In this document: positions 1-64,000 of the stretch, piece after piece
How the letters are laid out: every line of letters begins with the position of its first letter
Position numbering within the stretch: position 1 is the first letter of the stretch
Assembly: GCA_017623435.1 (NCBI GenBank)
Contig: JAGAPD010000023.1
Location: 1-64,000 of the forward strand
Source of the DNA: Clostridia bacterium
GTDB lineage: Bacteria; Bacillota; Clostridia; Christensenellales; Pumilibacteraceae
Direction of reading: 5' to 3'
Length of the DNA stretch: 64,000 nt
Made by a program: the position numbers and the translations under genes
Notes under the pieces: generated by a model
The model's input: the letters and a program-made list of their open reading frames with translations, nothing else
Told to the model about the DNA's origin: nothing
Database searches by the model: none

Positions 1-519
1 AGTGTGTGTTATGGTAATTCTATTGGCCAAATGATAGAAAACGATATTAATTATTATTTAAAAGATTTAGCTCAAAAGAAAAATTTTGCATATTCATCTA
101 TTGGGGAAATTTACAAGGCTTTTCCTGAGGAATCTCAAACTAAAATTGATACTGTAATAGAAAAATTATTCGCATTTCAAAAGAATTGGCAGCAATATAG
201 AGCTCCTAAATGGTTAAACGTTGTTGATTCTTTACAAAAGTATGTTTGCAAGAAACATGGAAAAATTTCTGGAGATTATTCTTATGTAGCAGAGATGGTT
301 GAAAATAGTTTTATTCAGCCTTCATTAAGAATTTTATTAGAATATGGGATTCCGCAAAATGCAGTGGAGATTGTTCAGCGTGTTTTAGGAGGAGCGAAAT
401 TAAACTTGGAAACTCTTTCTGAAGATGACCTTTTCGAGTATATTAAAAATAACATTTCAGTATTTGAAAAGGTTTTAAAGAAATATGAGTTTGAAATATT
501 GCAAAGAACTATTTTATGA
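1..519 (+). CDS. C-terminal part of an unrecognised accessory protein
   Basis: An open frame runs in from the left edge and stops with TGA at 517-519, so only the last 172 or so residues are seen. The GTG at position 4 is probably internal, because no ribosome binding site can be judged. The visible part is a soluble, helical, lysine- and glutamate-rich protein without signal peptide or membrane segment, and I recognise no motif. Codons are much richer in A and T than in the genes from polA onward, which suggests transferred DNA. It could be the end of a helicase-like or defence protein, but that is only a guess from the helical style. Its neighbour on the right is a repeat-rich noncoding stretch ending at a tRNA gene. 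Confidence 0.6.
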   Translation, partial: SVCYGNSIGQMIENDINYYLKDLAQKKNFAYSSIGEIYKAFPEESQTKIDTVIEKLFAFQKNWQQYRAPKWLNVVDSLQKYVCKKHGKISGDYSYVAEMVENSFIQPSLRILLEYGIPQNAVEIVQRVLGGAKLNLETLSEDDLFEYIKNNISVFEKVLKKYEFEILQRTIL

Positions 520-1014
520 TATTAATCTTGTAATACTATTGACTCTACCAATTACTTGTTCAATTAAAAAATGGAAGAGAGGGCGGTTTAATACGAGATT
601 GATTCTCAACGAGAGTGAAAAAAATGTGTATTTTTAAAAAATCGCGTTAGAATTGAGATAGAATAGACATATTACGAATTTTATTTCACGTTACAAAAAT
701 CTCGTGTAAAGACGAAAAATATGCTTTGATAAAATGAATAATATATTCGCAAAATCTAATAGAAAATTAAGCGTTGATTCTATGGCTTACCTCCTAAGTA
801 ATAAAGTAATGATTTAATCTCATTGAAAGTAGATTGCTTGTCGTCCTGTACTCGCGTTCGTAATTTACGATTGCTTGGCAAGTGGGGACTACCGTACGTA
901 AACCGTAAGCACATAAAGTTTATAGTACAGCCTTGTGGCGTGCAACTGACGATTATGTTATAACAAATAGTATTACAAATAAAGAAAAAATACGAAACAG
1001 GCTATGTCTGCGCC
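520..1014. other. Noncoding AT-rich stretch
   Basis: I see no credible gene here. The first 300 bases are AT-rich like the gene before them. From about 840 a degenerate copy of the following 101-bp repeat begins (it shares TGTACTCGCG and GGGGACT blocks), interrupted by AT-rich sequence at 910-1000. Confidence 0.5.
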
Positions 1015-1300
1015 GTGTACTCGCGTACGCTCGTGTAACTGCTAACGCAGTTATAGCGGGGACTGCCGTCCCCTTATCGTAAGCACAAAAACAACTCCGT
1101 TGTTTATGGTGCGCTGTGTACTCGCGTACGCTCGTGTAACTGCTAACGCAGTTATAGCGGAAACCGCCGTCCCCTTACCGTAAGTACAAAAACAACTCCG
1201 TTGTTTATGGTGCGCCTTGTACTCGCATTCGCTCGTGGCGTTCGCAATCTACGATTACTCGGCTAGCGGGGACTGCCGTCCCCTTACCGTAAGCACAAAA
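1015..1300. repeat. 101-bp tandem repeats with three hairpins per unit
   Basis: Near-identical units start at about 1015 and 1116, and a degenerate third starts at about 1217, each 101 bp apart. Each full unit contains three short inverted repeats: TAACTGC/GCAGTTA (1036-1053), GGGGAC/GTCCCC (about 1058-1073) and AAACAAC/GTTGTTT (about 1089-1105). Nothing in them looks coding. They lie between an AT-rich accessory gene and a tRNA gene, a common place for integration and rearrangement. Confidence 0.75.
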
Positions 1301-1333
1301 AAATATCCATACCCTGTTGGGTATGGATATTTT
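1301..1333 (-). terminator. Terminator of tRNA-Leu
   Basis: Perfect inverted repeat AAATATCCATACCC / GGGTATGGATATTT with a TGTT loop. Read on the minus strand it lies directly after the tRNA CCA end and is followed by a T run, as expected of a Rho-independent terminator. Confidence 0.85.
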
Positions 1334-1420
1334 TGGTGCCGCCGGTCGGGGTCGAACCGACACGGTATCACTACCGCGGGATTTTGAGTCCCGTGCGTCT
1401 GCCAATTTCACCACGGCGGC
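1334..1420 (-). tRNA. tRNA-Leu (anticodon CAA)
   Basis: On the minus strand the sequence folds as a class II tRNA. The acceptor stem is GCCGCCG/CGGCGGC with discriminator A and an encoded CCA (1334-1336). The anticodon stem CGGGA/TCCCG encloses the loop CTCAAAA, so the anticodon is CAA, reading leucine codon TTG. A long variable arm (about CGGTAGTGATACCG) and a TTCGACC T-loop confirm leucine. An apparent reading frame across it is spurious. Confidence 0.95.
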
Positions 1421-1601
1421 AAATGGATTGAACGTAACGCACTCATTAAGCGTTTGCTAGTCAAGCTTACGGGCGAGCATTACGATAAAAAGTGTGACGA
1501 CTTAAGTTAGTCGCAAACGCAAGAAAGACACGCAAAAAGGCGCTCAAACTTGCCTTGCCGTAATATAATAACATATTCCGAGCGATTTGGCAAGCAAATG
1601 A

Positions 1602-1630
1602 TTGATAATTTTTTTAAAAGGTTGTATAAT
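1602..1630 (+). promoter_or_regulatory. Sigma-A promoter of polA
   Basis: TTGATA (1602-1607), a 17-bp spacer and TATAAT (1625-1630). Transcription would start near 1637, just before the AAGGAG ribosome binding site at 1646-1651. Confidence 0.8.
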
Positions 1631-1662
1631 AAAAGAGAAAAAAGCAAGGAGAACGCGGAATA

Positions 1663-4197
1663 ATGGATAATTTATTGTTAATAGACGGCAATAGCTTGAT
1701 AAACCGAGCGTTTTACGCTCTACCGCCGCTAAATAACGCTAAGGGACAGCCCACGCAAGCGGTGTACGGCTTTACGACAATGCTACTGAAAGCGATAGCG
1801 GAGTACAGCCCCAAGTATATTGCGGTAGCGTTCGACTTGCCTGCGCCCACTTACCGCCACAAAATGTACGACGGATATAAAGCAACGCGCAAAAAAATGC
1901 CGGACGAGCTTGCCGTTCAGCTTCCTATTTTGAAAGAGCAACTAAGGCTGATGAACGTCAGTATCGTTGAGAAGGAAGGATACGAGGCGGACGATATTAT
2001 CGGCACGCTCGCTAAAGACGATAGCGTAATGACCTATATCATCACGGGCGATAGGGACAGCTTTCAGCTCATCAGCGAAACGACGCGCGTCGTGTTCACA
2101 AAGCGTGGAATTACGGATACGATCGTCCTTGACGAGCAAAAATTGATGGAAAATTTCTCGCTCACGCCCAGCGGAGTTATTGAGTATAAAGCGCTTGCAG
2201 GCGACGGTAGCGACAACATCCCCGGCATTCCCGGAGTAGGCGAAAAAACGGCGCTCTCACTTTTGGAAAAATACAAAACGGTGGGGAACGTATATGCCCA
2301 TTTGGATGATTTCACGGGAAAAACGCGTGAAAAAATCGAGAACGGAAAAGAGAGCGCAATGCTTTCACGCGAGCTTGCAACCATAAATTGTAACGTTCCG
2401 CTTGACGTAAAAACGAGCGATTTTACCTTTGATTATCCTTTTTCTATGGCAGTAAAAGCCTTCTTTGCAGAAAACGCTTTTCGCTCGCTCGTAAAGCGTG
2501 ACGACATCTTCGTCGAAGGTGGGGAAGAGAGCTTGCCTACGGCAAGAGAGGATATCGTAGAAGTTAAACTAACCACTCCGGAGGAAGTTAAAAAAGCGCT
2601 TGACGGGGCAAAAACACTTTGCTACGTTGAGGGCGAGGATATTCGATTTGCTATTGACGGCAAAACGGAATATATCGTTCCGCTTGCTCAGACTTTGCTT
2701 GACGACGGAATGAATTACACGACGGCGCTTCGCTGTTTCGTGCCCGTTTTTGAAGATGAAAACGTTAGAAAAATCGTGTACGACGGCAAGAAAGTAAAGC
2801 GCGAGCTGGATAAAAAAGGGATTTCTTTCGTTTGCTACGACGACGTACGCCTTATGCAGCACCTCGCCGATATGCGAATCACTAGCGTAAACGCGAAAGA
2901 GCTAGTTGAATCTACCGGTGGTGACGTCCGCTTCGTGTGCGCGTGCATTTTCGATCTGTATCAAAAACTGATAGACGACTTAAAACAAAAGGGTGTGTAT
3001 TCGCTTTACGTTGACGTTGAACTTCCGCTCGAAAACGTACTTTACGAAATGGAAAAGCGTGGAGTGAAAGTGGACGTGAAGCTTCTTGACGAGCTGGGCG
3101 AAGAATTTACGCAGTCGGGAAGAAGGATTGAAGAGCAAATCCACGCTCTTGCTGGTAAAAAATTCAACGTAAATTCGCCCAAACAGCTTGCTGAAGTACT
3201 GTTCGAGGACCTTGCGATTCCTTACCCCAAAAAGAGTAGTAAGCACTCCACTAACGCCGAAATTTTGGATATGATTGCGGACAAGCACGAGATCGTTCCG
3301 CTCGTGTCGCAGTACCGATTTATAACGAAACTGAACAGTACGTATATCGAGGGTTTGAAAAAATTGCTCGAAGGCGACGTCATTCACACCGAGTATAATC
3401 AGATGCTGACTTCCACGGGAAGATTATCTAGCTCCGAGCCTAATCTTCAAAATATTCCCGTGCGCGAAGAAGAGGGGAAGCGTTTGCGCGGACTGTTCGT
3501 AGCACGCGAAGGTCACACGCTCGTTTCCGCTGACTATTCGCAGATCGAGCTTCGACTTTTGGCGCACCTTTCGGGCGACGAGAAGATGGTCGAGCAGTAC
3601 AAAAGTGGAGCGGATATCCACACGCGTACGGCGTCCGAGGTTTTTGGCGTGCCGGCAAGCGAAGTGACTGAAAAGATGCGCCGTGAGGCTAAAACGGTCA
3701 ACTTCGGCATTATCTACGGAATGAGCGACTACGGTCTTTCGCAAAGCTTAAAATGCTCGGTTGCGACGGCTAAAAAGTATATGCAAGTGTACTTCGAGCG
3801 TTTTTCGGCAATCAAGCCGTACTTTGAGGGCGTAATCGAGAGCGCGAAAGAGTGCGGATACACTAAGACGATTTTGGGTAGAATGCGCTATATTCCCGAG
3901 CTTGCCTCGTCTAACTTTATGACGCGACAGTTTGGCGAGCGCGCGGCAATGAATATGCCCTTGCAGGGCAGCGCCGCGGATATAATAAAGCTCGCGATGG
4001 TGTCCGTTTTTGATAAATTAAAGGATATGAAATCCAAACTCATCCTCCAAATCCACGACGAACTCATTATCGAGGCGGCGGACGACGAGGTTGAGGAGGT
4101 AAAAAAACTTTTGAAAGAGTGTATGGAAAGTGCAATCGAGCTGAAAATTCCGCTCACGGTAGACGTTGCGAGCGGAAAAAGCTGGCTTGATTGTTAG
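1663..4197 (+). CDS. polA: DNA polymerase I
   Basis: Family A polymerase of 844 residues for Okazaki fragment processing and repair. Residues 1-290 form the 5'-3' exonuclease: IDGNSL at the start, EADD near 108, GDRDSFQL near 127, and a helix-3-turn-helix GDGSDNIPG near 182. Polymerase motif A is D624-YSQIELRL, motif B runs from R673 through K677, F681 and Y685, and motif C is QIHDE (796-800). The middle domain (about 300-470) lacks the DxE signature, so proofreading is probably absent, as in many Bacillota Pol I. The start has AAGGAG 11 bp upstream and a strong promoter before it. The ribosome binding site of coaE overlaps the stop codon, so the two are co-transcribed. Confidence 0.98.
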   Translation: MDNLLLIDGNSLINRAFYALPPLNNAKGQPTQAVYGFTTMLLKAIAEYSPKYIAVAFDLPAPTYRHKMYDGYKATRKKMPDELAVQLPILKEQLRLMNVSIVEKEGYEADDIIGTLAKDDSVMTYIITGDRDSFQLISETTRVVFTKRGITDTIVLDEQKLMENFSLTPSGVIEYKALAGDGSDNIPGIPGVGEKTALSLLEKYKTVGNVYAHLDDFTGKTREKIENGKESAMLSRELATINCNVPLDVKTSDFTFDYPFSMAVKAFFAENAFRSLVKRDDIFVEGGEESLPTAREDIVEVKLTTPEEVKKALDGAKTLCYVEGEDIRFAIDGKTEYIVPLAQTLLDDGMNYTTALRCFVPVFEDENVRKIVYDGKKVKRELDKKGISFVCYDDVRLMQHLADMRITSVNAKELVESTGGDVRFVCACIFDLYQKLIDDLKQKGVYSLYVDVELPLENVLYEMEKRGVKVDVKLLDELGEEFTQSGRRIEEQIHALAGKKFNVNSPKQLAEVLFEDLAIPYPKKSSKHSTNAEILDMIADKHEIVPLVSQYRFITKLNSTYIEGLKKLLEGDVIHTEYNQMLTSTGRLSSSEPNLQNIPVREEEGKRLRGLFVAREGHTLVSADYSQIELRLLAHLSGDEKMVEQYKSGADIHTRTASEVFGVPASEVTEKMRREAKTVNFGIIYGMSDYGLSQSLKCSVATAKKYMQVYFERFSAIKPYFEGVIESAKECGYTKTILGRMRYIPELASSNFMTRQFGERAAMNMPLQGSAADIIKLAMVSVFDKLKDMKSKLILQIHDELIIEAADDEVEEVKKLLKECMESAIELKIPLTVDVASGKSWLDC

Positions 4198-4206
4198 GAG
4201 GATAGA

Positions 4207-4809
4207 ATGAAACCATTCGTAGTAGGGCTTACGGGCGGAATTGCGAGCGGAAAAAGTGCAGTAAGTAACCGCCTTGGCGAGCTTGGCTTTGAAATAGTGG
4301 ATACGGACGTTATCTCGCGTGAGGTGATTGCGCCCGGGACTCAGGGCGAAAAACTGCTTAAAACGATGTTTCCCTTCGCCTTCGTGGACGGTAAATTCGA
4401 CCGAAAAATTATGCGCGAGGCGACTTTTTCAGACGAAAATTTGCGAGAAAAACTCAATGCGATAACCCACCCACTCATTTTTAATGCTGTTAATAACAGG
4501 ATACAAAACAGTAGTGCGCCCATTATAATCTTGGTCGTACCGTTGATGTTTGAGACGGGTAGCGAAAAACAATGCGACTTCGTAGTGACTGTTTCGGCGG
4601 ATGAAAAAACGCGCATAAATCGCGTGATGGAGCGTAATAATAGTATTACGGAAGAAATCGCAAAGGCAATAATTGCGTCGCAGATGAGTGATAGCGAGCG
4701 TAACGCCCGCGCCGACAAAATCATCTATAACGACGGGACGAGAGGGGAACTTGATGCGCAAGTGGAAGAGCTTTATTACGAAATAAAACGAAGGGCGAGC
4801 GAAAATTAA
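4207..4809 (+). CDS. coaE: Dephospho-CoA kinase
   Basis: Phosphorylates dephospho-CoA on the ribose 3'-OH, the last step of coenzyme A synthesis, in the cytoplasm. The 200-residue protein has the usual length. The P-loop GGIASGKS is at residues 10-17, followed by the family-typical DTDVISREV segment. AGGAGG at 4196-4201 overlaps the polA stop and gives ideal spacing. The polA-coaE order is common in Clostridia and Bacilli. The downstream lytic transglycosylase frame is open across the coaE stop, pointing to translational coupling. Confidence 0.95.
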   Translation: MKPFVVGLTGGIASGKSAVSNRLGELGFEIVDTDVISREVIAPGTQGEKLLKTMFPFAFVDGKFDRKIMREATFSDENLREKLNAITHPLIFNAVNNRIQNSSAPIIILVVPLMFETGSEKQCDFVVTVSADEKTRINRVMERNNSITEEIAKAIIASQMSDSERNARADKIIYNDGTRGELDAQVEELYYEIKRRASEN

Positions 4810-4834
4810 ATTCGTCCGTATAGTTTGCTTTTGC

Positions 4835-5311
4835 GTGCTTATTTTTTCCGCTTTTGCGCTTTGCGTGCGCGATTATCTGTTTCCGTTAAAGTACGGTCAA
4901 GAGGTGCAAAAATACGCTAACGAGTATAGCGTTGATACGGCTTTACTGTGCGCCGTTATCAACTGCGAAAGTAGCTTTGACGCGCGCGCCGTGTCTAAAA
5001 AAGGCGCGGTAGGGCTTATGCAAATTATGCCCTCAACGGCAAAATGGTGCGCTCAAAAATTAGGAATAGAGTATAACGAAAACGACCTGTTTGATCCTGA
5101 ATATAATATTAAAATAGGCGCGTATTATCTGTCCTATTTACTGCAAAAATTTGGTAGCGAAAAGCTTGCCCTGTGCGCCTATAACGCAGGCGAGGGCAAC
5201 GTAATTAAGTGGCTTAACGAAAATAGAAAAGATATCCCTTTTAGCGAAACGAGGGGGTACGTACCCCGTGTTTTGTTCAATAAACGAGTATATTTTGGTA
5301 AATTTAGGTAA
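4835..5311 (+). CDS. Membrane-anchored lytic transglycosylase (Slt/MltE-like)
   Basis: Cleaves peptidoglycan glycan strands with formation of 1,6-anhydro ends. The SLT domain fills the protein: catalytic Glu in CESSF, then KGAVGLMQIMPSTA, and AYNAGEGNV near the end. An N-terminal hydrophobic helix should export or anchor it. The coordinate given uses the first standard start (GTG 4835), but no ribosome binding site precedes it and the helix would lack its positive charges. The frame is open back to 4787. An ATT at 4805, overlapping the coaE stop and 9 bp after AAGGG, would give MKFVRIV and a proper signal anchor. Near the 3' end lies a GGGGTACGTACCCC palindrome inside the frame (5254-5267). 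Confidence 0.88.
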   Translation: MLIFSAFALCVRDYLFPLKYGQEVQKYANEYSVDTALLCAVINCESSFDARAVSKKGAVGLMQIMPSTAKWCAQKLGIEYNENDLFDPEYNIKIGAYYLSYLLQKFGSEKLALCAYNAGEGNVIKWLNENRKDIPFSETRGYVPRVLFNKRVYFGKFR

Positions 5312-5318
5312 AGAAAAA

Positions 5319-5343
5319 CACCCCATATAGGGGTGATTTTTTT
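5319..5343. terminator. Terminator between convergent genes
   Basis: CACCCC/GGGGTG hairpin (5319-5335) followed by a T run on the plus strand; an A run lies on the other side, so it may also act on the minus strand. It ends the coaE transglycosylase unit and the WYL regulator. Confidence 0.7.
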
Positions 5344-6271
5344 AATCTTCTCCGGCGTTACGCAGGATACGCTTACACTCAACGAGTAATTCCTCGCGAA
5401 GAAATGCAGGCTCTAAAACTTTGATACTTGAACCAAAACTGAGTAGCTTATTTATCAGTATTCTACCGCTATAAAGAGTGGCGCGAGCGACGTATTTGTA
5501 GCCACGCTCAAAGATGGCGTCAAAGCCCAACCATTCCTCGATATCGCCCAAAATAGTAGAGGAAAATTCAATCTCAACGTCAATGGTTTCTAAATCGTCA
5601 AAGTGTCCTTCAAGATGCTCGTAAACGTTACATTCGCGCCTCTCAAAACTCTCGTCCGTCTCAATGATGGACGCGATACGCGCAAGCTTGAAAAGTCTGA
5701 AATCCTTGCGCGTGTGGCACCAACCAAAGGTGTACCAAACGCCCTCTTTAAGCACCCTGTAATAAGGATCAAAAAGACGGTGCGAATGTAATTCGTAGCG
5801 GTCAACGTACTTGATGCTGATGCTTTTTCTGCTGTCAATAGCGCGCTGAATGGTCTCCATCTTCGCGCGGTAAAGAGTGGGATTGCTCCACGGACCAGCG
5901 TCAATAATCAGCGAGTCCGTACCTAAAAGGTATTGTTCGTCCTTTTTGCGCTTATTTAGGTATTCAAGCTTGTCAAGAATAGACTTTGTAAGCTTGTCGT
6001 CAAACTTGGGCATAGAATTAAGACAAGTGCGTATGCGCGCAAGCTCGCCTTCCGTAAAGTAAGTTTTGTCAAACTGATACTCCGACGGAATAGAGTAACC
6101 GCCGTTTTTTCCGCGTATAGAGTAAATGGGCACGCCCGAGGCGCACAAAGCGTCAATATACCTTATTACCGTGCGCTCGCTCACCTCAAACTTTTCAGCG
6201 AGCTGTCGCTTGGTAACTTTCTTGTGGCTGAGCACCGTTATAAGAATTCCGAACATTACCGAACTGTTCAT
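5342..6271 (-). CDS. YafY-type transcriptional regulator (HTH + WYL domain)
   Basis: A 309-residue DNA-binding regulator. An N-terminal winged helix-turn-helix (about residues 8-60, with KVTKRQLAEKFEVSERTV) is followed by a WYL ligand-sensing domain (about 140-220, with the segment WYTFGWCHTRKDFRLFKL) and a C-terminal WCX-like region. The start ATG at 6269-6271 has GGGAGAAG just upstream; the frame stays open further 5' but that part covers the promoter. WYL regulators sense nucleic acid or small ligands in known cases; the ligand here is unknown. It is divergent to a 109-residue gene, and a TGACA/TGTCA inverted repeat over its own -35 box suggests autoregulation. Confidence 0.9.
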   Translation of the reverse strand: MNSSVMFGILITVLSHKKVTKRQLAEKFEVSERTVIRYIDALCASGVPIYSIRGKNGGYSIPSEYQFDKTYFTEGELARIRTCLNSMPKFDDKLTKSILDKLEYLNKRKKDEQYLLGTDSLIIDAGPWSNPTLYRAKMETIQRAIDSRKSISIKYVDRYELHSHRLFDPYYRVLKEGVWYTFGWCHTRKDFRLFKLARIASIIETDESFERRECNVYEHLEGHFDDLETIDVEIEFSSTILGDIEEWLGFDAIFERGYKYVARATLYSGRILINKLLSFGSSIKVLEPAFLREELLVECKRILRNAGED

Positions 6272-6308
6272 AATCTTCTCCCAAAAAAATTTTGAATTTT
6301 CTAAAAAT

Positions 6309-6337
6309 ATTATATAATAGTGACAGGGCGTTGTCAA
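6309..6337 (-). promoter_or_regulatory. Sigma-A promoter of the WYL regulator
   Basis: On the minus strand TTGACA (complement of 6332-6337), 17-bp spacer, TATAAT (complement of 6309-6314): a full consensus promoter. Confidence 0.8.
6321..6336. promoter_or_regulatory. Candidate operator in the divergent WYL region
   Basis: Inverted repeat TGACA-6-TGTCA. It overlaps the -35 box of the minus-strand promoter and lies 12 bp upstream of the plus-strand -10, so one bound protein could control both genes. The assignment to the WYL regulator is inference. Confidence 0.45.
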
Positions 6338-6345
6338 CTTATTTA

Positions 6346-6354
6346 TGCTATAAT
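6346..6354 (+). promoter_or_regulatory. Extended -10 promoter of the 109-residue gene
   Basis: TGCTATAAT forms an extended -10. No good -35 lies 17 bp upstream, which fits a promoter needing activation or relying on the extended element. Confidence 0.55.
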
Positions 6355-6382
6355 GTAGAAAAAATGAACGGAGGACAGCAAA

Positions 6383-6712
6383 ATGTTCGTATGTATCGAC
6401 CTTAAAAAGCAAGTTAAAGTAGGCGAGGTAATCGTAATCAAAGCGGATAACCGCGGAAATATCGGCGCGTTTTTGGTTTCGGGTGAAAAGGTAGGATATT
6501 TGTCTGACGAACAACCCGAAGGATGCGTAAGCTACTGGACGGTAATGCGCAATATTTTCAATAACAGAATTCTCTGTCAGGTCGCAATCAAGTGCGGTGA
6601 GGCGGCAATCCTCAACACCGAAAGCGACGTCCTTCGCTACGCTAAGCGTAACTATAAGCGCGTGGAAACGGAAGGATACGGAATGCTTATTCCCACGCTT
6701 GTAAACGCATAA
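6383..6712 (+). CDS. Small hypothetical protein divergent from WYL regulator
   Basis: A 109-residue soluble protein without signal peptide or membrane segment. GGAGG (6370-6374) gives an ideal start at 6383. The sequence alternates beta-like stretches (KVGEVIVIKADNRGNIGAF) and ends in a basic helix; the N-terminal half resembles a small beta-barrel in style, but I recognise no family. It is followed by a terminator at 6780-6805 and so is a single-gene unit. The shared divergent promoter with the WYL regulator suggests it is that protein's target. Confidence 0.8.
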   Translation: MFVCIDLKKQVKVGEVIVIKADNRGNIGAFLVSGEKVGYLSDEQPEGCVSYWTVMRNIFNNRILCQVAIKCGEAAILNTESDVLRYAKRNYKRVETEGYGMLIPTLVNA

Positions 6713-6779
6713 CTCGTCAACGTTCGTTTGCTCTAAATTGAGCAACGTTTGTTTCCTCACTCAATTTCCTTATGAAAAG

Positions 6780-6805
6780 GCGCGCTCGTTCTGGGCGTGC
6801 TTTTT
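6780..6805 (+). terminator. Terminator of the 109-residue gene
   Basis: GCGCGCTC (6780-6787) pairs with GGGCGTGC (6793-6800) with two wobble pairs, followed by five T. Confidence 0.7.
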
Positions 6806-6829
6806 CTATATAAAAAACAAAAACGACAG

Positions 6830-6850
6830 GGTACGTATCCTGCCGTTTTA
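6830..6850 (-). terminator. GGGTACGT-family terminator, minus strand
   Basis: Imperfect hairpin of the AACGACAGGGTACGT type, with A and T runs on both sides, directly after the end of the minus-strand gene at 6858. One of a recurring family in this window. Confidence 0.6.
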
Positions 6851-6857
6851 ATGATAA

Positions 6858-7448
6858 TTAACCTTTAATTTCGTTTGCTCTTGCAATTATTTCTTCTATG
6901 CGATTTTCCTCGGTATCGTTTTGTTTGGTTATGCTTTCTAATTCGCCGTTATGTTTTTCTTGGGCAGTATTATATTTATCAAGATCCTCTTGGAATTTAA
7001 TTTTGCTTTTTTTGTTCTTTGATAATTTTACGATAAGAAGTATAAGTCCGATAGGGGTGATTGGCGGAACTAAAAATACGATATTCCAAAAGCTTACCGG
7101 ACTATAATCTCCGTAATATACGAGATAACTTCCGTAACCACGGTCTTTTGTCCAATATTTCCATTCTGGCTTTTTTGGTAGCGATTCGTGCTGTTTGGTG
7201 TATAAAAGTGATTTCGTATGAGCATTCTTTTCTACGAGTTCGTCGTACTCCTTTTCTAAAGCGAGCAATTCGTCGTAGCTTTCAATTGCTTCGTCACGTT
7301 CAATAACGAGCTTAACGGTGTCTTCATACGTATTTATGCCGGTCATTTCGCGCAATTTTTCTTTTGAAATTATTTTCCAACCAAACAACTGGCATTTTGA
7401 AATAACGTCGTTTTTTTCTTCTGGATTAACTTTAATGATTTTCTGCAT
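6858..7448 (-). CDS. Coiled-coil membrane protein paired with XRE regulator
   Basis: A 196-residue protein of unknown family. The start ATG (7446-7448) lies 9 bp after AAGGAG; an ATG inside the ribosome binding site region is less likely. The N-terminal 90 residues are charged and helical, the centre (about 120-150, SFWNIVFLVPPITPIGLILLI) is a hydrophobic segment or hairpin, and the last 50 residues form a lysine- and glutamate-rich coiled coil. Its full-consensus promoter contains a palindrome that may bind the divergent XRE-type repressor. The pair resembles small phage- or stress-type modules, but no function can be assigned. Confidence 0.75.
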   Translation of the reverse strand: MQKIIKVNPEEKNDVISKCQLFGWKIISKEKLREMTGINTYEDTVKLVIERDEAIESYDELLALEKEYDELVEKNAHTKSLLYTKQHESLPKKPEWKYWTKDRGYGSYLVYYGDYSPVSFWNIVFLVPPITPIGLILLIVKLSKNKKSKIKFQEDLDKYNTAQEKHNGELESITKQNDTEENRIEEIIARANEIKG

Positions 7449-7491
7449 ATTTTCCATCTCCTTACATACTCCCAAGGGTCTATTTTTAAAT

Positions 7492-7520
7492 ATTATACTC
7501 CCTTAGTGCTAAAATGTCAA
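7492..7520 (-). promoter_or_regulatory. Sigma-A promoter with spacer palindrome
   Basis: Minus strand TTGACA (complement of 7515-7520), 17-bp spacer, TATAAT (complement of 7492-7497). The spacer contains TTAGTGCTAA (7503-7512), an almost perfect palindrome and candidate site for the adjacent XRE regulator. Confidence 0.75.
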
Positions 7521-7547
7521 GTAGATTACTAGAAAAAGGAAAGAAAA

Positions 7548-7760
7548 ATGGAAATAATAGTGGCGCAACGAATTCGCGAATTAATGAAAGAATATGGATT
7601 AAATCAAGTGCAATTAGCAAAAAAGATCGGTGTAAAGCAAAACACGATAAGTGCGTGGTTGCTTGCTAAGAAGGAGCCTTGTATTTATTCTATGTGGCTA
7701 TTAGCGGATTTTTTTGAAATTAGTATTGACTATTTGGTAGGGAGAAGTGACGATTATTAA
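7548..7760 (+). CDS. XRE-family helix-turn-helix regulator
   Basis: A 70-residue Cro/CI-type DNA-binding protein consisting only of the HTH_3 domain. The segment LNQVQLAKKIGVKQNTISAW is the recognition region and SIDYLVGRSDD is the typical domain end. AAAGGA lies 9 bp before the ATG. It is divergent from the coiled-coil membrane protein and likely controls that gene by binding in the shared 100-bp region. There is no sensor domain, so the signal must come from a partner or from concentration alone. Confidence 0.88.
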   Translation: MEIIVAQRIRELMKEYGLNQVQLAKKIGVKQNTISAWLLAKKEPCIYSMWLLADFFEISIDYLVGRSDDY

Positions 7761-7778
7761 TTGCTATTGTTAAAACAA

Positions 7779-7807
7779 AAACGACAGGGTGCGTACCTTG
7801 CCGTTTT
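7779..7807. terminator. Bidirectional GGGTACGT-family terminator
   Basis: AACGACAGGGTGCGTACCTTGCCGTT-type hairpin with A and T flanks, between the convergent XRE gene and dapB, so it can end both transcripts. Confidence 0.65.
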
Positions 7808-7833
7808 TGTTTATTTGTAGGAATAATTTTTAA

Positions 7834-8568
7834 TTATAACGCGTTTTTCATTGAGTAAAGACCGGGGGTGGCGGTGGCGATAAAGCGTGCTGCTTTGATT
7901 GCGCCTTCAGCGAAAATCTTACGGGAGAGCGCGGTGTGAGAAAGGGTAATAATCTCGTCGTTGCCGGCAAAGATTACGTCGTGTTCGCCCACGATAGTGC
8001 CTCCGCGAACGGCGTGAATGGTCACGTCCTCTTTTTCTCGTTTGCTTTCGCCCTGTCTACCGTAAAGGTATTTTGCGTCCGTCTTGATTTTCTTAACCTC
8101 GTTTGCAAGCATAAGTGCCGTGCCCGAAGGCGCGTCCGCCTTTTGATTGTGATGCTTTTCGATAATCTCGATATCGAACTTGTCCGCAAGTGCCTTCGTT
8201 GCCGTCTCAACGAGCGAGAGAAGTAAGTTTACGCCTACGCTCATATTGCCCGAGCGAAGTACGGGCACGAGAGTGGATAAATCGGAAATTACCTTTTCGT
8301 CCTCTTCGCTATAACCCGTCGTAGCAAACACCACGCCTTTTTTGGTCGCTTTTGCAAGTTTAACTACCTCGCTAAGCAAGCACGCGCGCGAGAAATCCAC
8401 GATAACGTCAAAGTCCACGCTAATATCGCTGACGGAAGTAAAAGTGGGGATAGTGGGGTGAGCGACGATATCGTAACCGCCTACGACCTCGCAGTCGGTA
8501 TTACGGCAACAGTCCACGATAAAGTTTCCCATTTTACCTGATATACCGAATAAAAATATCTTAATCAT
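7834..8568 (-). CDS. dapB: 4-hydroxy-tetrahydrodipicolinate reductase
   Basis: Reduces the DapA product with NAD(P)H on the way to diaminopimelate and lysine. The 244-residue protein has the N-terminal nucleotide loop GISGKMG (residues 8-14) and the substrate motif EKHHNQKADAPSGTA near residues 148-162. AAGGAG precedes the start ATG with good spacing. It is the last gene of asd-dapA-dapB, 9 bp after dapA, and so falls under the lysine riboswitch. No dapL, dapD or lysA is in the window, so the later route cannot be stated. Confidence 0.95.
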   Translation of the reverse strand: MIKIFLFGISGKMGNFIVDCCRNTDCEVVGGYDIVAHPTIPTFTSVSDISVDFDVIVDFSRACLLSEVVKLAKATKKGVVFATTGYSEEDEKVISDLSTLVPVLRSGNMSVGVNLLLSLVETATKALADKFDIEIIEKHHNQKADAPSGTALMLANEVKKIKTDAKYLYGRQGESKREKEDVTIHAVRGGTIVGEHDVIFAGNDEIITLSHTALSRKIFAEGAIKAARFIATATPGLYSMKNAL

Positions 8569-8577
8569 AATAACTCC

Positions 8578-9456
8578 TTAAAGTAGAGCAAGTTTTTGCA
8601 TTTCGCCCAAAAGTCTGTTCGCGTTTTCTTCTTCCATTTCAGTTAAGGGAAGGCGCGGAATTCCGTTTCCGTAGCCGAGAAAAGACATAGCCTTTTTAAC
8701 GGGGATAGGATTAACCTCGCAAAACAGAGCGCTGATAAGCGGATTTAGCCTAAACTGAAGGTTTCTCGACTTTTCAATTTCGCCAGCTTTAAATAAAGCG
8801 CAGATATCGTGCATCTGACGGGGTACGACGTTGCCCGTAACGGAGATAACGCCCTTAGCCCCAAGCGCCATGCCCAAAAAAGTGAGCGAGTCGTCGCCAA
8901 GATAAACGTCCATTTTGTCGCCCACGAGTGAGCAAAGCTCCTGAATCTGCGACAGGTTTCCGCTCGCCTCTTTAATGGCCACGATATTTTCTACTTCGCA
9001 AAGCTTAAGCGCAGTCTGGGGCAAAAGGTTAACGCCCGTTCTGCCCGGAACGTTATACAAAATCACGGGAATAGAAATACTGTTAGCGATAGCGGTGTAG
9101 TGCGCGATAAGTCCCTTTTGCGTGCATTTGTTGTAGTAGGGCGTAACGTGAAGTACGGCGTCCGCGCCCCATTCTTGGGCTTTAACTGAATATTTAATAG
9201 CAGTAGCGGTGCAGTTTGATCCGCAACCCACGATAACGGGCACGCGCTTATTGATTTTAGCGATAGCGAACTTAATAACGGACTCTTTTTCTTCTTCCGT
9301 CATAGTGGACGGCTCGCCCGTCGTTCCGCACACGCACAAAGCGTCCGTGCCGTTTGCGATATTAAACTCAATCATTCTTTCGTAAGCGTCGAAATCAACG
9401 CCGTTTTCACAAAACGGAGTGGTCAATGCAACGCAAGAGCCTTCAAAAACAGTCAT
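8578..9456 (-). CDS. dapA: 4-hydroxy-tetrahydrodipicolinate synthase
   Basis: Condenses pyruvate with aspartate semialdehyde. The 292-residue TIM barrel shows the family motifs CGTTGEPSTM, YNVPGRTGVN and the Schiff-base lysine in VAIKEASGN. I set the start at the ATG of MTVFEGS (9454-9456), preceded by GGGAGATG, because the upstream ATG-less extension adds residues not seen in the family. It is the middle gene of the riboswitch-controlled operon. Confidence 0.96.
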   Translation of the reverse strand: MTVFEGSCVALTTPFCENGVDFDAYERMIEFNIANGTDALCVCGTTGEPSTMTEEEKESVIKFAIAKINKRVPVIVGCGSNCTATAIKYSVKAQEWGADAVLHVTPYYNKCTQKGLIAHYTAIANSISIPVILYNVPGRTGVNLLPQTALKLCEVENIVAIKEASGNLSQIQELCSLVGDKMDVYLGDDSLTFLGMALGAKGVISVTGNVVPRQMHDICALFKAGEIEKSRNLQFRLNPLISALFCEVNPIPVKKAMSFLGYGNGIPRLPLTEMEEENANRLLGEMQKLALL

Positions 9457-9489
9457 TTTATCATCTCCCGAGCACAAAGTGCTCATAAT

Positions 9490-10491
9490 TTACTTACTTA
9501 ATTTTGCTATAATTCTTTCAGCGATCTGAACCGCGTTGGTCGCAGCGCCCTTTCTGATGTTGTCTGCAACTACCCACATATTGATACCGCTGTCAACGCT
9601 GTCGTCAAGACGAACTCTGCCAACGAAAACCTCGTCGTGGTTTTCCGCCTCGAGCGCGGTGGGGTAAACGCCGTTAGCAGGATCGTCCATCAAAACGATA
9701 CCTTCCGCGTCAGCAAGCGTTTGCTTTACGCCCTCAAGCGTAACCGGGGAGTTAAATTCCACGTTTATGCTTTCGCTATGACCGTGGAAAACGGGCACGC
9801 GCACGGTTGTTGCCGTAATTTTAAGACTTTCGTCGCCCAAAATCTTTTTGGTCTCGAAAATCATCTTTTGTTCTTCCTTGGTGTAGCCGTTATCTAAAAA
9901 TACGTCGATATGAGGCAAGCAGTTACCAAAAATGGGCTTGGGGAACTTTTTGGGAGCAACGCCCTTAATTCCTTCCTCTAAATCCGTGTATCCGGCAACG
10001 CCCGCACCGCTTACCGCCTGATAGGTGGAGTAAACGATTCTTTTGATGCCGTACTTTTTGTGAAGGGGCGCAAGAGCAACTACCGCCTGAATGGTGGAGC
10101 AGTTGGGGTTAGCGATAATGCCGTTATTCCACTCGATATCGTTTGCGTTTACTTCGGGAACGACGAGGGGCACGGTAGGATCGGTACGCCATTGACTTGA
10201 ATTGTCAATAACGGTTGCTCCGCATTCAGCGAAAAGGGGAGCGAAAGCTTTGGAAGTGGACGCACCTGCGCTAAAAAGGGCGATATCCACCTTGGTGTCA
10301 CGAACGTTTTGTTCGTTAAGCTCGATAATAGTATATTGCTTGCCCAAAAACTCAATTTGTTTGCCAGCACTTCTCGCACTCGCGAAAAGGTAATAGTTTT
10401 CGACGGGCAAATTGCGCTCGGATAAAACCTGTAACATTTTTCTACCAACCATACCGGTTGCGCCAACGACGGCTACGTTGTATTTTTTCAT
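9490..10491 (-). CDS. asd: Aspartate-semialdehyde dehydrogenase
   Basis: Makes aspartate semialdehyde, the branch point for lysine/diaminopimelate, threonine and methionine. The 333-residue protein has the NADP loop GATGMVG near the N-terminus, catalytic Cys in NPNCST near residue 130, and the His of FHGHSE near 240. The start ATG (10489-10491) follows AAGGAG. It heads the operon asd-dapA-dapB and sits behind a lysine riboswitch and attenuator. Confidence 0.96.
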   Translation of the reverse strand: MKKYNVAVVGATGMVGRKMLQVLSERNLPVENYYLFASARSAGKQIEFLGKQYTIIELNEQNVRDTKVDIALFSAGASTSKAFAPLFAECGATVIDNSSQWRTDPTVPLVVPEVNANDIEWNNGIIANPNCSTIQAVVALAPLHKKYGIKRIVYSTYQAVSGAGVAGYTDLEEGIKGVAPKKFPKPIFGNCLPHIDVFLDNGYTKEEQKMIFETKKILGDESLKITATTVRVPVFHGHSESINVEFNSPVTLEGVKQTLADAEGIVLMDDPANGVYPTALEAENHDEVFVGRVRLDDSVDSGINMWVVADNIRKGAATNAVQIAERIIAKLSK

Positions 10492-10536
10492 AAAAATCTC
10501 CTTGTTAATATATGCGTAGAATTTAGTTGCCGACAT

Positions 10537-10576
10537 AAAAAAACGACCAACCCTTTGAGAAAAGCACAGGTTGACC
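10537..10576 (-). terminator. Attenuator hairpin of the lysine riboswitch
   Basis: Read on the minus strand, GGTCAACC (10569-10576) pairs with GGTTGGTC (10545-10552) with two wobbles, followed by seven T. It lies between the aptamer and asd, where lysine binding would favour termination. Confidence 0.75.
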
Positions 10577-10605
10577 GCTGATATACGTGGCAGTATATAG
10601 AAATC

Positions 10606-10774
10606 AAATAATGTGCTCCATTCTCAAGAATGACAGTTGCAAGGTATTAGCCTTAACACCCAACGCGCTCGTTTTTCGGCAAGACAAAGTGCGCTTCGGC
10701 GATGATGCCCTTTCCCCGAAAACCTGATGCCGTGGGTAAAATCGGTTACTGATGCTCAACGCTCCTCATTATTT
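10606..10774 (-). ncRNA. Lysine riboswitch (L box)
   Basis: The minus-strand leader of asd closes with an 8-bp P1 stem, AAATAATG (complement of 10767-10774) with CATTATTT (complement of 10606-10613). Inside are L-box signatures: GAGGAGCG near the 5' end, CATCAGTAACCG, GGGGAAAGGG, ATCGCCGAAGCGC, and a CTTGAGAATGGAG close to the 3' end. Its place before asd-dapA-dapB fits lysine feedback. The call rests on remembered L-box consensus, not on a covariance search. Confidence 0.88.
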
Positions 10775-10782
10775 ACGGGAGT

Positions 10783-10811
10783 ATGATAGCACATAAATGA
10801 ATACTTGTCAA
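10783..10811 (-). promoter_or_regulatory. Sigma-A promoter of the lysine riboswitch operon
   Basis: Minus strand TTGACA (complement of 10806-10811), 17-bp spacer, TATCAT (complement of 10783-10788), placed just upstream of the aptamer. Confidence 0.8.
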
Positions 10812-10841
10812 TCAAAATTATGTAAAATGCGGTCAAAACGA

Positions 10842-10870
10842 TTGAAAAAAATTAAATAATAGTATATAAT
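10842..10870 (+). promoter_or_regulatory. Sigma-A promoter of the 10.9-16.4 kb gene group
   Basis: TTGAAA (10842-10847), 17-bp spacer, TATAAT (10865-10870). The predicted start near 10877 leaves a 50-nt leader before the CTG-started gene. Confidence 0.75.
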
Positions 10871-10928
10871 TTATAATGAAGCGGAGTTTGCGCTTTTATT
10901 TACGGCGCAAAAAGCGAAGGAGCGAATT

Positions 10929-11738
10929 CTGAAAGAATTACAAACGCAAAAAATAGCGTCGGACGCTTATAAGCTTTTCGAGGCGTTTAAGACGCTTGAC
11001 GAAAAATACGCCGTCAAGGTTTTGCGCTCGGTTGGCGTCACGGGCGAGAGTGAATGGTCGTGGACGAAAAATAAGAAGAGCGTTCATATTTTGCTCGTAG
11101 CTTGCGCTCAAACGCTCCCCTTTGCTTTTTCACTCTTGTGCGCCTTTGCAAAAAACAAAGCGCCTCTGTCCGTCACGGTGGTAAAAAGCGATAGTGAATA
11201 CGACCGCGAAAATAGTAGTGAAGCTATTATCTCGCTAACTGACGGTAGCGGAAAAATAAGCGGAGGCGTAGGGCTGAGTGCAAGCGGTGGCGCAAAAATG
11301 CGCTTTACCTTAAAGGACGACGATCTCACGCTTTTGACTGTGCTTGAGAGTAAGTGTAACGAGCTGAGCTCAAACAAATTTCTCGTTGCGACGGAAAGAG
11401 AAGATAAAACGCTTACCGTAACGACCGCCTTTTTTGAAGAGAGCGAATGTGAACGCTTTGCAATAAAGACGGCGCACCTGACGCCGTACGAAAGCTTTTC
11501 GACGGAAATCGTGAAGGTATACGCGCCTCTTTATCAGGACTACGACGCGCTCACGAGAATAAGCGAGCTATCGCCCTATCAAAAAAGTGAACCGCAGTTT
11601 TCGTATCTACCTTTTATTCGTAACGACGGAAACTCGGACGTAAAACTTTTCGTAAATATCGGAGTAAGTGGAGAGCAAGAACACTTTTTGCTTACTGCAA
11701 ACGCAATAAAAATGATGCTTGTTAAGGAGAAAAACTAA
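10929..11738 (+). CDS. Hypothetical protein with probable CTG start
   Basis: A soluble protein of about 269 residues and unknown family. The frame has no ATG near its 5' end. The only well-placed ribosome binding site, AAGGAG (10917-10922), sits 6 bp before CTG 10929, and a consensus promoter lies 50 bp further up. A TTG at 11022 would give 238 residues but has no binding site. The extra residues (KELQTQKIASDAYKLFEAF) look like a natural amphipathic helix. Later parts are beta-rich and serine-rich. It is 2 bp before the YesL-like gene, which implies one operon. Confidence 0.7.
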   Translation: MKELQTQKIASDAYKLFEAFKTLDEKYAVKVLRSVGVTGESEWSWTKNKKSVHILLVACAQTLPFAFSLLCAFAKNKAPLSVTVVKSDSEYDRENSSEAIISLTDGSGKISGGVGLSASGGAKMRFTLKDDDLTLLTVLESKCNELSSNKFLVATEREDKTLTVTTAFFEESECERFAIKTAHLTPYESFSTEIVKVYAPLYQDYDALTRISELSPYQKSEPQFSYLPFIRNDGNSDVKLFVNIGVSGEQEHFLLTANAIKMMLVKEKN

Positions 11739-11740
11739 AA

Positions 11741-13072
11741 ATGGCAAAAGGATTGATGAACAGACTCATAATGGGTAAGGACAACTTGCCCGATTTCACC
11801 CCCGACAAATTACCGGGATCGCGCTTTGCCGTATTTAAGGACGTATTTTTCAACCGTATCGGCGCAATGGCGAAGATAAGCTTGCTTTGCTTGCTGTTTA
11901 TGTTGCCTGCAATCGCTTGGATTTTCTTTATGTCAATGACGATGTCCGTCGATTCGTCCATCATACCTTATTCGTCTAACCTCGGTATCGGTTATCCCGT
12001 AATAACCAACGCGGCTCTTATAGGCGAATACCGTACGTTTATGTATAACGTGCGTCTTTATTCGGTGCTTATCCCCCTTCTTATGATAGCGGGCGTAGGC
12101 TTTGCAGGCGCATTCCACGTTATGAAAATGCTCGCGTGGGGAGAGGGCGTTGCGGTAGGTACTACCTTCTTTCAGGGCGTAAAGAAAAACTGGTTCAGAT
12201 TTATTTGGATTTTCTTCTACCTCGGCATTTCGCTTTTCGTGCTTATGTTCAATATTACGGGCTTTAACGCACTTGGTTACAATATGGTGCTCAAAGTTAT
12301 TGCGCTCGTTTTGGCAATAATCCAGTTCGTTATTATGCTGTTTATGATGCTTTGGCTTTGTACGCAGGAGGTTACTTACAAGCTAAAAGCAATCCCCCTC
12401 ATCAGAAACAGCTTCCTTTTCACCATCGCTTTGGCTATCCAGACCTTGTTTATTATGGTGCTTTGCGCACTTCCTATCTTGCTTTTGATGCTCATTCCGC
12501 TTCAATTCGGCGTGTTCTTGTGGCTTATTTTCATCGTTTTAGGACCTGCATACATTATCTTGATTTGGACCGTTTACTCGCAATGGGCGTTCGACAGATT
12601 CGTCAACGACAAGGTTAAGGGCGCGGTTAAGAACAGAGGTATGTACGTTAAAAATCCCGAAACGGAAAAGCAGAGCGAAATCGAGCGTATCAAGGCGCGC
12701 AACACTCAGTACGGCGCGGCTTACGTTTCTCGCCGTCTTTCGAGCATTGACGACGGAAAAACTTTCACGCCTCTTGCAACTAACTTCTCGCGTAGCGACC
12801 TTATGAAAATGAACGAGGAAAAGGCGCAAATGCGTGAGGAAATTGATAGAGAAAAGGCTGAAGTTGACGCACAGCTTGAAGAAGAAATGATCGCTTACGA
12901 AGAGCAAAAAGCAGCGGAAAAGAAGAATAAGAAGAAAAAGAAGAACGCGGACAAGCCTCAGGAAATGGTGTTCGTTGAATACAAAAAGAAAAAGAAGAAA
13001 AAGCCTGACGAGGACGAAATCGCTACTATTCCCGTATCTGAGGAAGAATACGTGGACGAGGATAACGAATAA
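11741..13072 (+). CDS. YesL/DUF624-like multi-pass membrane protein with charged tail
   Basis: A 443-residue protein. The first 310 residues contain about six membrane helices, starting with FFNRIGAMAKISLLCLLFML and including the WGEGVAV and KKNWFRF spacing that recalls DUF624 (YesL) proteins. The last 130 residues are cytoplasmic, very rich in Glu and Lys, with coiled-coil character (EEKAQMREEIDREKAEVDAQ) and two poly-lysine blocks. AAGGAG precedes the ATG. The DUF624 link is by appearance only. Lying between unknown proteins and a TPR protein, it may scaffold an envelope complex. Confidence 0.8.
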   Translation: MAKGLMNRLIMGKDNLPDFTPDKLPGSRFAVFKDVFFNRIGAMAKISLLCLLFMLPAIAWIFFMSMTMSVDSSIIPYSSNLGIGYPVITNAALIGEYRTFMYNVRLYSVLIPLLMIAGVGFAGAFHVMKMLAWGEGVAVGTTFFQGVKKNWFRFIWIFFYLGISLFVLMFNITGFNALGYNMVLKVIALVLAIIQFVIMLFMMLWLCTQEVTYKLKAIPLIRNSFLFTIALAIQTLFIMVLCALPILLLMLIPLQFGVFLWLIFIVLGPAYIILIWTVYSQWAFDRFVNDKVKGAVKNRGMYVKNPETEKQSEIERIKARNTQYGAAYVSRRLSSIDDGKTFTPLATNFSRSDLMKMNEEKAQMREEIDREKAEVDAQLEEEMIAYEEQKAAEKKNKKKKKNADKPQEMVFVEYKKKKKKKPDEDEIATIPVSEEEYVDEDNE

Positions 13073-13078
13073 GAGAAT

Positions 13079-13804
13079 ATGTACGAAAAACTTGCGGAAT
13101 ACTACGATATGTTTATGGATGACGTTCCTTACGGGGCGTGGGTTTCCTATATTCGCAAATTCTTACCAAATGCTGGAAGAGGGCGTGACGTAGGGTGCGG
13201 AACGGGTAAATTTACCATTCCGCTATCGCGCCACGGCTACGAAATAACGGGTAGTGACGTAAGTGAGCAGATGCTCGCCTTGGCAAACGAAAACGCAAGG
13301 AGGGAGGGCGCAAGCGTCCTGTTTATCCGTCAGGACGCGACCGAGCTTTGTGACACTCGTCCGCTTGATTTTATCACCGCAAATTGCGACGTGGTAAATT
13401 ACCTTCGCCGTCCCGTTGACTTTTTTACGAAGGCGTATAAAAGCTTGAAAAAGGGCGGAGTTTTAGTGTTTGATATATCCACCGAATATAAACTCAAAAA
13501 CGTCTTGGGGAATAACGTTTTTACGCAAACGGAGGGGGACGTTACCTACGTTTGGGAAAATTTTTACTCGTCAAAAAGCAAAAAAGTGGATATGCGTTTG
13601 ACATTTTTTGAACGCTTACCGAATAATTATTATACTAAAAGCATTGACGAACAAACTCAGTACGCGCACAGCGAAAAAAGTATAATCGAGCAACTGGAAA
13701 AGGCTGGGTTTACGGATATAAAAGCGTACGGATTTTTATCCGAAAACGCTCCAAAAGACAAAGAAGAGCGAATACATTTCGTCGCTTACAAAACGGGAGA
13801 ATAA
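13079..13804 (+). CDS. Class I SAM-dependent methyltransferase
   Basis: A 241-residue methyltransferase of Rossmann type. The SAM-binding motif I is RDVGCGTGKFTIPLS near residues 35-50, motif II SDVSEQML near 58, and motif III FITANCDVVNYL near 97. The substrate cannot be read from the sequence; the fold resembles YodH/ubiE-like small-molecule methyltransferases. It begins 6 bp after the membrane protein and its TAA shares one base with the ATG of the TPR gene, so translation is coupled. Confidence 0.9.
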   Translation: MYEKLAEYYDMFMDDVPYGAWVSYIRKFLPNAGRGRDVGCGTGKFTIPLSRHGYEITGSDVSEQMLALANENARREGASVLFIRQDATELCDTRPLDFITANCDVVNYLRRPVDFFTKAYKSLKKGGVLVFDISTEYKLKNVLGNNVFTQTEGDVTYVWENFYSSKSKKVDMRLTFFERLPNNYYTKSIDEQTQYAHSEKSIIEQLEKAGFTDIKAYGFLSENAPKDKEERIHFVAYKTGE

Positions 13805-15573
13805 TGGCAAAAAAGATAGTAAAACTTAAAAACGACGCTAAATATTACTTTGACAAGGGCACGCAGTATAGCGACGGGGGCGAATACGTCCTCGCCATTG
13901 ATAATTTTTACTCGTCAATCGTTCGCGATCCGGGCAACCCCGTGCTTTTTAGTGAATTAGCGTACGCGTATCTGGCGCTTGGACTTGAGGACAAAGCGCT
14001 TGAATTTTACTTTTATCTTTTGTGCGCTGACAAGTACTCCGAGGTGGCGTACTTAGGACTCATCAGATGCTTTGCCGAGCGCAATTCGTCCGCAGCCTTG
14101 TACTATCTTAACAGAGGAATTGACCAAGGCGTTTTGAGCGAGGATTATCAGCTTGACGAGGGCATTGAGGTGCAGTTCGAGGAGCGAAGAAAAACGCCCT
14201 TTTCGCTTTACGACGGGCGTGACAATAGCGATCTTATCAACGTCGCGAAAGGAATGCTCGCAGGCGGAGAAAATGAGCTTGCCCGTCACGTGTACGAGGA
14301 AGTGCCTGACGACAGTAAGCAGTATGCAGAGGCAAAAAACGGCTTGGCGTTTATCGAGCTTAATAACGGAAATTACAGCGACGCCGCTGCTATTTGCGAC
14401 AAGGTGCTTGAACGCGAGCCCAAAAATTTCCCTGCGCTCAATACCAAAATGATAGCGCAGTCGCGCGGAGGCGACACCCAAGGCGCGCTTAAAACGGCGC
14501 AAATCATTGACGAATTAGAGGTTACCGACCTTCAATATTTGTACTCCGCCGCCACCTCGTTTATGGAAGCAGGACTGTACGAATATAGCGAAAAATACTT
14601 TGAAAAGGCGTATAACCTTGCGCCCTATCAACGCGATTGCACCTTAGCGTACGCCCTTCATCTTTACAATAGTGGCAAAAAAATAGAGGCGCGAGCGCAC
14701 CTTCTTGACCTTCGTAGGTTATATCCCGACGACAGCGTCGTAGCGTACTACGCGCGCACCGTGAACGCCGGCGAGAGCGAGTGGATAAAGCCCTCGTACA
14801 ACCTTCCTGTAAAGGAAAAGAAACGCCGCATAAACAATATCGAAAGCGTTTTTTCCGAGCTTAGCGACCTCAATAAAGTGCTTGACCGTCTTGCCGAGGA
14901 CGAGGACCTTTACGACAGCGTGACCTGGCTACTTGACAGCGAGGAGGGAAATATTGCCGAAAAAGTGGGCGTATTCCTTTGTCAGACGGACGAGTGGCAC
15001 CCGTACTTTGAGGAAAAGTTCGTAAATTACAAGGTTTCGCCTATGCTAAAACGCGAATGGCTGAATATCTACTTGTGCTTTAGCGAGTGCAAAAAATTTA
15101 AAATCGTAATAGGCTTCGTGCAAATGGAGCACGAAGCTACGCCCCCAAAGTGCGACGACAATTACCGCATGCGCGAGGCGTACTGGCGCTTTTACTCAAC
15201 GGCGGTGTTCGTTTGCCCGTCTTTTAAGAAAGAACTTCGCCGAGCGTATAAAAAAGCGGTAAAAATTATGAGCGCGCCCGATTTCGAGCCCTTTGATATC
15301 GACGTGGACGCTATGGCGGCGGTTTTGGCCAAGATGACGGGGCTGAAAAGCTTTGCCGACGACACGCTTTGCGCCAACCTGTTCAACTGCAAAAAGGAGC
15401 TTTACGAGGAGTATTTACAGCGTTTAGGCGTAAAAAAGAGCGGTGACGACCAGTTCAACGCCTTCCGCAACGAGCTTCTCAGCTACATAGAAGGGTTGGT
15501 CGACAAGGACGAAACGCCCGATAGTGAAAATCCTGATAGCGAAAAACCAAACGATACTGATAACAACGAATAA
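13804..15573 (+). CDS. Tetratricopeptide-repeat protein
   Basis: A 589-residue cytoplasmic protein. TPR-like helix pairs cover roughly residues 15-320 (for example YYFDKGTQYSDGGEYVLAI and YAYLALGLEDKALEF). The rest is helical without known motif, and the last 25 residues are acidic and low in complexity. TPR arrays bind proteins; the partner may be encoded beside it. It overlaps the methyltransferase stop by one base and is followed 13 bp later by the HEAT-like gene. Confidence 0.85.
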   Translation: MAKKIVKLKNDAKYYFDKGTQYSDGGEYVLAIDNFYSSIVRDPGNPVLFSELAYAYLALGLEDKALEFYFYLLCADKYSEVAYLGLIRCFAERNSSAALYYLNRGIDQGVLSEDYQLDEGIEVQFEERRKTPFSLYDGRDNSDLINVAKGMLAGGENELARHVYEEVPDDSKQYAEAKNGLAFIELNNGNYSDAAAICDKVLEREPKNFPALNTKMIAQSRGGDTQGALKTAQIIDELEVTDLQYLYSAATSFMEAGLYEYSEKYFEKAYNLAPYQRDCTLAYALHLYNSGKKIEARAHLLDLRRLYPDDSVVAYYARTVNAGESEWIKPSYNLPVKEKKRRINNIESVFSELSDLNKVLDRLAEDEDLYDSVTWLLDSEEGNIAEKVGVFLCQTDEWHPYFEEKFVNYKVSPMLKREWLNIYLCFSECKKFKIVIGFVQMEHEATPPKCDDNYRMREAYWRFYSTAVFVCPSFKKELRRAYKKAVKIMSAPDFEPFDIDVDAMAAVLAKMTGLKSFADDTLCANLFNCKKELYEEYLQRLGVKKSGDDQFNAFRNELLSYIEGLVDKDETPDSENPDSEKPNDTDNNE

Positions 15574-15586
15574 CGAGGAAAATAAA

Positions 15587-16378
15587 ATGGTAGATTTTGA
15601 CAAACTTTTTGAAGAATATTTCAGAAACTGGTACGCGAAAAACAAAAATAACCTCACTCCCGACGAGGCGGAAAACAGTCTGCCCGAGGTGTACGAGGAG
15701 TGGGTAACTACGCCTTGCAAAGAGCTTGACGGTCAGTCGCCCGAACAGTTTTTGCTCGCAATTACGGACGTAAAAGTGCTTATCGACGCGTTCAGCGAGG
15801 GCAACGACAGCTCGCTCCTTCTCGACAGAATGATGGATATGCCCGAGTGCGTGCCCTATCTAATTGACCTTATTAACAAAAACGAGAGCGCAGTAGTGAC
15901 CGTGTCCGCTATGGACCTTCTCGAAGAAATGAACGCCCAGCACCCCTTTGAAACGTACGTAAAAATGCTCGCGGACGAGAACGCAGACGACGCTATCCGC
16001 GAAAAATGCGCTGAAATCTTAAAGCAGTACGCCTCACTCGTAAAGGATAACCTTTTCCCCCTTATCGAAGGCGCAGGCGAAACCTTAAAGCAAATGATTG
16101 CCGAGATTTTAGTGGAAACGGACAAGGACGAGCGCACCTATAACCTTTTGCGTGATTTGTTCCTCTCGGGCAGTAACGTACCCTACGCCGCAGGGCTTAT
16201 CGGTAAGTACGGCGACGAGCGCGCAGCCGAGTTTTTATATCCGGCTCTCGACGTATGTAACTACCTTGAATTTATTGAAATTCGCAACGCAATCGAGCAA
16301 ATGGGCGGAGTAGTCGACGATAATTACCGCGACTTCTCCGACGACGAATTTTACAAGGCAATTAAAAACTTAAAATAA
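15587..16378 (+). CDS. HEAT-like repeat protein
   Basis: A 263-residue acidic helical protein. I chose ATG 15587 (MVDFDKLF) because GAGGA lies 8 bp upstream and the longer frame overlaps the TPR gene. The two-helix units from about residue 80 (for example SAMDLLEEMNAQHPFETYV and EILVETDKDERTYNLLRDLF) look like HEAT repeats. The first 50 residues resemble the entry helix of SEC-C or HEAT-type proteins. No enzyme motif is seen. A terminator at 16386 closes the operon. Confidence 0.82.
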   Translation: MVDFDKLFEEYFRNWYAKNKNNLTPDEAENSLPEVYEEWVTTPCKELDGQSPEQFLLAITDVKVLIDAFSEGNDSSLLLDRMMDMPECVPYLIDLINKNESAVVTVSAMDLLEEMNAQHPFETYVKMLADENADDAIREKCAEILKQYASLVKDNLFPLIEGAGETLKQMIAEILVETDKDERTYNLLRDLFLSGSNVPYAAGLIGKYGDERAAEFLYPALDVCNYLEFIEIRNAIEQMGGVVDDNYRDFSDDEFYKAIKNLK

Positions 16379-16385
16379 CGAAAAA

Positions 16386-16422
16386 TGCAAAACGACGGGG
16401 TACGTTATGCCCCGTTTTTGCA
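16386..16422 (+). terminator. GGGTACGT-family terminator
   Basis: TGCAAAACG...ACGGGG / CCCCGTTTTTGCA hairpin with GTACGTTATG between the arms and a T run inside the right arm. Confidence 0.8.
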
Positions 16423-16460
16423 AAAACACATCAAAACTCCAAAATAAGGGAGGTTAAACT

Positions 16461-17189
16461 ATGCAAAAAATAACGCTAAAAACGATAAAAGAAGATAGCG
16501 ATTTTCGTACGCTTATTGAGAGTGCGAACGAGTGCTTAAAAACTATCGGATACACCGAGCACGGACTTCGCCACGTAGGTTACGTCAGCGCGACCACGGC
16601 TAATATTTTGCGCGAGCTTGGTTACGACGAGAGGACGGTTGAGCTTGGCGCAATCACCGGTTGGATTCACGATATCGGCAACGCCGTTAACCGCAAAAAT
16701 CACGGAATCACGGGAGCTACGCTCGCGTTCGAGCTTCTTAACAAAAAGCAAGCGGATATGAAAGAAATCTGCACTATCGTCAGCGCAATCGGCAATCACG
16801 AAGAGGAGTCGGGCATTCCCGTCAGTCCCGTGTCTGCCGCGCTGATTATCGCGGACAAGAGCGACGCGCACCGTAGCCGAGTGCATTACCATAAATACAA
16901 CCCCGAGGACATTCACGACCGCGTGAATATGTCTATAAAGAAAAACGCGTTGGTAGTGGACGAGGACAAACGCGTAATTCGCCTCGTCATCACGATGGAC
17001 GAAACTTCCGCCCCTATCGAGTACCTTCAGATCTATATGTCGCGAATGTTACTCAGCGAAAAAGCGGCTGCGTTTTTAGGCTGTTCGTTCGAGCTCGTAA
17101 TCAACGGACTGCTTATAAACCGCCACACGCTCCCCACCGAGTCCGAGCTTTCCTCCACCGAAAAGCAGGTCAGCTCCGACGAAATTTAA
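16461..17189 (+). CDS. HD-domain phosphohydrolase
   Basis: A 242-residue metal-dependent phosphohydrolase. The HD residues are visible as HGLRH (about 34-38), WIHDIG (about 70-75), IGNHEE (about 112-117) and ADKSDAH (about 134-140). Such proteins often cleave nucleotides or cyclic nucleotides; the exact substrate cannot be told. GGGAGG lies 8 bp before the ATG. It is a single-gene unit between two terminators. Confidence 0.88.
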   Translation: MQKITLKTIKEDSDFRTLIESANECLKTIGYTEHGLRHVGYVSATTANILRELGYDERTVELGAITGWIHDIGNAVNRKNHGITGATLAFELLNKKQADMKEICTIVSAIGNHEEESGIPVSPVSAALIIADKSDAHRSRVHYHKYNPEDIHDRVNMSIKKNALVVDEDKRVIRLVITMDETSAPIEYLQIYMSRMLLSEKAAAFLGCSFELVINGLLINRHTLPTESELSSTEKQVSSDEI

Positions 17190-17232
17190 GCCAAGCGGCT
17201 AAGTCCACGAAAATATTAAAAATACTATTTAT

Positions 17233-17268
17233 TCCGTACCGAAAATTCCCCTTTTGGTACGGATTTTT
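17233..17268 (+). terminator. Terminator of the HD-domain gene
   Basis: TCCGTACC (17233-17240) pairs perfectly with GGTACGGA (17256-17263), followed by T residues. Confidence 0.85.
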
Positions 17269-17379
17269 TATTTTCAGTACCCCGAAATTATCTTATAACC
17301 ATAAAAAGAAATAACCGCATTTTATATATAACTGATAGTTTTTCGCGGTTGAGCGAAATTCCTAAAGATCAAAGAATAT

Positions 17380-17395
17380 AGTTGACGTGTCAACT
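17380..17395. promoter_or_regulatory. Candidate operator palindrome
   Basis: AGTTGACGTGTCAACT has perfect 7-bp arms. It lies 200 bp upstream of the G-tract promoter; which protein binds it is unknown. Confidence 0.35.
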
Positions 17396-17592
17396 TTTGA
17401 TACAGACGTATGCACGAAAATGAGACAATTTTCTCACAAAACGGCAAAAAAATGTGAAAAAAGTACACTATCAATAATTGACATAGTACCAAAAATGTGG
17501 ATAAGTGATTTTACAAAAAGTATATATACGATAAAAGAATGCGGAATTGTAAAGAAATATTGCATAAATTTTAAAAAAATTGTGAAAATCTA

Positions 17593-17622
17593 TTGACAAA
17601 ACGCGGGGGGGGGGAGTATAAT
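17593..17622 (+). promoter_or_regulatory. Sigma-A promoter with ten-G spacer tract
   Basis: TTGACA (17593-17598) and TATAAT (17617-17622) are both full consensus. The 18-bp spacer holds a run of ten G (17605-17614). Loss of one G would give the ideal 17-bp spacing, so the tract could tune or switch expression by strand slippage. It would drive the membrane protein at 17748. Confidence 0.8.
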
Positions 17623-17650
17623 TTTAATTATTCTTTATTTTATAAAGGAG

Positions 17651-17682
17651 CGTGTACGCGCGCATACGCATATACGTACACG
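17651..17682 (+). promoter_or_regulatory. Hairpin in 5' leader
   Basis: CGTGTACG (17651-17658) and CGTACACG (17675-17682) form a perfect 8-bp stem in the leader after the G-tract promoter. No T run follows, so it is more likely a stability or binding element than a terminator. Confidence 0.45.
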
Positions 17683-17747
17683 AGACTTGAAAAAATGTGG
17701 ATATACTTTTGACCAAAATTAGCAAAACAAAGTAAGGAGAGAAGATT

Positions 17748-18476
17748 ATGGAAACAATGTTACAAACAGTCGTAATCGTGTTCATGCTCTTTTTATGTGC
17801 GCTTTGCTTGTTCGCAGTAGTTGTAATCGCACGCGACATCATCTACGAGAACGCAAAAATGCGCCGTGACAGAGAGAAGGAAAGAGCGCTTGAGAAGATG
17901 CAAGCGGCAGTAACCGCGCAACCGGTAAGCGAAGTAATCGAGCAACCCGTAGCGCCTGCCCCCGCGCCCGAGCCCACTCCCGAGCCTGAAGTCGTAGAAG
18001 AAGTAGTAGCTACGGCAGAAGAGGAAGAAGAGGACGAGAACGCAGTAGCCTTTTCGCGCCACACGCTCACGATGGAAGAGAAGTACGCAACGCTTTCTAC
18101 GGAATTCAAGCGTTATTTTGACGACATTGCAAAGCACGCGCTTGGCAAAGAGGGCGTAAAGGAATTCAAGTTTGGCAGTTCCTACGATTACAAGATCGGA
18201 TCTTACCGCGTAGTAAGAATGATGATCAAGCGTAGTGAAATCGTATGCGAATTCAAGTTTATCGACCGTGATTTCCGCACGTACGTAGGCTCGAACAGCG
18301 TCAAGATGAAACAGTCCGCAACGGCTGTCCGCGTTCTTGATGCAGCCGCAGTAGGCGTAGCGAAGGACGGTATCGACCTCGTTTGCACGCAGATTGCCGA
18401 AGACAAGCAGTACAAGAAAGAGCTTGCTAAGGAAAAACGCAGAGAAAAGCGCAAAGAGGCAAAAGAAAACGAGTAG
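17748..18476 (+). CDS. Membrane-anchored hypothetical protein
   Basis: A 242-residue protein. Residues 5-30 form a membrane helix (TVVIVFMLFLCALCLFAVVV), followed by a short coiled coil, a Pro/Glu/Val-rich linker (about 65-100, with repeated PAPEPTPEPE) and an unrecognised C-terminal alpha/beta domain (about 108-220). The last 20 residues are Lys- and Arg-rich. The C-terminal domain is probably cytoplasmic given the basic residues after the helix. AAGGAG precedes the ATG. It is the first gene after the G-tract promoter and stands just before the SipW/TasA-type locus. Confidence 0.78.
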   Translation: METMLQTVVIVFMLFLCALCLFAVVVIARDIIYENAKMRRDREKERALEKMQAAVTAQPVSEVIEQPVAPAPAPEPTPEPEVVEEVVATAEEEEEDENAVAFSRHTLTMEEKYATLSTEFKRYFDDIAKHALGKEGVKEFKFGSSYDYKIGSYRVVRMMIKRSEIVCEFKFIDRDFRTYVGSNSVKMKQSATAVRVLDAAAVGVAKDGIDLVCTQIAEDKQYKKELAKEKRREKRKEAKENE

Positions 18477-18567
18477 TCGCAAAGGCGTGGTAATCTCAAA
18501 AATACCACAGTAGATTCCGCTAACGCTCCACTCAGGATGACGCCGTTATTTGACAAACCCAAAAGGC

Positions 18568-18636
18568 AAGTAGAGGACACTCCCTCAACCAAGTAGAGGA
18601 CACTCCCTCAACCAAGTAGAGGACACTCTCTCAACA
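18568..18636. repeat. 23-bp tandem repeat, three copies
   Basis: AAGTAGAGGACACTCCCTCA-type units at 18568, 18591 and 18614, the third diverging at its end where it runs into element A. There are no spacers, so it is not a CRISPR. Confidence 0.85.
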
Positions 18637-18684
18637 GCCTCCCTTGTGTAAAGGGAGGGGGACCGCTTGCGGTGGAGGGATTGT
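18630..18684. repeat. Dispersed repeat A, copy 1
   Basis: About 55 bp with hairpin CCTCCCTT / AAGGGAGG and ACCGC / GCGGT. Two more copies lie at 19576 and 19866. Its last bases TTGTAA serve as a possible -35 box for the next gene. Confidence 0.85.
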
Positions 18685-18708
18685 AAACAAAAGCCGTTAG
18701 CGTATAAT
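18681..18708 (+). promoter_or_regulatory. Possible promoter of signal peptidase 1
   Basis: TTGTAA (18681-18686), 16-bp spacer, TATAAT (18703-18708). The -35 box is formed at the edge of repeat A. Confidence 0.5.
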
Positions 18709-18763
18709 CAGTAAATAAAAGGAAGAAATGTGGGATAATTGAAAATTATGAGGAAGGTGTAAA

Positions 18764-19519
18764 ATGGACGATACACAAAAACCGGATACGCAAAACGCCA
18801 CGGACAAAAAACTGAAAGTAAGTGGCATAGTGCTTAACGTAGTCGGAATAATATTATGTGTAATGCTAGTTCCCATACTTTTGATTAACTGCACACTGAT
18901 TATCAAGGGAATGATATATCCCGACGAAGTGCCCAGCTTATTTGGTCAAACGCCACTAATCGTATTGACCGAATCAATGGAACCTGACATAATGGCAGGC
19001 GACATAATCGTATGCGAAGAAATCGACGTGCAGCAGCTCAAAAAGGGAGACGTAATCGCCTTTTTCGATCCGGCAAGCAAAGGCTCGAGCATCGTAACGC
19101 ACAAGATAAACGAAGTGTATAAGGACAGCTCAGGCAACGTAAAAGAATTCGAAACGTACGGTATCAACAACAAAAACCTTGACGGCTCGCAGGCGTACGA
19201 CCGCTTGCACGTGCCGGCGGAAAACGTCGTGGGTATCTACCGCGGAACGCGAATCGCCGGAATGGGCCACGTAGCAATCTTTATGCAGTCCACTTGGGGC
19301 TTGATATTGTGCGTAGGCGTGCCCGTGCTCCTCGTAATCGCGTACGAAGTGCTCCGCCGTCGTATCAAGGACAAGCAAAGCAAGAGCGATATCGCCGATA
19401 AACAAAAGGATATCGACGCGCTCAAAGCCGAGCTCGAGGCGTTAAAAGCCCAACAGACTCAGTCCACCGACTCCCAACCCGATACGGAGAACAAGGAAAC
19501 GGAGAACAAGGACGAATAA
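18764..19519 (+). CDS. SipW-type signal peptidase I (first)
   Basis: A 251-residue signal peptidase of the S26B (archaeal/ER-like) class. A membrane helix spans about residues 18-48, the catalytic serine is S71 in TESMEPDI, and the expected catalytic histidine is H113 in IVTHKI; the Ser-His pair instead of Ser-Lys marks the SipW type. A second helix is near 172-195 and a coiled Lys/Glu tail ends the protein. GGAAGGTG precedes the ATG. The following locus encodes several proteins with SipW-type signal peptides, its probable substrates. It is distinct from the second peptidase at 23128. Confidence 0.9.
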   Translation: MDDTQKPDTQNATDKKLKVSGIVLNVVGIILCVMLVPILLINCTLIIKGMIYPDEVPSLFGQTPLIVLTESMEPDIMAGDIIVCEEIDVQQLKKGDVIAFFDPASKGSSIVTHKINEVYKDSSGNVKEFETYGINNKNLDGSQAYDRLHVPAENVVGIYRGTRIAGMGHVAIFMQSTWGLILCVGVPVLLVIAYEVLRRRIKDKQSKSDIADKQKDIDALKAELEALKAQQTQSTDSQPDTENKETENKDE

Positions 19520-19530
19520 TCTAACCCGTA

Positions 19531-19656
19531 ACGCAAAGGTTAAAAAACCTACCTTACCGTAGGGCAGGGGCTTGCTCCCTCAACAGCCTCCCTTGTGTAA
19601 AGGGAGGGGGACCGCTTGCGGTGGAGGGATTGTCAAACAAAAGCCTGTTAAGTAGG
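19531..19656. repeat. 126-bp direct duplication, copy 1 (contains repeat A)
   Basis: The stretch from ACGCAAAGG to GTTAAGTAGG is nearly identical to 19821-19946, exactly 290 bp downstream. It includes repeat A copy 2 (19576-19633). Confidence 0.85.
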
Positions 19657-19820
19657 CACGGAATAGTGTGTACGGCTTGTATCCCCACTTGTCATTCTGA
19701 ACGAAGTGAAGAATCTCAACGGCGTATGAACAAAATCGGCTTAAATGAACCGATTACGCATATAAACCTGTTAGATCCTTCGACAGGCTCAGGATGACAC
19801 CATAGTTTGACCAAAGTAAA
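19657..19820. repeat. Dispersed repeat C, copy 1
   Basis: About 160 bp beginning CGGAATAGTGTGTACGGC, containing TGTCATTCTGAACGAAGTG and GACAGGCTCAGGATGAC. A closely similar copy lies at 26522-26695. No reading frame is supported. Confidence 0.85.
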
Positions 19821-19946
19821 ACGCAAAGGCTAAAAAACCTACCTTACCGTAGGGCAGGGGCTTGCTCCCTCAACAGCCTCCCTTGTGTAAAGGGAGGGAG
19901 ACCGCTTGCGGTGGAGGGATTGTCAAACAAAAGCCTGTTAAGTAGG
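19821..19946. repeat. 126-bp direct duplication, copy 2 (contains repeat A)
   Basis: Second copy of 19531-19656, with repeat A copy 3 at 19866-19923. The two copies enclose element C and could recombine to delete it. Confidence 0.85.
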
Positions 19947-19964
19947 TAAGACCAAATCTTAACC

Positions 19965-20034
19965 GTAACGCAAAGGCTGTAGTAGCCTCCATCTGACGAG
20001 GGAGGTGGCACGCGCCAGCGTGACGGAGGGAGAG
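19965..20034. repeat. Dispersed repeat B, copy 1
   Basis: About 70 bp, GTAACGCAAAGGCTGTAGTA then CCTCC/GGAGG and CACGCG...CGTGACGG, ending GAGGGAGAG. Six copies lie in this window, all between 19.9 and 26.8 kb. Confidence 0.85.
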
Positions 20035-20078
20035 CAGGCAGAGCCTGTTAAGTAGGTGAGACCAAAATCTTAACCCAA

Positions 20079-20146
20079 AACGCAAATGCTGTGGTAGCCT
20101 CCATCTGATGAGGGAGGTGGCACGCGATAGCGTGACGGAGGGAGAG
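20079..20146. repeat. Dispersed repeat B, copy 2
   Basis: Same structure as copy 1 with CGATAG in place of CGCCAG. The preceding GCCTGTTAAGTAGGT segment is also duplicated, so a unit of about 111 bp is repeated in tandem with copy 1. Confidence 0.85.
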
Positions 20147-20206
20147 ACCTCAAAAAGCCCAAAAGGGAGAGACCTCAAAAAACCCAAAAGGGAGAGACAA
20201 CTCCCC
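20140..20206. repeat. 25-bp tandem repeat
   Basis: GGGAGAGACCTCAAAAA-type units start at 20140, 20165 and 20190 (the last partial), extending from the end of repeat B copy 2. Confidence 0.75.
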
Positions 20207-20253
20207 AAAAAACACAAAAACCAAGTTAATAACCGCGAAAACGGTTGTTATAT

Positions 20254-20400
20254 ATTTGTATTCTTCCCTCGGAAGCCACGTTTACGAGGGTGATGAATAT
20301 AAATTGTCGCGCAAATGCGTGATAAAAAACAAATGGGCGTTTGCCCGACAATTAAATCCCCTCTAAAAAAGGGAAGAATTTATGCCGAAAGGCAAATAAA
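20254..20400 (+). ncRNA. Structured 5' leader of the first TasA-like gene
   Basis: ATTTGTATTC (20254-20263) can pair with GAATATAAAT (20295-20304), with an inner CCCTC/GAGGG stem. AATTGTCG (20302-20309) pairs perfectly with CGACAATT (20346-20353), enclosing GGGCGTTTGCCC and a GCGCAAATGCG segment. The two outer stems share three bases, so they may be alternatives. CCCTC...GGG and GCCGAAAGGC hairpins follow before the AAAGGAG site. I cannot match it to a riboswitch class I know. Confidence 0.45.
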
Positions 20401-20418
20401 AAAAGGAGAAAAGAAAAA

Positions 20419-21222
20419 ATGAAGAAAAACAAATTTTTGAAACTTGCTTCCGGTTTGCTTGTTCTTTGCCTTCTTACGACGTGCGTAATCAGCACGACGT
20501 TCGCAAAGTACGTTACTAGCGATTCCGCTAATGACACCGCAAGAGTTGCAAAATGGGGCGTAACCGTTGCCGTTAAAGTTGGCGATAGTACTGAAACTGA
20601 TGCATTCTATAAAGAATATGATAACGGTACTAAAGTAACTGTTAAGTCTAATGATAAAGTAGTTGCACCTGGTACGGAAGGTACGCTTGCATCCTTCAGC
20701 ATTAAGGGTACTCCCGAAGTTGCACTTAATCTTAATGTTGCAATTACGAATACTGCAGAAGATGCTGATCAAGTTGATGTGTTCTTGAATGCAGCTGACG
20801 ACAAGTATTTAGATTGGACTACTGGTAAGGCTGACGATAAGTTTAACCTTGCAGCAACTTATTATCCTGTTGAATATACTCTTTACAAGGATAATGTGGC
20901 TGTAGATACGAGTGGAAATACGCTCGCTAAAGTTGTTGCATATCTTGAGGCTTTGAGTAGAGATTATTATATTTTGGATAATACTGCTGATGCTGACGCT
21001 TGGACTGCTTTGCTTGGTGATTATAGAATTGATTGGAAATGGGATTATGACCAAGCAGCGCCTAATGTAGGTCAGAATGACCAAGCAGACACTTTGCTTG
21101 GTAACATTGGCGTAGGCGGAGATTTTGCAAAGGATGCTGCTGGCAATGCTTTGGTTGATGGAGTTGATTACTCTCTTACCATCGATTTCGCTCTTAAGAT
21201 CACCGCAACCCAAATCGACTAA
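20419..21222 (+). CDS. TasA/camelysin-like secreted protein 1
   Basis: A 267-residue exported protein. The signal region has a basic start, a hydrophobic core at about 9-27 and the SipW-type junction TTFAKYVTSDS, followed by ARVAKWGVTV, which is typical of TasA-family mature starts. The mature part is beta-rich and acidic, has a VAPGTEG segment near residue 90 and repeated short Asp/Ala stretches. Proteins of this family form biofilm fibres or act as surface proteins. AAAGGAG precedes the ATG, and a structured leader lies upstream. Codons after residue 40 are unusually rich in A and T (ACT, GTT, GAT) compared with core genes. A hairpin follows the gene. Confidence 0.85.
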   Translation: MKKNKFLKLASGLLVLCLLTTCVISTTFAKYVTSDSANDTARVAKWGVTVAVKVGDSTETDAFYKEYDNGTKVTVKSNDKVVAPGTEGTLASFSIKGTPEVALNLNVAITNTAEDADQVDVFLNAADDKYLDWTTGKADDKFNLAATYYPVEYTLYKDNVAVDTSGNTLAKVVAYLEALSRDYYILDNTADADAWTALLGDYRIDWKWDYDQAAPNVGQNDQADTLLGNIGVGGDFAKDAAGNALVDGVDYSLTIDFALKITATQID

Positions 21223-21244
21223 TAACTAATTAAAAAATGAAAAC

Positions 21245-21286
21245 GGCTTATTCCTGTCCTAACGTGGCAAGGACGGGGAGCGAGCC
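21245..21286 (+). other. Intercistronic hairpin
   Basis: GGCT...CCTGTCCT pairs with AGGACGGGG...AGCC around a short loop. No T run follows, so it may be a processing or stability element that sets the level of the TasA-like mRNA apart from the next gene. Confidence 0.4.
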
Positions 21287-21388
21287 ATTTGCTCAGAAAT
21301 ATTTACAACTATTGTTAAATCTCGTTTAACCAACCTTTCGCGCACGCGTATAAATAAGGAAAAAACGAGAAACGCTGAAAAAGGAGAA

Positions 21389-22252
21389 ATGCAGTTCACG
21401 ACTATGAACGACGAAAAACAACCACAAGTTAATAGAAAGGAAGAACGCCGTTCGTGGGTGTGGATAATGCTAATGGTCAACATAGTATTCATCTTACTAT
21501 TGATGACTTTGGGCATAATCGCTCTTCAAGTCGGCAACAAACTGCCCGAGAACACGGACATTCTCTTCATCGTAGGCAAATCGCCGTCGGTAGAAGTGGG
21601 TGACAGCAAGAAGTGGGAGGCAGGACAAGAAGTAGATATTTTCAAAGCAAGTTACGTAAACGGACAAGGACAAACGACAGTTCTTTCGCAGGACGGTACG
21701 GCACTGATAGCGCCCGGCACTAAGACGGAATACAAGTTCAGTATGTATAACAACGGTAATATGGCGGTTGTGTACGAAACGGATATTGATTTCACGCTTA
21801 CGGTGGGTGACGAGTCGTTAAAGCAATATACTTTTCCGCTCAAAGTCAGACTGTATACCGAAAACGGCGCGTATATGATCGGGAGCAAGACCGATTACGT
21901 TCACGTCGAAAACGCAACCCTTTCCGCGCACGTCAGCCAACTGGGCGCAAACTCTTACGAGACGTTCGTTCTCGAACTTATGTGGGAGTTCGACGGTGGC
22001 AATGACGAACTTGATACGCTTTACGGCGACAAGGCTGTAGAAAGTGGCGTTTCGCTCACAATGGGCATCAATACCTACGCAGAAGAACACGTCGACCCGA
22101 CTGCGCAGGGTGGCACGAAGATCGAAGTAGAGGGCAACGAAGAATACGGCGGTACGATCCGCTGGTTGTGGCTCATTCTACTGTTTATCAACGCAGGAAT
22201 TCTTATTTTCTACGTTTCGTGGCTACTCAACAAAAGATTACGCAAGTGGTAA
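21389..22252 (+). CDS. Double-anchored membrane protein of the TasA-like locus
   Basis: A 287-residue protein with membrane helices at about 22-47 and 259-282 and an extracellular beta-rich domain between them. That domain contains an IAPGTKTEYKFSMYNN stretch resembling the APGT segment of the two TasA-like neighbours. There is no SipW-type signal junction. The start is uncertain: AAGGAG is only 2 bp before ATG 21389, and the next ATG (21404) is 17 bp away. By position and topology it may anchor or assemble the fibre, a role like TapA; that is inference. Confidence 0.72.
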   Translation: MQFTTMNDEKQPQVNRKEERRSWVWIMLMVNIVFILLLMTLGIIALQVGNKLPENTDILFIVGKSPSVEVGDSKKWEAGQEVDIFKASYVNGQGQTTVLSQDGTALIAPGTKTEYKFSMYNNGNMAVVYETDIDFTLTVGDESLKQYTFPLKVRLYTENGAYMIGSKTDYVHVENATLSAHVSQLGANSYETFVLELMWEFDGGNDELDTLYGDKAVESGVSLTMGINTYAEEHVDPTAQGGTKIEVEGNEEYGGTIRWLWLILLFINAGILIFYVSWLLNKRLRKW

Positions 22253-22290
22253 ATTCACTTGTCCAAAATTAAAAGGAGACTTTTATTATT

Positions 22291-23040
22291 ATGGAAAAGA
22301 AAAAACGTAAAAACAGAAAACCCCTTATCGTCGTTGCAATGCTCCTTATGGTTGCGTTGGTTGTCGGTATGGGCGCTATGACCTACTCGAGATACGTAAG
22401 TTCTTTTAACTCCGACGTTCAGCAAGCAACCGCAGCAAAGTGGGGATTTGTAGTAAATGCAAATGCAAATAATCTTTTTGGCACTCAATACAAAGGTACT
22501 ACTTTAGCAACTGTTAATGGTTCTGGAGATGTTGTTGTAAAGGCAAATTCTTCTCCTGCTACTAACATTGTTGCACCTGGTACGACTGGTTATATTACTA
22601 TCAATATTACTGGTGTTGCAGAAGTTAAGGCTGAACTTACTGTTACTGCAACTGATGTAGCAGAAATTGCTTACTTAGATTATAAACCTGTTGTATGGAC
22701 TTTGTATAATGACACCACGCCTGTAGTAGAGAATACTACTCTTGCGGATGCATTGTCTAAAATTGAAGGTACTGAAATTCCTGCTGGTACTCCTGCTGAT
22801 TACAAATACAAACTTGAATGGAAGTGGGTGTTAGGTGATGCTGGTAATACTACTAATAATATCAAAGATACTATTATTGGTATTAAAGCGTCTGGTGCAG
22901 ATTATGACGACGTTGCAGATACTCTTCTTGCAGATGGTACGAAGTTAAGCACGAAGGTTACGTCTGAAGGTGATTATACTGATGATATCCAAACTGTACT
23001 TAAGTTTAACCTTTCTATCAAACTCGAACAGGTTCAGTAA
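22291..23040 (+). CDS. TasA/camelysin-like secreted protein 2
   Basis: A 249-residue exported protein. A basic N-terminus (EKKKRKNRK) and a hydrophobic core at about 12-28 lead to the SipW-type junction TYSRYVSSF; the mature start reads TAAKWGFVV, matching ARVAKWGV of protein 1. A VAPGTTG segment near 90 and a WKW motif near 170 are shared with protein 1, so the two are paralogues. AAAGGAG is 12 bp upstream. As in protein 1, codon choice after the signal region is rich in GTT, ACT and GCA. A strong terminator follows. Confidence 0.85.
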   Translation: MEKKKRKNRKPLIVVAMLLMVALVVGMGAMTYSRYVSSFNSDVQQATAAKWGFVVNANANNLFGTQYKGTTLATVNGSGDVVVKANSSPATNIVAPGTTGYITINITGVAEVKAELTVTATDVAEIAYLDYKPVVWTLYNDTTPVVENTTLADALSKIEGTEIPAGTPADYKYKLEWKWVLGDAGNTTNNIKDTIIGIKASGADYDDVADTLLADGTKLSTKVTSEGDYTDDIQTVLKFNLSIKLEQVQ

Positions 23041-23062
23041 TTTTTAACGAAAAACAAAGATA

Positions 23063-23107
23063 AAAACTCCCTTCCTACCTAATAATAAAGGGGGAAGGGG
23101 GAGTTTT
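23063..23107 (+). terminator. Terminator after TasA-like protein 2
   Basis: AAAACTCCCTTCC pairs with GGGGAAGGGGGAGTTTT, giving a long stem ending in a T run. Confidence 0.8.
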
Positions 23108-23127
23108 GTCTTGTGACGGAGGACTAA

Positions 23128-23811
23128 ATGTCACTAAAAAAGGTCTTTGATATAACCAAAAAAGTTCTATCCATAGTAATATGGACGCTTTTTGGTATAG
23201 TTTTGACCGTAGTTGTGTGGCTCGCTGTAGATAAATTTATTATCGGTTCTCCCGTGCCTTCTATGTTCGGGTACGCTACGCTCACTATCGAAACGGGCAG
23301 TATGTCGGGCACGATCGAAGAAGGCGATATGATTTTAATCAAAGACACGGGTGAGTATAAGATTGGCGATATCGTTACCTTTTTGCAGGACGGCGACAAG
23401 ATTCCTACCACTCACCGCATTATCAATTACGACTCGGACGGTAATTTTATTACCCGTGGCGACGCTAACAACGCCGCCGACACTAAGCCCGTCACTAAGG
23501 ACGATATCATCGGCGAAGTTGTTGAAGTTTTCCCCAAGGTCGGTCATTTTTCCAACTGGGTGAAATCTGAAGGCTGGATTTATATCGTCGCTATCCTCGG
23601 TATCCTCGCGATCGGTTTCTGGATCTCAAAACCCGATGACGACGAGGACGACGAAGAAAAGACTGAGGAAAACGAGCAAACTTCCTCGCCCGATTCCCCT
23701 AACGACGAAAACCTCGAAGAAAAAGAAGAGGAAGAAAAAGAAAACGAGGAAAACAAGGAAGAAAAGGAAAACGAGGAAGAAAAGGAAGAAAAATCTTCCA
23801 CCGAAAAATAA
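23128..23811 (+). CDS. SipW-type signal peptidase I (second)
   Basis: A 227-residue S26B signal peptidase. Membrane helices lie at about 13-36 and 150-167. The catalytic serine is S58 in ETGSMSG, the histidine H96 in TTHRI, and RGDANNAAD near 110 supplies the conserved aspartate region. The last 55 residues are almost only Glu, Lys, Asn and Ser. GGAGG lies 6 bp before the ATG. Its closest partner is TasA-like protein 2 just upstream. Having two different SipW-type enzymes in one locus suggests separate substrates. Confidence 0.9.
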   Translation: MSLKKVFDITKKVLSIVIWTLFGIVLTVVVWLAVDKFIIGSPVPSMFGYATLTIETGSMSGTIEEGDMILIKDTGEYKIGDIVTFLQDGDKIPTTHRIINYDSDGNFITRGDANNAADTKPVTKDDIIGEVVEVFPKVGHFSNWVKSEGWIYIVAILGILAIGFWISKPDDDEDDEEKTEENEQTSSPDSPNDENLEEKEEEEKENEENKEEKENEEEKEEKSSTEK

Positions 23812-23884
23812 CCCGTACCGCAAAGGCTGTAGTAGCCTCCATCTGACGAGGGAGGTGGCGCGCGATAGCGTGACGGAGGGAGAG
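23811..23884. repeat. Dispersed repeat B, copy 3
   Basis: Same element as at 19965, here with CGATAG. It ends 8 bp before the DUF559 gene and supplies its GGGAGAG ribosome binding site. Confidence 0.85.
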
Positions 23885-23891
23885 ACCACGA

Positions 23892-24341
23892 ATGAAAGAG
23901 TATAACAAAACGAACGTAAAAGTGGCAAGAACTCTCCGCAAAAACATGACACCTTGGGAACGAAAATTGTGGTACGAGTATTTACGAAGTTACCCGATAC
24001 GATTTCAAAGGCAAAAAGTAATAGGCGAATACATAGCGGATTTCTATTGTGCAAAAGCGAGACTAATAATAGAGTTAGACGGCAGTGGGCACTACGAAGA
24101 AGAGCAGATCGAAAAGGACGCTAAACGAACGATCGATATAGAAAGAATGAACGTAAGCGTAATAAGGATAAGCAATTCAGACGTAGATAAGAATTTCAGC
24201 GGAGTGTGTGAATTCATAGACGAAGTAGTGAAAAACACTCTCCCTCAGACGCCTACGGCGCCAGCTCCCTCGACAGAGGGCGCCAACCGTAGCCAAGCTT
24301 TTACGAAAGGAAAAAACGAAAATTCGTACACAGACGTTTAA
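23892..24341 (+). CDS. DUF559 (Vsr-like) nuclease-family protein
   Basis: A 149-residue protein. Residues 8-115 carry the DUF559 core: LRKNMTPWERKLWYEYLRS, FQRQKVIGEYIADFYC and LIIELDGSGHYEE, with Asp/Glu residues of an endonuclease-like fold related to Vsr. A nuclease activity is likely but unproven for this family. The last 35 residues (from about 115) are encoded by sequence that looks like another dispersed repeat (CTCCCTC...GAGGGCGCC), so the natural end may have been extended. It lies between two direct copies of repeat B inside the fibre locus. Confidence 0.85.
   Translation: MKEYNKTNVKVARTLRKNMTPWERKLWYEYLRSYPIRFQRQKVIGEYIADFYCAKARLIIELDGSGHYEEEQIEKDAKRTIDIERMNVSVIRISNSDVDKNFSGVCEFIDEVVKNTLPQTPTAPAPSTEGANRSQAFTKGKNENSYTDV
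24238..24286. repeat. Repeat-like palindromic segment inside the DUF559 gene
   Basis: CTCCCTCAGACGCCTACGGC then GCCAGCTCCCTCGACAGAGGGCGCC-type sequence with CTCCCTC/GAGGG and GCC/GGC symmetry. It resembles the A and B elements and encodes the tail of the DUF559 protein. Confidence 0.5.
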
Positions 24342-24354
24342 CAAATTATTCTAA

Positions 24355-24426
24355 CCGTAACGCAAAGGATGTAGTAGCCTCCATCTGACGAGGGAGGTGG
24401 CACGCGCCAGCGTGACGGAGGGAGAG
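24355..24426. repeat. Dispersed repeat B, copy 4
   Basis: Same element as at 19965, directly after the DUF559 gene and in the same orientation as copy 3. Confidence 0.85.
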
Positions 24427-24516
24427 ACCTCAAAAAACAAAAGGGAGAGACAACTCCCCAAAAAAACTTTAACCACGTAAACAATTACGAAAAAATCTTA
24501 AAAGGAGAGAAGTGCA

Positions 24517-26394
24517 ATGAAAAAAATAATCAAATTCATAAAGCGCAACGTATTTTCGTGCACGTGTTTTCTTTTGGCGATAGCCGTGTGTCTGACTGGC
24601 ACATTTTCGTATGCAAGATACATATCGGTTGACTCGTACGACCGTAGCCCGGGCGCAGGCAGTTTCTCGTGCTCGGCGAACATCGACGGAGTCAGCGCCC
24701 TTTCCTTCACCAACACCGCATTCTGGGGCGGCACGACGAGTGAAGACAAAATCGCGATGAACGCGCTCCGTGCGATCGAGTTCAAGGTAAACAACTTTGA
24801 AGGCACGGGCAGTGATAAGAAAGTCAGCGAAGTCAAGATGAACTACCAGCTTATTTTCTCTGCACCCAAGAACTTTATTGAAAAGCTCGCGATACAGCTT
24901 TTCGACGATACGTCCACGGCGATTTTGCCCCAAATCGTATTACAAGACCTTGTCAAGAGTAGCGGAATTTACAACACCGCAAGTAGCGAAGACTTCAACG
25001 GCTCGCCTGCGACCGACCTTATTTTCACCGTGACCAAGAGCGGAAACGACTTTACGGCGACGGCAGGGGATATCAAGATCGAGATTGATGAAGTCAATAT
25101 TGAGATTGAGCAAGCGCTCCAGTACCGCGTTTGGGACGTAAGTGCACTTACGAACGAAACGAACAAAGTCGCTAATACCGAGGGTGGTAAACTTCTTCCG
25201 CCCCTCGAAGTCAAGTTCACGTCCGAAGTGACTTGCTACCGCATAAAGATTTCAATGCCCCAGTTCAAGTTTGATGCAGGCACGGAGCAGACGCGCGATT
25301 ACAGTTTGCGCCTCGTTCCCACCGCCACGCTCGAGGACGACCACCTCGGTGGTTACCTTATGGACGGCACGGAAAAACCCACTACGATTTACGCCGGTCA
25401 AACCCTCGGCGTCCAAACGGTAAAAGAGGCTATTTCCGATTATACCGACGAGGCTTGCACCAGCCTTATCCCCGATAGCGAGCAAATCGTCAACGTCCAC
25501 GGCGAACCGAAGAAGTATACCGTAGGAACGCCCATTACCGACTCGCCCCTTGATTATCCCCCCACGACGACAACGACTATTCAGAATTTACCAGATGAGA
25601 TATCTTCGTCGGGATCTCACGAGGCTGGAAACGTTGTTCCGGGAGCGACTTCTGAATTTTCTTCTTGGGTTATGTACAAAAGTAATGATGATGTCACTAC
25701 TAATGAAAATAATGCGTCTTATCGAACAAGAACTGCTACACAAACAGGAACAACGACGGTAACTATCACTAAAAAGGTTGATAGATATAACGAAATAAAA
25801 ACGTTATCTCAATCTACCGTACAAACCGTAACTACGCCCAAATCCGTAAATGGTAATACTTTTGTACTTCAAATTGATAGAAAAACAACGCTAAACGTTG
25901 CGTCAACTGAAACGACGGAATCTTATTTAACGAGTACTACCGTTCAAACTCAAAATTGGACGAGAACAGGAACGTATAGGCAAGATAGGGAAAGGACAGG
26001 AAGATATCCTAATTATACTTATTATTGGGGTGAATCATACCTACAAGGCAATTGGTCTGCTTGGACTAAAAGCGGTAACGTAGATGAAGAAACTACCGAT
26101 AGCGATACGAGAACGTATTTAACACCCCAAATAAATAATACTTCAACAACTACCGACAACACCGACACTTTTTTCCGTAAGATTATACGTTCTTACGAAA
26201 ATATTGATATTACGCTTACTTCGGTAAAACGTCAGGTGCAAGTAGGTACTGAATTCCAAACCGAAGAGTACACGAGTAGCACTGATGCTTTTGATCTTTT
26301 CGAAGGCGACGAGATTCAAAACTATTACTTATCGCAAAGTTATTCTAAAAACTACCCCCTAAAAGTCAACGTAATATTCGAACAAACACAGTAG
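24517..26394 (+). CDS. Large SipW-dependent secreted protein
   Basis: A 625-residue exported protein of unknown fold. The signal region (1-38) has a basic start, hydrophobic core and the junction GTFSYARYISVDS, like the TasA-like proteins. Residues 50-330 look like beta-sandwich material. A PPTTTTT linker near 348 leads to a Thr/Ser/Tyr-rich region (360-560) that lacks hydrophobic core residues and contains repeated short TVTITKK- and TQTGT-like runs. Codon use changes at about base 25580 toward AT-rich codons, so the second half may have a separate origin. AAAGGAG precedes the ATG. A surface adhesin or fibre component is likely. Confidence 0.8.
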   Translation: MKKIIKFIKRNVFSCTCFLLAIAVCLTGTFSYARYISVDSYDRSPGAGSFSCSANIDGVSALSFTNTAFWGGTTSEDKIAMNALRAIEFKVNNFEGTGSDKKVSEVKMNYQLIFSAPKNFIEKLAIQLFDDTSTAILPQIVLQDLVKSSGIYNTASSEDFNGSPATDLIFTVTKSGNDFTATAGDIKIEIDEVNIEIEQALQYRVWDVSALTNETNKVANTEGGKLLPPLEVKFTSEVTCYRIKISMPQFKFDAGTEQTRDYSLRLVPTATLEDDHLGGYLMDGTEKPTTIYAGQTLGVQTVKEAISDYTDEACTSLIPDSEQIVNVHGEPKKYTVGTPITDSPLDYPPTTTTTIQNLPDEISSSGSHEAGNVVPGATSEFSSWVMYKSNDDVTTNENNASYRTRTATQTGTTTVTITKKVDRYNEIKTLSQSTVQTVTTPKSVNGNTFVLQIDRKTTLNVASTETTESYLTSTTVQTQNWTRTGTYRQDRERTGRYPNYTYYWGESYLQGNWSAWTKSGNVDEETTDSDTRTYLTPQINNTSTTTDNTDTFFRKIIRSYENIDITLTSVKRQVQVGTEFQTEEYTSSTDAFDLFEGDEIQNYYLSQSYSKNYPLKVNVIFEQTQ

Positions 26395-26426
26395 CGGATA
26401 AAACCGTTAAGTAAGACCAAAGCTTA

Positions 26427-26499
26427 ACCGTAACGCAAAGGCTATAGTAGCCTCCATCTGACGAGGGAGGTGGCACGCGCCAGCGTGACGGAGGGAGAG
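26427..26499. repeat. Dispersed repeat B, copy 5
   Basis: Same element as at 19965, including the TTAACCGTAACGCAAAGGCT lead-in. Confidence 0.85.
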
Positions 26500-26521
26500 C
26501 AGGCAAAGCCTGTTTCGCAGG

Positions 26522-26695
26522 CGCGGAATAGTGTGTACGGCTTGTATCCCCACCTGTCATTCTGAACGAAGTGAAGAATCTAAACGGCGTATGAACAAAA
26601 TCGGCTTAAATAAACCGAATACGCATATAAACCCGTTAGATCCTTCGACAAGCTCAGGATGACACCGTAGTTCGACCAAAGTAAAACACAAAGGT
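26522..26695. repeat. Dispersed repeat C, copy 2
   Basis: Copy of 19657-19820 with about a dozen substitutions, again next to repeat B elements. Confidence 0.85.
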
Positions 26696-26696
26696 C

Positions 26697-26752
26697 GTGG
26701 TGGCCTCCATCTGACGAGGGAGGTGGCACGCGCCAGCGTGACGGAGGGAGAG
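26697..26752. repeat. Dispersed repeat B, copy 6
   Basis: Same element as at 19965 with a shortened lead-in. Confidence 0.8.
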
Positions 26753-26810
26753 ACCACCAAAGGTGCTTTCGGTAGGGGCTGGTGCTCACGACAGCCCGTA
26801 GGTAAAACCA

Positions 26811-26883
26811 ACTGTCATTGCGAGGAGCAACGTGCGTTGTCACTGTGAGCAACGCGAAGAATCTCGCACGGCGACGTGGCAAT
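26811..26883. repeat. Palindromic intergenic element (TGTCATTGCGAGG type)
   Basis: Begins TGTCATTGCGAGGAGCAACG and ends GCGACGTGGCAATCT, a pattern I know from dispersed intergenic palindromes in many bacterial genomes. It lies just before the ribosome binding site of the 1433-residue gene. Confidence 0.6.
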
Positions 26884-26917
26884 CTTAAAAAATCCAAAAA
26901 AGGAGGTTTATAAGTAA

Positions 26918-29900
26918 ATGAAAAAAATGAAATTACGCGAAAAAATAATGCTTATGTTTTCTTTAGCGCTTGTAAGCATCCTTTTCCTCGTGCCCACGTT
27001 TTCAAAATACGTAGCGCAAACGACCGCGCCTTTTGGTGACGAAGAAGACCTTGACTACACGGTAAACTCCGTATTTGAGGTAAAGAGCCAAAACGAACTT
27101 TTCGCGGCAATCAATCAGGGCTACACGTACGTTCAGCTTAGTAAGGACATTGAAAACCCCCTTATCGTAACGGAGCAGGCAAAAGACCTTAACAGCGACC
27201 TTATTATTGACCTTAACGGTATTGAAATTCAACGTAACGGACACGATCCTATACTTAATATTAAAGAAAATATTCGTCTTACCGTCGTTGATACTTCGAC
27301 TGAGCAAACGGGCGGACTTTACAATCCTATCGGCTCGGTATTCAACCTTGAGGGCGGAACGCTTACCGTCGTAACGGGAACGTTCGAAAGTGGTCCTCGT
27401 TATTCGGAATATTATTCCTATAACCATCAGGTGCTTAACGGCTCAAGCGGAAGTACGACGAAACGTACGCTCGTTGATCCAGCTCAAGAAGTAAAATTCT
27501 ATACGAATAGCGGTCAAACCGTCGTCACAAAGACTGCGCCTATAATTCGTTCGTACCCCACGGTTACGGGCGAAATCACCTATAACCACGGTAACCTTTA
27601 CTTTGACCACGAAGTAACTGGTGGAAATCACACTATAAAGCCCGATACTTATTGCTATTACCGTACGAGTGAGGACGAGGCGGCAACGGCTAACGACCCT
27701 GCAACTGCCGACTGGTACTACACATACTGGGTAGATGAAAATCATTATGAGTATGTAAGTGCAGAAAAGCCTACGGATACAGATTCTAAATATATCCAAG
27801 TTTTTATTTACGGTTACGAAAACACCATTGACGGCGCATCTAAAATAACTGCCCCGAAAGATTTCTATGCGGCAATTCAGATGCAAAGTGGTAAAATCGA
27901 AGTGCAAAACGGCGATTTCTTCTCTTACTTTGGCGTAAATACTACGGCTTGCGTTAACGCAAACGGTGGCGTAATTGACGTTAAAAAGGGTAACTTCTCG
28001 TCGCGTATTCCTAACGCCGAGTATTACACGAATTACGGCGTAGCAATAAAAGAAAAGGACTCCTTGGCTTTTGGCACGTCCTATTTCAATAACTACAACT
28101 GGGCAAACGAAGAGTTTACGGGCGGAGCAATCGCGCGTAAGGGTGAAAGTTTTTGTATTCTTAATAGTGGCGAGTCAGAAGTATCTATAGGCGAGGGTAA
28201 TTGTTATTCTTCTAATAACAACATTATCAGTATGCAAGGTGGCGGATCGCTTTCTATCGGCGGTGGTACATTCACAAAGAAAAACACCATTGAACTGAGT
28301 ACTAATTCTGATACGCGCGCGCCTGCAATTTATATGAAAGAAGGTCAGCTTGATATCAGTAATACCAATTATGATATTTACGGCAAATACGCATCGGCAA
28401 TTTATATGCTTGACGGCAAAATGACCGTAAATAATTCCACGTACAATATTGATGGAAGTAACACGATCGGTATTTATTCAGCCGTAGCAGGAGATGATAA
28501 CTTCATAGTAAACGATACTGACTTTACGCTTACTAACGGCGATAACCAAAATGGAATAATTGCCGTTAACGGTAAGGTGCAAGTAAGCAGTTCGGGTACG
28601 AACGAGATTGAAACTGACGGCGCAAACGGAGTAGGTATATACGTTTCTGACGGTGGATCGGTAAGTTCGACCAACTACACTTATACGCTTGACGGTACTA
28701 ATTCAAAAGGTATTCTCGCTGAAAGTGACGCCGCGGGTATTGACGTAACGGGCGGTAAGTTTACCATTACGGGCGATAATTCGTTTGGTATCGAATCACT
28801 TATTAGTGGCGACGACAAGTTCAACGTTACTGATGCAGATATAACGATGACTGGCGGCACGAAACAAACGGGTATTTATTCGGCAAACGGCCGTGTAAAC
28901 GTAAAATCTACTTCCGCTGCAACTATTAGTATTGCTGGAGCAGAAGGAAAAGGTATCCACGTTGCAAACGGTGGATCGGTAAGTTCGAACGGATATAGTT
29001 ATACTTTACAAGATGATAATTCTTATGGTATTTACGCTATTGACGGTGACGTTGGCGTAGTTGACGGTAACTTTGACCTTACTGGTGAAAACCAAATCGG
29101 TATTTACGCTAATAACGGTGACGTTAACGTAAATAGTTCGTCTGCAGATATTACCGTTACGGGCGCAAACGGAAAAGGTATTCACGTGGAAAACGGTGGA
29201 TCGGTAACTTCAACGAATTATGCCTATACGCTTAACGGCGCAAGTTCAAAAGGTATTTACGCTGCAACTGATGCGTTGTCAATCAACGTAACAGGTGGTC
29301 AGTTCAATATTCAGGGTAATAGTTCGTTCGGTATTGAATCGTTTCTTAGTGGTACTGATAAATTCACCGTTACTAACGCGAATATCACGATGACAAACGG
29401 AACAGCCCAAACGGGTATTTATTCGGCAAACGGCCGTGTAAACGTAAAATCTACTTCCGCTGCAACTATCAGTATTGCTGGAGCAGAAGGAAAAGGTATC
29501 CACGTTGCAAACGGTGGATCGGTAAGTTCGACCAACTACGCTTATACGCTCAATGGTGCAACTTCGTACGGCATTTATTCTGAAGGCGGACTTATTCAGG
29601 TAAGCGGTGGTGATATTGAGCTTAAAAGCAATGTTGCTTGTTATGGTATTTATGCAGTAGATACTACTTACGATAGTGACGCAAGCATAAAAAATCCTTC
29701 ACTTGAAATTTTGATTGATAATGCAAATATTGAAGTAGGATTTGATGAAACTGATAATAAATCAGGCACGGTTCAAGCATCTATCGGCGTACTTCTTGAA
29801 ACAAATAATATTGATAACTATATTAGTCTTGAAAACACGACTATATCGTGTTTCGAAGTAGGTGTTTCCGTTGGTGGTGGATACCTTGATATTAGTGGTT

Positions 29901-31219
29901 CTGGTGGTATTAACACTAAAAAAGCATCTGCTATTGTTGTAAATGGTGGTAGTATTACGATTGATGAAAGTAGTAATTTCGCAATCACTTCTTCAAATAC
30001 GAGAAGTGAATATAATGAAAATGCTACTACCTATCACAATAATATTTATAATATAACCATTCCTAGACTAAACGGTACTACGATAAATAACGTTGCTTAT
30101 CAAAATACTGACGGTATTTACGTAAGTGGAGGATCGTTCTCGTCTAACGGACAAGTAAGCATTACGCATACGGGATTGCAAAATTCTACTGATTACGACG
30201 ACTATACTGGTGTAGTTATTAATAGTTATGCTGTCCGCGTGCTTGGTGGATCGGTAGATATTCTTCGTGGAGCTATAACGGCAGTTGCTGGTGGCGGTAT
30301 TTATGCTGGTGAGCAAGACGGTGTCCTTGGAAGTATTACTATGGGTAATTCCTCTACTACGAGAGACCAAATTACCGTAAAAGCAAACGGTAACACGACT
30401 AACGACGAAACCTACGATGCAATTGGTACATGGATAAGTAACGGTTGGACAAATGAAAAGAGTGTTACTGGTGGTCACGCTATTGAACTTGCTGGTGGTA
30501 GTATTACCATTTGGGAAGGATATTACGAGGCGCAGTTTGGTAACGGCGTTGCCGCAAACAGTAGTGGTAATATTAATATTTATAACGGTGAGTTTTATGG
30601 TTGGATGAATGACTCGGATGGGGATATGATTCCTAACGGTACGAACAACAGTAAATCTGGTCCTTCGGCGCATTATGGTCTTAAAGTTATAGGTGGCGCA
30701 ACGGTCAATATCTTTAATGGAATGTTCGATGGTGGTAACGGTGGTGCTTTCGTAACTGGTATAGACGAATTTAACAGTCGATACGATATAGACGGTAGTT
30801 TGGCAAGCGTATATATTTACAAAGGCATTTTTGGTGGCTCTGGTAAGGGAGCAAAGGCGTTGGACGGATTTAACGTGTACGATTATTCGAGAGTAATTTT
30901 CGGCGCATATCGCGCAACAGGTTCTGCCGTTGATGCGCAACTGATTACGCCGTTTACGACTAAAGAAGAGTATAATAATGCTATCGTTATAAACGCAACG
31001 AATGCAACTATAGCAACTAACCCGATTACAGACAGTACTACGAAAATAAGTTCTGATGTATATGTTTACTACGGAAATTATGATAATAATAGTAACACTG
31101 GCGTTTGGAATGCTAATGGAACGATAAGAGCATATAACACAAGTGCAACTATTGGTTATACTATTTATAAGGGTGCAGGCACTCTTCAAAACAATAACAC
31201 AGCGCAGTTCTATGCATAA
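26918..31219 (+). CDS. Giant SipW-dependent beta-helix surface protein
   Basis: A 1433-residue exported protein. The signal region (1-32) ends in the SipW-type junction PTFSKYVAQTT. From about residue 70 the chain shows many short beta-strand turns rich in Gly, Asn, Ser and Thr, including repeated GIYS, GGS, and N-G motifs, as in right-handed beta-helix proteins. Residues about 510-870 contain four related modules with the phrases NSFGIES, QTGIYSANGRVNVKS and GKGIHVANGGSVSS. Two 121-bp DNA copies inside are nearly identical. No LPXTG or membrane anchor is seen at the C-terminus. AAGGAGG lies 12 bp before the ATG. An adhesin or polysaccharide-binding matrix protein is likely. Confidence 0.85.
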   Translation: MKKMKLREKIMLMFSLALVSILFLVPTFSKYVAQTTAPFGDEEDLDYTVNSVFEVKSQNELFAAINQGYTYVQLSKDIENPLIVTEQAKDLNSDLIIDLNGIEIQRNGHDPILNIKENIRLTVVDTSTEQTGGLYNPIGSVFNLEGGTLTVVTGTFESGPRYSEYYSYNHQVLNGSSGSTTKRTLVDPAQEVKFYTNSGQTVVTKTAPIIRSYPTVTGEITYNHGNLYFDHEVTGGNHTIKPDTYCYYRTSEDEAATANDPATADWYYTYWVDENHYEYVSAEKPTDTDSKYIQVFIYGYENTIDGASKITAPKDFYAAIQMQSGKIEVQNGDFFSYFGVNTTACVNANGGVIDVKKGNFSSRIPNAEYYTNYGVAIKEKDSLAFGTSYFNNYNWANEEFTGGAIARKGESFCILNSGESEVSIGEGNCYSSNNNIISMQGGGSLSIGGGTFTKKNTIELSTNSDTRAPAIYMKEGQLDISNTNYDIYGKYASAIYMLDGKMTVNNSTYNIDGSNTIGIYSAVAGDDNFIVNDTDFTLTNGDNQNGIIAVNGKVQVSSSGTNEIETDGANGVGIYVSDGGSVSSTNYTYTLDGTNSKGILAESDAAGIDVTGGKFTITGDNSFGIESLISGDDKFNVTDADITMTGGTKQTGIYSANGRVNVKSTSAATISIAGAEGKGIHVANGGSVSSNGYSYTLQDDNSYGIYAIDGDVGVVDGNFDLTGENQIGIYANNGDVNVNSSSADITVTGANGKGIHVENGGSVTSTNYAYTLNGASSKGIYAATDALSINVTGGQFNIQGNSSFGIESFLSGTDKFTVTNANITMTNGTAQTGIYSANGRVNVKSTSAATISIAGAEGKGIHVANGGSVSSTNYAYTLNGATSYGIYSEGGLIQVSGGDIELKSNVACYGIYAVDTTYDSDASIKNPSLEILIDNANIEVGFDETDNKSGTVQASIGVLLETNNIDNYISLENTTISCFEVGVSVGGGYLDISGSGGINTKKASAIVVNGGSITIDESSNFAITSSNTRSEYNENATTYHNNIYNITIPRLNGTTINNVAYQNTDGIYVSGGSFSSNGQVSITHTGLQNSTDYDDYTGVVINSYAVRVLGGSVDILRGAITAVAGGGIYAGEQDGVLGSITMGNSSTTRDQITVKANGNTTNDETYDAIGTWISNGWTNEKSVTGGHAIELAGGSITIWEGYYEAQFGNGVAANSSGNINIYNGEFYGWMNDSDGDMIPNGTNNSKSGPSAHYGLKVIGGATVNIFNGMFDGGNGGAFVTGIDEFNSRYDIDGSLASVYIYKGIFGGSGKGAKALDGFNVYDYSRVIFGAYRATGSAVDAQLITPFTTKEEYNNAIVINATNATIATNPITDSTTKISSDVYVYYGNYDNNSNTGVWNANGTIRAYNTSATIGYTIYKGAGTLQNNNTAQFYA
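28868..28988. repeat. In-frame 121-bp repeat, copy 1
   Basis: Encodes residues about 651-690 of the giant protein and matches 29411-29531 with one difference seen. The copies are 543 bp apart, which is 181 codons. Confidence 0.9.
29411..29531. repeat. In-frame 121-bp repeat, copy 2
   Basis: Second copy. Recombination between the copies would delete or duplicate 181 codons and keep the frame. Confidence 0.9.
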
Positions 31220-31234
31220 CTAAATCCAAAATTA

Positions 31235-31259
31235 AACGCTCCTGACGGGGCGTTTTTTT
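31235..31259 (+). terminator. Terminator of the giant surface protein gene
   Basis: AACGCTCC (31235-31242), loop TGAC, GGGGCGTT (31247-31254) and a seven-T run. Confidence 0.88.
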
Positions 31260-31303
31260 GTGCGGTTTTGCAAAAAAAGAATGAATAATTTTTCCAAAAA
31301 GTA

Positions 31304-31331
31304 TTGACAAAATAAGACAAAGTAGTATAAT
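31304..31331 (+). promoter_or_regulatory. Sigma-A promoter of the MATE gene
   Basis: TTGACA (31304-31309), 16-bp spacer, TATAAT (31326-31331). Confidence 0.78.
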
Positions 31332-31371
31332 AGTGAAGAATATATAATTTGTTGAAATCTGAGGGTACGAG

Positions 31372-32772
31372 ATGAAGTTTTTTAGTCGCTTTTTCAATAA
31401 AAAATATATGACCGTCACTGACGAGAATGGCAAGCTGAATATCTTCGGTTTGGCGATTCCGCTGTTTTTGGAATCTATCGGCGTGCACCTCGTTGGCGTG
31501 GTGCAAACTATGATGTCGTCGCATTACGCTGGCGGATTCTTCGTTATCCCCACCAGCGTAGTTACCAGCGTTATGACCATTTATCTCGCCATTATCGGTA
31601 TGTCGTACGGAGGTATGAGCATTATCCTCAGCATCTGTATCGGCAGAAACAAGAGTGAGGACTGCAAAAGCATTATCGGTACGACGCTGATTTCAGGCGT
31701 TATTTTCGCCGTTCTAGTGGGAATTTTAATGCTCGTGTTTATCGAGCCGTTGCTCGCGTTTATGGGCGCGAACAGTCCCGAATATCTCCCGTACAAAGAG
31801 TACGCGATTACTTATTACTATTACCGCGTGCCTGCAATAATAATTTCCGTGATTACCTCAACGCTGTCTACCGCGCTCCGTTGCTACGGCCACACGAAAG
31901 TAGGGCTGTACTGCTCGCTCACGGCTAACGTCGTTAATGCGGTCGTGACGGCGCTCGCGATGTTCGTGTTCTGCGCGCCTCAGGAGTATATGGGGCACGG
32001 CTTGGGCGCGATTTCGCTGTTTAGCGCGATCTTAAACGCCTTGCTCGTCTTTTTCTACTTCAAGCACCGCAAGATCAAAACGAATATGCGCTTTTCGCGG
32101 CGTTGGTGCAAAAATATCTACAAAATCGGCTTTCCGTCAATGATGTCCAGTATTTTCTATACGCTTGGACAAACGATTACCGCCTCGCTTACGCTTTCGC
32201 TCGCTCCCAGCGCATTTTTGGCTAAAAATTACGTCGGTCAGCTCGTTTATTTCGTGTACATTTTCGGCTATTCGCTCGGCCAAGCCAACGCGATTATTAC
32301 GGGCAGAGTTTGCGGAAAGGGCGACTTTGAATTTGCTGATAATATGAACAAGCAAAACACGCGCATTACCGTCGCCATTGACGTGGCGCTGTCCTGCTTG
32401 CTCGTGCTCGTCGGTCCGACTTTACTTCGGCTTATGTATAACGCCGACGAAAGCGTAATTGCTTACGCTCAAATCGCGCTACTTATCGATATTATAGTCG
32501 AGGCGGGCAGAGGGCTTTCGCACGTCAGTCAGTACGCGCTTAACTCCGCCGGCGACGTGCGCTTTACCACCGCAATTATGATGACGACTTGCGGAATCTT
32601 CACCATTTGTTGCGGATATTTGTTCACCGCGCTTGGCTTTGGTTTGGCAGGAATTTGGGTGTCTTTTGCGCTCGACGAGATGGTGCGCGGAATAGTATTT
32701 TTCATTCGTTGGAAAAAAGGCGGATGGAAAAAACGCTTTGCAAGCTCGCTTGAAAGTATGGAAAAAGGTTGA
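31372..32772 (+). CDS. MATE-family efflux transporter
   Basis: A 466-residue protein with about twelve membrane helices and the two-fold MATE arrangement. The early LAIPLFLESIGVHLVGVVQTMMSSHY segment and the conserved MSYGGMSIILS stretch near 80 are typical. It should export cationic drugs or metabolites using a Na+ or H+ gradient. The binding site before the ATG (GAGGG) is weak. It has its own consensus promoter and no obvious link to the surface locus before it. Confidence 0.9.
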   Translation: MKFFSRFFNKKYMTVTDENGKLNIFGLAIPLFLESIGVHLVGVVQTMMSSHYAGGFFVIPTSVVTSVMTIYLAIIGMSYGGMSIILSICIGRNKSEDCKSIIGTTLISGVIFAVLVGILMLVFIEPLLAFMGANSPEYLPYKEYAITYYYYRVPAIIISVITSTLSTALRCYGHTKVGLYCSLTANVVNAVVTALAMFVFCAPQEYMGHGLGAISLFSAILNALLVFFYFKHRKIKTNMRFSRRWCKNIYKIGFPSMMSSIFYTLGQTITASLTLSLAPSAFLAKNYVGQLVYFVYIFGYSLGQANAIITGRVCGKGDFEFADNMNKQNTRITVAIDVALSCLLVLVGPTLLRLMYNADESVIAYAQIALLIDIIVEAGRGLSHVSQYALNSAGDVRFTTAIMMTTCGIFTICCGYLFTALGFGLAGIWVSFALDEMVRGIVFFIRWKKGGWKKRFASSLESMEKG

Positions 32773-32828
32773 TTTTTGTAAAAGTTTTGCAAAATCTTGT
32801 CTAATTTTGGCTTGAATAAACTATTTTA

Positions 32829-32857
32829 TTGACATATTTTGTCGAATTTTGTATAAT
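32829..32857 (+). promoter_or_regulatory. Sigma-A promoter of the acetyltransferase-like gene
   Basis: TTGACA (32829-32834), 17-bp spacer, TATAAT (32852-32857): full consensus. Confidence 0.85.
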
Positions 32858-32887
32858 AAATATAAAGAAATTACGTGAGGGGTTTTT

Positions 32888-34021
32888 ATGATTACTGTAA
32901 AAGAAGTAACCACGAAAAAAGAAAGGAAAGCCTTTTTCCGTTTTCCGCTTGATCTTTACAAGGGGAATAAATACGTCGTGCCCACTATGATTTCCGACGA
33001 GGAAGACGAGTTTAATCCCGAGGTTAACGACGCTTATCGCTATTCCGAGACCAAACTTTTCCTCGCTTATAACGAGCAGGGCAAGGTGGTTGGACGCGTT
33101 GCAGGACTTTATCACAAGGCGTATAACGAAAAGCAAAACTTAAAGCAGCTTCGTTTCACGCGTTACGACGTGATTGACGATTTCGAAGTTACCAAAGCGC
33201 TTTTTGCGGAGCTTAAGAAATGGGCGCAAGAGCTTGGCATGAACGAGCTCGTTGGTCCTATCGGCTTTTCCGACCTTGATAAACAAGGTATGCTTATCGA
33301 GGGCTTTGACCGCGTAGGCATGTATATCACCATCTATAATTTCCCGTATTACCGCGAGCATATGGAGAAAATCGGTATGCAAAAGGCGGTTGACTGGGTA
33401 GAGTACCGCATTAAAGTTCCCGAAAAAATGGACGAAAGACTGGTCCGTTTGTCCAAAAAAATTCAGGAGCGCTACGGCTACACCTACGTTCCTATCGTGG
33501 ACTATAAGTCGAGCATGCCTTATATCAAAGAGGCACTTGGCTATATTATGAACGAAGTTTTTGCGCACCTTTACGGCTTTGTCTCAGTCAGTGAAAAGCA
33601 AATTATGCGCGAGGCAAAAATGCTTAAAGACGTTTGGAATAACGACTATGTTATTGCCGTACAAAACAAGGAAGGCGAGCTGGTTGGCTACGGCTTTATG
33701 GCGCCCTCCGTGTCACGCGCTATGCAGGCGTTCAACGGCAAGATTAATCTAAAAGGTATCTTTACGATGATAAAGGACCAAAAACACGCCGAAACGCTTG
33801 ACCTATACAATATGGGCGTTAAGAAGGAATATCAGAACAAGGGCGTTAATGTGCTCGTTATGGCGAGAGGTCTTGAAATGGCGATCAAAAACGGCGTTAA
33901 GTATCTTGAAACGGGACCTGAACTTGAAACGAACTGTCAGATTCAGGCGCAGTGGAAAGACTTTGAAAAGGAACAGCACAAGCGTCGCCGTTGTTGGACC
34001 ATTTCCGTAGAAAATTTATAA
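32888..34021 (+). CDS. GNAT-like acetyltransferase (two-domain)
   Basis: A 377-residue cytoplasmic protein. The N-terminal part (VKEVTTKKERKAFFRFPLDL) and a central GPIGFSDLDKQGMLIEGF stretch match a family annotated as N-acetyltransferase or BtrH-like hypothetical proteins found beside lipid and natural-product genes. A GNAT-type segment, LYNMGVKKEYQNKGVNVLVM, lies near residues 305-325. The substrate is unknown. GAGGGG precedes the ATG and the gene is its own transcription unit. Confidence 0.75.
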   Translation: MITVKEVTTKKERKAFFRFPLDLYKGNKYVVPTMISDEEDEFNPEVNDAYRYSETKLFLAYNEQGKVVGRVAGLYHKAYNEKQNLKQLRFTRYDVIDDFEVTKALFAELKKWAQELGMNELVGPIGFSDLDKQGMLIEGFDRVGMYITIYNFPYYREHMEKIGMQKAVDWVEYRIKVPEKMDERLVRLSKKIQERYGYTYVPIVDYKSSMPYIKEALGYIMNEVFAHLYGFVSVSEKQIMREAKMLKDVWNNDYVIAVQNKEGELVGYGFMAPSVSRAMQAFNGKINLKGIFTMIKDQKHAETLDLYNMGVKKEYQNKGVNVLVMARGLEMAIKNGVKYLETGPELETNCQIQAQWKDFEKEQHKRRRCWTISVENL

Positions 34022-34031
34022 AATATGTAAA

Positions 34032-34058
34032 ACGACCACCCACGTAGGTGGTCGTTTT
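34032..34058 (+). terminator. Terminator (ACGACCACC hairpin)
   Basis: ACGACCACC and GGTGGTCGT form a perfect 9-bp stem around CACGTA, followed by T. The loop recalls the GGGTACGT family. Confidence 0.85.
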
Positions 34059-34122
34059 TCTTTATGCGTTCGTTTTGTTCTAAAATAGTTATAGAAATAA
34101 TAGGATAATAGCGGTGATTGAT

Positions 34123-34794
34123 ATGAAAAAGTTTTTTTGTTTTGTAACCGTTATTATCCTTTGTTTTTACTCGTGCGCGTGCTCGTCGCTCGTTAAACGG
34201 CGCGAGGGAAGTATTAGTGAGCTTCGTGACGAGCTTATGGTAAGCGAGTGCGAAAAGGACAAAGTCACGCTTATTAGTGGCAAACGTGAAAACCCCTTCG
34301 TCGTTGACGGCAAAAGTGGAGATAAGATTGATTTTACCGTCGTGACCTTTTATCCAAATAAGGCAAGTGAAAACGCGCGTTTTACTTACTCTTTTGACGA
34401 CGGAGTGAGCGTGGTAGAGGGGGAGTTTAGTAAGCACCCTTTCAAAGACACTTACTCGTTTGAGATAGCAAAGCGCGTTACGGGTAGCGCAAAGGTCGTG
34501 GTGAAGGGCGAAAAATACGAGCGTCAGTTTGACCTTAATAGCGTAAAAAACGAAAATACTATCAGCGTCGAGCAGGCGCTTGAAAAGGCGGAAATTCGGC
34601 TTAGTGAGCATATTAAAAAGTTTTCTAGCGGAGGCAAGCTTAACGCTGAAATTTTCATTCGTTTTCTTGAAAATCCCATCAGCAGTCAGGACGGATATTA
34701 CTGGTACGTTGCCTTCGTGCCTGATAAATATTCCGTTTATGCCACACTCATTCACCCCGAGTCGGGCGAGATAGTCGCTACGCGTGAGGGATAA
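34123..34794 (+). CDS. Putative lipoprotein
   Basis: A 223-residue exported protein. After MKKFF a hydrophobic core leads to YSCACSS, where the second Cys could be lipidated; the lipobox is not canonical. The mature part is a beta-rich domain (about 40-140) and a C-terminal PepSY-like segment (about 150-220: SVEQALEKAEIRLSEHI, then YYWYVAFVPDKYSVYATLI and ESGEIVA). I chose ATG 34123 with GGTGAT upstream over GTG 34114. It is followed one base later by the YkvI-like gene, so they form an operon. Confidence 0.72.
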   Translation: MKKFFCFVTVIILCFYSCACSSLVKRREGSISELRDELMVSECEKDKVTLISGKRENPFVVDGKSGDKIDFTVVTFYPNKASENARFTYSFDDGVSVVEGEFSKHPFKDTYSFEIAKRVTGSAKVVVKGEKYERQFDLNSVKNENTISVEQALEKAEIRLSEHIKKFSSGGKLNAEIFIRFLENPISSQDGYYWYVAFVPDKYSVYATLIHPESGEIVATREG

Positions 34795-34795
34795 A

Positions 34796-35836
34796 ATGAG
34801 AAAAGTATTTTCCGTAACCGCGCTTATAATCGGTACGGTAATAGGCGCAGGCTTTGCATCGGGCAGAGAAATATTAACCTTTTTTGGAAATACTCTCTCG
34901 CCCTTATTAGCCATTCCCATATCCATAGTAACTTTTCTGTTTTGCGCCGTTTTTTTGCTGGTCGGAGCGAGGGTAAACGCGAGTGAAATAGGGGAGGTAA
35001 ACCGCAAAATCGCACGCCCTCTTGAAGTCGTACTAAATATATTTATGCTATTTAATTGTGTGATAACCTTTTCCGCAATGCTCGCAGGTACTAACGCACT
35101 TCTTGATAGCGTGTTTCCGCTTTCGCCTCTATATTCTATAATTTTTGCGCTCCTGTCTACGCTCGTGGTCGTGTTTGGACTACGCGGACTTATGCGTGTA
35201 AACTCACTCGTCGTGCCCGTTTTAATAGTGGTGATGACGTTAATTTGCGCCTTTAACCTAAACGCACCCGTAACGCTTTATTTTGAAAAAAGTAGCGTAA
35301 GTAACGTCTTTATCTACACCGCGCTTAACGGAATACTGTCCGCGTCCGTTTTGACGACGGTAAACGGGCTTAGTAAAAAAGAAATACTCCTATCGTCTGC
35401 GCTTTCGGCAGTAGTGATAGGAGCATTGATTTTACTTCTTTCGCTTTCGCTTCCGTCCGTTAGTCCGTCTAGCGAAATGCCGTTAGTCGAACTTGCAAAA
35501 CGACTGGGTACGTCCCCATTTGTTTTTGCAATTTTAGCCGTTTTGGCAGGTATTTTCACTACGATGCTTACTGCCCACGCGAGCATAAGCGAATGGATAA
35601 ACGCATTCTTTAATAACCGCGTTTTGTCAGCAAGCGTGAGTGCAATTTTCTGTTTAACGCTCAGCTTTTTAGGCTTTAAGAGAGTAATCGATATCTTTTA
35701 TCCCGTGATAGGAGTGATAGGACTTGCGTATTTTTTAGTTTGCGTAATCTACCTTATCCGTACTTCACGAAAACCGTTTTGCGTATTTACAGCAAAGCGC
35801 CACCGTAGCGTACATAAGCGCCGCAAGAATACATAA
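34796..35836 (+). CDS. YkvI-like membrane protein
   Basis: A 346-residue protein with about ten membrane helices. The N-terminal TVIGAGFASGREILTFF is the hallmark of the YkvI family, which is distantly related to amino-acid transporters and spore germination permeases; its substrate is not known. GAGGG sits 5 bp before ATG 34796, preferred over GTG 34784. The last 24 residues are basic and overlap the end of the convergent permease gene by 72 bp. Confidence 0.85.
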   Translation: MRKVFSVTALIIGTVIGAGFASGREILTFFGNTLSPLLAIPISIVTFLFCAVFLLVGARVNASEIGEVNRKIARPLEVVLNIFMLFNCVITFSAMLAGTNALLDSVFPLSPLYSIIFALLSTLVVVFGLRGLMRVNSLVVPVLIVVMTLICAFNLNAPVTLYFEKSSVSNVFIYTALNGILSASVLTTVNGLSKKEILLSSALSAVVIGALILLLSLSLPSVSPSSEMPLVELAKRLGTSPFVFAILAVLAGIFTTMLTAHASISEWINAFFNNRVLSASVSAIFCLTLSFLGFKRVIDIFYPVIGVIGLAYFLVCVIYLIRTSRKPFCVFTAKRHRSVHKRRKNT

Positions 35837-36562
35837 AATTACCGTTGAGGTCATAACGAGATCGATTTGAAAAACTTGACCTCCGTATATAATCAAGTAT
35901 CCAAGTCCTGCGCTCGAAACTAAATATTCTCCCATAATCGTTCCCACCCACGATAGTCCAACGTTTATTTTTAAGACACTCAAAAAGTCGGGAATAGCGT
36001 AGGGAATAACGAGCTTTCGTAGAATTTGCCACTTGCTCGCGCCCATAGAGCGAAGAAGAAAAATCTTGCCTTCGTCTACGCCCACGAACGCGTTAAGTAG
36101 GCTGATTACCGTCACGATAATGCATATCAAAAACGCCATCGCGACGATTGCCTTAACGCCTGCGCCCACCCAAATTATAATGATAGGACCAAGTGCGATT
36201 TTAGGTAGCGCGTTAAGTACGACTAAGTACGGCTCGCTCACTTTCCGCGCCGTCTCGCTCCACCATAGCGCCACCGCAATAACCGCGCCCACGACGGTTG
36301 AAATTGCAAAACCAAGAATGCATTCAATCAGAGTTATACCTATATGTCGCCAGATCTCACCGCCTTGAAAAAGGTCAACGGCAGTAGAGAAGATGCGCGA
36401 AGGCGAGCTTACGAAAAAAGTATCAACCAGTCCTATCGCTGTCACCAGTTCCCACAGCGCCACGAAAAGCACCAAAACTGCAACGCGCAAAATAAGGATT
36501 TTGTTTTTGTTGCGTTTTTCACCGCGTAAATAAATTTCCCTTGGAGAAAGAATTTTTTTCAT
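35765..36562 (-). CDS. ABC transporter permease (SsuC/ThiX/TauC type)
   Basis: A 265-residue permease with six membrane helices and the EAA loop LRSMGASKWQILRKLVIPYA at about residues 170-190. It works with the ATPase and binding protein encoded just upstream. The start ATG (36560-36562) has GAGG 5 bp away; a GTG two codons earlier is possible. Its 3' end overlaps the convergent YkvI-like gene. The substrate class (sulfonate, nitrate or thiamine precursor) is decided by the binding protein. Confidence 0.92.
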   Translation of the reverse strand: MKKILSPREIYLRGEKRNKNKILILRVAVLVLFVALWELVTAIGLVDTFFVSSPSRIFSTAVDLFQGGEIWRHIGITLIECILGFAISTVVGAVIAVALWWSETARKVSEPYLVVLNALPKIALGPIIIIWVGAGVKAIVAMAFLICIIVTVISLLNAFVGVDEGKIFLLRSMGASKWQILRKLVIPYAIPDFLSVLKINVGLSWVGTIMGEYLVSSAGLGYLIIYGGQVFQIDLVMTSTVILCILAALMYATVALCCKYAKRFS

Positions 36563-36569
36563 AAGCACC

Positions 36570-37322
36570 TCACGTTTTGACCTCTTTGTAAATCTCGTCG
36601 AACGAAACGGGAAACTGCGCGCTCTCTCTGCGAAGTAGCGGAGTCTTTTGTCCGAAGTTAAGCGTAAAAATTTTCTTTACCGTAGCAGGACGGGCGGAAA
36701 GCACGACTACGCGATCGCTCATCGAAATTGCCTCGGATATGTCGTGCGTTACCAAAATCGCCGTCTTGTTTTCGCTCTTAATTATGGAATACACGTCGTC
36801 GCATACCGATAGCCTCGTTTGAAAATCGAGCGCCGAAAAGGGTTCGTCAAGCAGTAAAATTTCAGGGCGAAGAACGAGCGTGCGAATGAGCGCAACGCGT
36901 TGTCGCATACCGCCCGAAAGCTCACGCGGATAGCGGTTGGTAAAACCCTGTAGCCCGTATTTTTCAAGCAAATTTTTAGCGTAATCTTCGCAAAGGGAGT
37001 TGCGCTTTTTTTGTATTTCAGCGCCAAGTAAAACGTTATCAAGTATCGTGCGCCACTCAAAAAGCTGGTCGCGTTGTAGCATATAGCCCACCTGATTCGC
37101 CTTTTCGCCCGTTTTCTTACCGCCCAGCAAAATTTCGCCACTTGACGGAGAAATTAGCCCGGCGATAAGCGAAAGCACGGTGGTTTTTCCGCACCCACTC
37201 GGACCTACGAGCGAAACGAATTCTCCGCTTTTCACCGTCAGCGAAAAGTCTTTTAACGCCTGAGTCTCGCCAAGCGCCGATTGATAAGTCAAATCAACGC
37301 CATTTATGGTCAGTATATCCAT
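36570..37322 (-). CDS. ABC transporter ATPase (SsuB/ThiZ type)
   Basis: A 250-residue ATPase. Walker A is GPSGCGKTT (about 41-49), the Q-loop MLQRDQLFEW near 80, the signature LSGGMRQR near 134, and Walker B ILLLDEPFSALD near 155. GGAGG lies upstream of the ATG. It energises the adjacent permease, 7 bp downstream. Confidence 0.94.
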   Translation of the reverse strand: MDILTINGVDLTYQSALGETQALKDFSLTVKSGEFVSLVGPSGCGKTTVLSLIAGLISPSSGEILLGGKKTGEKANQVGYMLQRDQLFEWRTILDNVLLGAEIQKKRNSLCEDYAKNLLEKYGLQGFTNRYPRELSGGMRQRVALIRTLVLRPEILLLDEPFSALDFQTRLSVCDDVYSIIKSENKTAILVTHDISEAISMSDRVVVLSARPATVKKIFTLNFGQKTPLLRRESAQFPVSFDEIYKEVKT

Positions 37323-37346
37323 AATTTTATCCTCCGTAGAGTGAAA

Positions 37347-38345
37347 TCAGTCTTTTATTGCCAAAACGTAAGTGTTATCCACGGCGTCCGCGTAAGTTAC
37401 ACGGCTTTGCAAAAAGCCTGCGTTTTCCATAACGTCTTGCAGTTTTTCATAAGCCTGCTCTGAAAAATAGAGATCGTCTTTCCAAGCGTCAATCTCGCGG
37501 TAACTCTTTACCGACGCCGAAATTGAGGAGAGCGAAGTGCCCGTAAAGGAGGGCGCAAGCGCGTTTGCAACCGTCGTTTCGTCGTTATTTACGATAAAGT
37601 CGTATCCCTTTTTGACTGCGCGCAAAAAATTCTTAATAAGATCAGTATTGTTTTGAATATAGCTCTTGCTTGCAGAGAAAGAAGTGTAGGGGATTTCACC
37701 GCTGTCCTTTCCCACTGACGCAACGATATAGCCCTTGCCGGCAAGTACCATTTCACTCGCCGTCGGCTCAAAAAGCGTGGTGTAGTCTACCGTGTCGTCC
37801 GATTCAAAAACGGGCGCCATCATATTAAAAGCCACGTCCGTGTTAAAGCGAAGGTCCGTTTTCTCGTTAAGACCAGCGTTGTTAACGACGTATTGCATCG
37901 TCATAGCAGGCACACCGCCTATTCGACCGGCAAGCACGTGCTTTCCCCTCAAATCCGTCCACTTAAAGTCGGGTTGCTCCGTTTTTGATACTAAAAACGA
38001 GCCGTCACGCTTTGTGAGTTGACCAAAAATGATAGGATAGTCGCGCTGACCTTGCGCCTGACAGTATATCGTAGCCTCAGGCCCCATCAGACCGATATCC
38101 GCCGACTTTGAGGAAATCGCGGACATAACCTTGTCTGCGCCTCCGCCGTTAGTAAGCTCTATTTCGATATCCACCTCGTCAAAATACCCGTTGTTTATCG
38201 CGACGTAAAGTGGCGCGTAAAAGATAGAATGAGTGACTTCGCACAGTCTAACTTTGTTTTTTCCGTTTCCGTTACTGCACCCTACGAAAGCAAACGAAGA
38301 TAGCGCGAGAAGGAAAGAGAGAAGTACAAGAACAAATTTTTTCAT
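37347..38345 (-). CDS. ABC substrate-binding lipoprotein (NMT1/THI5-like)
   Basis: A 332-residue lipoprotein. The signal peptide ends in the lipobox FVGC (Cys near residue 23). The mature part has the NMT1/SsuA features APLYVAINNGYFDE, IGLMGPEAT and the DLRGKHVLAGRIGG hinge. Members bind pyrimidine precursors of thiamine, alkanesulfonates or similar small molecules. I see no TPP riboswitch in the 185-bp leader, so thiamine control is not supported. I set the start at MKKFVLVL because it begins the signal peptide. Confidence 0.9.
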   Translation of the reverse strand: MKKFVLVLLSFLLALSSFAFVGCSNGNGKNKVRLCEVTHSIFYAPLYVAINNGYFDEVDIEIELTNGGGADKVMSAISSKSADIGLMGPEATIYCQAQGQRDYPIIFGQLTKRDGSFLVSKTEQPDFKWTDLRGKHVLAGRIGGVPAMTMQYVVNNAGLNEKTDLRFNTDVAFNMMAPVFESDDTVDYTTLFEPTASEMVLAGKGYIVASVGKDSGEIPYTSFSASKSYIQNNTDLIKNFLRAVKKGYDFIVNNDETTVANALAPSFTGTSLSSISASVKSYREIDAWKDDLYFSEQAYEKLQDVMENAGFLQSRVTYADAVDNTYVLAIKD

Positions 38346-38470
38346 AAACACCCCGTAAAAATAAAAATTTTCAGCCGAATACGGCTCATAATCCATACTA
38401 TGAACTAGACAAAAAAAGTGTTCAAAAAAGTCAAAACGATTGAAAAATTACTTTTTTCAATTAAAAACCC

Positions 38471-38499
38471 TTGCTTATCAGGTGCGATTATGATATAAT
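38471..38499 (+). promoter_or_regulatory. Sigma-A promoter of valS
   Basis: TTGCTT (38471-38476), 17-bp spacer, TATAAT (38494-38499). The leader is only about 26 nt, too short for a T box. Confidence 0.75.
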
Positions 38500-38531
38500 G
38501 ATATTCGTAAACTTATGTCACGGAGCAAATT

Positions 38532-41147
38532 ATGAACAAGACTTACGACCCGAAATCATTTGAAGAAAGAATTTATAAGAAGTGGCTTGACAACAAATAT
38601 TTTCACGCCGAGCCCAGCGAAAAAGAACCTTTTACCATCGTAATTCCCCCGCCCAACATCACGGGCCAGCTTCATATCGGACACGCGCTTGACGACACGA
38701 TTCAGGACGCGATCATCCGCTATAAGAGAATGAAAGGCTTTGAAACGCTTTGGCTTCCCGGTACTGACCACGCGTCTATTGCAACGGAAGTAAAAATCGT
38801 TGAAAAAATGCGTGAAGAGGGTATCACGAAGGACGACCTTGGCAGAGAAGGCTTTCTTAAACGCGCTTACGAGTGGAAGGCACAGTACGGCGGAAGAATC
38901 GTCGAACAGCTCAAAAAGATGGGCTTTTCGTGCGACTGGGATCGCCTTGCCTTCACTATGGACGAGCGTTGTTCTAAAGCGGTACGCGAAGTTTTCGTAA
39001 AAATGTACGAAAAAGGTCTTATATATCAGGGCGACAGAATTATCAACTGGTGTCCCAAGTGCCAGACGGCTATTTCGGACGCTGAGGTAGAGTACGAGGC
39101 GGAAGAAGGACATCTTTGGCATCTTAAATACCCCATCGACGGCGAGGAAAACGAATATATTATCGTTGCTACCACCCGTCCTGAAACAATGCTTGGCGAT
39201 ACTGCGGTTGCGGTTAACCCCCACGACAAGAGATACACGAAGCTCGTTGGCAAAATGATTAAGCTTCCCCTCGTAGGTAGACTTATTCCTATCGTTGCCG
39301 ACCGCTACGTTGATAAAGCCTTTGGTACTGGCGCGGTAAAGATTACGCCTGCGCACGATCCTAACGACTTTGAGGTAGGCGTACGCCACGACCTTCCCGT
39401 AATCCGCGTTATGAACGACGACGCGACTATGAACGAAAACGCGGGCGCTTACGCAGGACTAACGCGTGAGGAGGCGAGAAAGGCAATCGTTGCCGATTTT
39501 GACAAGCTTGGTCTTTTGGTTAAAACCGAAACGCATCAGCACAACGTAGGTCATTGCTACCGTTGTCATACCTCTATCGAGCCTATCGTTTCTAAGCAAT
39601 GGTTCGTTAAGATGAAGGAGCTTGCCGAGCCTGCTATTAAGGCGGTGCTTGACAAAGAAATCGTCTTTATGCCCAAGCGCTTTGAAAAGACTTACCTTCA
39701 TTGGATGAACAACATCCGCGACTGGTGTATTTCCCGTCAGCTTTGGTGGGGACACCGTATTCCCGTGTTCTACTGCGACGCTTGCGGATACACCACCGCG
39801 TCGAGAGAGGACCTTACCGTTTGTCCCGTTTGCGGACAACCTATGCGTCAGGACGAAGACGTGCTTGACACCTGGTTCTCGTCTGCGCTTTGGCCCTTCG
39901 CAACGCTTGGTTGGCCGGATAACAACCCAGATCTAGAATATTTCTATCCCACCAACGTGCTCGTTACGGGTTACGACATCATTACCTTCTGGGTATCCAG
40001 AATGATTTTCTCAGGTCTTGAACACATGGGCGAAAAGCCTTTCTCTGAAGTGCTTATTCACGGTATCGTTCGTGACGCGCTTGGAAGAAAAATGAGTAAA
40101 TCGCTCGGAAACGGCGTTGATCCCTTGCTTTTGATTGAAAAATACGGTGCTGACTCGCTCCGTTATTCGCTCGTAAACGGTATTTCCGCAGGTGGCGATA
40201 TCAGATTCTCCGAAGACAAGATGGAGAGTTACCGCAACTTTATGAATAAGATTTGGAACGCAAGCCGTTTCGTTCTTATGAACTGCGAAAACGTTAAGAT
40301 TAAGGATATCAGCGAGATTAAGAAGCTCACGCCCTTTGATAAGTGGATTTTGTCGCGCCTTAACGCAGTAACCGCACAGGTTACCAAGTTTATGGATAAG
40401 TACGAGGTAGGTCTTGCCGCTGCAAAGCTTTACGAATTCATTTGGAATCAGTTCTGCGACTGGTACATTGAACTTAGTAAAACCGCGCTTTACTCGGACG
40501 ACGAGGAGAAGAGAAATGACACCGTAAGCGTGCTTTTGTACGTTCTTCGCGAAACGCTTAAACTCGTTCATCCCATTATTCCTTTCGTGACCGAAGAAAT
40601 TTACGACGCGCTTCCCAACAAGGACGCTGAGGACATTATGATTTCGCCCTATCCCGTTTACGACCGTAAGCGCGCTTACAGAAAAGACGTTGCTACGACC
40701 GAAATGGTTATGGAAGTAATCAAGTCCATTCGTAACCTTCGTCGTGAGATGAACGTTAGCCAGAACAAGCGCACCGCCATCCATATCGTTCCTGCCGAGG
40801 GAATGGAAAAGACGGCTAAAAAGATAGCAAGCTATATTGAAAAGCTCGCTATGGGTAGCTCGGTTGCGTTCAACGAGCCAGAGGGCAAGAACGCTTCGCT
40901 CGTGACTGCGCTTGGTAAAGTGTTCATTCCTATGGGCGACCTTATCGACTTTGATAAAGAGCGTGAAAGAATTAAAGCCGAAATCGCAAAGACGGAAGAC
41001 GAGATTGCTCGCGCACAAGGTAAGCTTAACAATCAAGGCTTCGTTGCAAAAGCGCCTGCAGCCCTTATCGAGAAGGAAAGAGAAAAGCTCGAAAAGTATA
41101 TCGAGCTTAAAAAAGGTCTTGAAGAAAGTCTTAAGAATTTGGACTAA
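38532..41147 (+). CDS. valS: Valyl-tRNA synthetase
   Basis: Charges tRNA-Val. The 871-residue class I synthetase has PNITGQLHIGHAL (HIGH motif, about 37-49), the editing domain with TTRPETMLGDTAV near 220, a zinc-type CDACGY...CPVCGQ segment near 415-440, and KMSKS in GRKMSKSLGN near 522. A C-terminal coiled coil (about 805-870) is typical. GGAG lies before the ATG. It has its own promoter and is not under a T box. Confidence 0.98.
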   Translation: MNKTYDPKSFEERIYKKWLDNKYFHAEPSEKEPFTIVIPPPNITGQLHIGHALDDTIQDAIIRYKRMKGFETLWLPGTDHASIATEVKIVEKMREEGITKDDLGREGFLKRAYEWKAQYGGRIVEQLKKMGFSCDWDRLAFTMDERCSKAVREVFVKMYEKGLIYQGDRIINWCPKCQTAISDAEVEYEAEEGHLWHLKYPIDGEENEYIIVATTRPETMLGDTAVAVNPHDKRYTKLVGKMIKLPLVGRLIPIVADRYVDKAFGTGAVKITPAHDPNDFEVGVRHDLPVIRVMNDDATMNENAGAYAGLTREEARKAIVADFDKLGLLVKTETHQHNVGHCYRCHTSIEPIVSKQWFVKMKELAEPAIKAVLDKEIVFMPKRFEKTYLHWMNNIRDWCISRQLWWGHRIPVFYCDACGYTTASREDLTVCPVCGQPMRQDEDVLDTWFSSALWPFATLGWPDNNPDLEYFYPTNVLVTGYDIITFWVSRMIFSGLEHMGEKPFSEVLIHGIVRDALGRKMSKSLGNGVDPLLLIEKYGADSLRYSLVNGISAGGDIRFSEDKMESYRNFMNKIWNASRFVLMNCENVKIKDISEIKKLTPFDKWILSRLNAVTAQVTKFMDKYEVGLAAAKLYEFIWNQFCDWYIELSKTALYSDDEEKRNDTVSVLLYVLRETLKLVHPIIPFVTEEIYDALPNKDAEDIMISPYPVYDRKRAYRKDVATTEMVMEVIKSIRNLRREMNVSQNKRTAIHIVPAEGMEKTAKKIASYIEKLAMGSSVAFNEPEGKNASLVTALGKVFIPMGDLIDFDKERERIKAEIAKTEDEIARAQGKLNNQGFVAKAPAALIEKEREKLEKYIELKKGLEESLKNLD

Positions 41148-41176
41148 TTTTCAACAAACTAAAAATTTAAAATCAC

Positions 41177-41210
41177 AAAACGACGAGGCACGTACCCCGT
41201 CGTTTTTGTT
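41177..41210 (+). terminator. Terminator of valS
   Basis: ACGACGAGG / CCCCGTCGT hairpin around CACGTA and a five-T run; related to the GGGTACGT family. Confidence 0.8.
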
Positions 41211-41283
41211 TTTTAACTGAAAATATAGATATTATTTCGTCACAGAAACCTTTTCATTTTCATATATGGAAGTGGAGGATATT

Positions 41284-42339
41284 ATGGCGAGCGCATATAA
41301 TTTTTTGATAGCAGCAAACGACGAACACGGACTTAATCCACCCACGGAGGGTAAACGCACACCTATTTTGCCAAATCTTGGGAGATCGATTTATGAAAAC
41401 GAAATCAACCGCCAAGCAAAGCAATATTTTTTGTTAGCGTGCGCGCGGTGTGGATTTAGGACGCTTGACGTAAAGCCCGAACTGACTGATACTGCCGTGG
41501 CTACGAGGGTGAGAAGAGTTAATAGCGCAGGGGCTACGCTACTCGTGACCTTTGCTTACAACGCTTACGGTGGCGGAGCGACCTTTAATAACGTAAACGG
41601 CTATATCGTTTTTTATTCAAGGAGCAGTTACCGTCCTACGCAATCACGACTACTTGCCTACGATATTTCAGCAGGATTAAGCAAAACGCTTTTCACTAAA
41701 AATTTGGGCGTAGGTACGCTTTTAGACGTAGGTGTTTTGCAGTCCGTCCGCTGTCCGTCCGTGCTTTGCGAGTGCGGTTTTATGACTAATTTAGCGGAGG
41801 CAAAACTAATGCTTGATCCCGATTTTGCGCGCGATATAGGCGAGGGTGCTTGTCGTGGCGTATGCGAGTTTTTAGGCGTTGATTTTGTCGAACGGACGGG
41901 TACGTACCCCACCGTTCGCCGTGGAAATAGGAATAAATACGTCCGCGTGTTACAGTATGCGTTGTCTTTTATGGGCTACAACGTAGGCGCAAAAGACGGA
42001 GCTTTTGGCGCGCAGACGCAAGATGCGCTAAAACGGTTTCAGCGTGATAACGGACTTGTGGACGACGGAATTGCAGGCGCAAAAACCTGGGCGGTAATAA
42101 ATAGGACCGCGCCTAATCCTACGCTACGAAAAGGCGCAAAGGGCGAGTGGGTAAAATATCTCCAACGCAAGCTAACCTCAAAGCTTTACCCGTTAGGTAA
42201 CGTCGACGGAATTTTTGGTAACGCTACCGAAAACGCCGTCCGCGCCTTCCAACGCGAAAACGCTCTTACCCCCGACGGAATAGTAGGTAAAAACACCTGG
42301 GCGTTATTATCTTCCCAAGGCGGTGGCAGACAAGGTTAG
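41284..42339 (+). CDS. Amidase_3-like protein with two peptidoglycan-binding domains
   Basis: A 351-residue protein. The first 205 residues resemble N-acetylmuramoyl-L-alanine amidases: DEHG...GKRTP near residue 20, ENEINR near 40, and the catalytic Glu in LCECGFMTN near 166. The usual third zinc ligand in the SIHANA position reads TFAYNA, so one metal histidine is missing. Two PG_binding_1 repeats follow (about 220-280 and 290-345, with DGAFGAQTQDALKRFQ and DGIFGNATENAVRAFQ). There is no signal peptide, so release may occur inside a spore or by lysis. GGAGG fixes the start at 41284. A GGGTACGTACCC palindrome lies in the linker. Confidence 0.82.
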   Translation: MASAYNFLIAANDEHGLNPPTEGKRTPILPNLGRSIYENEINRQAKQYFLLACARCGFRTLDVKPELTDTAVATRVRRVNSAGATLLVTFAYNAYGGGATFNNVNGYIVFYSRSSYRPTQSRLLAYDISAGLSKTLFTKNLGVGTLLDVGVLQSVRCPSVLCECGFMTNLAEAKLMLDPDFARDIGEGACRGVCEFLGVDFVERTGTYPTVRRGNRNKYVRVLQYALSFMGYNVGAKDGAFGAQTQDALKRFQRDNGLVDDGIAGAKTWAVINRTAPNPTLRKGAKGEWVKYLQRKLTSKLYPLGNVDGIFGNATENAVRAFQRENALTPDGIVGKNTWALLSSQGGGRQG

Positions 42340-42347
42340 AACAAAAA

Positions 42348-42372
42348 AAGCCAAGGTGTTTAGCCTTGGCTT
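42348..42372. terminator. Bidirectional terminator
   Basis: AAGCCAAGG and CCTTGGCTT form a perfect stem with A and T runs on both sides, between the amidase gene and the convergent transposase; it overlaps the last codons of the latter. Confidence 0.85.
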
Positions 42373-42920
42373 TCTTCGTTAACGAAAAAACAATCTAAAT
42401 GCCATTTTATAGGGTTTTCTTCAATATATTTTGCAATTTTTTCATAATCAAATTCGTTGCGGACAATGTGATCGTGAAACCCGCGTTGCCAAATTTTTGT
42501 TTCATTAAACCTTTCGTTTATAGATTTTGAAACATTCATTTTAATATATCCTATTAGTTTTGATATTACTGAACGTTCATTTCGTAGGGGCGATTCACGA
42601 ATCGCCCGTAATTGAGAATAATAGTTTGATTTATCTTCGTCAATAATTGAAATTAGAAAGTGTATATGATTTGGCATTATCACATATTTATCTATTTGAG
42701 CATTTTTATAGTTTGAAGTATTTTTTATTATTTCATCGACAATTTTTCCGTATTGTGATAATTTGTGTTCGGGCGATTCGTGAATCGCCCCTACAATATT
42801 TGAGAGAATGCATTTTCTTTCGTGTGTGCATATCGTAATAAAATATGCACCAACCGAATTGTAATTATAGTTGTTCAATCGTAGTTGTTTTCTTTTTGGA
42901 AAAATTATGTTAGAATCCAT
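42360..42920 (-). CDS. REP-associated tyrosine transposase (RAYT, Y1_Tnp)
   Basis: A 186-residue HUH single-strand transposase. GAYFITICTHERK lies near residue 25, the HUH pair is PNHIHFLI near 85, the catalytic tyrosine should be in the later helix with DYEKIAKYIEENP, and WQRGFHDHIVRNEFDYEKI near 145 is diagnostic of RAYTs. The frame is intact. Two inverted copies of a 25-bp REP-like palindrome (42588-42607 and 42771-42790) lie inside it and encode AIHESP and AIRESP, an addition relative to the family core. Codons are AT-rich. AAGGAT precedes the ATG. Confidence 0.92.
   Translation of the reverse strand: MDSNIIFPKRKQLRLNNYNYNSVGAYFITICTHERKCILSNIVGAIHESPEHKLSQYGKIVDEIIKNTSNYKNAQIDKYVIMPNHIHFLISIIDEDKSNYYSQLRAIRESPLRNERSVISKLIGYIKMNVSKSINERFNETKIWQRGFHDHIVRNEFDYEKIAKYIEENPIKWHLDCFFVNEESQG
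42585..42609 (+). repeat. REP palindrome copy 1 inside the transposase gene
   Basis: GGGCGATT (42588-42595), loop CACG, AATCGCCC (42600-42607), with a GTAG lead-in. Confidence 0.9.
42769..42794 (-). repeat. REP palindrome copy 2 inside the transposase gene
   Basis: GGGCGATT (42771-42778), loop CGTG, AATCGCCC (42783-42790), followed by CTAC; it is the exact inverse of copy 1 over about 25 bp. Confidence 0.9.
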
Positions 42921-42971
42921 AGCTATCCTTATAAGGTTAAAACGACGGATAATTAACTCCGTCGTCTCCGT

Positions 42972-43643
42972 TTAGTAATTAAACTTAATGATTTTCAGTT
43001 TGGCGATAACTGGTATAATGATATACAGTAGCGCGTAGTTGACCAGACAGTTATAGATTTGACCGCCTACGAAAATTCGCGTTACGGCATAGGTCAGATA
43101 GGGCACGCCTTTTGCGTACAGTAGCCAAAACGCCGTCGTGTTGATACCCACCGTGCATAGAAAAAATGATAGCACGGCAAGCACGGTTACTTTAACCACG
43201 AGGCATCCGCGAAAGCGAAGATTGATTCCGCCCACGATAACGCCAGATAGCAGGGCAATCACGGCAAGATTGATTCCCACCCAGGGCATATAGGCAAAGC
43301 CACCCGAGTTAAACAAAAAGCCCACGAGGTCGCCTAAAAAAGCGGCAGCGCATCCAAAAACTGCTCCAAGCATAACGCCGGCGAGTGCGGAGACGGCAAT
43401 GGTAAGAGAGAATTGCACGTCAGCGAACTTAATCTCGAACATGTTGGCCACCGCTAAAAAAGCGGCAGTCACGGCGATATAAGCGACTTTTTTGGAAGGC
43501 GTGGTGTCGTGGGTAATCGCACCCGAGAAAAACAATCGCATAAATAGCGGTCTACGTTTCGTTTCGCAAGTCTGTTGTACTTTCGTTTGCGGTTCTTCGA
43601 AGGTTGCGTTCTTCGGAGTCGCAATTTCCTGTTGATTTTTCAT
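42972..43643 (-). CDS. ECF transporter S component (folate/other vitamin type)
   Basis: A 223-residue membrane protein with about six helices after a 40-residue polar N-terminus. The helix-loop pattern VAYIAVTAAFLAVANMFEI, GDLVGFLFNSGGFAYMPWVG and the final membrane segment match substrate-binding (S) subunits of energy-coupling factor vitamin importers; FolT is the nearest in my memory, but the ligand is uncertain. It would use shared EcfA/EcfT subunits encoded elsewhere. The start is ATG 43643 or TTG 43646; GGAGAAG is 10-13 bp upstream. Confidence 0.85.
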   Translation of the reverse strand: MKNQQEIATPKNATFEEPQTKVQQTCETKRRPLFMRLFFSGAITHDTTPSKKVAYIAVTAAFLAVANMFEIKFADVQFSLTIAVSALAGVMLGAVFGCAAAFLGDLVGFLFNSGGFAYMPWVGINLAVIALLSGVIVGGINLRFRGCLVVKVTVLAVLSFFLCTVGINTTAFWLLYAKGVPYLTYAVTRIFVGGQIYNCLVNYALLYIIIPVIAKLKIIKFNY

Positions 43644-43698
43644 CAATGTCGGGCTTCTCCTTTTTATGAATTTGTGATGCCCTTATTATATAGCAACG

Positions 43699-45240
43699 CT
43701 ATTTAATTAGCAAGCGTTTTGCTTGTCTTTTTTGATTTTTTTTCGAAAAACTTTTTCTCTGTGAAGAGGGAAAGAAAAAGTCGATATCGACGAGGTTAAA
43801 AACGAGCGCAAGTGCCGAAAAAAACAGTACCGCCACCACCGAAGGTATAGCGAGAGAAAAGAAGGTGGGTAACGAAACGCAAAGCGAAAAAATGCTTTTC
43901 GTGATAAAAACCGTCGGGAAAAGCAACGCCACGCTTTTAAGTAAAGTAAAAAGCAGAGGTTTTACGGACATATTCGTGCGCTTTTTTATCGAGCGGATAT
44001 GCAAAAGCGTAGAAACGCTCCACCCAAGCCCCATCGCAAAGGAAAGCACGCTGATGTCGAACGCGCCGTAAAAAGCGAACATTACCACGAAGGTGAGCAC
44101 CGCACCAATAGCGTAGTTGATAAAGCTTTGCTTTTCAAGATCCAGCGAGTTCATAAGCGACGAGGTTATGTTTTCCACCGCAAGAGGCACGAGTAACCAC
44201 GCCGAGCGCGATAAAAACAGTCCGGAGCTGAGGTCGTCGTACACGAACAAGCCTATTTGCTCGCCCAAAACGAAGAAAATAGGCACGAATAGCGCCGACA
44301 AAATGATAGAAAATCCCGTAGCGCTCGTGATTTGCGAGTTGACGCGCGAGTAATCGTTTTTTGCCACGCTTTCAGACAGCGCAGGTATCATCACGAATGC
44401 AAGTGAGCCTACGATAGTAATAGGAATATAAAGTAGCGGTAGCGCCATACCTACGCTTGAGCCGTACAGCGCAAGCGCTTTCGTTTCGCTAAACCCCGAC
44501 GAAAGGAGCAGAAAGGGTACGACGATTGCAATAAGCGAGCTGGTCACGTTACTTCCCGCGCGTGAAAGAGTAATGGGCGTTGAGGATTTAATTAGCGGAA
44601 GGATATAGCCTTTGGGTGAGCAAAGCTTGCCTTTTGCGCGAATAAAGCAAAAAAACACGCACGCCATACTCACGAAACAACCTATCGACAAGCTGATAGC
44701 AGTCGCGTGTAGCTTGTTGACTCCCACCAAAAACAGCAAAAAGCAAGCGATTATGCGTGCGATTTGCTCGATAATTTCTACGATAGAAACGGCAAAATAT
44801 TTTTGTCTGCCCCAAAGGTTGCCTCTAAATCCAGAATAAATTGCCGAAAAAATGAGCGCAGGCAATAAAAACAGTAAAACGATCGCGCTTTGCCCGTCCG
44901 TAAAGGTTGCTTTTATAGGAATAAAGAAAATAAGCACCAACGCGCAAATTATTAGGGCAAGCGTAACGCCCACGATAAGTGACGCGCTCGTGATTGCGCC
45001 TTCGCTTTTTTGGTCGTTTTTTGCACGGTAAAGGGCTGTGGACTTACTTACGATTAGCGGAATTCCGCTCGTCGTCGCCGTCAAAAGCACGAAGAAAAAG
45101 GATAACGCGACCTGATACACGCCAAGATTCGTCGCGCCCAACTCACGCGAAAGCCAAATTTTGAACAAAAAGCCCAAAACTCTGTCCAAAATAGTAAAAA
45201 ACGATAAAGTAAATAGCGCGGTTAAGATGTTTTTTCGCAT
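43699..45240 (-). CDS. SpoVB/MurJ-like polysaccharide flippase
   Basis: A 513-residue membrane protein with about fourteen helices of the MOP superfamily. The opening LGFLFKIWLSRELGATNLGVYQVAL is typical of the SpoVB group, which moves lipid-linked sugars across the membrane and in Bacillus acts in spore cortex synthesis. MurJ-like or capsule functions are possible. A GGTGAT site precedes the ATG, with a short CCAAAAC...GTTTTTGG palindrome in its leader (about 45250). It is divergent from the transglutaminase-like gene. Confidence 0.88.
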   Translation of the reverse strand: MRKNILTALFTLSFFTILDRVLGFLFKIWLSRELGATNLGVYQVALSFFFVLLTATTSGIPLIVSKSTALYRAKNDQKSEGAITSASLIVGVTLALIICALVLIFFIPIKATFTDGQSAIVLLFLLPALIFSAIYSGFRGNLWGRQKYFAVSIVEIIEQIARIIACFLLFLVGVNKLHATAISLSIGCFVSMACVFFCFIRAKGKLCSPKGYILPLIKSSTPITLSRAGSNVTSSLIAIVVPFLLLSSGFSETKALALYGSSVGMALPLLYIPITIVGSLAFVMIPALSESVAKNDYSRVNSQITSATGFSIILSALFVPIFFVLGEQIGLFVYDDLSSGLFLSRSAWLLVPLAVENITSSLMNSLDLEKQSFINYAIGAVLTFVVMFAFYGAFDISVLSFAMGLGWSVSTLLHIRSIKKRTNMSVKPLLFTLLKSVALLFPTVFITKSIFSLCVSLPTFFSLAIPSVVAVLFFSALALVFNLVDIDFFFPSSQRKSFSKKNQKRQAKRLLIK

Positions 45241-45343
45241 AATATCACCAAAACAGTTTTTGGTATATCATATTTTGAGCGAGAGACAAGTAGAACGGAA
45301 AATTAAAAAAGCGTTAATTTTACCTGATTTTCACTTAAAACCG

Positions 45344-45372
45344 TTGTAAAAAAATAAAGCCTTTGATATAAT
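45344..45372 (+). promoter_or_regulatory. Sigma-A promoter of the transglutaminase-like gene
   Basis: TTGTAA (45344-45349), 17-bp spacer, TATAAT (45367-45372); the start codon is only 8 bp further, so the leader is very short or absent. Confidence 0.7.
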
Positions 45373-45379
45373 ATAAATA

Positions 45380-47956
45380 ATGAAAAAGGTGCTTAAAAAT
45401 TCAATAACGAGATTTTTTGCGCTAACGCTGTGCTTGATTTTCGCAACGAGTTCACTTTTCGGTTGCGAGTTTTTGCACGCGCTTTTTAATCGCGAGTACG
45501 ATTTTTGCTTCGTAACCGAAGAAAAAGTGCTGACGAAGGACGACGAATGGAGTATTTCAAGCGACGAGTTTGATTTTTCTCCTTCAAAACCGCGCGCCTT
45601 TTCTTTTACGCTTGCTTCCTCTGACGAGCAAGTTTTATCCGTAAATTCGCATACCGTTACGGCGGTAGGCGAAGGCACGGCAACGCTCACCGCGACTGGT
45701 AACGACGGTAAAACCGCTAACTGCACCGTCACGGTAAACAAGGAAATTTTCTCAATGCGCCTGTTTGCTGGCGAGCGTTCACGACACGTAAGCGATAAGC
45801 GCGCGACGGAAGTTTTCGTGATCCTGAACGACGGCGCTCGGTCTGCTGAAAATTACGCGGTCGAGTGGAAGGTGGACGGCAAAATACTAAGCTATACGGG
45901 GTGCGTTTATACCCTGCCACCTTATGGCGATACGGCAACGTATAGGCAAATTACCGCAACCGTCACGGCAAAGGACGGCAGTAAGTATACGGATAGCGTT
46001 TTGATAAACCGTCACGACGATTGCACCGTGCCCGTTACGATAGAAAAGATAGAGGGAATAACTAACCAAACGCAAAAAAGCGCAGTCAGATACAAGGTAA
46101 ATTACCACGAAGGTCATAGCTATCTTCCCGTAATCGACTGGATGGTAAACGGCGTCGTTATGCAGGAGGAGGGTAACGAATTTACTTTCACGCCCGATAA
46201 AATCGGTAAATACGAAATCACCGCCCGCGTTGACGGAACAGAAGCAACCGCGCAGGAAAATATCGTAACGCTATCAGGTAGCGAAGTGCCCGGTAATATC
46301 AAAGTTGACTGCGATACGCTGTATCCCTCAACGCTTATTTCTTGGAACGAAACGACGAAAAACGAAAGCTTTAAGGTAAGCGTAAAATCGGGTAATAACG
46401 AGCAAATTTACGACGTTAGCGACAATTCGCTCGTTCTTTCGTCCGCGCAATTTGACGCATTTTCGCCATATGAAATCAAGGTTAAATCGGAGGGCAACGA
46501 CGACTGGTTAACGCCTTCAAGTTATAGTGAAATACATAACTTTTCTCCCCTTAGCGAAGAGGCAAAACCGTACCTTGAAAAGGAGTGGTTTGGTGGGAAT
46601 TACTTTATTGCTTCGGACGACGAATTTTACGCAATTTACGACTATTATATGTTATTCCGCACCCAGCCGATAGGGGTCGAAAGTACCTCGTCAGAGTGCA
46701 AAATTTATCTTGGCTACGAGCCGAGTAAAAGCGTATCGCGACTTGCTCAAGCAGCGTTTGACAAGTGTAGCTACACGGGTACGTACGACGTTAATACGCA
46801 CCAAACGGGCAGGTACGTCACCGTTGGTTTTAAGTTTTATACTATGTCTACGCCCTATCAGTCTAACACCGTCGCGGGCACGAATATAAACGGCGCGTTG
46901 CCTCATTTATCAAGTACTGGTAGAGAGAGTGAAACGCTTTATATAGACACGCTTAGTGATGAAAAGGCGGTGGAGGTTACTACCACGGACGAGCTTTATC
47001 GCGTGGCGGAGCTTGGCTATAAGCCCGTGCCAAAAAGCAGTAGCAGAGCAAGCACTTATTACGACTACGCGCGCAATCTTCTTCGTCAAATAACGGACGA
47101 AAATATGAGCGAGTACGAGTTAGCGCACGCAGTATTCGACTGGATAACTTGGCGCGTAACTTACGACCAGAAAGCATCGGAAATTAGTGAGATAAGCGAG
47201 GCGGTAAAAAATAGCGCGTTCTATCTTGAAAGCGTGCTTACCGACACGAATTATATGGCGGTGTGCGACGGAATGAGTAAGGCGTATTCTTTGCTTTGTA
47301 ATATGCTTGGGCTTGAATGCGTGCGCGTAACGGGTAAAGCAAATTCGGGCGACGGCGACTTTGGTCACGCGTGGAATAAGGTCAAAATTGACGGAAAGTG
47401 GTATATCGTGGATTGCACTTGGAGCGATCTGCGCGCGACTTTCACCGTTAAAAAATCCGCTTATTCGAAAGCCTCGTCCGTCACTAGCGAGCTTGCTCTT
47501 CACGAATTTTTCCTTAAAACGGACTGGGAGCTTGAGTCGTCGCACTTTGAAAACGATAGCGCAAATTATCCAAAAACGACTTACGAGCCGTATAACTATT
47601 ACAACGAGAATTTTTACTCGGCGGACGGTAACGAGTGCTCCTTCTATATGAATGACTGGAATGCGGTGCAAGGGAGTGTAAACGCGTTGTCAAAATACGT
47701 ATCTTCTTTATTTGACGCGGACGGGAAACGCCGTTATTTTGTGTGCGGAAAAGAGTATATAAGCGAATACGCGCTCGTTGAAATTTTGGTTTCGCCCGTG
47801 CAAAAAGAACAGATTTTTATTGAGCTTCACAAAACAGGGCTTAAAGATATGAATTATATTGAATCAATGCTCTACGTTAAGGGTATAAATTCTAAAATAC
47901 TGTTAAATGATAACGCGATGGTGATTATCGCGTCAAAAAACTATTATTTTGCGTAA
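45380..47956 (+). CDS. Transglutaminase-like lipoprotein with Ig-like domain
   Basis: An 858-residue surface lipoprotein. The lipobox SLFGC puts the lipidated Cys near residue 30. An Ig-like Big_2 domain follows (about 55-115: VLSVNSHTVTAVGEGTATLTA). Further beta-sandwich domains fill 120-400. The transglutaminase-like core has catalytic C629 (AVCDGMS), H663 (GHAWN) and D678 (IVDCTW). Such enzymes crosslink or cut peptides at the cell surface, often with peptidoglycan or surface-protein partners. The mRNA may be nearly leaderless; no clear binding site precedes the ATG. Confidence 0.88.
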   Translation: MKKVLKNSITRFFALTLCLIFATSSLFGCEFLHALFNREYDFCFVTEEKVLTKDDEWSISSDEFDFSPSKPRAFSFTLASSDEQVLSVNSHTVTAVGEGTATLTATGNDGKTANCTVTVNKEIFSMRLFAGERSRHVSDKRATEVFVILNDGARSAENYAVEWKVDGKILSYTGCVYTLPPYGDTATYRQITATVTAKDGSKYTDSVLINRHDDCTVPVTIEKIEGITNQTQKSAVRYKVNYHEGHSYLPVIDWMVNGVVMQEEGNEFTFTPDKIGKYEITARVDGTEATAQENIVTLSGSEVPGNIKVDCDTLYPSTLISWNETTKNESFKVSVKSGNNEQIYDVSDNSLVLSSAQFDAFSPYEIKVKSEGNDDWLTPSSYSEIHNFSPLSEEAKPYLEKEWFGGNYFIASDDEFYAIYDYYMLFRTQPIGVESTSSECKIYLGYEPSKSVSRLAQAAFDKCSYTGTYDVNTHQTGRYVTVGFKFYTMSTPYQSNTVAGTNINGALPHLSSTGRESETLYIDTLSDEKAVEVTTTDELYRVAELGYKPVPKSSSRASTYYDYARNLLRQITDENMSEYELAHAVFDWITWRVTYDQKASEISEISEAVKNSAFYLESVLTDTNYMAVCDGMSKAYSLLCNMLGLECVRVTGKANSGDGDFGHAWNKVKIDGKWYIVDCTWSDLRATFTVKKSAYSKASSVTSELALHEFFLKTDWELESSHFENDSANYPKTTYEPYNYYNENFYSADGNECSFYMNDWNAVQGSVNALSKYVSSLFDADGKRRYFVCGKEYISEYALVEILVSPVQKEQIFIELHKTGLKDMNYIESMLYVKGINSKILLNDNAMVIIASKNYYFA

Positions 47957-47994
47957 TTTTCTCAAAAAAACATTTAAAAAACGACGAAAAACCG

Positions 47995-48024
47995 TTGACA
48001 TTTATTTTACTTTTATAGTATAAT
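47995..48024 (+). promoter_or_regulatory. Sigma-A promoter of rplU
   Basis: TTGACA (47995-48000), 18-bp spacer, TATAAT (48019-48024). Confidence 0.82.
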
Positions 48025-48027
48025 ATT

Positions 48028-48106
48028 CTACGAGCCGCACAGCGGAGGTTTGTAAAACGCCCGAAAACGGGATACCTCGCCTGGCGGAGACATCAGTGAG
48101 GAGGTG
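48028..48106 (+). ncRNA. Ribosomal protein L21 leader
   Basis: The rplU leader contains GCCGCACAGCGG, GCCCGAAAACGGG and GGATACCTCGCC followed by GGCGG and ACATCAGTGAGGAGG. The GATACCTCGC segment and hairpin order match the L21 leader known from Bacillota mRNAs, a presumed autoregulatory element. The call is by memory of the consensus. Confidence 0.8.
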
Positions 48107-48113
48107 CTTTAAA

Positions 48114-48413
48114 ATGTATGCAGTAATCGTAACGGGCGGAAAGCAGTATAGAGTTTCCGAAGGTGACGTAATCGAGGTAGAAAAGCTTACCGCGAACGTT
48201 GGTGACAAAGTTGAGCTTCCCGTAGTGCTTACCGTGGACGGAGAGAACGTAGTTGCAGGCGCAGAAGTTAGCGCAAAGGCAACTTGTGAAGTTCTCGCTC
48301 AAGGCAAAGACAAGAAGATCGTAGTCTTCAAGTACAAAGCTAAGAAGAACGTTCGCAAAAAGCAAGGTCACCGTCAGCCGTTTACCAAAATTAAAGTGGT
48401 AGCAATCGGCTAA
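48114..48413 (+). CDS. rplU: Ribosomal protein L21
   Basis: A 99-residue protein of the large subunit. It starts [14 protein letters not shown] and has the [19 protein letters not shown] basic stretch near its end, both diagnostic. GAGGAGG (48098-48104) sets ATG 48114 as start. Its TAA overlaps the ATG of prp by one base, and rpmA follows, the usual Bacillota L21-Prp-L27 operon. Confidence 0.98.
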
Positions 48414-48739
48414 TGACGGAAGTAAAGATCCAAAAAAAGAACGGACACATCGTCAAGGTTTTTGCGCAGGGCCACACCGGTTACGGAGTGGAAGGCGAGG
48501 ATATCGTTTGCGCAGGACTTTCCAGCATAATGCAAACGGCTATTTTAGGTCTGATGCGCGTGGCTGGAATAAACGCAAAGGTGCGTATTGACGACGAAGA
48601 GGCGCTCATAGATTTGGAATTACCCGACCTGAACGCAGAAGACAGGCATAACGCGGATATGATACTTGATACGATGTTATGCGGAATAGCCGACTATTAC
48701 GAAGGCTTTTCAGACTTTATTGATTTGGAGGTTAAATAA
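48413..48739 (+). CDS. prp: Ribosomal-processing cysteine protease
   Basis: A 108-residue protease that trims the N-terminus of L27. The active site is seen in [20 protein letters not shown]: His 21 and Cys 33 by count. It is placed between L21 and L27 as in Staphylococcus and Bacillus. The L27 encoded next has exactly the kind of extension this enzyme removes, so the pair is functionally consistent. Confidence 0.95.
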
Positions 48740-48741
48740 TT

Positions 48742-49017
48742 ATGTTTATCAATATTCAGTTATTTGCTCATAAAAAAGGTGGCGGTTCTACTAAGAACGG
48801 CAGAGACTCTCATGCACAACGCCTTGGCGTAAAACGCGGTGACGGACAATTCGTTCTCGCTGGTAACATTCTCGTTCGCCAGAGAGGTACTTCCGTACAT
48901 CCCGGTAACAACGTTGGCAGAGGTAGTGACGACACGCTTTTCGCGCTTATCGACGGAAAGGTTAAGTTCGAAACCAGAGCAAACAAGAAGCAGGTAAGCG
49001 TTTACGCTGCTGAATAA
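48742..49017 (+). CDS. rpmA: Ribosomal protein L27 with cleavable extension
   Basis: A 91-residue protein. The N-terminus [20 protein letters not shown] contains the Prp site, expected to be cut between F8 and A9 to expose AHKKGGG, which reaches the peptidyl transferase centre. The remainder is standard L27. It lies 2 bp after prp. Confidence 0.97.
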
Positions 49018-49028
49018 TTAAAAATAAG

Positions 49029-49053
49029 CCGTTGGACAACCCAACGGTTTTTT
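49029..49053 (+). terminator. Terminator of the rplU-prp-rpmA operon
   Basis: CCGTTGG (49029-49035) and CCAACGG (49041-49047) plus a T run. Confidence 0.88.
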
Positions 49054-49069
49054 TATACGCGTATATATA

Positions 49070-49870
49070 ATGATAGAAGTAAGTTCAAAATTTTTTGATA
49101 TAAAAGCAACGCTTGAGTGCGGACAGGTGTTTAGGTATTTCAAAAACGCCGACGGAAGCTACGACGTAATTTCGCTCGATAAGATTTGTCATCTCGAAAC
49201 GGTAGGGGATAAGGTTATCCTTACGAGCGCGGACGAAGGGTATTTTGCTAACTATTTTGACCTTAGTACCGACTACGAGAAAATAACTAACGTTTTGTCC
49301 GCGTTCCCTGAATTGAGCGAAAGCGTTAGCGTAGGCAAAGGCATACGCATTTTGCGTCAGGATTTTTACGAAACGACGATAAGTTTTATAATTTCAGCAA
49401 ACAACAATATTACCCGTATCCGCGGAATCATCGAACGCCTTTGCAAAAAATACGGCACGAAGAAGAACGGTTACTTTGCTTTTCCGACTATTGAGCAACT
49501 TCAAAAGGCGACGGTAGAGGAGCTTAAAGAAATAGGACTGGGTTACCGCGCACCTTACTTATACGAAACCTCGCGCACTTTCGCGAGTATTTACGACGAA
49601 GTTATGAGTAGCACGGATGCTGAAATCGTACATAAAATTTTACTTTCACAGAAGGGAATAGGACCTAAGGTCGCCGACTGCATAGTGCTTTTTGGACTTC
49701 ACCTTACGCGCTCGTACCCCGTCGATACTTGGATTTTTAAGGCAAGTAGCACGGCTGAACTTGATACGCCAAAGAAGGTCAGAGATTACTATCTCGATCG
49801 CTACGGTGACTACGCCGGCATTGCTCAGCAGTACGTTTTTTACAATGCTCGTGAGGGCGCAAAAAATTAA
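49070..49870 (+). CDS. 8-oxoguanine DNA glycosylase (OGG1 type)
   Basis: A 266-residue repair enzyme that removes oxidised guanine. It has the OGG N-terminal domain (TLECGQVFRYF near residue 15) and the HhH-GPD motif LLSQKGIGPKVADCIVLFGL near 190-210. The catalytic Lys is in GPKVADC and the Asp in YPVDTWIF. This OGG1-like family replaces Fpg in many Clostridia. No clear ribosome binding site precedes the ATG, and the preceding terminator suggests it has its own weak promoter or read-through. Confidence 0.92.
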   Translation: MIEVSSKFFDIKATLECGQVFRYFKNADGSYDVISLDKICHLETVGDKVILTSADEGYFANYFDLSTDYEKITNVLSAFPELSESVSVGKGIRILRQDFYETTISFIISANNNITRIRGIIERLCKKYGTKKNGYFAFPTIEQLQKATVEELKEIGLGYRAPYLYETSRTFASIYDEVMSSTDAEIVHKILLSQKGIGPKVADCIVLFGLHLTRSYPVDTWIFKASSTAELDTPKKVRDYYLDRYGDYAGIAQQYVFYNAREGAKN

Positions 49871-49898
49871 AACGAACGGGTACGTTACCTTCCGTTTT
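49869..49898 (+). terminator. GGGTACGT-family hairpin
   Basis: AACGG...CCGTT around GTACGTTACC followed by T; a weak stem of the recurring family. Confidence 0.6.
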
Positions 49899-49904
49899 TA
49901 CTAA

Positions 49905-49930
49905 AAGGATGCATTTTAGCGTCCTTTTTT
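49905..49930 (+). terminator. Second terminator after the glycosylase gene
   Basis: AAGGATGC (49905-49912) with GCGTCCTT (49919-49926) and a run of six T. Confidence 0.8.
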
Positions 49931-49952
49931 CTTATTCAAAAAAAGCTTAAAA

Positions 49953-49981
49953 TCATATCTGCGGACGGTTTTACATAAACT
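49953..49981 (+). promoter_or_regulatory. Possible sigma-E-type promoter of yqfC
   Basis: TCATATC (49953-49959), 14-bp spacer, CATAAACT (49974-49981), close to the mother-cell sigma-E pattern of Bacillus. yqfC and yqfD belong to that regulon in Bacillus. No sigma-A promoter is visible between the terminators and the gene. Confidence 0.5.
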
Positions 49982-49999
49982 ATACCGTGAGGTGAAATT

Positions 50000-50251
50000 A
50001 TGAGTTTTATAGGCGAGCTTACTGCAAAACTGGGAATATGTGGAGGATATAGCGTAATCAACTTTAACGGTGAATACGTATACGTAGAGGGCATTGAGCG
50101 ACTCGTTTTCGTGGGCGAAAACGAAATCAGCGTTTCCGCTAAGAGGACCGTAATTACCGTTGAAGGCGAAAAACTTATGATGGAAGAGCTTGACGGTGGT
50201 ACGCTAATTATTAAGGGGAAGATAAACTGTGTCTCGCAAAAAGAAATGTAA
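50000..50251 (+). CDS. yqfC: YabP/YqfC family sporulation protein
   Basis: An 83-residue protein of the YabP/YqfC family, made in the mother cell during sporulation in known relatives. The features are YSVINFNGEYVYVEGIERL and an ending GGTLIIKGKI typical of the family. GAGGTG precedes the ATG. It overlaps yqfD by 23 bp. Presence of this pair suggests an endospore former or a recent descendant of one. Confidence 0.88.
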   Translation: MSFIGELTAKLGICGGYSVINFNGEYVYVEGIERLVFVGENEISVSAKRTVITVEGEKLMMEELDGGTLIIKGKINCVSQKEM

Positions 50252-51395
50252 AAAAGAGAGGGGTAATACTGCCCCTGCGCGCTTTTCGCTAAGTAAAAGC
50301 CAAGTAAAAGTAGCCGTCACGGGGTTTAATCGCGCGCGCCTGCTTGATGCGCTTGCGCGCGAAGGAATTACCGTAAAAAGAGTGATAAATATCACTTCTA
50401 ATCAGTTTATTATAATAATATATCAAAAAGAGTACGCAAAAACTTTTGCAATTTGTAATCGTTTGTGCTATAATTGTAATGTGGTGGAGTATATCGGGCT
50501 AAGTTTTTGGCTAAAAAGCAAGCTAAACCGTATCGCTTTGCTCGTAGGTGCGCTGTCCGTCGTAACCCTGTTTTGTTTATCCAACGCTTTTTTGCTGGAT
50601 ATCAAAGTCACGGGCGCGGAAAATATCGCCACCACCCAATTTTTGACTTACCTCAAAAGTAATGGCGTCAAAGTAGGCGCAGTGAAGGGCTCGTTAAATC
50701 ACGACGAAATCAGAGAAATTACGCGCTCGTTTGAAAACGTTGCCGAGTGTTCGGTCAAAGTGGTAGGTCACACCTTGTTTATTCACTTAACCGAGCGCGA
50801 TCAAACGACGCCGTCGCCCTCGTCCGCGCAAAATCTTTGCTCGCGCTACGACGCAACGGTCACCCGCATCGTTTGCGAAAAGGGTACGGCAAAAGTCAAG
50901 GTCGGTCAAAGGGTAAGAAAAGGCGAAACGCTAATCGAGGGCAAGCTTTACAACCAGCTCGGTCAAGAAATGCTTGAAACGCAAGCAAGTGGCAAAGTGT
51001 ACGGCACGGTCACTCAAAAACGCGTTTTCATAGCCTCGACCACCTCCTACGCGGTTATTCGCACGGGCAAGAGCAAGGCAATAACCTCCCTTTATTTGTG
51101 GGGAATGGCGATAGGAAAAGCAACTTCTCCCTACGAAAGCTATGAAAGCGAATGCACTCAAACCTTTTTGCCCCTTTTGCCCGTAAAAGCGGAGCGCACC
51201 GTTTTTTACGAAACGGCGCTGAAAAAGGTGGAACAAACGCTTGACGAAATGGTAGAAAAGTGCGCTGAAAAAGCGCAGGCGGAGTTTATTGACGACGTAA
51301 ACGAAGGCGTCGAGGTCAAAACTCACGCGCAAAAACTAACGGAAACGGAATACGAAATCACCGTCTACTTAACGACGGAAAGGGAAATCACGTGA
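50229..51395 (+). CDS. yqfD: Sporulation protein YqfD
   Basis: A 388-residue membrane protein. A basic N-terminal region is followed by one membrane helix near 103-122 (IALLVGALSVVTLFCLSNAF), a FtsQ/POTRA-like segment and an extracytoplasmic beta domain with VKVGQRVRKGETLIEG near 228. The start is a GTG with AAGGGG upstream. The order yqfC-yqfD-phoH matches Bacillus. Confidence 0.9.
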   Translation: MSRKKKCKKERGNTAPARFSLSKSQVKVAVTGFNRARLLDALAREGITVKRVINITSNQFIIIIYQKEYAKTFAICNRLCYNCNVVEYIGLSFWLKSKLNRIALLVGALSVVTLFCLSNAFLLDIKVTGAENIATTQFLTYLKSNGVKVGAVKGSLNHDEIREITRSFENVAECSVKVVGHTLFIHLTERDQTTPSPSSAQNLCSRYDATVTRIVCEKGTAKVKVGQRVRKGETLIEGKLYNQLGQEMLETQASGKVYGTVTQKRVFIASTTSYAVIRTGKSKAITSLYLWGMAIGKATSPYESYESECTQTFLPLLPVKAERTVFYETALKKVEQTLDEMVEKCAEKAQAEFIDDVNEGVEVKTHAQKLTETEYEITVYLTTEREIT

Positions 51396-52357
51396 CGCAT
51401 AGCATACCTGTTACAACTGAAACTTTAATAAAACTTTTCGGCCCTATGGACGAATACGCGACGCTTATCGAGAAGGGTATGAAAGTATCGCTCCGTCCTG
51501 AAAACGGCGAACTCAAGGTGGTGGGAAAGGACGTGGACGTTGAGCGCGCGGTTTACCTTATCCAAAACCTTATGTCGCTTATGGGCAAGGGTTACGAAAT
51601 CACGCGCGAGAAAGTCAATAGCAGTATTGACCTCGCCCTTATGGACAAGCCCGACGAAATCGTATCGCTTGCAAGCGAGGTGGTTGCGGTCACGGCGAGA
51701 GGCAAATATATCAAATGCAAAACTCTCGGTCAGCGTTACTACGTCAACGCTATCAAGAAAAATACGCTCGTGTTCGGCGTAGGTCCGGCAGGAACGGGAA
51801 AAACTTACCTCGCGGTTGCTATGGCGGTGGCATCCTATAAGTCGGGCGAGGTGGAAAAGATAATTTTAACCCGTCCCGCAATCGAGGCAGGCGAAAAGTT
51901 AGGCTTTTTGCCGGGCGATTTGCAGGAAAAGGTCGATCCCTACCTGCGTCCCTTGTACGACGCGCTCCAAGAGCTTTTCGGCGTAGACAATTACGCAACG
52001 CTTATCGAGCGCGGAATTATTGAAATTGCACCGCTCGCGTATATGCGCGGAAGAACGCTCTCGTCTGCGTTCATCATCTTGGACGAGGCGCAAAACACGA
52101 CGGTGGAACAAATGAAAATGTTTCTTACCCGTATGGGCGAGAACAGTAAAGTAGTCGTAAACGGCGATTTAACGCAAATTGATCTTCCTCGCGGAGAGAG
52201 TGGGCTTAAAAACGCCGTCAAAATACTAAAGGAAATCGAGGGAGTAGAAGTGTGCTATTTCAGTGAAAAGGACGTGGTAAGACACGAACTCGTTCAGCGA
52301 ATAGTACTCGCCTACGCCCAAGCGGAGAAAAAGAAAGATGAAAACGACAACCAATAA
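51392..52357 (+). CDS. phoH: PhoH family ATPase
   Basis: A 321-residue P-loop ATPase of unknown exact role, probably in RNA metabolism. The N-terminal KH-like part is followed by the Walker A GPAGTGKTYLAVA (about 130-142) and Walker B ILDEAQNTTVEQMKMFLTR (about 228-246). It overlaps yqfD by 4 bp and the HDIG gene by 20 bp, so the string is tightly coupled. It stands before ybeY, with which it is often linked. Confidence 0.93.
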   Translation: MTHSIPVTTETLIKLFGPMDEYATLIEKGMKVSLRPENGELKVVGKDVDVERAVYLIQNLMSLMGKGYEITREKVNSSIDLALMDKPDEIVSLASEVVAVTARGKYIKCKTLGQRYYVNAIKKNTLVFGVGPAGTGKTYLAVAMAVASYKSGEVEKIILTRPAIEAGEKLGFLPGDLQEKVDPYLRPLYDALQELFGVDNYATLIERGIIEIAPLAYMRGRTLSSAFIILDEAQNTTVEQMKMFLTRMGENSKVVVNGDLTQIDLPRGESGLKNAVKILKEIEGVEVCYFSEKDVVRHELVQRIVLAYAQAEKKKDENDNQ

Positions 52358-53768
52358 AAACGCATATATTAGCGCAACGGCAATATTTATGTTGTCGTAC
52401 GTTATTATAGTTGCGGTAGCGTACTGCAAGTATTTTCTATTCGGTTCGTTCGACGGAGTAGTTACGAGCGAATTTTACGTCGCGCTTGCAGGATGCGCAA
52501 TCAGTACGTTGCTCATTTTGGTATCTTTGATAACTTACCTGATTTATTCGCGTAGCAAGCTGATTGAAAAAACTAAAAAACTTCTGGCAATATGTACTTC
52601 GCTGATATTTACGTACGCGCTTTGTATCGTAACCTCGTCGCTTAATTTGTACTATATGCCGGTCGCGTTCGTAGCCTTCGTCGTAGCTCCCCTTGCGGAC
52701 AGACGTGACTCGTTCATCACCAACATCACGACTAACCTTATCGTAGCGTGCGTGCTCTTGTTTGAATCAATTATCGGCAGTAAAGTTGACACGCTCACCG
52801 TAGTAGTGATGATGATAACGGGAATTTTTATCGGCTCGATAGCGTCCTACACGCTTTCCAACGTAACGCGCAGATTTATGTACGTTATGCGTGGATTGTG
52901 TATCAGCGCGGTAACCTTTGGACTTTTGTTCGTGTCCTCGTATATCTTACGCGCAATCAACTTTATGGAAATCGTAGGCTTCGTTTGCCTCGTTTCGTTT
53001 GCACAGCCCATCGTAGGACTGATACTTCAACCCATTTTTGAAAGCTTGTTCAACATTATAACGAACACCAAGCTTATGGAGTTTACGGACAATAATTCTC
53101 CCCTTATGAAACGCCTTATTGCCGAGGCGCTGGGTACTTATAACCATTCGATGTCGGTAGCCAGCTTTGCTGAGGTATGCGCTATGCGTATAGGCGAAAA
53201 CCCGTATTTGGCGAAGGCGTGCGCGTACTATCACGACGTCGGAAAAATCAACAACCCCAGATATTTTTCCGAAAACCAGTCGGGAAGTAACCCTCACGAC
53301 GAGCTTTTGCCCGAGGTTAGCGCGGGAATATTGAGAAAACACGCAACGGACGGCTTTGATCTTTGTCAAAAATACCGTATCCCCATTGAGATTGCTCACG
53401 TAACTAATCAGCATCACGGAACTTTACCTATGGCGGTATTTTATAACAAAGCAACCAAGCTTACGGACGGAGAAGTGGATATAAGAGAGTATTCTTACCA
53501 AGGCCCTCGTCCCGTTACTAAAATCGCTGCAATCATAATGATTTGTGACGCGAGTGAGGCGGCGCTCAGGGCAAAGGGTAAGCCTACGCCTACCGAGGTG
53601 GACGCTATCGTAACCTCCATTATCAACGACCGTATCGCGCGTAAGCAGTTTGATAACTGCGAAATCACGATGCAAGACCTTAACGTTATCAAAAAGACTA
53701 TTATCGAGCAGTACGGCGGATTGTATCACGAGCGCGTACAGTACCCCGACGGAAAGGTGATAAAGTGA
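52338..53768 (+). CDS. pgpH: PgpH-like HDIG phosphodiesterase, short form
   Basis: A 476-residue membrane protein. The first 235 residues contain about seven membrane helices; the HD domain (about 255-450) has NHSMSVASFAE, YYHDVGKINNP and NQHHGT. PgpH proteins hydrolyse cyclic di-AMP. Family members usually have about 700 residues, with an extracytoplasmic 7TMR-HDED domain before the helices; that domain is absent here. The gene order around it is the conserved one. Confidence 0.9.
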   Translation: MKTTTNKNAYISATAIFMLSYVIIVAVAYCKYFLFGSFDGVVTSEFYVALAGCAISTLLILVSLITYLIYSRSKLIEKTKKLLAICTSLIFTYALCIVTSSLNLYYMPVAFVAFVVAPLADRRDSFITNITTNLIVACVLLFESIIGSKVDTLTVVVMMITGIFIGSIASYTLSNVTRRFMYVMRGLCISAVTFGLLFVSSYILRAINFMEIVGFVCLVSFAQPIVGLILQPIFESLFNIITNTKLMEFTDNNSPLMKRLIAEALGTYNHSMSVASFAEVCAMRIGENPYLAKACAYYHDVGKINNPRYFSENQSGSNPHDELLPEVSAGILRKHATDGFDLCQKYRIPIEIAHVTNQHHGTLPMAVFYNKATKLTDGEVDIREYSYQGPRPVTKIAAIIMICDASEAALRAKGKPTPTEVDAIVTSIINDRIARKQFDNCEITMQDLNVIKKTIIEQYGGLYHERVQYPDGKVIK

Positions 53769-54226
53769 TAAAAGTAGATTGCGAAAAACAAGGCGAACAG
53801 TTTTCCCGTCTTGCCAACGTAGCGTACGAGCAGTTATCGCTCGTGGGTGACGCGATAGTGGAAGTGGAATATATAAGTAGCGAGCAAATACACGAGCTTA
53901 ACTTACGCACTCGTGGCGTTGACCGTCCGACGGACGTGTTGTCGTACCCGGCGCTTGACGAAATAGACGATTTTACGCGTGAAAATTACCCCTTTGAGTA
54001 CGACGAAGAGCGTGGCGGAGTGTTTTTGGGCAGTATAGTCGTTTGCGAAAGTATCGCGCGTGAGCAAGCGCAAGAGTACGGACACTCTTTTGAACGCGAG
54101 AATTGCTATTTGTTCGTGCACGGGCTTATGCACTTGCTTGGCTACGACCATATCGAAGAAGAGGACCGCAAGGTTATGCGCGAAAAGGAAGAGAGCGTAT
54201 TGCTTGCTTGCGGTATAGGAAGGTAA
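53765..54226 (+). CDS. ybeY: rRNA maturation endoribonuclease YbeY
   Basis: A 153-residue zinc-dependent RNase for 16S rRNA 3'-end maturation. The metal motif is HGLMHLLGYDH (about 120-130), and VDRPTDVLSYP near 48 is the second signature. It overlaps the pgpH stop by 4 bp. It lies directly before era; the dgkA and cdd genes found between them in Bacillus are missing. Confidence 0.97.
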   Translation: MIKVDCEKQGEQFSRLANVAYEQLSLVGDAIVEVEYISSEQIHELNLRTRGVDRPTDVLSYPALDEIDDFTRENYPFEYDEERGGVFLGSIVVCESIAREQAQEYGHSFERENCYLFVHGLMHLLGYDHIEEEDRKVMREKEESVLLACGIGR

Positions 54227-54227
54227 A

Positions 54228-55145
54228 ATGAAATCAGGATTTATAACAATTTTAGGACGCCCCAACGTAGGTAAGTCCTCGCTTATGAACGCCCTTATCG
54301 GCGAAAAGGTATCTATCGTTTCGCCCAAAGCGCAAACCACGCGCGACAGAGTAAACGGAATTTTAACGACCAAAGATTATCAAATGATTTTCGTTGACAC
54401 TCCCGGCGTGCATAAACCTAAAACGCGTCTTGGCGAATATATGGACAAGTGCGTGCGCGGAGCAACCGAGGGAGTTGACGCTATAGTTATCGTGCTTGAC
54501 GTTACTAAACGCATCAGCGACGCGGACACCGCATTCGTGGAAAAATACCTAAAAGGCGACGCGCCCGTGTATCTCGTGCTAAATAAAGTGGACGCGGTAG
54601 GATACGACAAGGTTTATCCTATGCTTCAGCGCCTTTCTTTCCTTCTCACTAAAACGGAAGAGAGGGGAGCGGTAAAGGAAATTATTCCCACTTCCGCTAA
54701 AAACAAGCGCAACGTCGACCTTCTCCGTGACTATTTAGCAAAGGAATTGCCCGAAGGACCTTGCTACTATCCCGTGGACGAAATCACGGACAAGAGCGAG
54801 CGTTATATGATTTGTGAAATTATTCGCGAAAAAGCGCTTATGCTCCTTAACGACGAAATTCCGCATGGAATAGGCGTAAGTATTCAAAATATGTACTACG
54901 ACGAGCGCGACGTCGCTCACGTTCTTATTGATATCGTAGCAGAGAAGGATTCGCACAAATCCATCATTATCGGCGCAGGCGGAGAAAAGCTTAAAATGAT
55001 TGCCGAGAGGGCAAGAAAAGACGTCGAAAGACTTCTTGACGCAAAGGTGTATATGGAGCTTTTCGTAAAGGTCAGAGAGGACTGGCGTAACGACGGTCTT
55101 ATTATGTCCGATATCGGCTACGATATGAAAAAATTGAAAAAATAA
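54228..55145 (+). CDS. era: GTPase Era
   Basis: A 305-residue GTPase that assists 30S assembly. G1 is GRPNVGKSS (about 9-17), G2 includes KAQTTRDRV, G3 DTPGVH (about 59-64), G4 NKVD (about 123-126), and the C-terminal KH domain has IIGAGGEKLK near 245. It starts 2 bp after ybeY and is followed by yqzL and recO. Confidence 0.98.
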   Translation: MKSGFITILGRPNVGKSSLMNALIGEKVSIVSPKAQTTRDRVNGILTTKDYQMIFVDTPGVHKPKTRLGEYMDKCVRGATEGVDAIVIVLDVTKRISDADTAFVEKYLKGDAPVYLVLNKVDAVGYDKVYPMLQRLSFLLTKTEERGAVKEIIPTSAKNKRNVDLLRDYLAKELPEGPCYYPVDEITDKSERYMICEIIREKALMLLNDEIPHGIGVSIQNMYYDERDVAHVLIDIVAEKDSHKSIIIGAGGEKLKMIAERARKDVERLLDAKVYMELFVKVREDWRNDGLIMSDIGYDMKKLKK

Positions 55146-55168
55146 CGGGGTACGTATAGCGCCGTTTT
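55143..55168 (+). terminator. GGGTACGT-family hairpin after era
   Basis: AACGG...CCGTT around GGTACGTATAGCG; the stem is short, so it may only partly end transcription before yqzL and recO. Confidence 0.5.
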
Positions 55169-55201
55169 GATTTTCACATACTAAAAGTGGAGGTCAAAAC
55201 T

Positions 55202-55363
55202 ATGCGAAAAAAGGACGAAAATAAAAAGGTTAAGCCCGTCGTTCCCTTTGATTTACCCGGGCTTGGATGGGACTTGTTTTCCGCAAGTGGTAATTTGGGA
55301 TACTATTTGCTTTACCACGACTTGCTTGATGCGGAAGACGAAGAGAGAACGAAGTTTGATTAG
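55202..55363 (+). CDS. yqzL: YqzL-like small protein
   Basis: A 53-residue protein. The central GLGWDLFSASGNLGYYLLY matches the core pattern of YqzL, a small protein of unknown function that lies between era and recO in Bacillus. Here it has exactly that position. GGAGG lies 8 bp before the ATG. The N-terminus is Lys-rich and the last 13 residues are acidic. Confidence 0.82.
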   Translation: MRKKDENKKVKPVVPFDLPGLGWDLFSASGNLGYYLLYHDLLDAEDEERTKFD

Positions 55364-55371
55364 AGGAAATT

Positions 55372-56019
55372 ATGGACAAAAAGGTAACGGCAATTTTATT
55401 GAAAAGTTCGGACTTGCGTGAAAGCGACAGGTCCGTTCGCCTTTTTAGTTTAGAGGAAGGCGTCGTTACCGCTACGATGAGAGGCGTGAAAAAGAACAAC
55501 GCAAAACTCAAATTCGCCTCACAGCCCTTCGCCTTTTGTGAGTACGAACTGACCGAAAAGAGCGGACGGTATATCGTCACGGGCGCAACGGCGGTTGAGG
55601 ATTTATACTCGCTTTGCCAAGATCCTGAAAAGTACGCGTCCGCAGGGCTGGTGTGTGAGGTGGTGGACAAAGCCTCCTCGTCAATCGATTGTGCAACCCT
55701 TTTTATCATACTTCTCAAAACGCTAAAATCACTACTGTATTCGTCCGCTTTAACTTCGTTAATTGTGGCAAAATTCGTGCAAAAAGTACTGTCCTTGTCA
55801 GGCTTTATCGCCCTCCCTGGAAAACGCGAAAATTCACTTGACACCCCGGGTGGAGTGCTTGACACCATAGCGTATCTTACGCTTGACGAACTCACGACGA
55901 TCTCTCCCCCTAAAAGCGTGGCTTTGCGCGCGGTAAAAAACGTTTGCGTAACCTTTGAGCAGGTGTACGAAAGTCCGCTCGTTTCTTTACGAATTTTTTA
56001 CGATATTTTAGAAAACTAA
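55372..56019 (+). CDS. recO: DNA repair protein RecO
   Basis: A 215-residue protein that loads RecA with RecR. The N-terminal OB fold shows AILLKSSDLRESDRSVRLFS and VVTATMRGVKK; the rest is helical. It is shorter than Bacillus RecO (about 255) and lacks the four-cysteine zinc finger of some members. AGAGGA precedes the ATG. The position after era and yqzL supports the call. Confidence 0.9.
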   Translation: MDKKVTAILLKSSDLRESDRSVRLFSLEEGVVTATMRGVKKNNAKLKFASQPFAFCEYELTEKSGRYIVTGATAVEDLYSLCQDPEKYASAGLVCEVVDKASSSIDCATLFIILLKTLKSLLYSSALTSLIVAKFVQKVLSLSGFIALPGKRENSLDTPGGVLDTIAYLTLDELTTISPPKSVALRAVKNVCVTFEQVYESPLVSLRIFYDILEN

Positions 56020-56043
56020 TCAAAATAAATAGGTTTTTGGCTG

Positions 56044-56069
56044 GGCTGTGGACTTCCACGGCCTTTTTT
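56044..56069 (+). terminator. Terminator of the yqfC-recO string
   Basis: GGCTGTGGA with TCCACGGCC (one wobble) and six T. Confidence 0.85.
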
Positions 56070-56113
56070 GTGCAACTTTCACAGTCATTTATTAAAAATT
56101 TGTGCAAAATCGT

Positions 56114-56142
56114 TTTACAAACGGCGCAAAAGGTATTATAAT
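56114..56142 (+). promoter_or_regulatory. Sigma-A promoter of degV
   Basis: TTTACA (56114-56119), 17-bp spacer, TATAAT (56137-56142). Confidence 0.78.
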
Positions 56143-56165
56143 AGTAGGTAATAAATATTATCTAA

Positions 56166-56181
56166 CGCACGTATGCGTGCG
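56166..56181 (+). promoter_or_regulatory. Leader hairpin before degV
   Basis: CGCACG (56166-56171), loop TATG, CGTGCG (56176-56181), 15 bp upstream of the ribosome binding site. It resembles the CGTGTACG leader hairpin at 17651. Confidence 0.4.
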
Positions 56182-56202
56182 TATGTGAAAAGGAGACAAA
56201 AA

Positions 56203-57054
56203 ATGAGCGTATTTTTTTGCGACAGTAACTGTGAACTTTGGTATGATAAAGTAGAGGCGCTTGGCATCAAGTTCATCTCTATGCCTTACACCATTGACGG
56301 ACAGGAATATTATTACGATCTTGGCAAGAACACGGACAACAAAGAGTTTTTCGACAAAATGAGAAAGGGCGCGTCGGCTAAAACCTCAGCGCTAAATATG
56401 AACGACTATATGGATATATTCGAGCCCGTTTTAGCAAGCGGTGAAGACGCGTTGTACGTATCCTTCTCGCACAAGATGAGCGGAACTTTCAACTCGCTCA
56501 ACTTGGCGAAGGAAGAACTTCTTAAAAAGTATCCCGAGCGTAAAATCACCGTCGTTGATACTGAAAACATCAGTATGGGTGCAGGCCTTATCGTTTACTA
56601 CGCGGCAAAGCTTCATAACGAAGGCGCAAGTGACGAGGAGGTAGTTAAGTTCGTTGAGGAATTCCGTGAAAAAGTTAGATGTTACTTCACGGTAGGCGAC
56701 CTTGAATACCTTAAACGCGGTGGACGTCTTACCTCGTTCAAGGCGCTTATGGGTACGCTACTTAACTTAAAGCCCATTATCGAGTGTGTCAACGGTAAGC
56801 TTGAAAATATCGAGAAAGCAAAGGGCAGAAAGAAATCTATCTTTATGCTTATCGATTATCTTGAAAGGGACGAAATCGATACTTCCTATCCCGTTACCAT
56901 CATTAACGCAGATAGCCCCGAGGACGAGCAAATTATCTACGATACGATTAAGGAAAAATATCCCGACGTAGAAATTTGGCGTCAGCTCGTTGGCCCCGTT
57001 ATCGGTAGTCATTGCGGACCGGATACCTTGGGAATAATCTTCATAACAAAATAA
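56203..57054 (+). CDS. DegV family fatty-acid-binding protein
   Basis: A 283-residue DegV protein (FakB type) that binds a fatty acid for phosphorylation by FakA. The features are TSALNMNDYMDIFEP, the SFSHKMSGTFNSLNLAKEE stretch near 93, DLEYLKRGGRLTSFKA near 175 and the final GPVIGSHCGPDTLG. AAAGGAG sets ATG 56203. The gene for ApbE starts directly after its stop. Confidence 0.94.
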   Translation: MSVFFCDSNCELWYDKVEALGIKFISMPYTIDGQEYYYDLGKNTDNKEFFDKMRKGASAKTSALNMNDYMDIFEPVLASGEDALYVSFSHKMSGTFNSLNLAKEELLKKYPERKITVVDTENISMGAGLIVYYAAKLHNEGASDEEVVKFVEEFREKVRCYFTVGDLEYLKRGGRLTSFKALMGTLLNLKPIIECVNGKLENIEKAKGRKKSIFMLIDYLERDEIDTSYPVTIINADSPEDEQIIYDTIKEKYPDVEIWRQLVGPVIGSHCGPDTLGIIFITK

Positions 57055-57055
57055 A

Positions 57056-58210
57056 GTGGCTAAAGCTTTTAGTAAAACTAAAAAAGTATTAGTTATTCTA
57101 CTTGCGACCGTACTCACCTTTGTGACCGCTTGTGCACCAAAAGGATATACCGAGCGTATCCACACGACCTTTTCTTCTACTATGACCTATTCGGCAAAGG
57201 TGCTGGGCGGTAACGTAAAAAGCGCGCTTGACGAAATAGACGAGATGCTTGACGCGGTAGATAAATCGGTAAATATCCACCGAAGTGACAGCTTGCTTAC
57301 TGCGTTCAATAACGCAAAAGCGAACGAAAGGGTAGAAGTAGATAAGCACGCCTACGAAATGGCACTCGTGGCAAAAGAGGCGTTTTTAATCACGGACGGC
57401 GCGGTTAACGTTTCGCTTGGCGCGTTATCGCGCGCGTGGGGCGTGGACGCGGAGGGCGTAAAAAAGTACGTCTACGGCAACGAGAAAATACAATCTCTGC
57501 CGTCGGTAGAAAGTTGCGCTAGCTTATTAGCGCAAGCCGATTTATCCGCTTTGACCGTGACAGAGGAAGAGGGCAAGTACTATTTAACCAAAACGAACGA
57601 CGCCCTAACGCTCGACTTTGGCGGACTGGCAAAAGGCTATTGCGCGGACAAGTGTAAGGAGATAGCGTTAAAGCACGGAGTAACCAGCGCGCTGTTTCAA
57701 ATCAGCGGTAATATTATGCTGATAGGCGAGTATATCGAAAAGGGTAACGCTCGCGACTGGGGCGTGGGAGTTATTAACCCCCGTCAAACGCCTAATACGT
57801 CCGGCTACGTTTGCGGATTTTACCGTAGTGGAAATCTGTCCGTCGTAACGAGTGGCGACTACGAACGCTGTTATTTTTACGACTACGGCGATACGAGCGT
57901 GCGCGTAAACCATATAATCGACGGAAGGACTGGTTATCCCACGGGCGTAAAATACGACCAATCTACTAAGCGATACTTTATCGACGCCACCGCCGTATGT
58001 TCGGCAACGATAGTGGGTGAAAGCTCGCTGTGGTGTGATATTTTATCTACGACTGCTTGCGTCGTAGGACTGGAGAGAGCAAGCGAAATTATCAGCCAAA
58101 AAGGTTACGACGCGTTACTTTTTACCGCTGATAAAAAGATGAAAGTAGTGGGCGAATTCACCTTTGCCCAAAGCGAAAAATTGTACCTTACGGAGTATGA
58201 GCAAGTATGA
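57056..58210 (+). CDS. apbE: FAD:protein FMN transferase (ApbE), lipoprotein
   Basis: A 384-residue lipoprotein that attaches FMN to threonine of extracytoplasmic flavoproteins. The lipobox FVTAC puts the Cys near residue 26. The ApbE features are the early TTFSSTMTYSAKV region, DFGGLAKGYCAD near 188, ISGNIML near 215, and NHIIDGRTGYPT near 284. It starts with GTG one base after degV, with no clear ribosome binding site, so it probably depends on coupling. It heads a group with a NusG-II protein and a Gx-type membrane protein. Confidence 0.93.
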   Translation: MAKAFSKTKKVLVILLATVLTFVTACAPKGYTERIHTTFSSTMTYSAKVLGGNVKSALDEIDEMLDAVDKSVNIHRSDSLLTAFNNAKANERVEVDKHAYEMALVAKEAFLITDGAVNVSLGALSRAWGVDAEGVKKYVYGNEKIQSLPSVESCASLLAQADLSALTVTEEEGKYYLTKTNDALTLDFGGLAKGYCADKCKEIALKHGVTSALFQISGNIMLIGEYIEKGNARDWGVGVINPRQTPNTSGYVCGFYRSGNLSVVTSGDYERCYFYDYGDTSVRVNHIIDGRTGYPTGVKYDQSTKRYFIDATAVCSATIVGESSLWCDILSTTACVVGLERASEIISQKGYDALLFTADKKMKVVGEFTFAQSEKLYLTEYEQV

Positions 58211-58602
58211 CGGACGTCAAAAAAATAAGAGAAATCAAAGCCTCGCGTCCGCTCAAGCTAATTGATATTATTTTAATGTCGTTAGTGCTCGTTATCGCGC
58301 TCGCGTGGGCAATAATTCCCTACTTTTCGTTCCCTGCGGGTAACACCGTGCAAATAACCGTGAACGGTCAGACGAGCGAGTATTCGCTTGATTCTAATCG
58401 CAAAATCCATCTTGACGGACTTACGGTCGTGATAGAAAACGGACAAGTTTTCGTGAGTGAAACGGACTGCGACGACAAGGTGTGTCAGCACACCGGAAAA
58501 ATAAGCAAAGTCAACCAAAGCATAGTTTGCTTGCCTAAAAATATCGTGATAAAGGTCACGGGTAAAAACGACTTTCAGGTTGATTCGGGAGGTGGCGTAT
58601 GA
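58207..58602 (+). CDS. NusG domain II-containing membrane protein
   Basis: A 131-residue protein with one membrane helix (about 18-42) and an extracytoplasmic NusG-II domain (about 50-130). The diagnostic segment is CDDKVCQHTGKISK and SIVCLPKNIVI, with two cysteine pairs. It overlaps apbE by 4 bp and the next gene by 4 bp. Such proteins accompany ApbE and flavin-based electron-transfer components; I recall EetA of Listeria as similar. Confidence 0.88.
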   Translation: MTDVKKIREIKASRPLKLIDIILMSLVLVIALAWAIIPYFSFPAGNTVQITVNGQTSEYSLDSNRKIHLDGLTVVIENGQVFVSETDCDDKVCQHTGKISKVNQSIVCLPKNIVIKVTGKNDFQVDSGGGV

Positions 58603-59141
58603 GCACCAAACGCATTACGCTAACCGCCCTGTATACGGCAATAGCGCTCGTGCTTCACCTGTTTGAAAGCGCTTTACCGCCCTTATTTGCCTTTGCTCCG
58701 GGCGCAAAAATGGGGCTTAGCAATATAGTATCGCTTATCGCGGTATTCACGCTTGGTAGCGTGGACGCTTTCGTAATTTTAGTGATAAGATGCGTTTTGG
58801 GAAGCTTATTCGGCGGAAATATTTTCTCGCTTGCGTATTCACTCCCAGCCGGCGCAATCTCGCTTGGCGTGGAAATCGTGCTAATAAAATTACTCGTTCC
58901 GCGCGTAAGCGTAATAACCGTATCTTTCACGGGCGCGGTTATACACAACGGCGTACAACTACTTGTTGCGTCGATAATAGTAAAAACGAATCTCGTTTCC
59001 TTACTTCCGCTAATGCTTTTTGCCAGCGTGGTAGCGGGGATTGCGGTTGGGCTTACGGCGTACTTCACGCTAAAATATCTGCCCGAGCGCATATATCTGA
59101 CGGAAACGAAAAAACATAACGACAACGACGGAGGAATTTAA
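58599..59141 (+). CDS. Gx transporter family protein (Hpre_diP_synt_I)
   Basis: A 180-residue membrane protein with about five helices. The start [20 protein letters not shown] and [19 protein letters not shown] identify the family once named heptaprenyl diphosphate synthase component I, resembling ECF S components. It may take part in quinone or flavin supply for electron transfer, similar to EetB. It is coupled to the NusG-II gene and followed 2 bp later by tyrS. Confidence 0.88.
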
Positions 59142-59143
59142 CT

Positions 59144-60358
59144 ATGGCAAAAAACGTTTACGACATTTTAGAAGAAAGAGGTTTTATAAAGCAAACCGTA
59201 TACGGTGACGACCTTAAAAAGAAACTTGAAACTGAACGAGTATCCTTTTACGTAGGCTTTGATCCTACGGCTGACAGCTTGCATATCGGACATTATATTC
59301 CCATTATGGCAATGGCGTGGATGCAACGCTACGGTCACCGCCCCATCGCGCTTTTCGGTGGCGGAACGGGTATGATAGGCGATCCGTCGGGCAGAAGTGA
59401 TATGCGCCAAATGATGACGATTGAAACTATCAATCACAATATCGACTGCTTTAAAAACCAAATGTCCCGCTTCATTTCTTTCGAGGGTGAAAACGGTGCT
59501 ATCATTGCAAATAACGCAGACTGGTTACTCAAGCTCAACTACGTTGACTTCTTGCGTGATATCGGCGTGCATTTCTCGGTAAATAAAATGCTTACGGCTG
59601 AATGCTTTAAGCAAAGAATGGAAAAGGGACTTACCTTCCTTGAATTTAACTATATGCTTATGCAGGGCTACGACTTCTTGTACCTTAATCAAAAGTACGG
59701 ATGCTGTCTTGAAGTGGGCGGTGACGATCAGTGGTCGAATATGCTCGCTGGCGTTGACCTTATCCGCAGAAAAGAGCAAAAGGACGCTTACTGCTTGACC
59801 TGTACGCTCCTTCTTAACAGCGAAGGCAAGAAGATGGGCAAAACTCAAAAGGGCGCTTTGTGGCTGGACGAGAAGAAGTGTTCGGTATACGACTTCTATC
59901 AGTACTTCCGCAACGTAGAGGACTGTAAGGTAGCAGAGTGCATGCGCCTTCTTACCTTTATGGATCTTGACGAAATTGCCGAGCTTACCAAATACACGGA
60001 CGAGAGAATTAACTCCGCTAAAGCAAGACTTGCTTACGAGGTTACGAAGCTCGTTCACGGTCAGGAAAAGGCGGACGAGGCAAAGCGTCAGGCGGAGGCT
60101 GCTTTCTCGGGTAACGCGGATGCAATGCCCTCCGTTACGGTAAAGGCGGATAACGCTACGCCCGTAGTTGATATTATGGTGCTTGCAGGCGTTGCAAGCT
60201 CTAAGTCCGAGGCAAGACGACTGGTTGAGGGCGGTGGCGTAAAGCTTAACGATAGCAAAGTTCCTGCCGTTTCCACCACGCTTGGCGATATGGCGGTAGG
60301 CAACGAATTCGTACTTCACAAGGGCAAAAAGGTTCACCTTAAGGTTACGGTAGAGTAA
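59144..60358 (+). CDS. tyrS: Tyrosyl-tRNA synthetase
   Basis: A 404-residue class I synthetase. The HIGH motif is [12 protein letters not shown] (about 43-54), the tyrosine pocket includes YDFLYL and GGDDQWSN, and KMSKS reads KMGKTQKGA (about 229-237). A C-terminal S4 RNA-binding domain (about 345-404) follows. GGAGG lies before the ATG. No T box is present since it is inside an operon. Its TAA overlaps the next ATG. Confidence 0.98.
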
Positions 60359-60981
60359 TGAAAGAGTACGTAACCGTACAATCTTATACCGAGCAAAGCG
60401 AAATTCGCCGTTCTATTTTTATAGGCGAAGTACGAAGAGTGCGTAACGAAGAAGAATTTTTTAGCGAGCTTAACGCTATCAGAAAAAAGTATTCGGACGC
60501 AACTCACGTTTGCTACGGCGCAATCTTTGATACGCTGGGTAACTGTGCGCGCTTTTCGGACGACGGAGAGCCGGGCGGTACGGCAGGTCAGCCCATTTTA
60601 GAGGCGCTTAAAGCCACCTCGCTCAAAGAAACGCTGGTAGCGGTCGTGCGATACTTCGGTGGCGTAAAACTGGGTGCAGGCGGACTGGTTAGGGCGTATT
60701 CGTCCACGGCGTCGTCCGCGCTTAGAAACGCTACGAAGGTGCGCTTTTCGCCTTGCGACGTGTACACTTTGACGCTTGATTACGGCAAGTCGAAGCGCGC
60801 GCCCGTTTACTTTGAAAAGAACGGTATTGAAAAGTTAAGCGTTGAGTACGGCGCAGACGTCACTTACCGTTTAGCCGTCCCGTCAGGACGAAAAATCGAC
60901 GATATTATATCCGAGTTCGTCGGCGGAAATCCCGCCCTTACTTTTGACAAAACGCAATACCTTGAAAAAAACGAAATCTAA
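60358..60981 (+). CDS. YigZ/IMPACT family protein
   Basis: A 207-residue protein of the UPF0029/IMPACT family. The signature is ATHVCYGAIF, FSDDGEPGGTAGQPILEAL and AVVRYFGGVKLGAGGLVRAY. IMPACT homologues regulate translation in eukaryotes; the bacterial role is unclear, and fusion to a second ferredoxin-like domain (DUF1949, about 135-200) is usual. It shares one base with tyrS. Confidence 0.93.
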   Translation: MKEYVTVQSYTEQSEIRRSIFIGEVRRVRNEEEFFSELNAIRKKYSDATHVCYGAIFDTLGNCARFSDDGEPGGTAGQPILEALKATSLKETLVAVVRYFGGVKLGAGGLVRAYSSTASSALRNATKVRFSPCDVYTLTLDYGKSKRAPVYFEKNGIEKLSVEYGADVTYRLAVPSGRKIDDIISEFVGGNPALTFDKTQYLEKNEI

Positions 60982-61000
60982 ACACTTGAAGGAGAAAAAT

Positions 61001-62263
61001 ATGAAAATCGAAACTAAATGCGTACAGGCAGGTTACAATCCCGAAAACGGAGAACCCAGAGTTTTGCCTATTGCAATGTCCACGACCTATAAGTACGAAT
61101 CCACGCAAGAAGTGGGCGACTTGTTCGATTTAAAAAAGGACGGATTTTTCTATACCCGTATAGGCAATCCCACCGTTGACGCAGTTGAAAGAAAGATTGC
61201 AGCGCTCGAAGGGGGCGTAGGCGCAATGATGACCTCGTCAGGTCAGGCGGCGTCGCTTATTTCCATTCTTAATATCGCGTCTACGGGCGACCACGTTATC
61301 GCGTCCATTGATATCTACGGCGGAACGACCAACCTTTTGGGTGTAACGCTCAAAAAGATGGGTATCGAAGTTACGCTTATGAAACTTGACGACCTTCAAG
61401 AAGTGGAAAAAACCATTCGCCCCAACACCAAGGCGATTTTTGGCGAAACGCTTGCTAACCCGGCACTCACCGTTCTTGATATCCAAAATCTTGCTCGCCT
61501 TGCGCACAAGCACGGTATTCCTCTTATCGTTGACAACACTTTCGCAACGCCTTATCTTTGCCGTCCGTTTGAATGGGGCGCAGATATCGTAGTGCATTCG
61601 ACCTCTAAATACATTGACGGACACGCAATGGCGCTTGGTGGCGTAATCATTGATAGCGGTAAGTTCAACTGGGAAAAGAGCGGTAAATTCGACTGTCTTA
61701 CTCAGCCCGATCCCAGCTATCACGGTCTTAGCTACACCAAAACCTTCGGATCTTCCGCTTTTATAGTAAAGGCAAGAGTACAGCTTATGCGTGACCTTGG
61801 CTCGTCGCCCAGCCCTATGAACGCGTTCTTGGCTAACGTAGGCCTCGAAACCTTACATCTTCGTATGGACAGACATTGCGACAACGCGCTCAAGGTGGCT
61901 AAATATCTTGAAAAGCACCCCAAGGTTAAATCTATCGTTTACCCCGGTCTTGCGTCCGATCCTAATTACGAGCTTTGCCGTAAGTATATGGGCGGAAAGG
62001 CAAGTGGCGTAATCACCTTCGAGCTTCAATCCTACGAGGCGTGCGTACGCTTTATGGATTCGCTTAAGCTTGCTTGTATCGTAGTTCACGTAGCCGACGC
62101 GCGCACGGGTGTTCTTCATCCCGCGTCCAGCACGCACCGTCAGCTTACCGAGCAACAGCTTATCGACGCAGGCATTTCCAAGGGTACGATCAGATTCAGC
62201 GTAGGTCTTGAAAACGTTGACGACATTATCGCAGATATCGCGCAGGCGCTCGTAATTGCGTAA
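61001..62263 (+). CDS. O-acetylhomoserine sulfhydrylase (MetY type)
   Basis: A 420-residue PLP enzyme that makes homocysteine from O-acetylhomoserine and sulfide. The PLP lysine is in HSTSKYIDGHA near 205; YTRIGNPTVDAVE near 52 and SSGQAASLISI near 85 are family-typical. The C-terminal SVGLENVDDIIADI matches O-acetylhomoserine aminocarboxypropyltransferases better than cystathionine gamma-synthases. GAAGGAG sets ATG 61001; a longer frame overlaps the previous gene. Confidence 0.94.
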   Translation: MKIETKCVQAGYNPENGEPRVLPIAMSTTYKYESTQEVGDLFDLKKDGFFYTRIGNPTVDAVERKIAALEGGVGAMMTSSGQAASLISILNIASTGDHVIASIDIYGGTTNLLGVTLKKMGIEVTLMKLDDLQEVEKTIRPNTKAIFGETLANPALTVLDIQNLARLAHKHGIPLIVDNTFATPYLCRPFEWGADIVVHSTSKYIDGHAMALGGVIIDSGKFNWEKSGKFDCLTQPDPSYHGLSYTKTFGSSAFIVKARVQLMRDLGSSPSPMNAFLANVGLETLHLRMDRHCDNALKVAKYLEKHPKVKSIVYPGLASDPNYELCRKYMGGKASGVITFELQSYEACVRFMDSLKLACIVVHVADARTGVLHPASSTHRQLTEQQLIDAGISKGTIRFSVGLENVDDIIADIAQALVIA

Positions 62264-62279
62264 TAAGGAAAAATTTTAA

Positions 62280-63314
62280 TTGAAATACGACTATCTTAAA
62301 CAAATAGCGCAGTCTTGTAATATAGACTTTGCCGTATACTTCCCAAGTGGCGGAATAAGATTTTTCACCGAATTTTTTGACGACACGTTCGTTTTCCCCT
62401 CCGAAGAAGGCATTACCGTCGACGCAGTAAAGGGCATTACTTGTATCCGCAAAAAAGTAGAACGAGGAGTGGTGTGCGTAGCGGTGCAGGGCGTAGGCGA
62501 AACGGTAAAAAATTACGCGCTCATAATTACCTCGCTCGTAGGTCACGACAACTCAATCGAGCCAAACGAGAACGAGAAGCTCCGCAAATTACTTACGGGT
62601 GAGCTTAACGACTCACAAAAAGGTTTTATGCGCGCAAAGTATCATAATTTTGCGTTTAATCACTACGTAATTGCACTTTCTACGCGTACGATTTTGATGC
62701 AAAAGAACGTTTTGCACTTTATCGAGGCTATGAGTGACGACAGCGATTTCGTCGTGATTATGGACGAAAAAACGGCAGTTTTCTTTCGTAAAGTTGACGA
62801 GAGTAACGACGCGTACAATTCCGCCAGTGAGTTTGCGCGCGTACTTTGTGAAAACATCAAGGAAGAAATGCGCGTAGATATCACCATTTCCACCGCAGGT
62901 ACGGTGCATAATTTTGACGAGTTTGCGTCCTCGTACGAAAAAATTATTTTCGCCAGCGAGTACGGTAAACTTCTTTCCCCCGAGCGCAACGTTTACGCTT
63001 ATAAGGACTACGTGCTACTTCGACTGCTTCAAGCCGTTCCCGTTGAGGTGTTAAGTAAGGCGCTTGGCACGCTACTTGAGAAAAACGATTCGTCCGTGTT
63101 TAGCGACGAAGAACTCGTCGTGACGGCAGAGGAGTTTATGAAAAATTCGCTCAACATTTCCGAAACGAGTAGGAATATGTTTATCCACCGTAACACGCTA
63201 ATTTACCGACTTGATAAAATCAAAAAGGAAACTGGACTTAATATTCGCGAGTTTGACGACGCTATGATATTCAGGCTTTTCAGTATCATAACTACCATAC
63301 TTGGCAAGGACTAA
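62280..63314 (+). CDS. PucR/CdaR-type transcriptional regulator
   Basis: A 344-residue regulator. The C-terminal 60 residues form the PucR helix-turn-helix: NSLNISETSRNMFIHRNTLI and YRLDKIKKETGLNIREFDDA. The N-terminal 270 residues are a sensor part without GAF or PAS signature that I can see. AAGGA lies 11 bp before the TTG start. It is the last gene before a strong terminator; a role for metY control is possible but unsupported. Confidence 0.88.
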   Translation: MKYDYLKQIAQSCNIDFAVYFPSGGIRFFTEFFDDTFVFPSEEGITVDAVKGITCIRKKVERGVVCVAVQGVGETVKNYALIITSLVGHDNSIEPNENEKLRKLLTGELNDSQKGFMRAKYHNFAFNHYVIALSTRTILMQKNVLHFIEAMSDDSDFVVIMDEKTAVFFRKVDESNDAYNSASEFARVLCENIKEEMRVDITISTAGTVHNFDEFASSYEKIIFASEYGKLLSPERNVYAYKDYVLLRLLQAVPVEVLSKALGTLLEKNDSSVFSDEELVVTAEEFMKNSLNISETSRNMFIHRNTLIYRLDKIKKETGLNIREFDDAMIFRLFSIITTILGKD

Positions 63315-63315
63315 A

Positions 63316-63351
63316 TGCAAAACGAAAGGGTACGTTATACGCCGTTTTGCA
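63316..63351 (+). terminator. GGGTACGT-family terminator with perfect outer stem
   Basis: TGCAAAACG (63316-63324) pairs perfectly with CGTTTTGCA (63343-63351); the loop holds AAAGGGTACGTTATACGC. Confidence 0.75.
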
Positions 63352-63366
63352 CGATTCGGAGGTTTT

Positions 63367-64000
63367 ATGCGCGATAGAGCGAGCGAGATTTTTCGAAAAA
63401 TTGAAGAGATTAAAAAGCAAGAAGGTATTACCTATCCTATCACCGTGATAGGCGCGTCAAAGATGGTTGACGCGGATACGATCAACCTTTTGCCCTCGCT
63501 TGGGATAAATACCGTGGGCGAAAATAAGGTGCAAGAGCTTCTTGAAAAATACGATAAAGTATTTGGGCTACAATGGCATTTTATAGGCGCGCTCCAAACG
63601 AATAAGGTCAAATATATTATTGACAAAGTCACGCTTATCCACTCACTCGACCGCCCTTCGCTTGCCGACGAGATTGATAAGCAAGCAAGGAAAATAGGCA
63701 AAAAAATGGACGTGCTCGTTGAGGTTAATACGGGACGAGAGCCCACGAAAAGTGGAGTTTTTCCCGAAGACGCGTATTCGTTTATGCATTACGTCAGCTC
63801 AAAGCCTAATCTTAATCTTCGTGGCGTTATGGGAGTTTTTCCCGTTGGCGCAGACGAAACTCTTTACAAAGAACTTAGAAAAATAAGCGACTTTGCAAAA
63901 GAAAATTACGGCGCGGATATTTTATCGGCAGGAATGAGCAACGATTACGAAACGGCAATTAAGCACGGCTCTAATATGGTGCGAATAGGTAGCGCGCTAT
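63367..64000 (+). CDS. YggS family PLP-binding protein, N-terminal part
   Basis: The visible 211 residues belong to the YggS/YlmE (PLPBP) family, which keeps pyridoxal phosphate levels in balance. The PLP lysine is in VIGASKMV; WHFIGALQTNKVK, EVNTGREPTKSG and LSAGMSNDYETAIKHGSNMV are diagnostic. GGAGG lies 4 bp before the ATG. The gene is cut by the window end, with probably about 10-15 residues missing. In Bacillota it usually precedes sepF and divIVA. Confidence 0.93.
   Translation, partial: MRDRASEIFRKIEEIKKQEGITYPITVIGASKMVDADTINLLPSLGINTVGENKVQELLEKYDKVFGLQWHFIGALQTNKVKYIIDKVTLIHSLDRPSLADEIDKQARKIGKKMDVLVEVNTGREPTKSGVFPEDAYSFMHYVSSKPNLNLRGVMGVFPVGADETLYKELRKISDFAKENYGADILSAGMSNDYETAIKHGSNMVRIGSAL

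Follow-up and report, generated by a model that had tools for sequence, protein, structure and literature searches.

A proposed sortase-independent surface-fibre cassette with two SipW-type signal peptidases, TasA-like proteins and a giant beta-helix protein in Christensenellales

The TasA fibres of Bacillus subtilis assemble by donor-strand exchange (PMC9674648). In Bacillus cereus, the TasA/CalY fibres are SipW-dependent (PMC4292775), and in Clostridium perfringens, the sipW-bsaA polymers need SipW and not sortase (PMC7395162). Each SipW fibre locus in these reports has a single peptidase and lacks a beta-helix partner (PMC9674648, PMC4292775, PMC7395162). In the literature searched, which was largely open-access, no account was found of a two-peptidase cassette or of the P6 and beta-helix families described below.

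The window analyzed here is the whole stretch of 64,000 nucleotides at positions 1-64,000 of contig JAGAPD010000023.1, and all coordinates below are window positions. Secreted TasA-like proteins are designated as TAS1 or TasA1, and membrane TasA-domain proteins as TAS2 or TasA2, the one in the window being D. TasA-A and TasA-B are the TasA-like proteins on the SipW1 side and the SipW2 side, respectively, and BH is the beta-helix protein. Every open reading frame (ORF) listed in an earlier note on this DNA was found at its position. The features of the locus are as follows.

17748-18476, + strand: 242-aa protein with an N-terminal transmembrane (TM) segment, a charged linker and a C-terminal domain; relatives lie upstream of SipW1
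18764-19519, + strand: SipW1, S26B (SipW/ER-type) signal peptidase, 251 aa, Ser71/His113; matches TIGR02228 and falls in its own clade
20419-21222, + strand: TasA-A, TasA-like secreted protein, 267 aa, probable SipW1-side cargo (AlphaFold model, fold comparison, trees)
20503-20514, + strand: signal junction A/KYV of TasA-A (residues 29-32), with the presumed cleaved bond; A[RK]Y in 37/37 TasA1 relatives
21389-22252, + strand: D, membrane-held TasA-type domain, 287 aa, with no SipW junction; proposed fibre base (profile match, topology)
22291-23040, + strand: TasA-B, TasA-like secreted protein, 249 aa, SipW2-side cargo by its clade; SRYV junction at 22387-22398
23128-23811, + strand: SipW2, S26B signal peptidase, 227 aa, Ser58/His96; matches TIGR02228 and falls in its own clade
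23892-24341: DUF559 nuclease-like gene inside the cassette, flanked by repeats
24517-26394, + strand: P6, secreted protein, 625 aa; ARYI junction at 24613-24624; N-terminal part similar to the TasA-like set (hhalign)
26918-31219, + strand: BH, right-handed beta-helix surface protein (predicted model), 1433 aa; SKYV junction at 27002-27013
28591-29582, + strand: tandem duplication of 543 bp that extends the middle of BH (families D2/D3, 77% identical)

The locus shares with tapA-sipW-tasA of B. subtilis an S26B/SipW peptidase beside secreted cargo of the presumed beta-sandwich kind, signal junctions of one class, the presence of a helper protein and the lack of a sortase. The B. subtilis operon, however, has one peptidase and one fibre subunit, lacks a membrane-held TasA domain, P6 and a giant beta-helix, and its cargo has no detectable sequence similarity to the proteins in the window. 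The earlier description of the locus as more complex than tapA-sipW-tasA is appropriate: besides two distinct peptidases and several cargoes with matching junctions, it encodes a TasA-like domain held in the membrane and a giant protein of the beta-helix type. In B. cereus, two TasA-like paralogues both need SipW and an accessory protein is present, as in the cassette, but a single SipW serves both paralogues, CapP, the accessory protein, resembles a chaperone, and the descriptions include no beta-helix protein (PMC4292775, PMC13082335). The sipW-bsaABCRSD operon of C. perfringens, compared here by its description, is clostridial, needs SipW for export and polymerization of the filament protein, uses no sortase, and includes the accessory secreted proteins BsaB, BsaC and BsaD; it differs in having one SipW, an in-operon two-component regulator and no described beta-helix (PMC7395162).

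Genome contigs were scanned with an alignment of the beta-helix protein, and 61 loci were found from metagenome-assembled genomes (MAGs) of Clostridia/Firmicutes, mostly from animal gut. The named hosts are Candidatus Borkfalkia, Protoclostridium, Coproplasma and Gallimonas, which we take to belong to Borkfalkiaceae in GTDB; NCBI taxonomy places Borkfalkia in Christensenellaceae of the order Christensenellales. Profile annotation revealed the exact order SipW1-TAS1-TAS2-SipW2-P6-BH in 37 loci, and most of the others are variants or are cut by contig ends. The P6 gene is directly upstream of the BH gene in nearly all loci, and the TAS2, SipW2, P6 and BH genes overlap or abut, with median gaps of -4, -23 and -4 bases. 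The clade of the window (W, L042, L043 and L045) has additional TasA-like genes. A second arrangement, P6-BH-TasA-like-D-SipW2 with a SipW2-type peptidase only, was found from seven loci (L034, L036, L037, L065, L076, L090 and L100). The cassette is also present in other families of the order (genomes G236, G283 and G348). Its distribution is patchy: it was found from 16 of 74 genomes of the family, and not from the only further member of the genus. Incompleteness of the MAGs may be behind part of this patchiness. In 16 genomes bearing the beta-helix gene, every match to the TasA-like profile is inside the cassette and none is outside. The earlier note had proposed a search for co-occurrence of these genes in related genomes, with scattered genes counting against its reading, and co-occurrence was observed; chance neighbourhood is ruled out by the 61 loci. 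Two further loci (L031 in genome G009 and L030 in genome G035) have two SipW genes and TasA-like genes without the beta-helix or P6 gene, and may represent the two-peptidase module reduced to the fibre.

The two peptidases had been assigned to S26B with the Ser/His pairs S71/H113 and S58/H96, and both the model scores and the conservation agree with this. They score 74.2 and 85.2 bits against the ER/archaeal-type model TIGR02228 (curated cut-off 51.85), and 83.9 and 74.1 bits against the Bacillus SipW equivalog NF046067, far below its cut-off of 190 bits. Thus, by these scores, both belong to the SipW superfamily of the S26B type, outside the Bacillus equivalog. In both, the catalytic pair is Ser/His instead of Ser/Lys. 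Among 42 SipW1 relatives, S71 is conserved in 39 and H113 in 38, and S58/H96 is conserved in 48/48 SipW2 relatives. In a tree of 112 S26B sequences, SipW1 and SipW2 stand apart, with 9 label changes against 52 in shuffles, and the lone peptidase of the second arrangement groups within the SipW2 side. By this tree, the SipW1 clade and the SipW2 clade are both old, and each keeps its place in the locus; the trees are quick ones with SH-aLRT support only, and trace positions rather than peptidase specificity. SipW1 relatives were found from 40 of 81 genomes (that of the window and 80 relatives), often two per contig, and a scan of viral contigs with SipW1 yielded no match. A third S26B peptidase of the same genome is at a contig end with no cargo in view (G000:C1:58786-59310; L039 8787-9323).

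The four exported proteins TasA-A, TasA-B, P6 and BH match no Pfam or NCBIfam family above the cut-off. Their junctions AKYV, SRYV, ARYI and SKYV, recognized earlier, are all present and constitute the SipW-like junction [A/S][K/R]Y[V/I]. The strict motif [ASG][KR][YF][VTSIA] is present in 37/37 TasA1, 46/58 P6 and 51/61 BH proteins, and the looser motif x[KR][YF] in 37/37, 52/58 and 57/61, respectively. As the background, flanking ORFs with a hydrophobic N-terminus were used, and the junction is far above this background because only 1 of these 66 neighbouring ORFs has the strict motif. The membrane TasA2 proteins, which are the relatives of D, have it in 1/37 and lack it in 36/37. The consensus of the TasA1 class is L-G-[S/T]-T-F-A-[R/K]-Y with the core A-[R/K]-Y in 37/37; the junction is mostly T-G-V-T-F-[S/A]-R-Y in P6 relatives and S-L-T-x-[A/G]-R-Y in BH relatives. 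AKWG, taken earlier for the mature start, corresponds to residues 44-47 of the 267-aa protein, around 13 residues past the A29-K30-Y31 junction. Judged from its position, it is a conserved N-terminal stretch within the mature protein, around 13 residues in.

The AlphaFold model of TasA-A from 54 sequences has a pLDDT of 73.5 and a pTM of 0.66. Among 993 chains compared with this model, the TasA fibre 8aur ranks first over 149 residues at 6.1 A, with a Z of 4.8, where Z < 8 can reflect a common arrangement only. The TasA structures 8aur, 5of2 and 5of1 rank 1, 3 and 4 with weak Z of 4.0-4.8, and the lower ranks include other strand-complemented pilins such as FimG. Foldseek alone gave FimG as the best match to TasA-A with an E of 0.03, and none below. 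PF12389 (Peptidase_M73) has no match anywhere in the genome, the B. subtilis control being positive, and the TasA-family NCBIfam models have no match among the 54 members. The TapA model TIGR04087 matches 2 of the 54 (E 9.5e-4). A search of PDB with the TasA-like profile by hmmsearch returned 0 hits. With hhalign, the TasA-like and D profiles gave non-significant E of 0.15 and 0.25 against TasA, whose reference sequence is identical to that of 8aur, and the D match is confined to a stretch with the "PG" motif (IAPGM/LKPGD), which makes it a lead and not a test. On the gene level, the SipW-type junction together with an adjacent SipW gene is a TasA-family feature present in the TasA-like proteins. 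The fold comparison lends weak support to a TasA-like fold of TasA-A. Homology to TasA is weak for the two proteins described earlier as TasA-like paralogues, which have no sequence match to TasA; since Z is under 8 and no sequence method finds TasA, they are better described as working like TasA than as being TasA.

D, described earlier as a doubly anchored protein with a similar segment, has TM segments at residues 26-44 and 262-280, and its profile matches the secreted TasA-like set with an E of 1.9e-9. In canonical loci, D relatives carry a single TM ahead of around 170 residues of the TasA-type domain. Double anchoring is thus a trait of the window's clade, and it is the membrane-held TasA-type domain that is general among relatives. 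The D relatives have around 100-520 residues before the TM, presumably cytoplasmic, with weak matches to beta-flower/PRC-barrel. In loci L046-L099, this TasA2 extension is highly variable in length and includes a conserved RRYDAVKNAFL...LFLALDPK domain ahead of the TM.

Relatives of the 242-aa protein are directly upstream of SipW1 in L020, L042 and L045 (E 1e-67 to 1e-80), and also adjoin other SipW genes in L032, L033 and L027. Within the window's clade, this protein is by gene order a partner encoded upstream of SipW1. It shows collinear but non-significant similarity to the cytoplasmic extension of TasA2 proteins (hhalign E 0.011, 3.9% probability), and HMMER gave no match between it and the extension of D. 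It may be a detached cytoplasmic extension of D, a fusion idea based on this non-significant similarity.

P6 is related through its first 90 residues to the TasA-like set (hhalign E 3.8e-11, 89 columns), a match that overstates the evidence on fold because the signal peptide is included. Its C-terminus ends like those of TasA-like proteins.

The fold of the giant protein, named earlier as a beta-helix, is borne out by structure prediction. The model of residues 1-1200 has a pLDDT of 85.2 and a pTM of 0.75. Residues 661-1199 match Vag8 with a Z of 32.1 over 392 residues, and the Vag8 and pertactin passengers are similar to the C-terminal half. Tailspikes and AlgE4 match the model with a Z of 24-29, the values for residues 50-600 being 26-29, and this part also resembles PL6 lyases and GH110. 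A parallel right-handed beta-helix is thus confidently predicted for BH. Pfam revealed no credible family among 35 BH members, with one spurious match in one member. Conservation is seen in the N-terminal 350 residues and in the C-terminal region. The part at residues 50-600 is conserved best, with a mean identity of 47-57% in residues 51-150, and has R106, D125, D243 and K454 as invariant residues. The middle (around 550-850) is poorly shared by relatives, and the duplicated part is missing from most of them. This poorly shared middle and the 543-bp duplication indicate that the length of the stalk changes by rung duplication. The long right-handed beta-helix adhesin fold is common to autotransporter passengers (Vag8, pertactin, Fap2). 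Autotransporters, however, use an outer-membrane barrel, whereas BH has a SipW-type signal and is encoded in a sortase-free Clostridia genome with sporulation genes. In L034 (4390-8030), the beta-helix gene is split into ORFs of 139 and 1046 codons by a frameshift or an assembly error.

The earlier note had proposed separate peptidase-cargo pairs. In the SipW2-only loci, TasA-like proteins are only of the B type, joining TasA-B of the window (branch support 98), and A-type proteins adjoin SipW1. As the SipW2-only loci carry only B-side TasA-like proteins, the client of SipW1 is likely to be TasA-A. Judged from their gene content, SipW2 alone must handle three cargoes in those loci, namely TasA-B, P6 and the beta-helix protein. 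The pairing of SipW1 with TasA-A therefore stands, but SipW2 would have several clients. From co-occurrence and trees, we infer a division of labour between the two peptidases; a strict one-peptidase-per-cargo scheme is ruled out by the three cargo types of the SipW2-only loci.

The locus is probably a dedicated sortase-independent surface-fibre cassette working like the SipW/TasA fibre systems. No sortase was found in the 94%-complete genome. We infer the following scheme for export, cleavage, polymerization and the roles of the proteins. TasA-A, TasA-B, P6 and BH would be exported by Sec through their SipW-type signal peptides, and the S26B peptidases would trim them before the [R/K]Y start, SipW1 acting mainly on TasA-A, and SipW2 on TasA-B, P6 and BH. 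Trimming would free an N-terminal strand, and the TasA-like beta-sandwich proteins would polymerize by donor-strand exchange, by analogy with TasA. D, which has no cleavage junction and would keep its membrane segment, could anchor the fibre base to the cell, mostly with a cytoplasmic extension beneath it in the relatives. P6 may link to the fibre or start it. BH may be an adhesin or a glycan-binding accessory with its stalk length altered by rung duplication; its placement at the tip or the side is a guess, as BH has no evident partner domain. A more specific version is tentative, and we consider it rather doubtful: the two dedicated peptidases would separately release shaft subunits and accessory or adhesin subunits so that proteolysis sets the assembly order, a TasA-type protein that spans the membrane and has a cytoplasmic domain would form the base, and the giant SipW-processed beta-helix would be joined via its freed N-terminal strand. 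Christensenellales would thus have a pilus with an adhesive tip that involves neither sortase nor usher nor outer membrane.

A role of the cassette in the spore coat is unlikely, and less likely than a surface fibre. TasA was once named as a spore-coat protein, Spo0A and SpoIVA are present in the window's genome, and 18/19 beta-helix-bearing genomes have a SpoIVA match. Genome G348 (96% complete), however, has the cassette (L101) without SpoIVA, so SpoIVA is not obligatory for the cassette; the match in G283 is only fragmentary and weak, and a membrane-held D that includes a cytoplasmic domain is more in keeping with the cell surface than with the spore coat. Slightly less probable still is a surface polysaccharide-processing apparatus, in which the beta-helix protein would be an enzyme (of the lyase, epimerase or glycosidase type) scaffolded by the TasA-like proteins. 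The similarity of residues 50-600 to tailspikes, AlgE4, PL6 lyases and GH110, and the position of the invariant R106, D125, D243 and K454 in the best conserved N-terminal part, would fit such an enzyme, but no Pfam catalytic family is present in the 35 BH members, the C-terminal half is similar to the Vag8 and pertactin passengers, and a fold in common does not show activity.

It is quite improbable that the genes encode independent SipW-dependent secreted proteins, merely co-located and forming no joint structure. The gene order does vary, as in the P6-BH-TAS-TAS-SipW2 loci, but one gene set with overlapping genes recurs in tens of species, and TasA-like genes are nowhere else in the 16 genomes. 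Under the preferred reading of a surface-fibre cassette, uncultured bacteria of animal guts have a far more elaborate version of the SipW/TasA principle than Bacillus and the one pathogenic Clostridium from which it is known, and their two peptidases are kept as distinct lineages. The cassette provides named, testable candidates for how gut Christensenellales hold to their habitat. The loci with one and two peptidases constitute a natural experiment on the cargo specificity of SipW peptidases.

REP-like palindromic repeats with the CCTCCCTTGTGTAAAGGGAGG core are clustered in the intergenic gaps of the locus (18626-20217, 23793-24448 and 26408-26774); the core has 14 copies in the genome, 3 of them in the locus. 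A REP-associated tyrosine transposase at 42360-42920 on the - strand (NF047646, 80.5 bits against a cut-off of 80) is a candidate mover of these repeats. The DUF559 gene at 23892-24341, unmentioned in the earlier note, is judged to be a passenger because it lies between repeat copies and outside the conserved gene set. In L021 (6076-6462), a similar-looking DUF559-like gene is between SipW1 and TasA-A, and this different site suggests repeat-associated movement. The DUF559 gene thus looks like a repeat-associated passenger. Elsewhere in the window, a lysine riboswitch (10603-10777, - strand) is upstream of ORFs at 7834-10536 resembling genes of the lysine pathway. Away from the cassette, 45380-47956 encodes a protein of 858 aa whose core is transglutaminase-like and whose N-terminus has a hydrophobic stretch.
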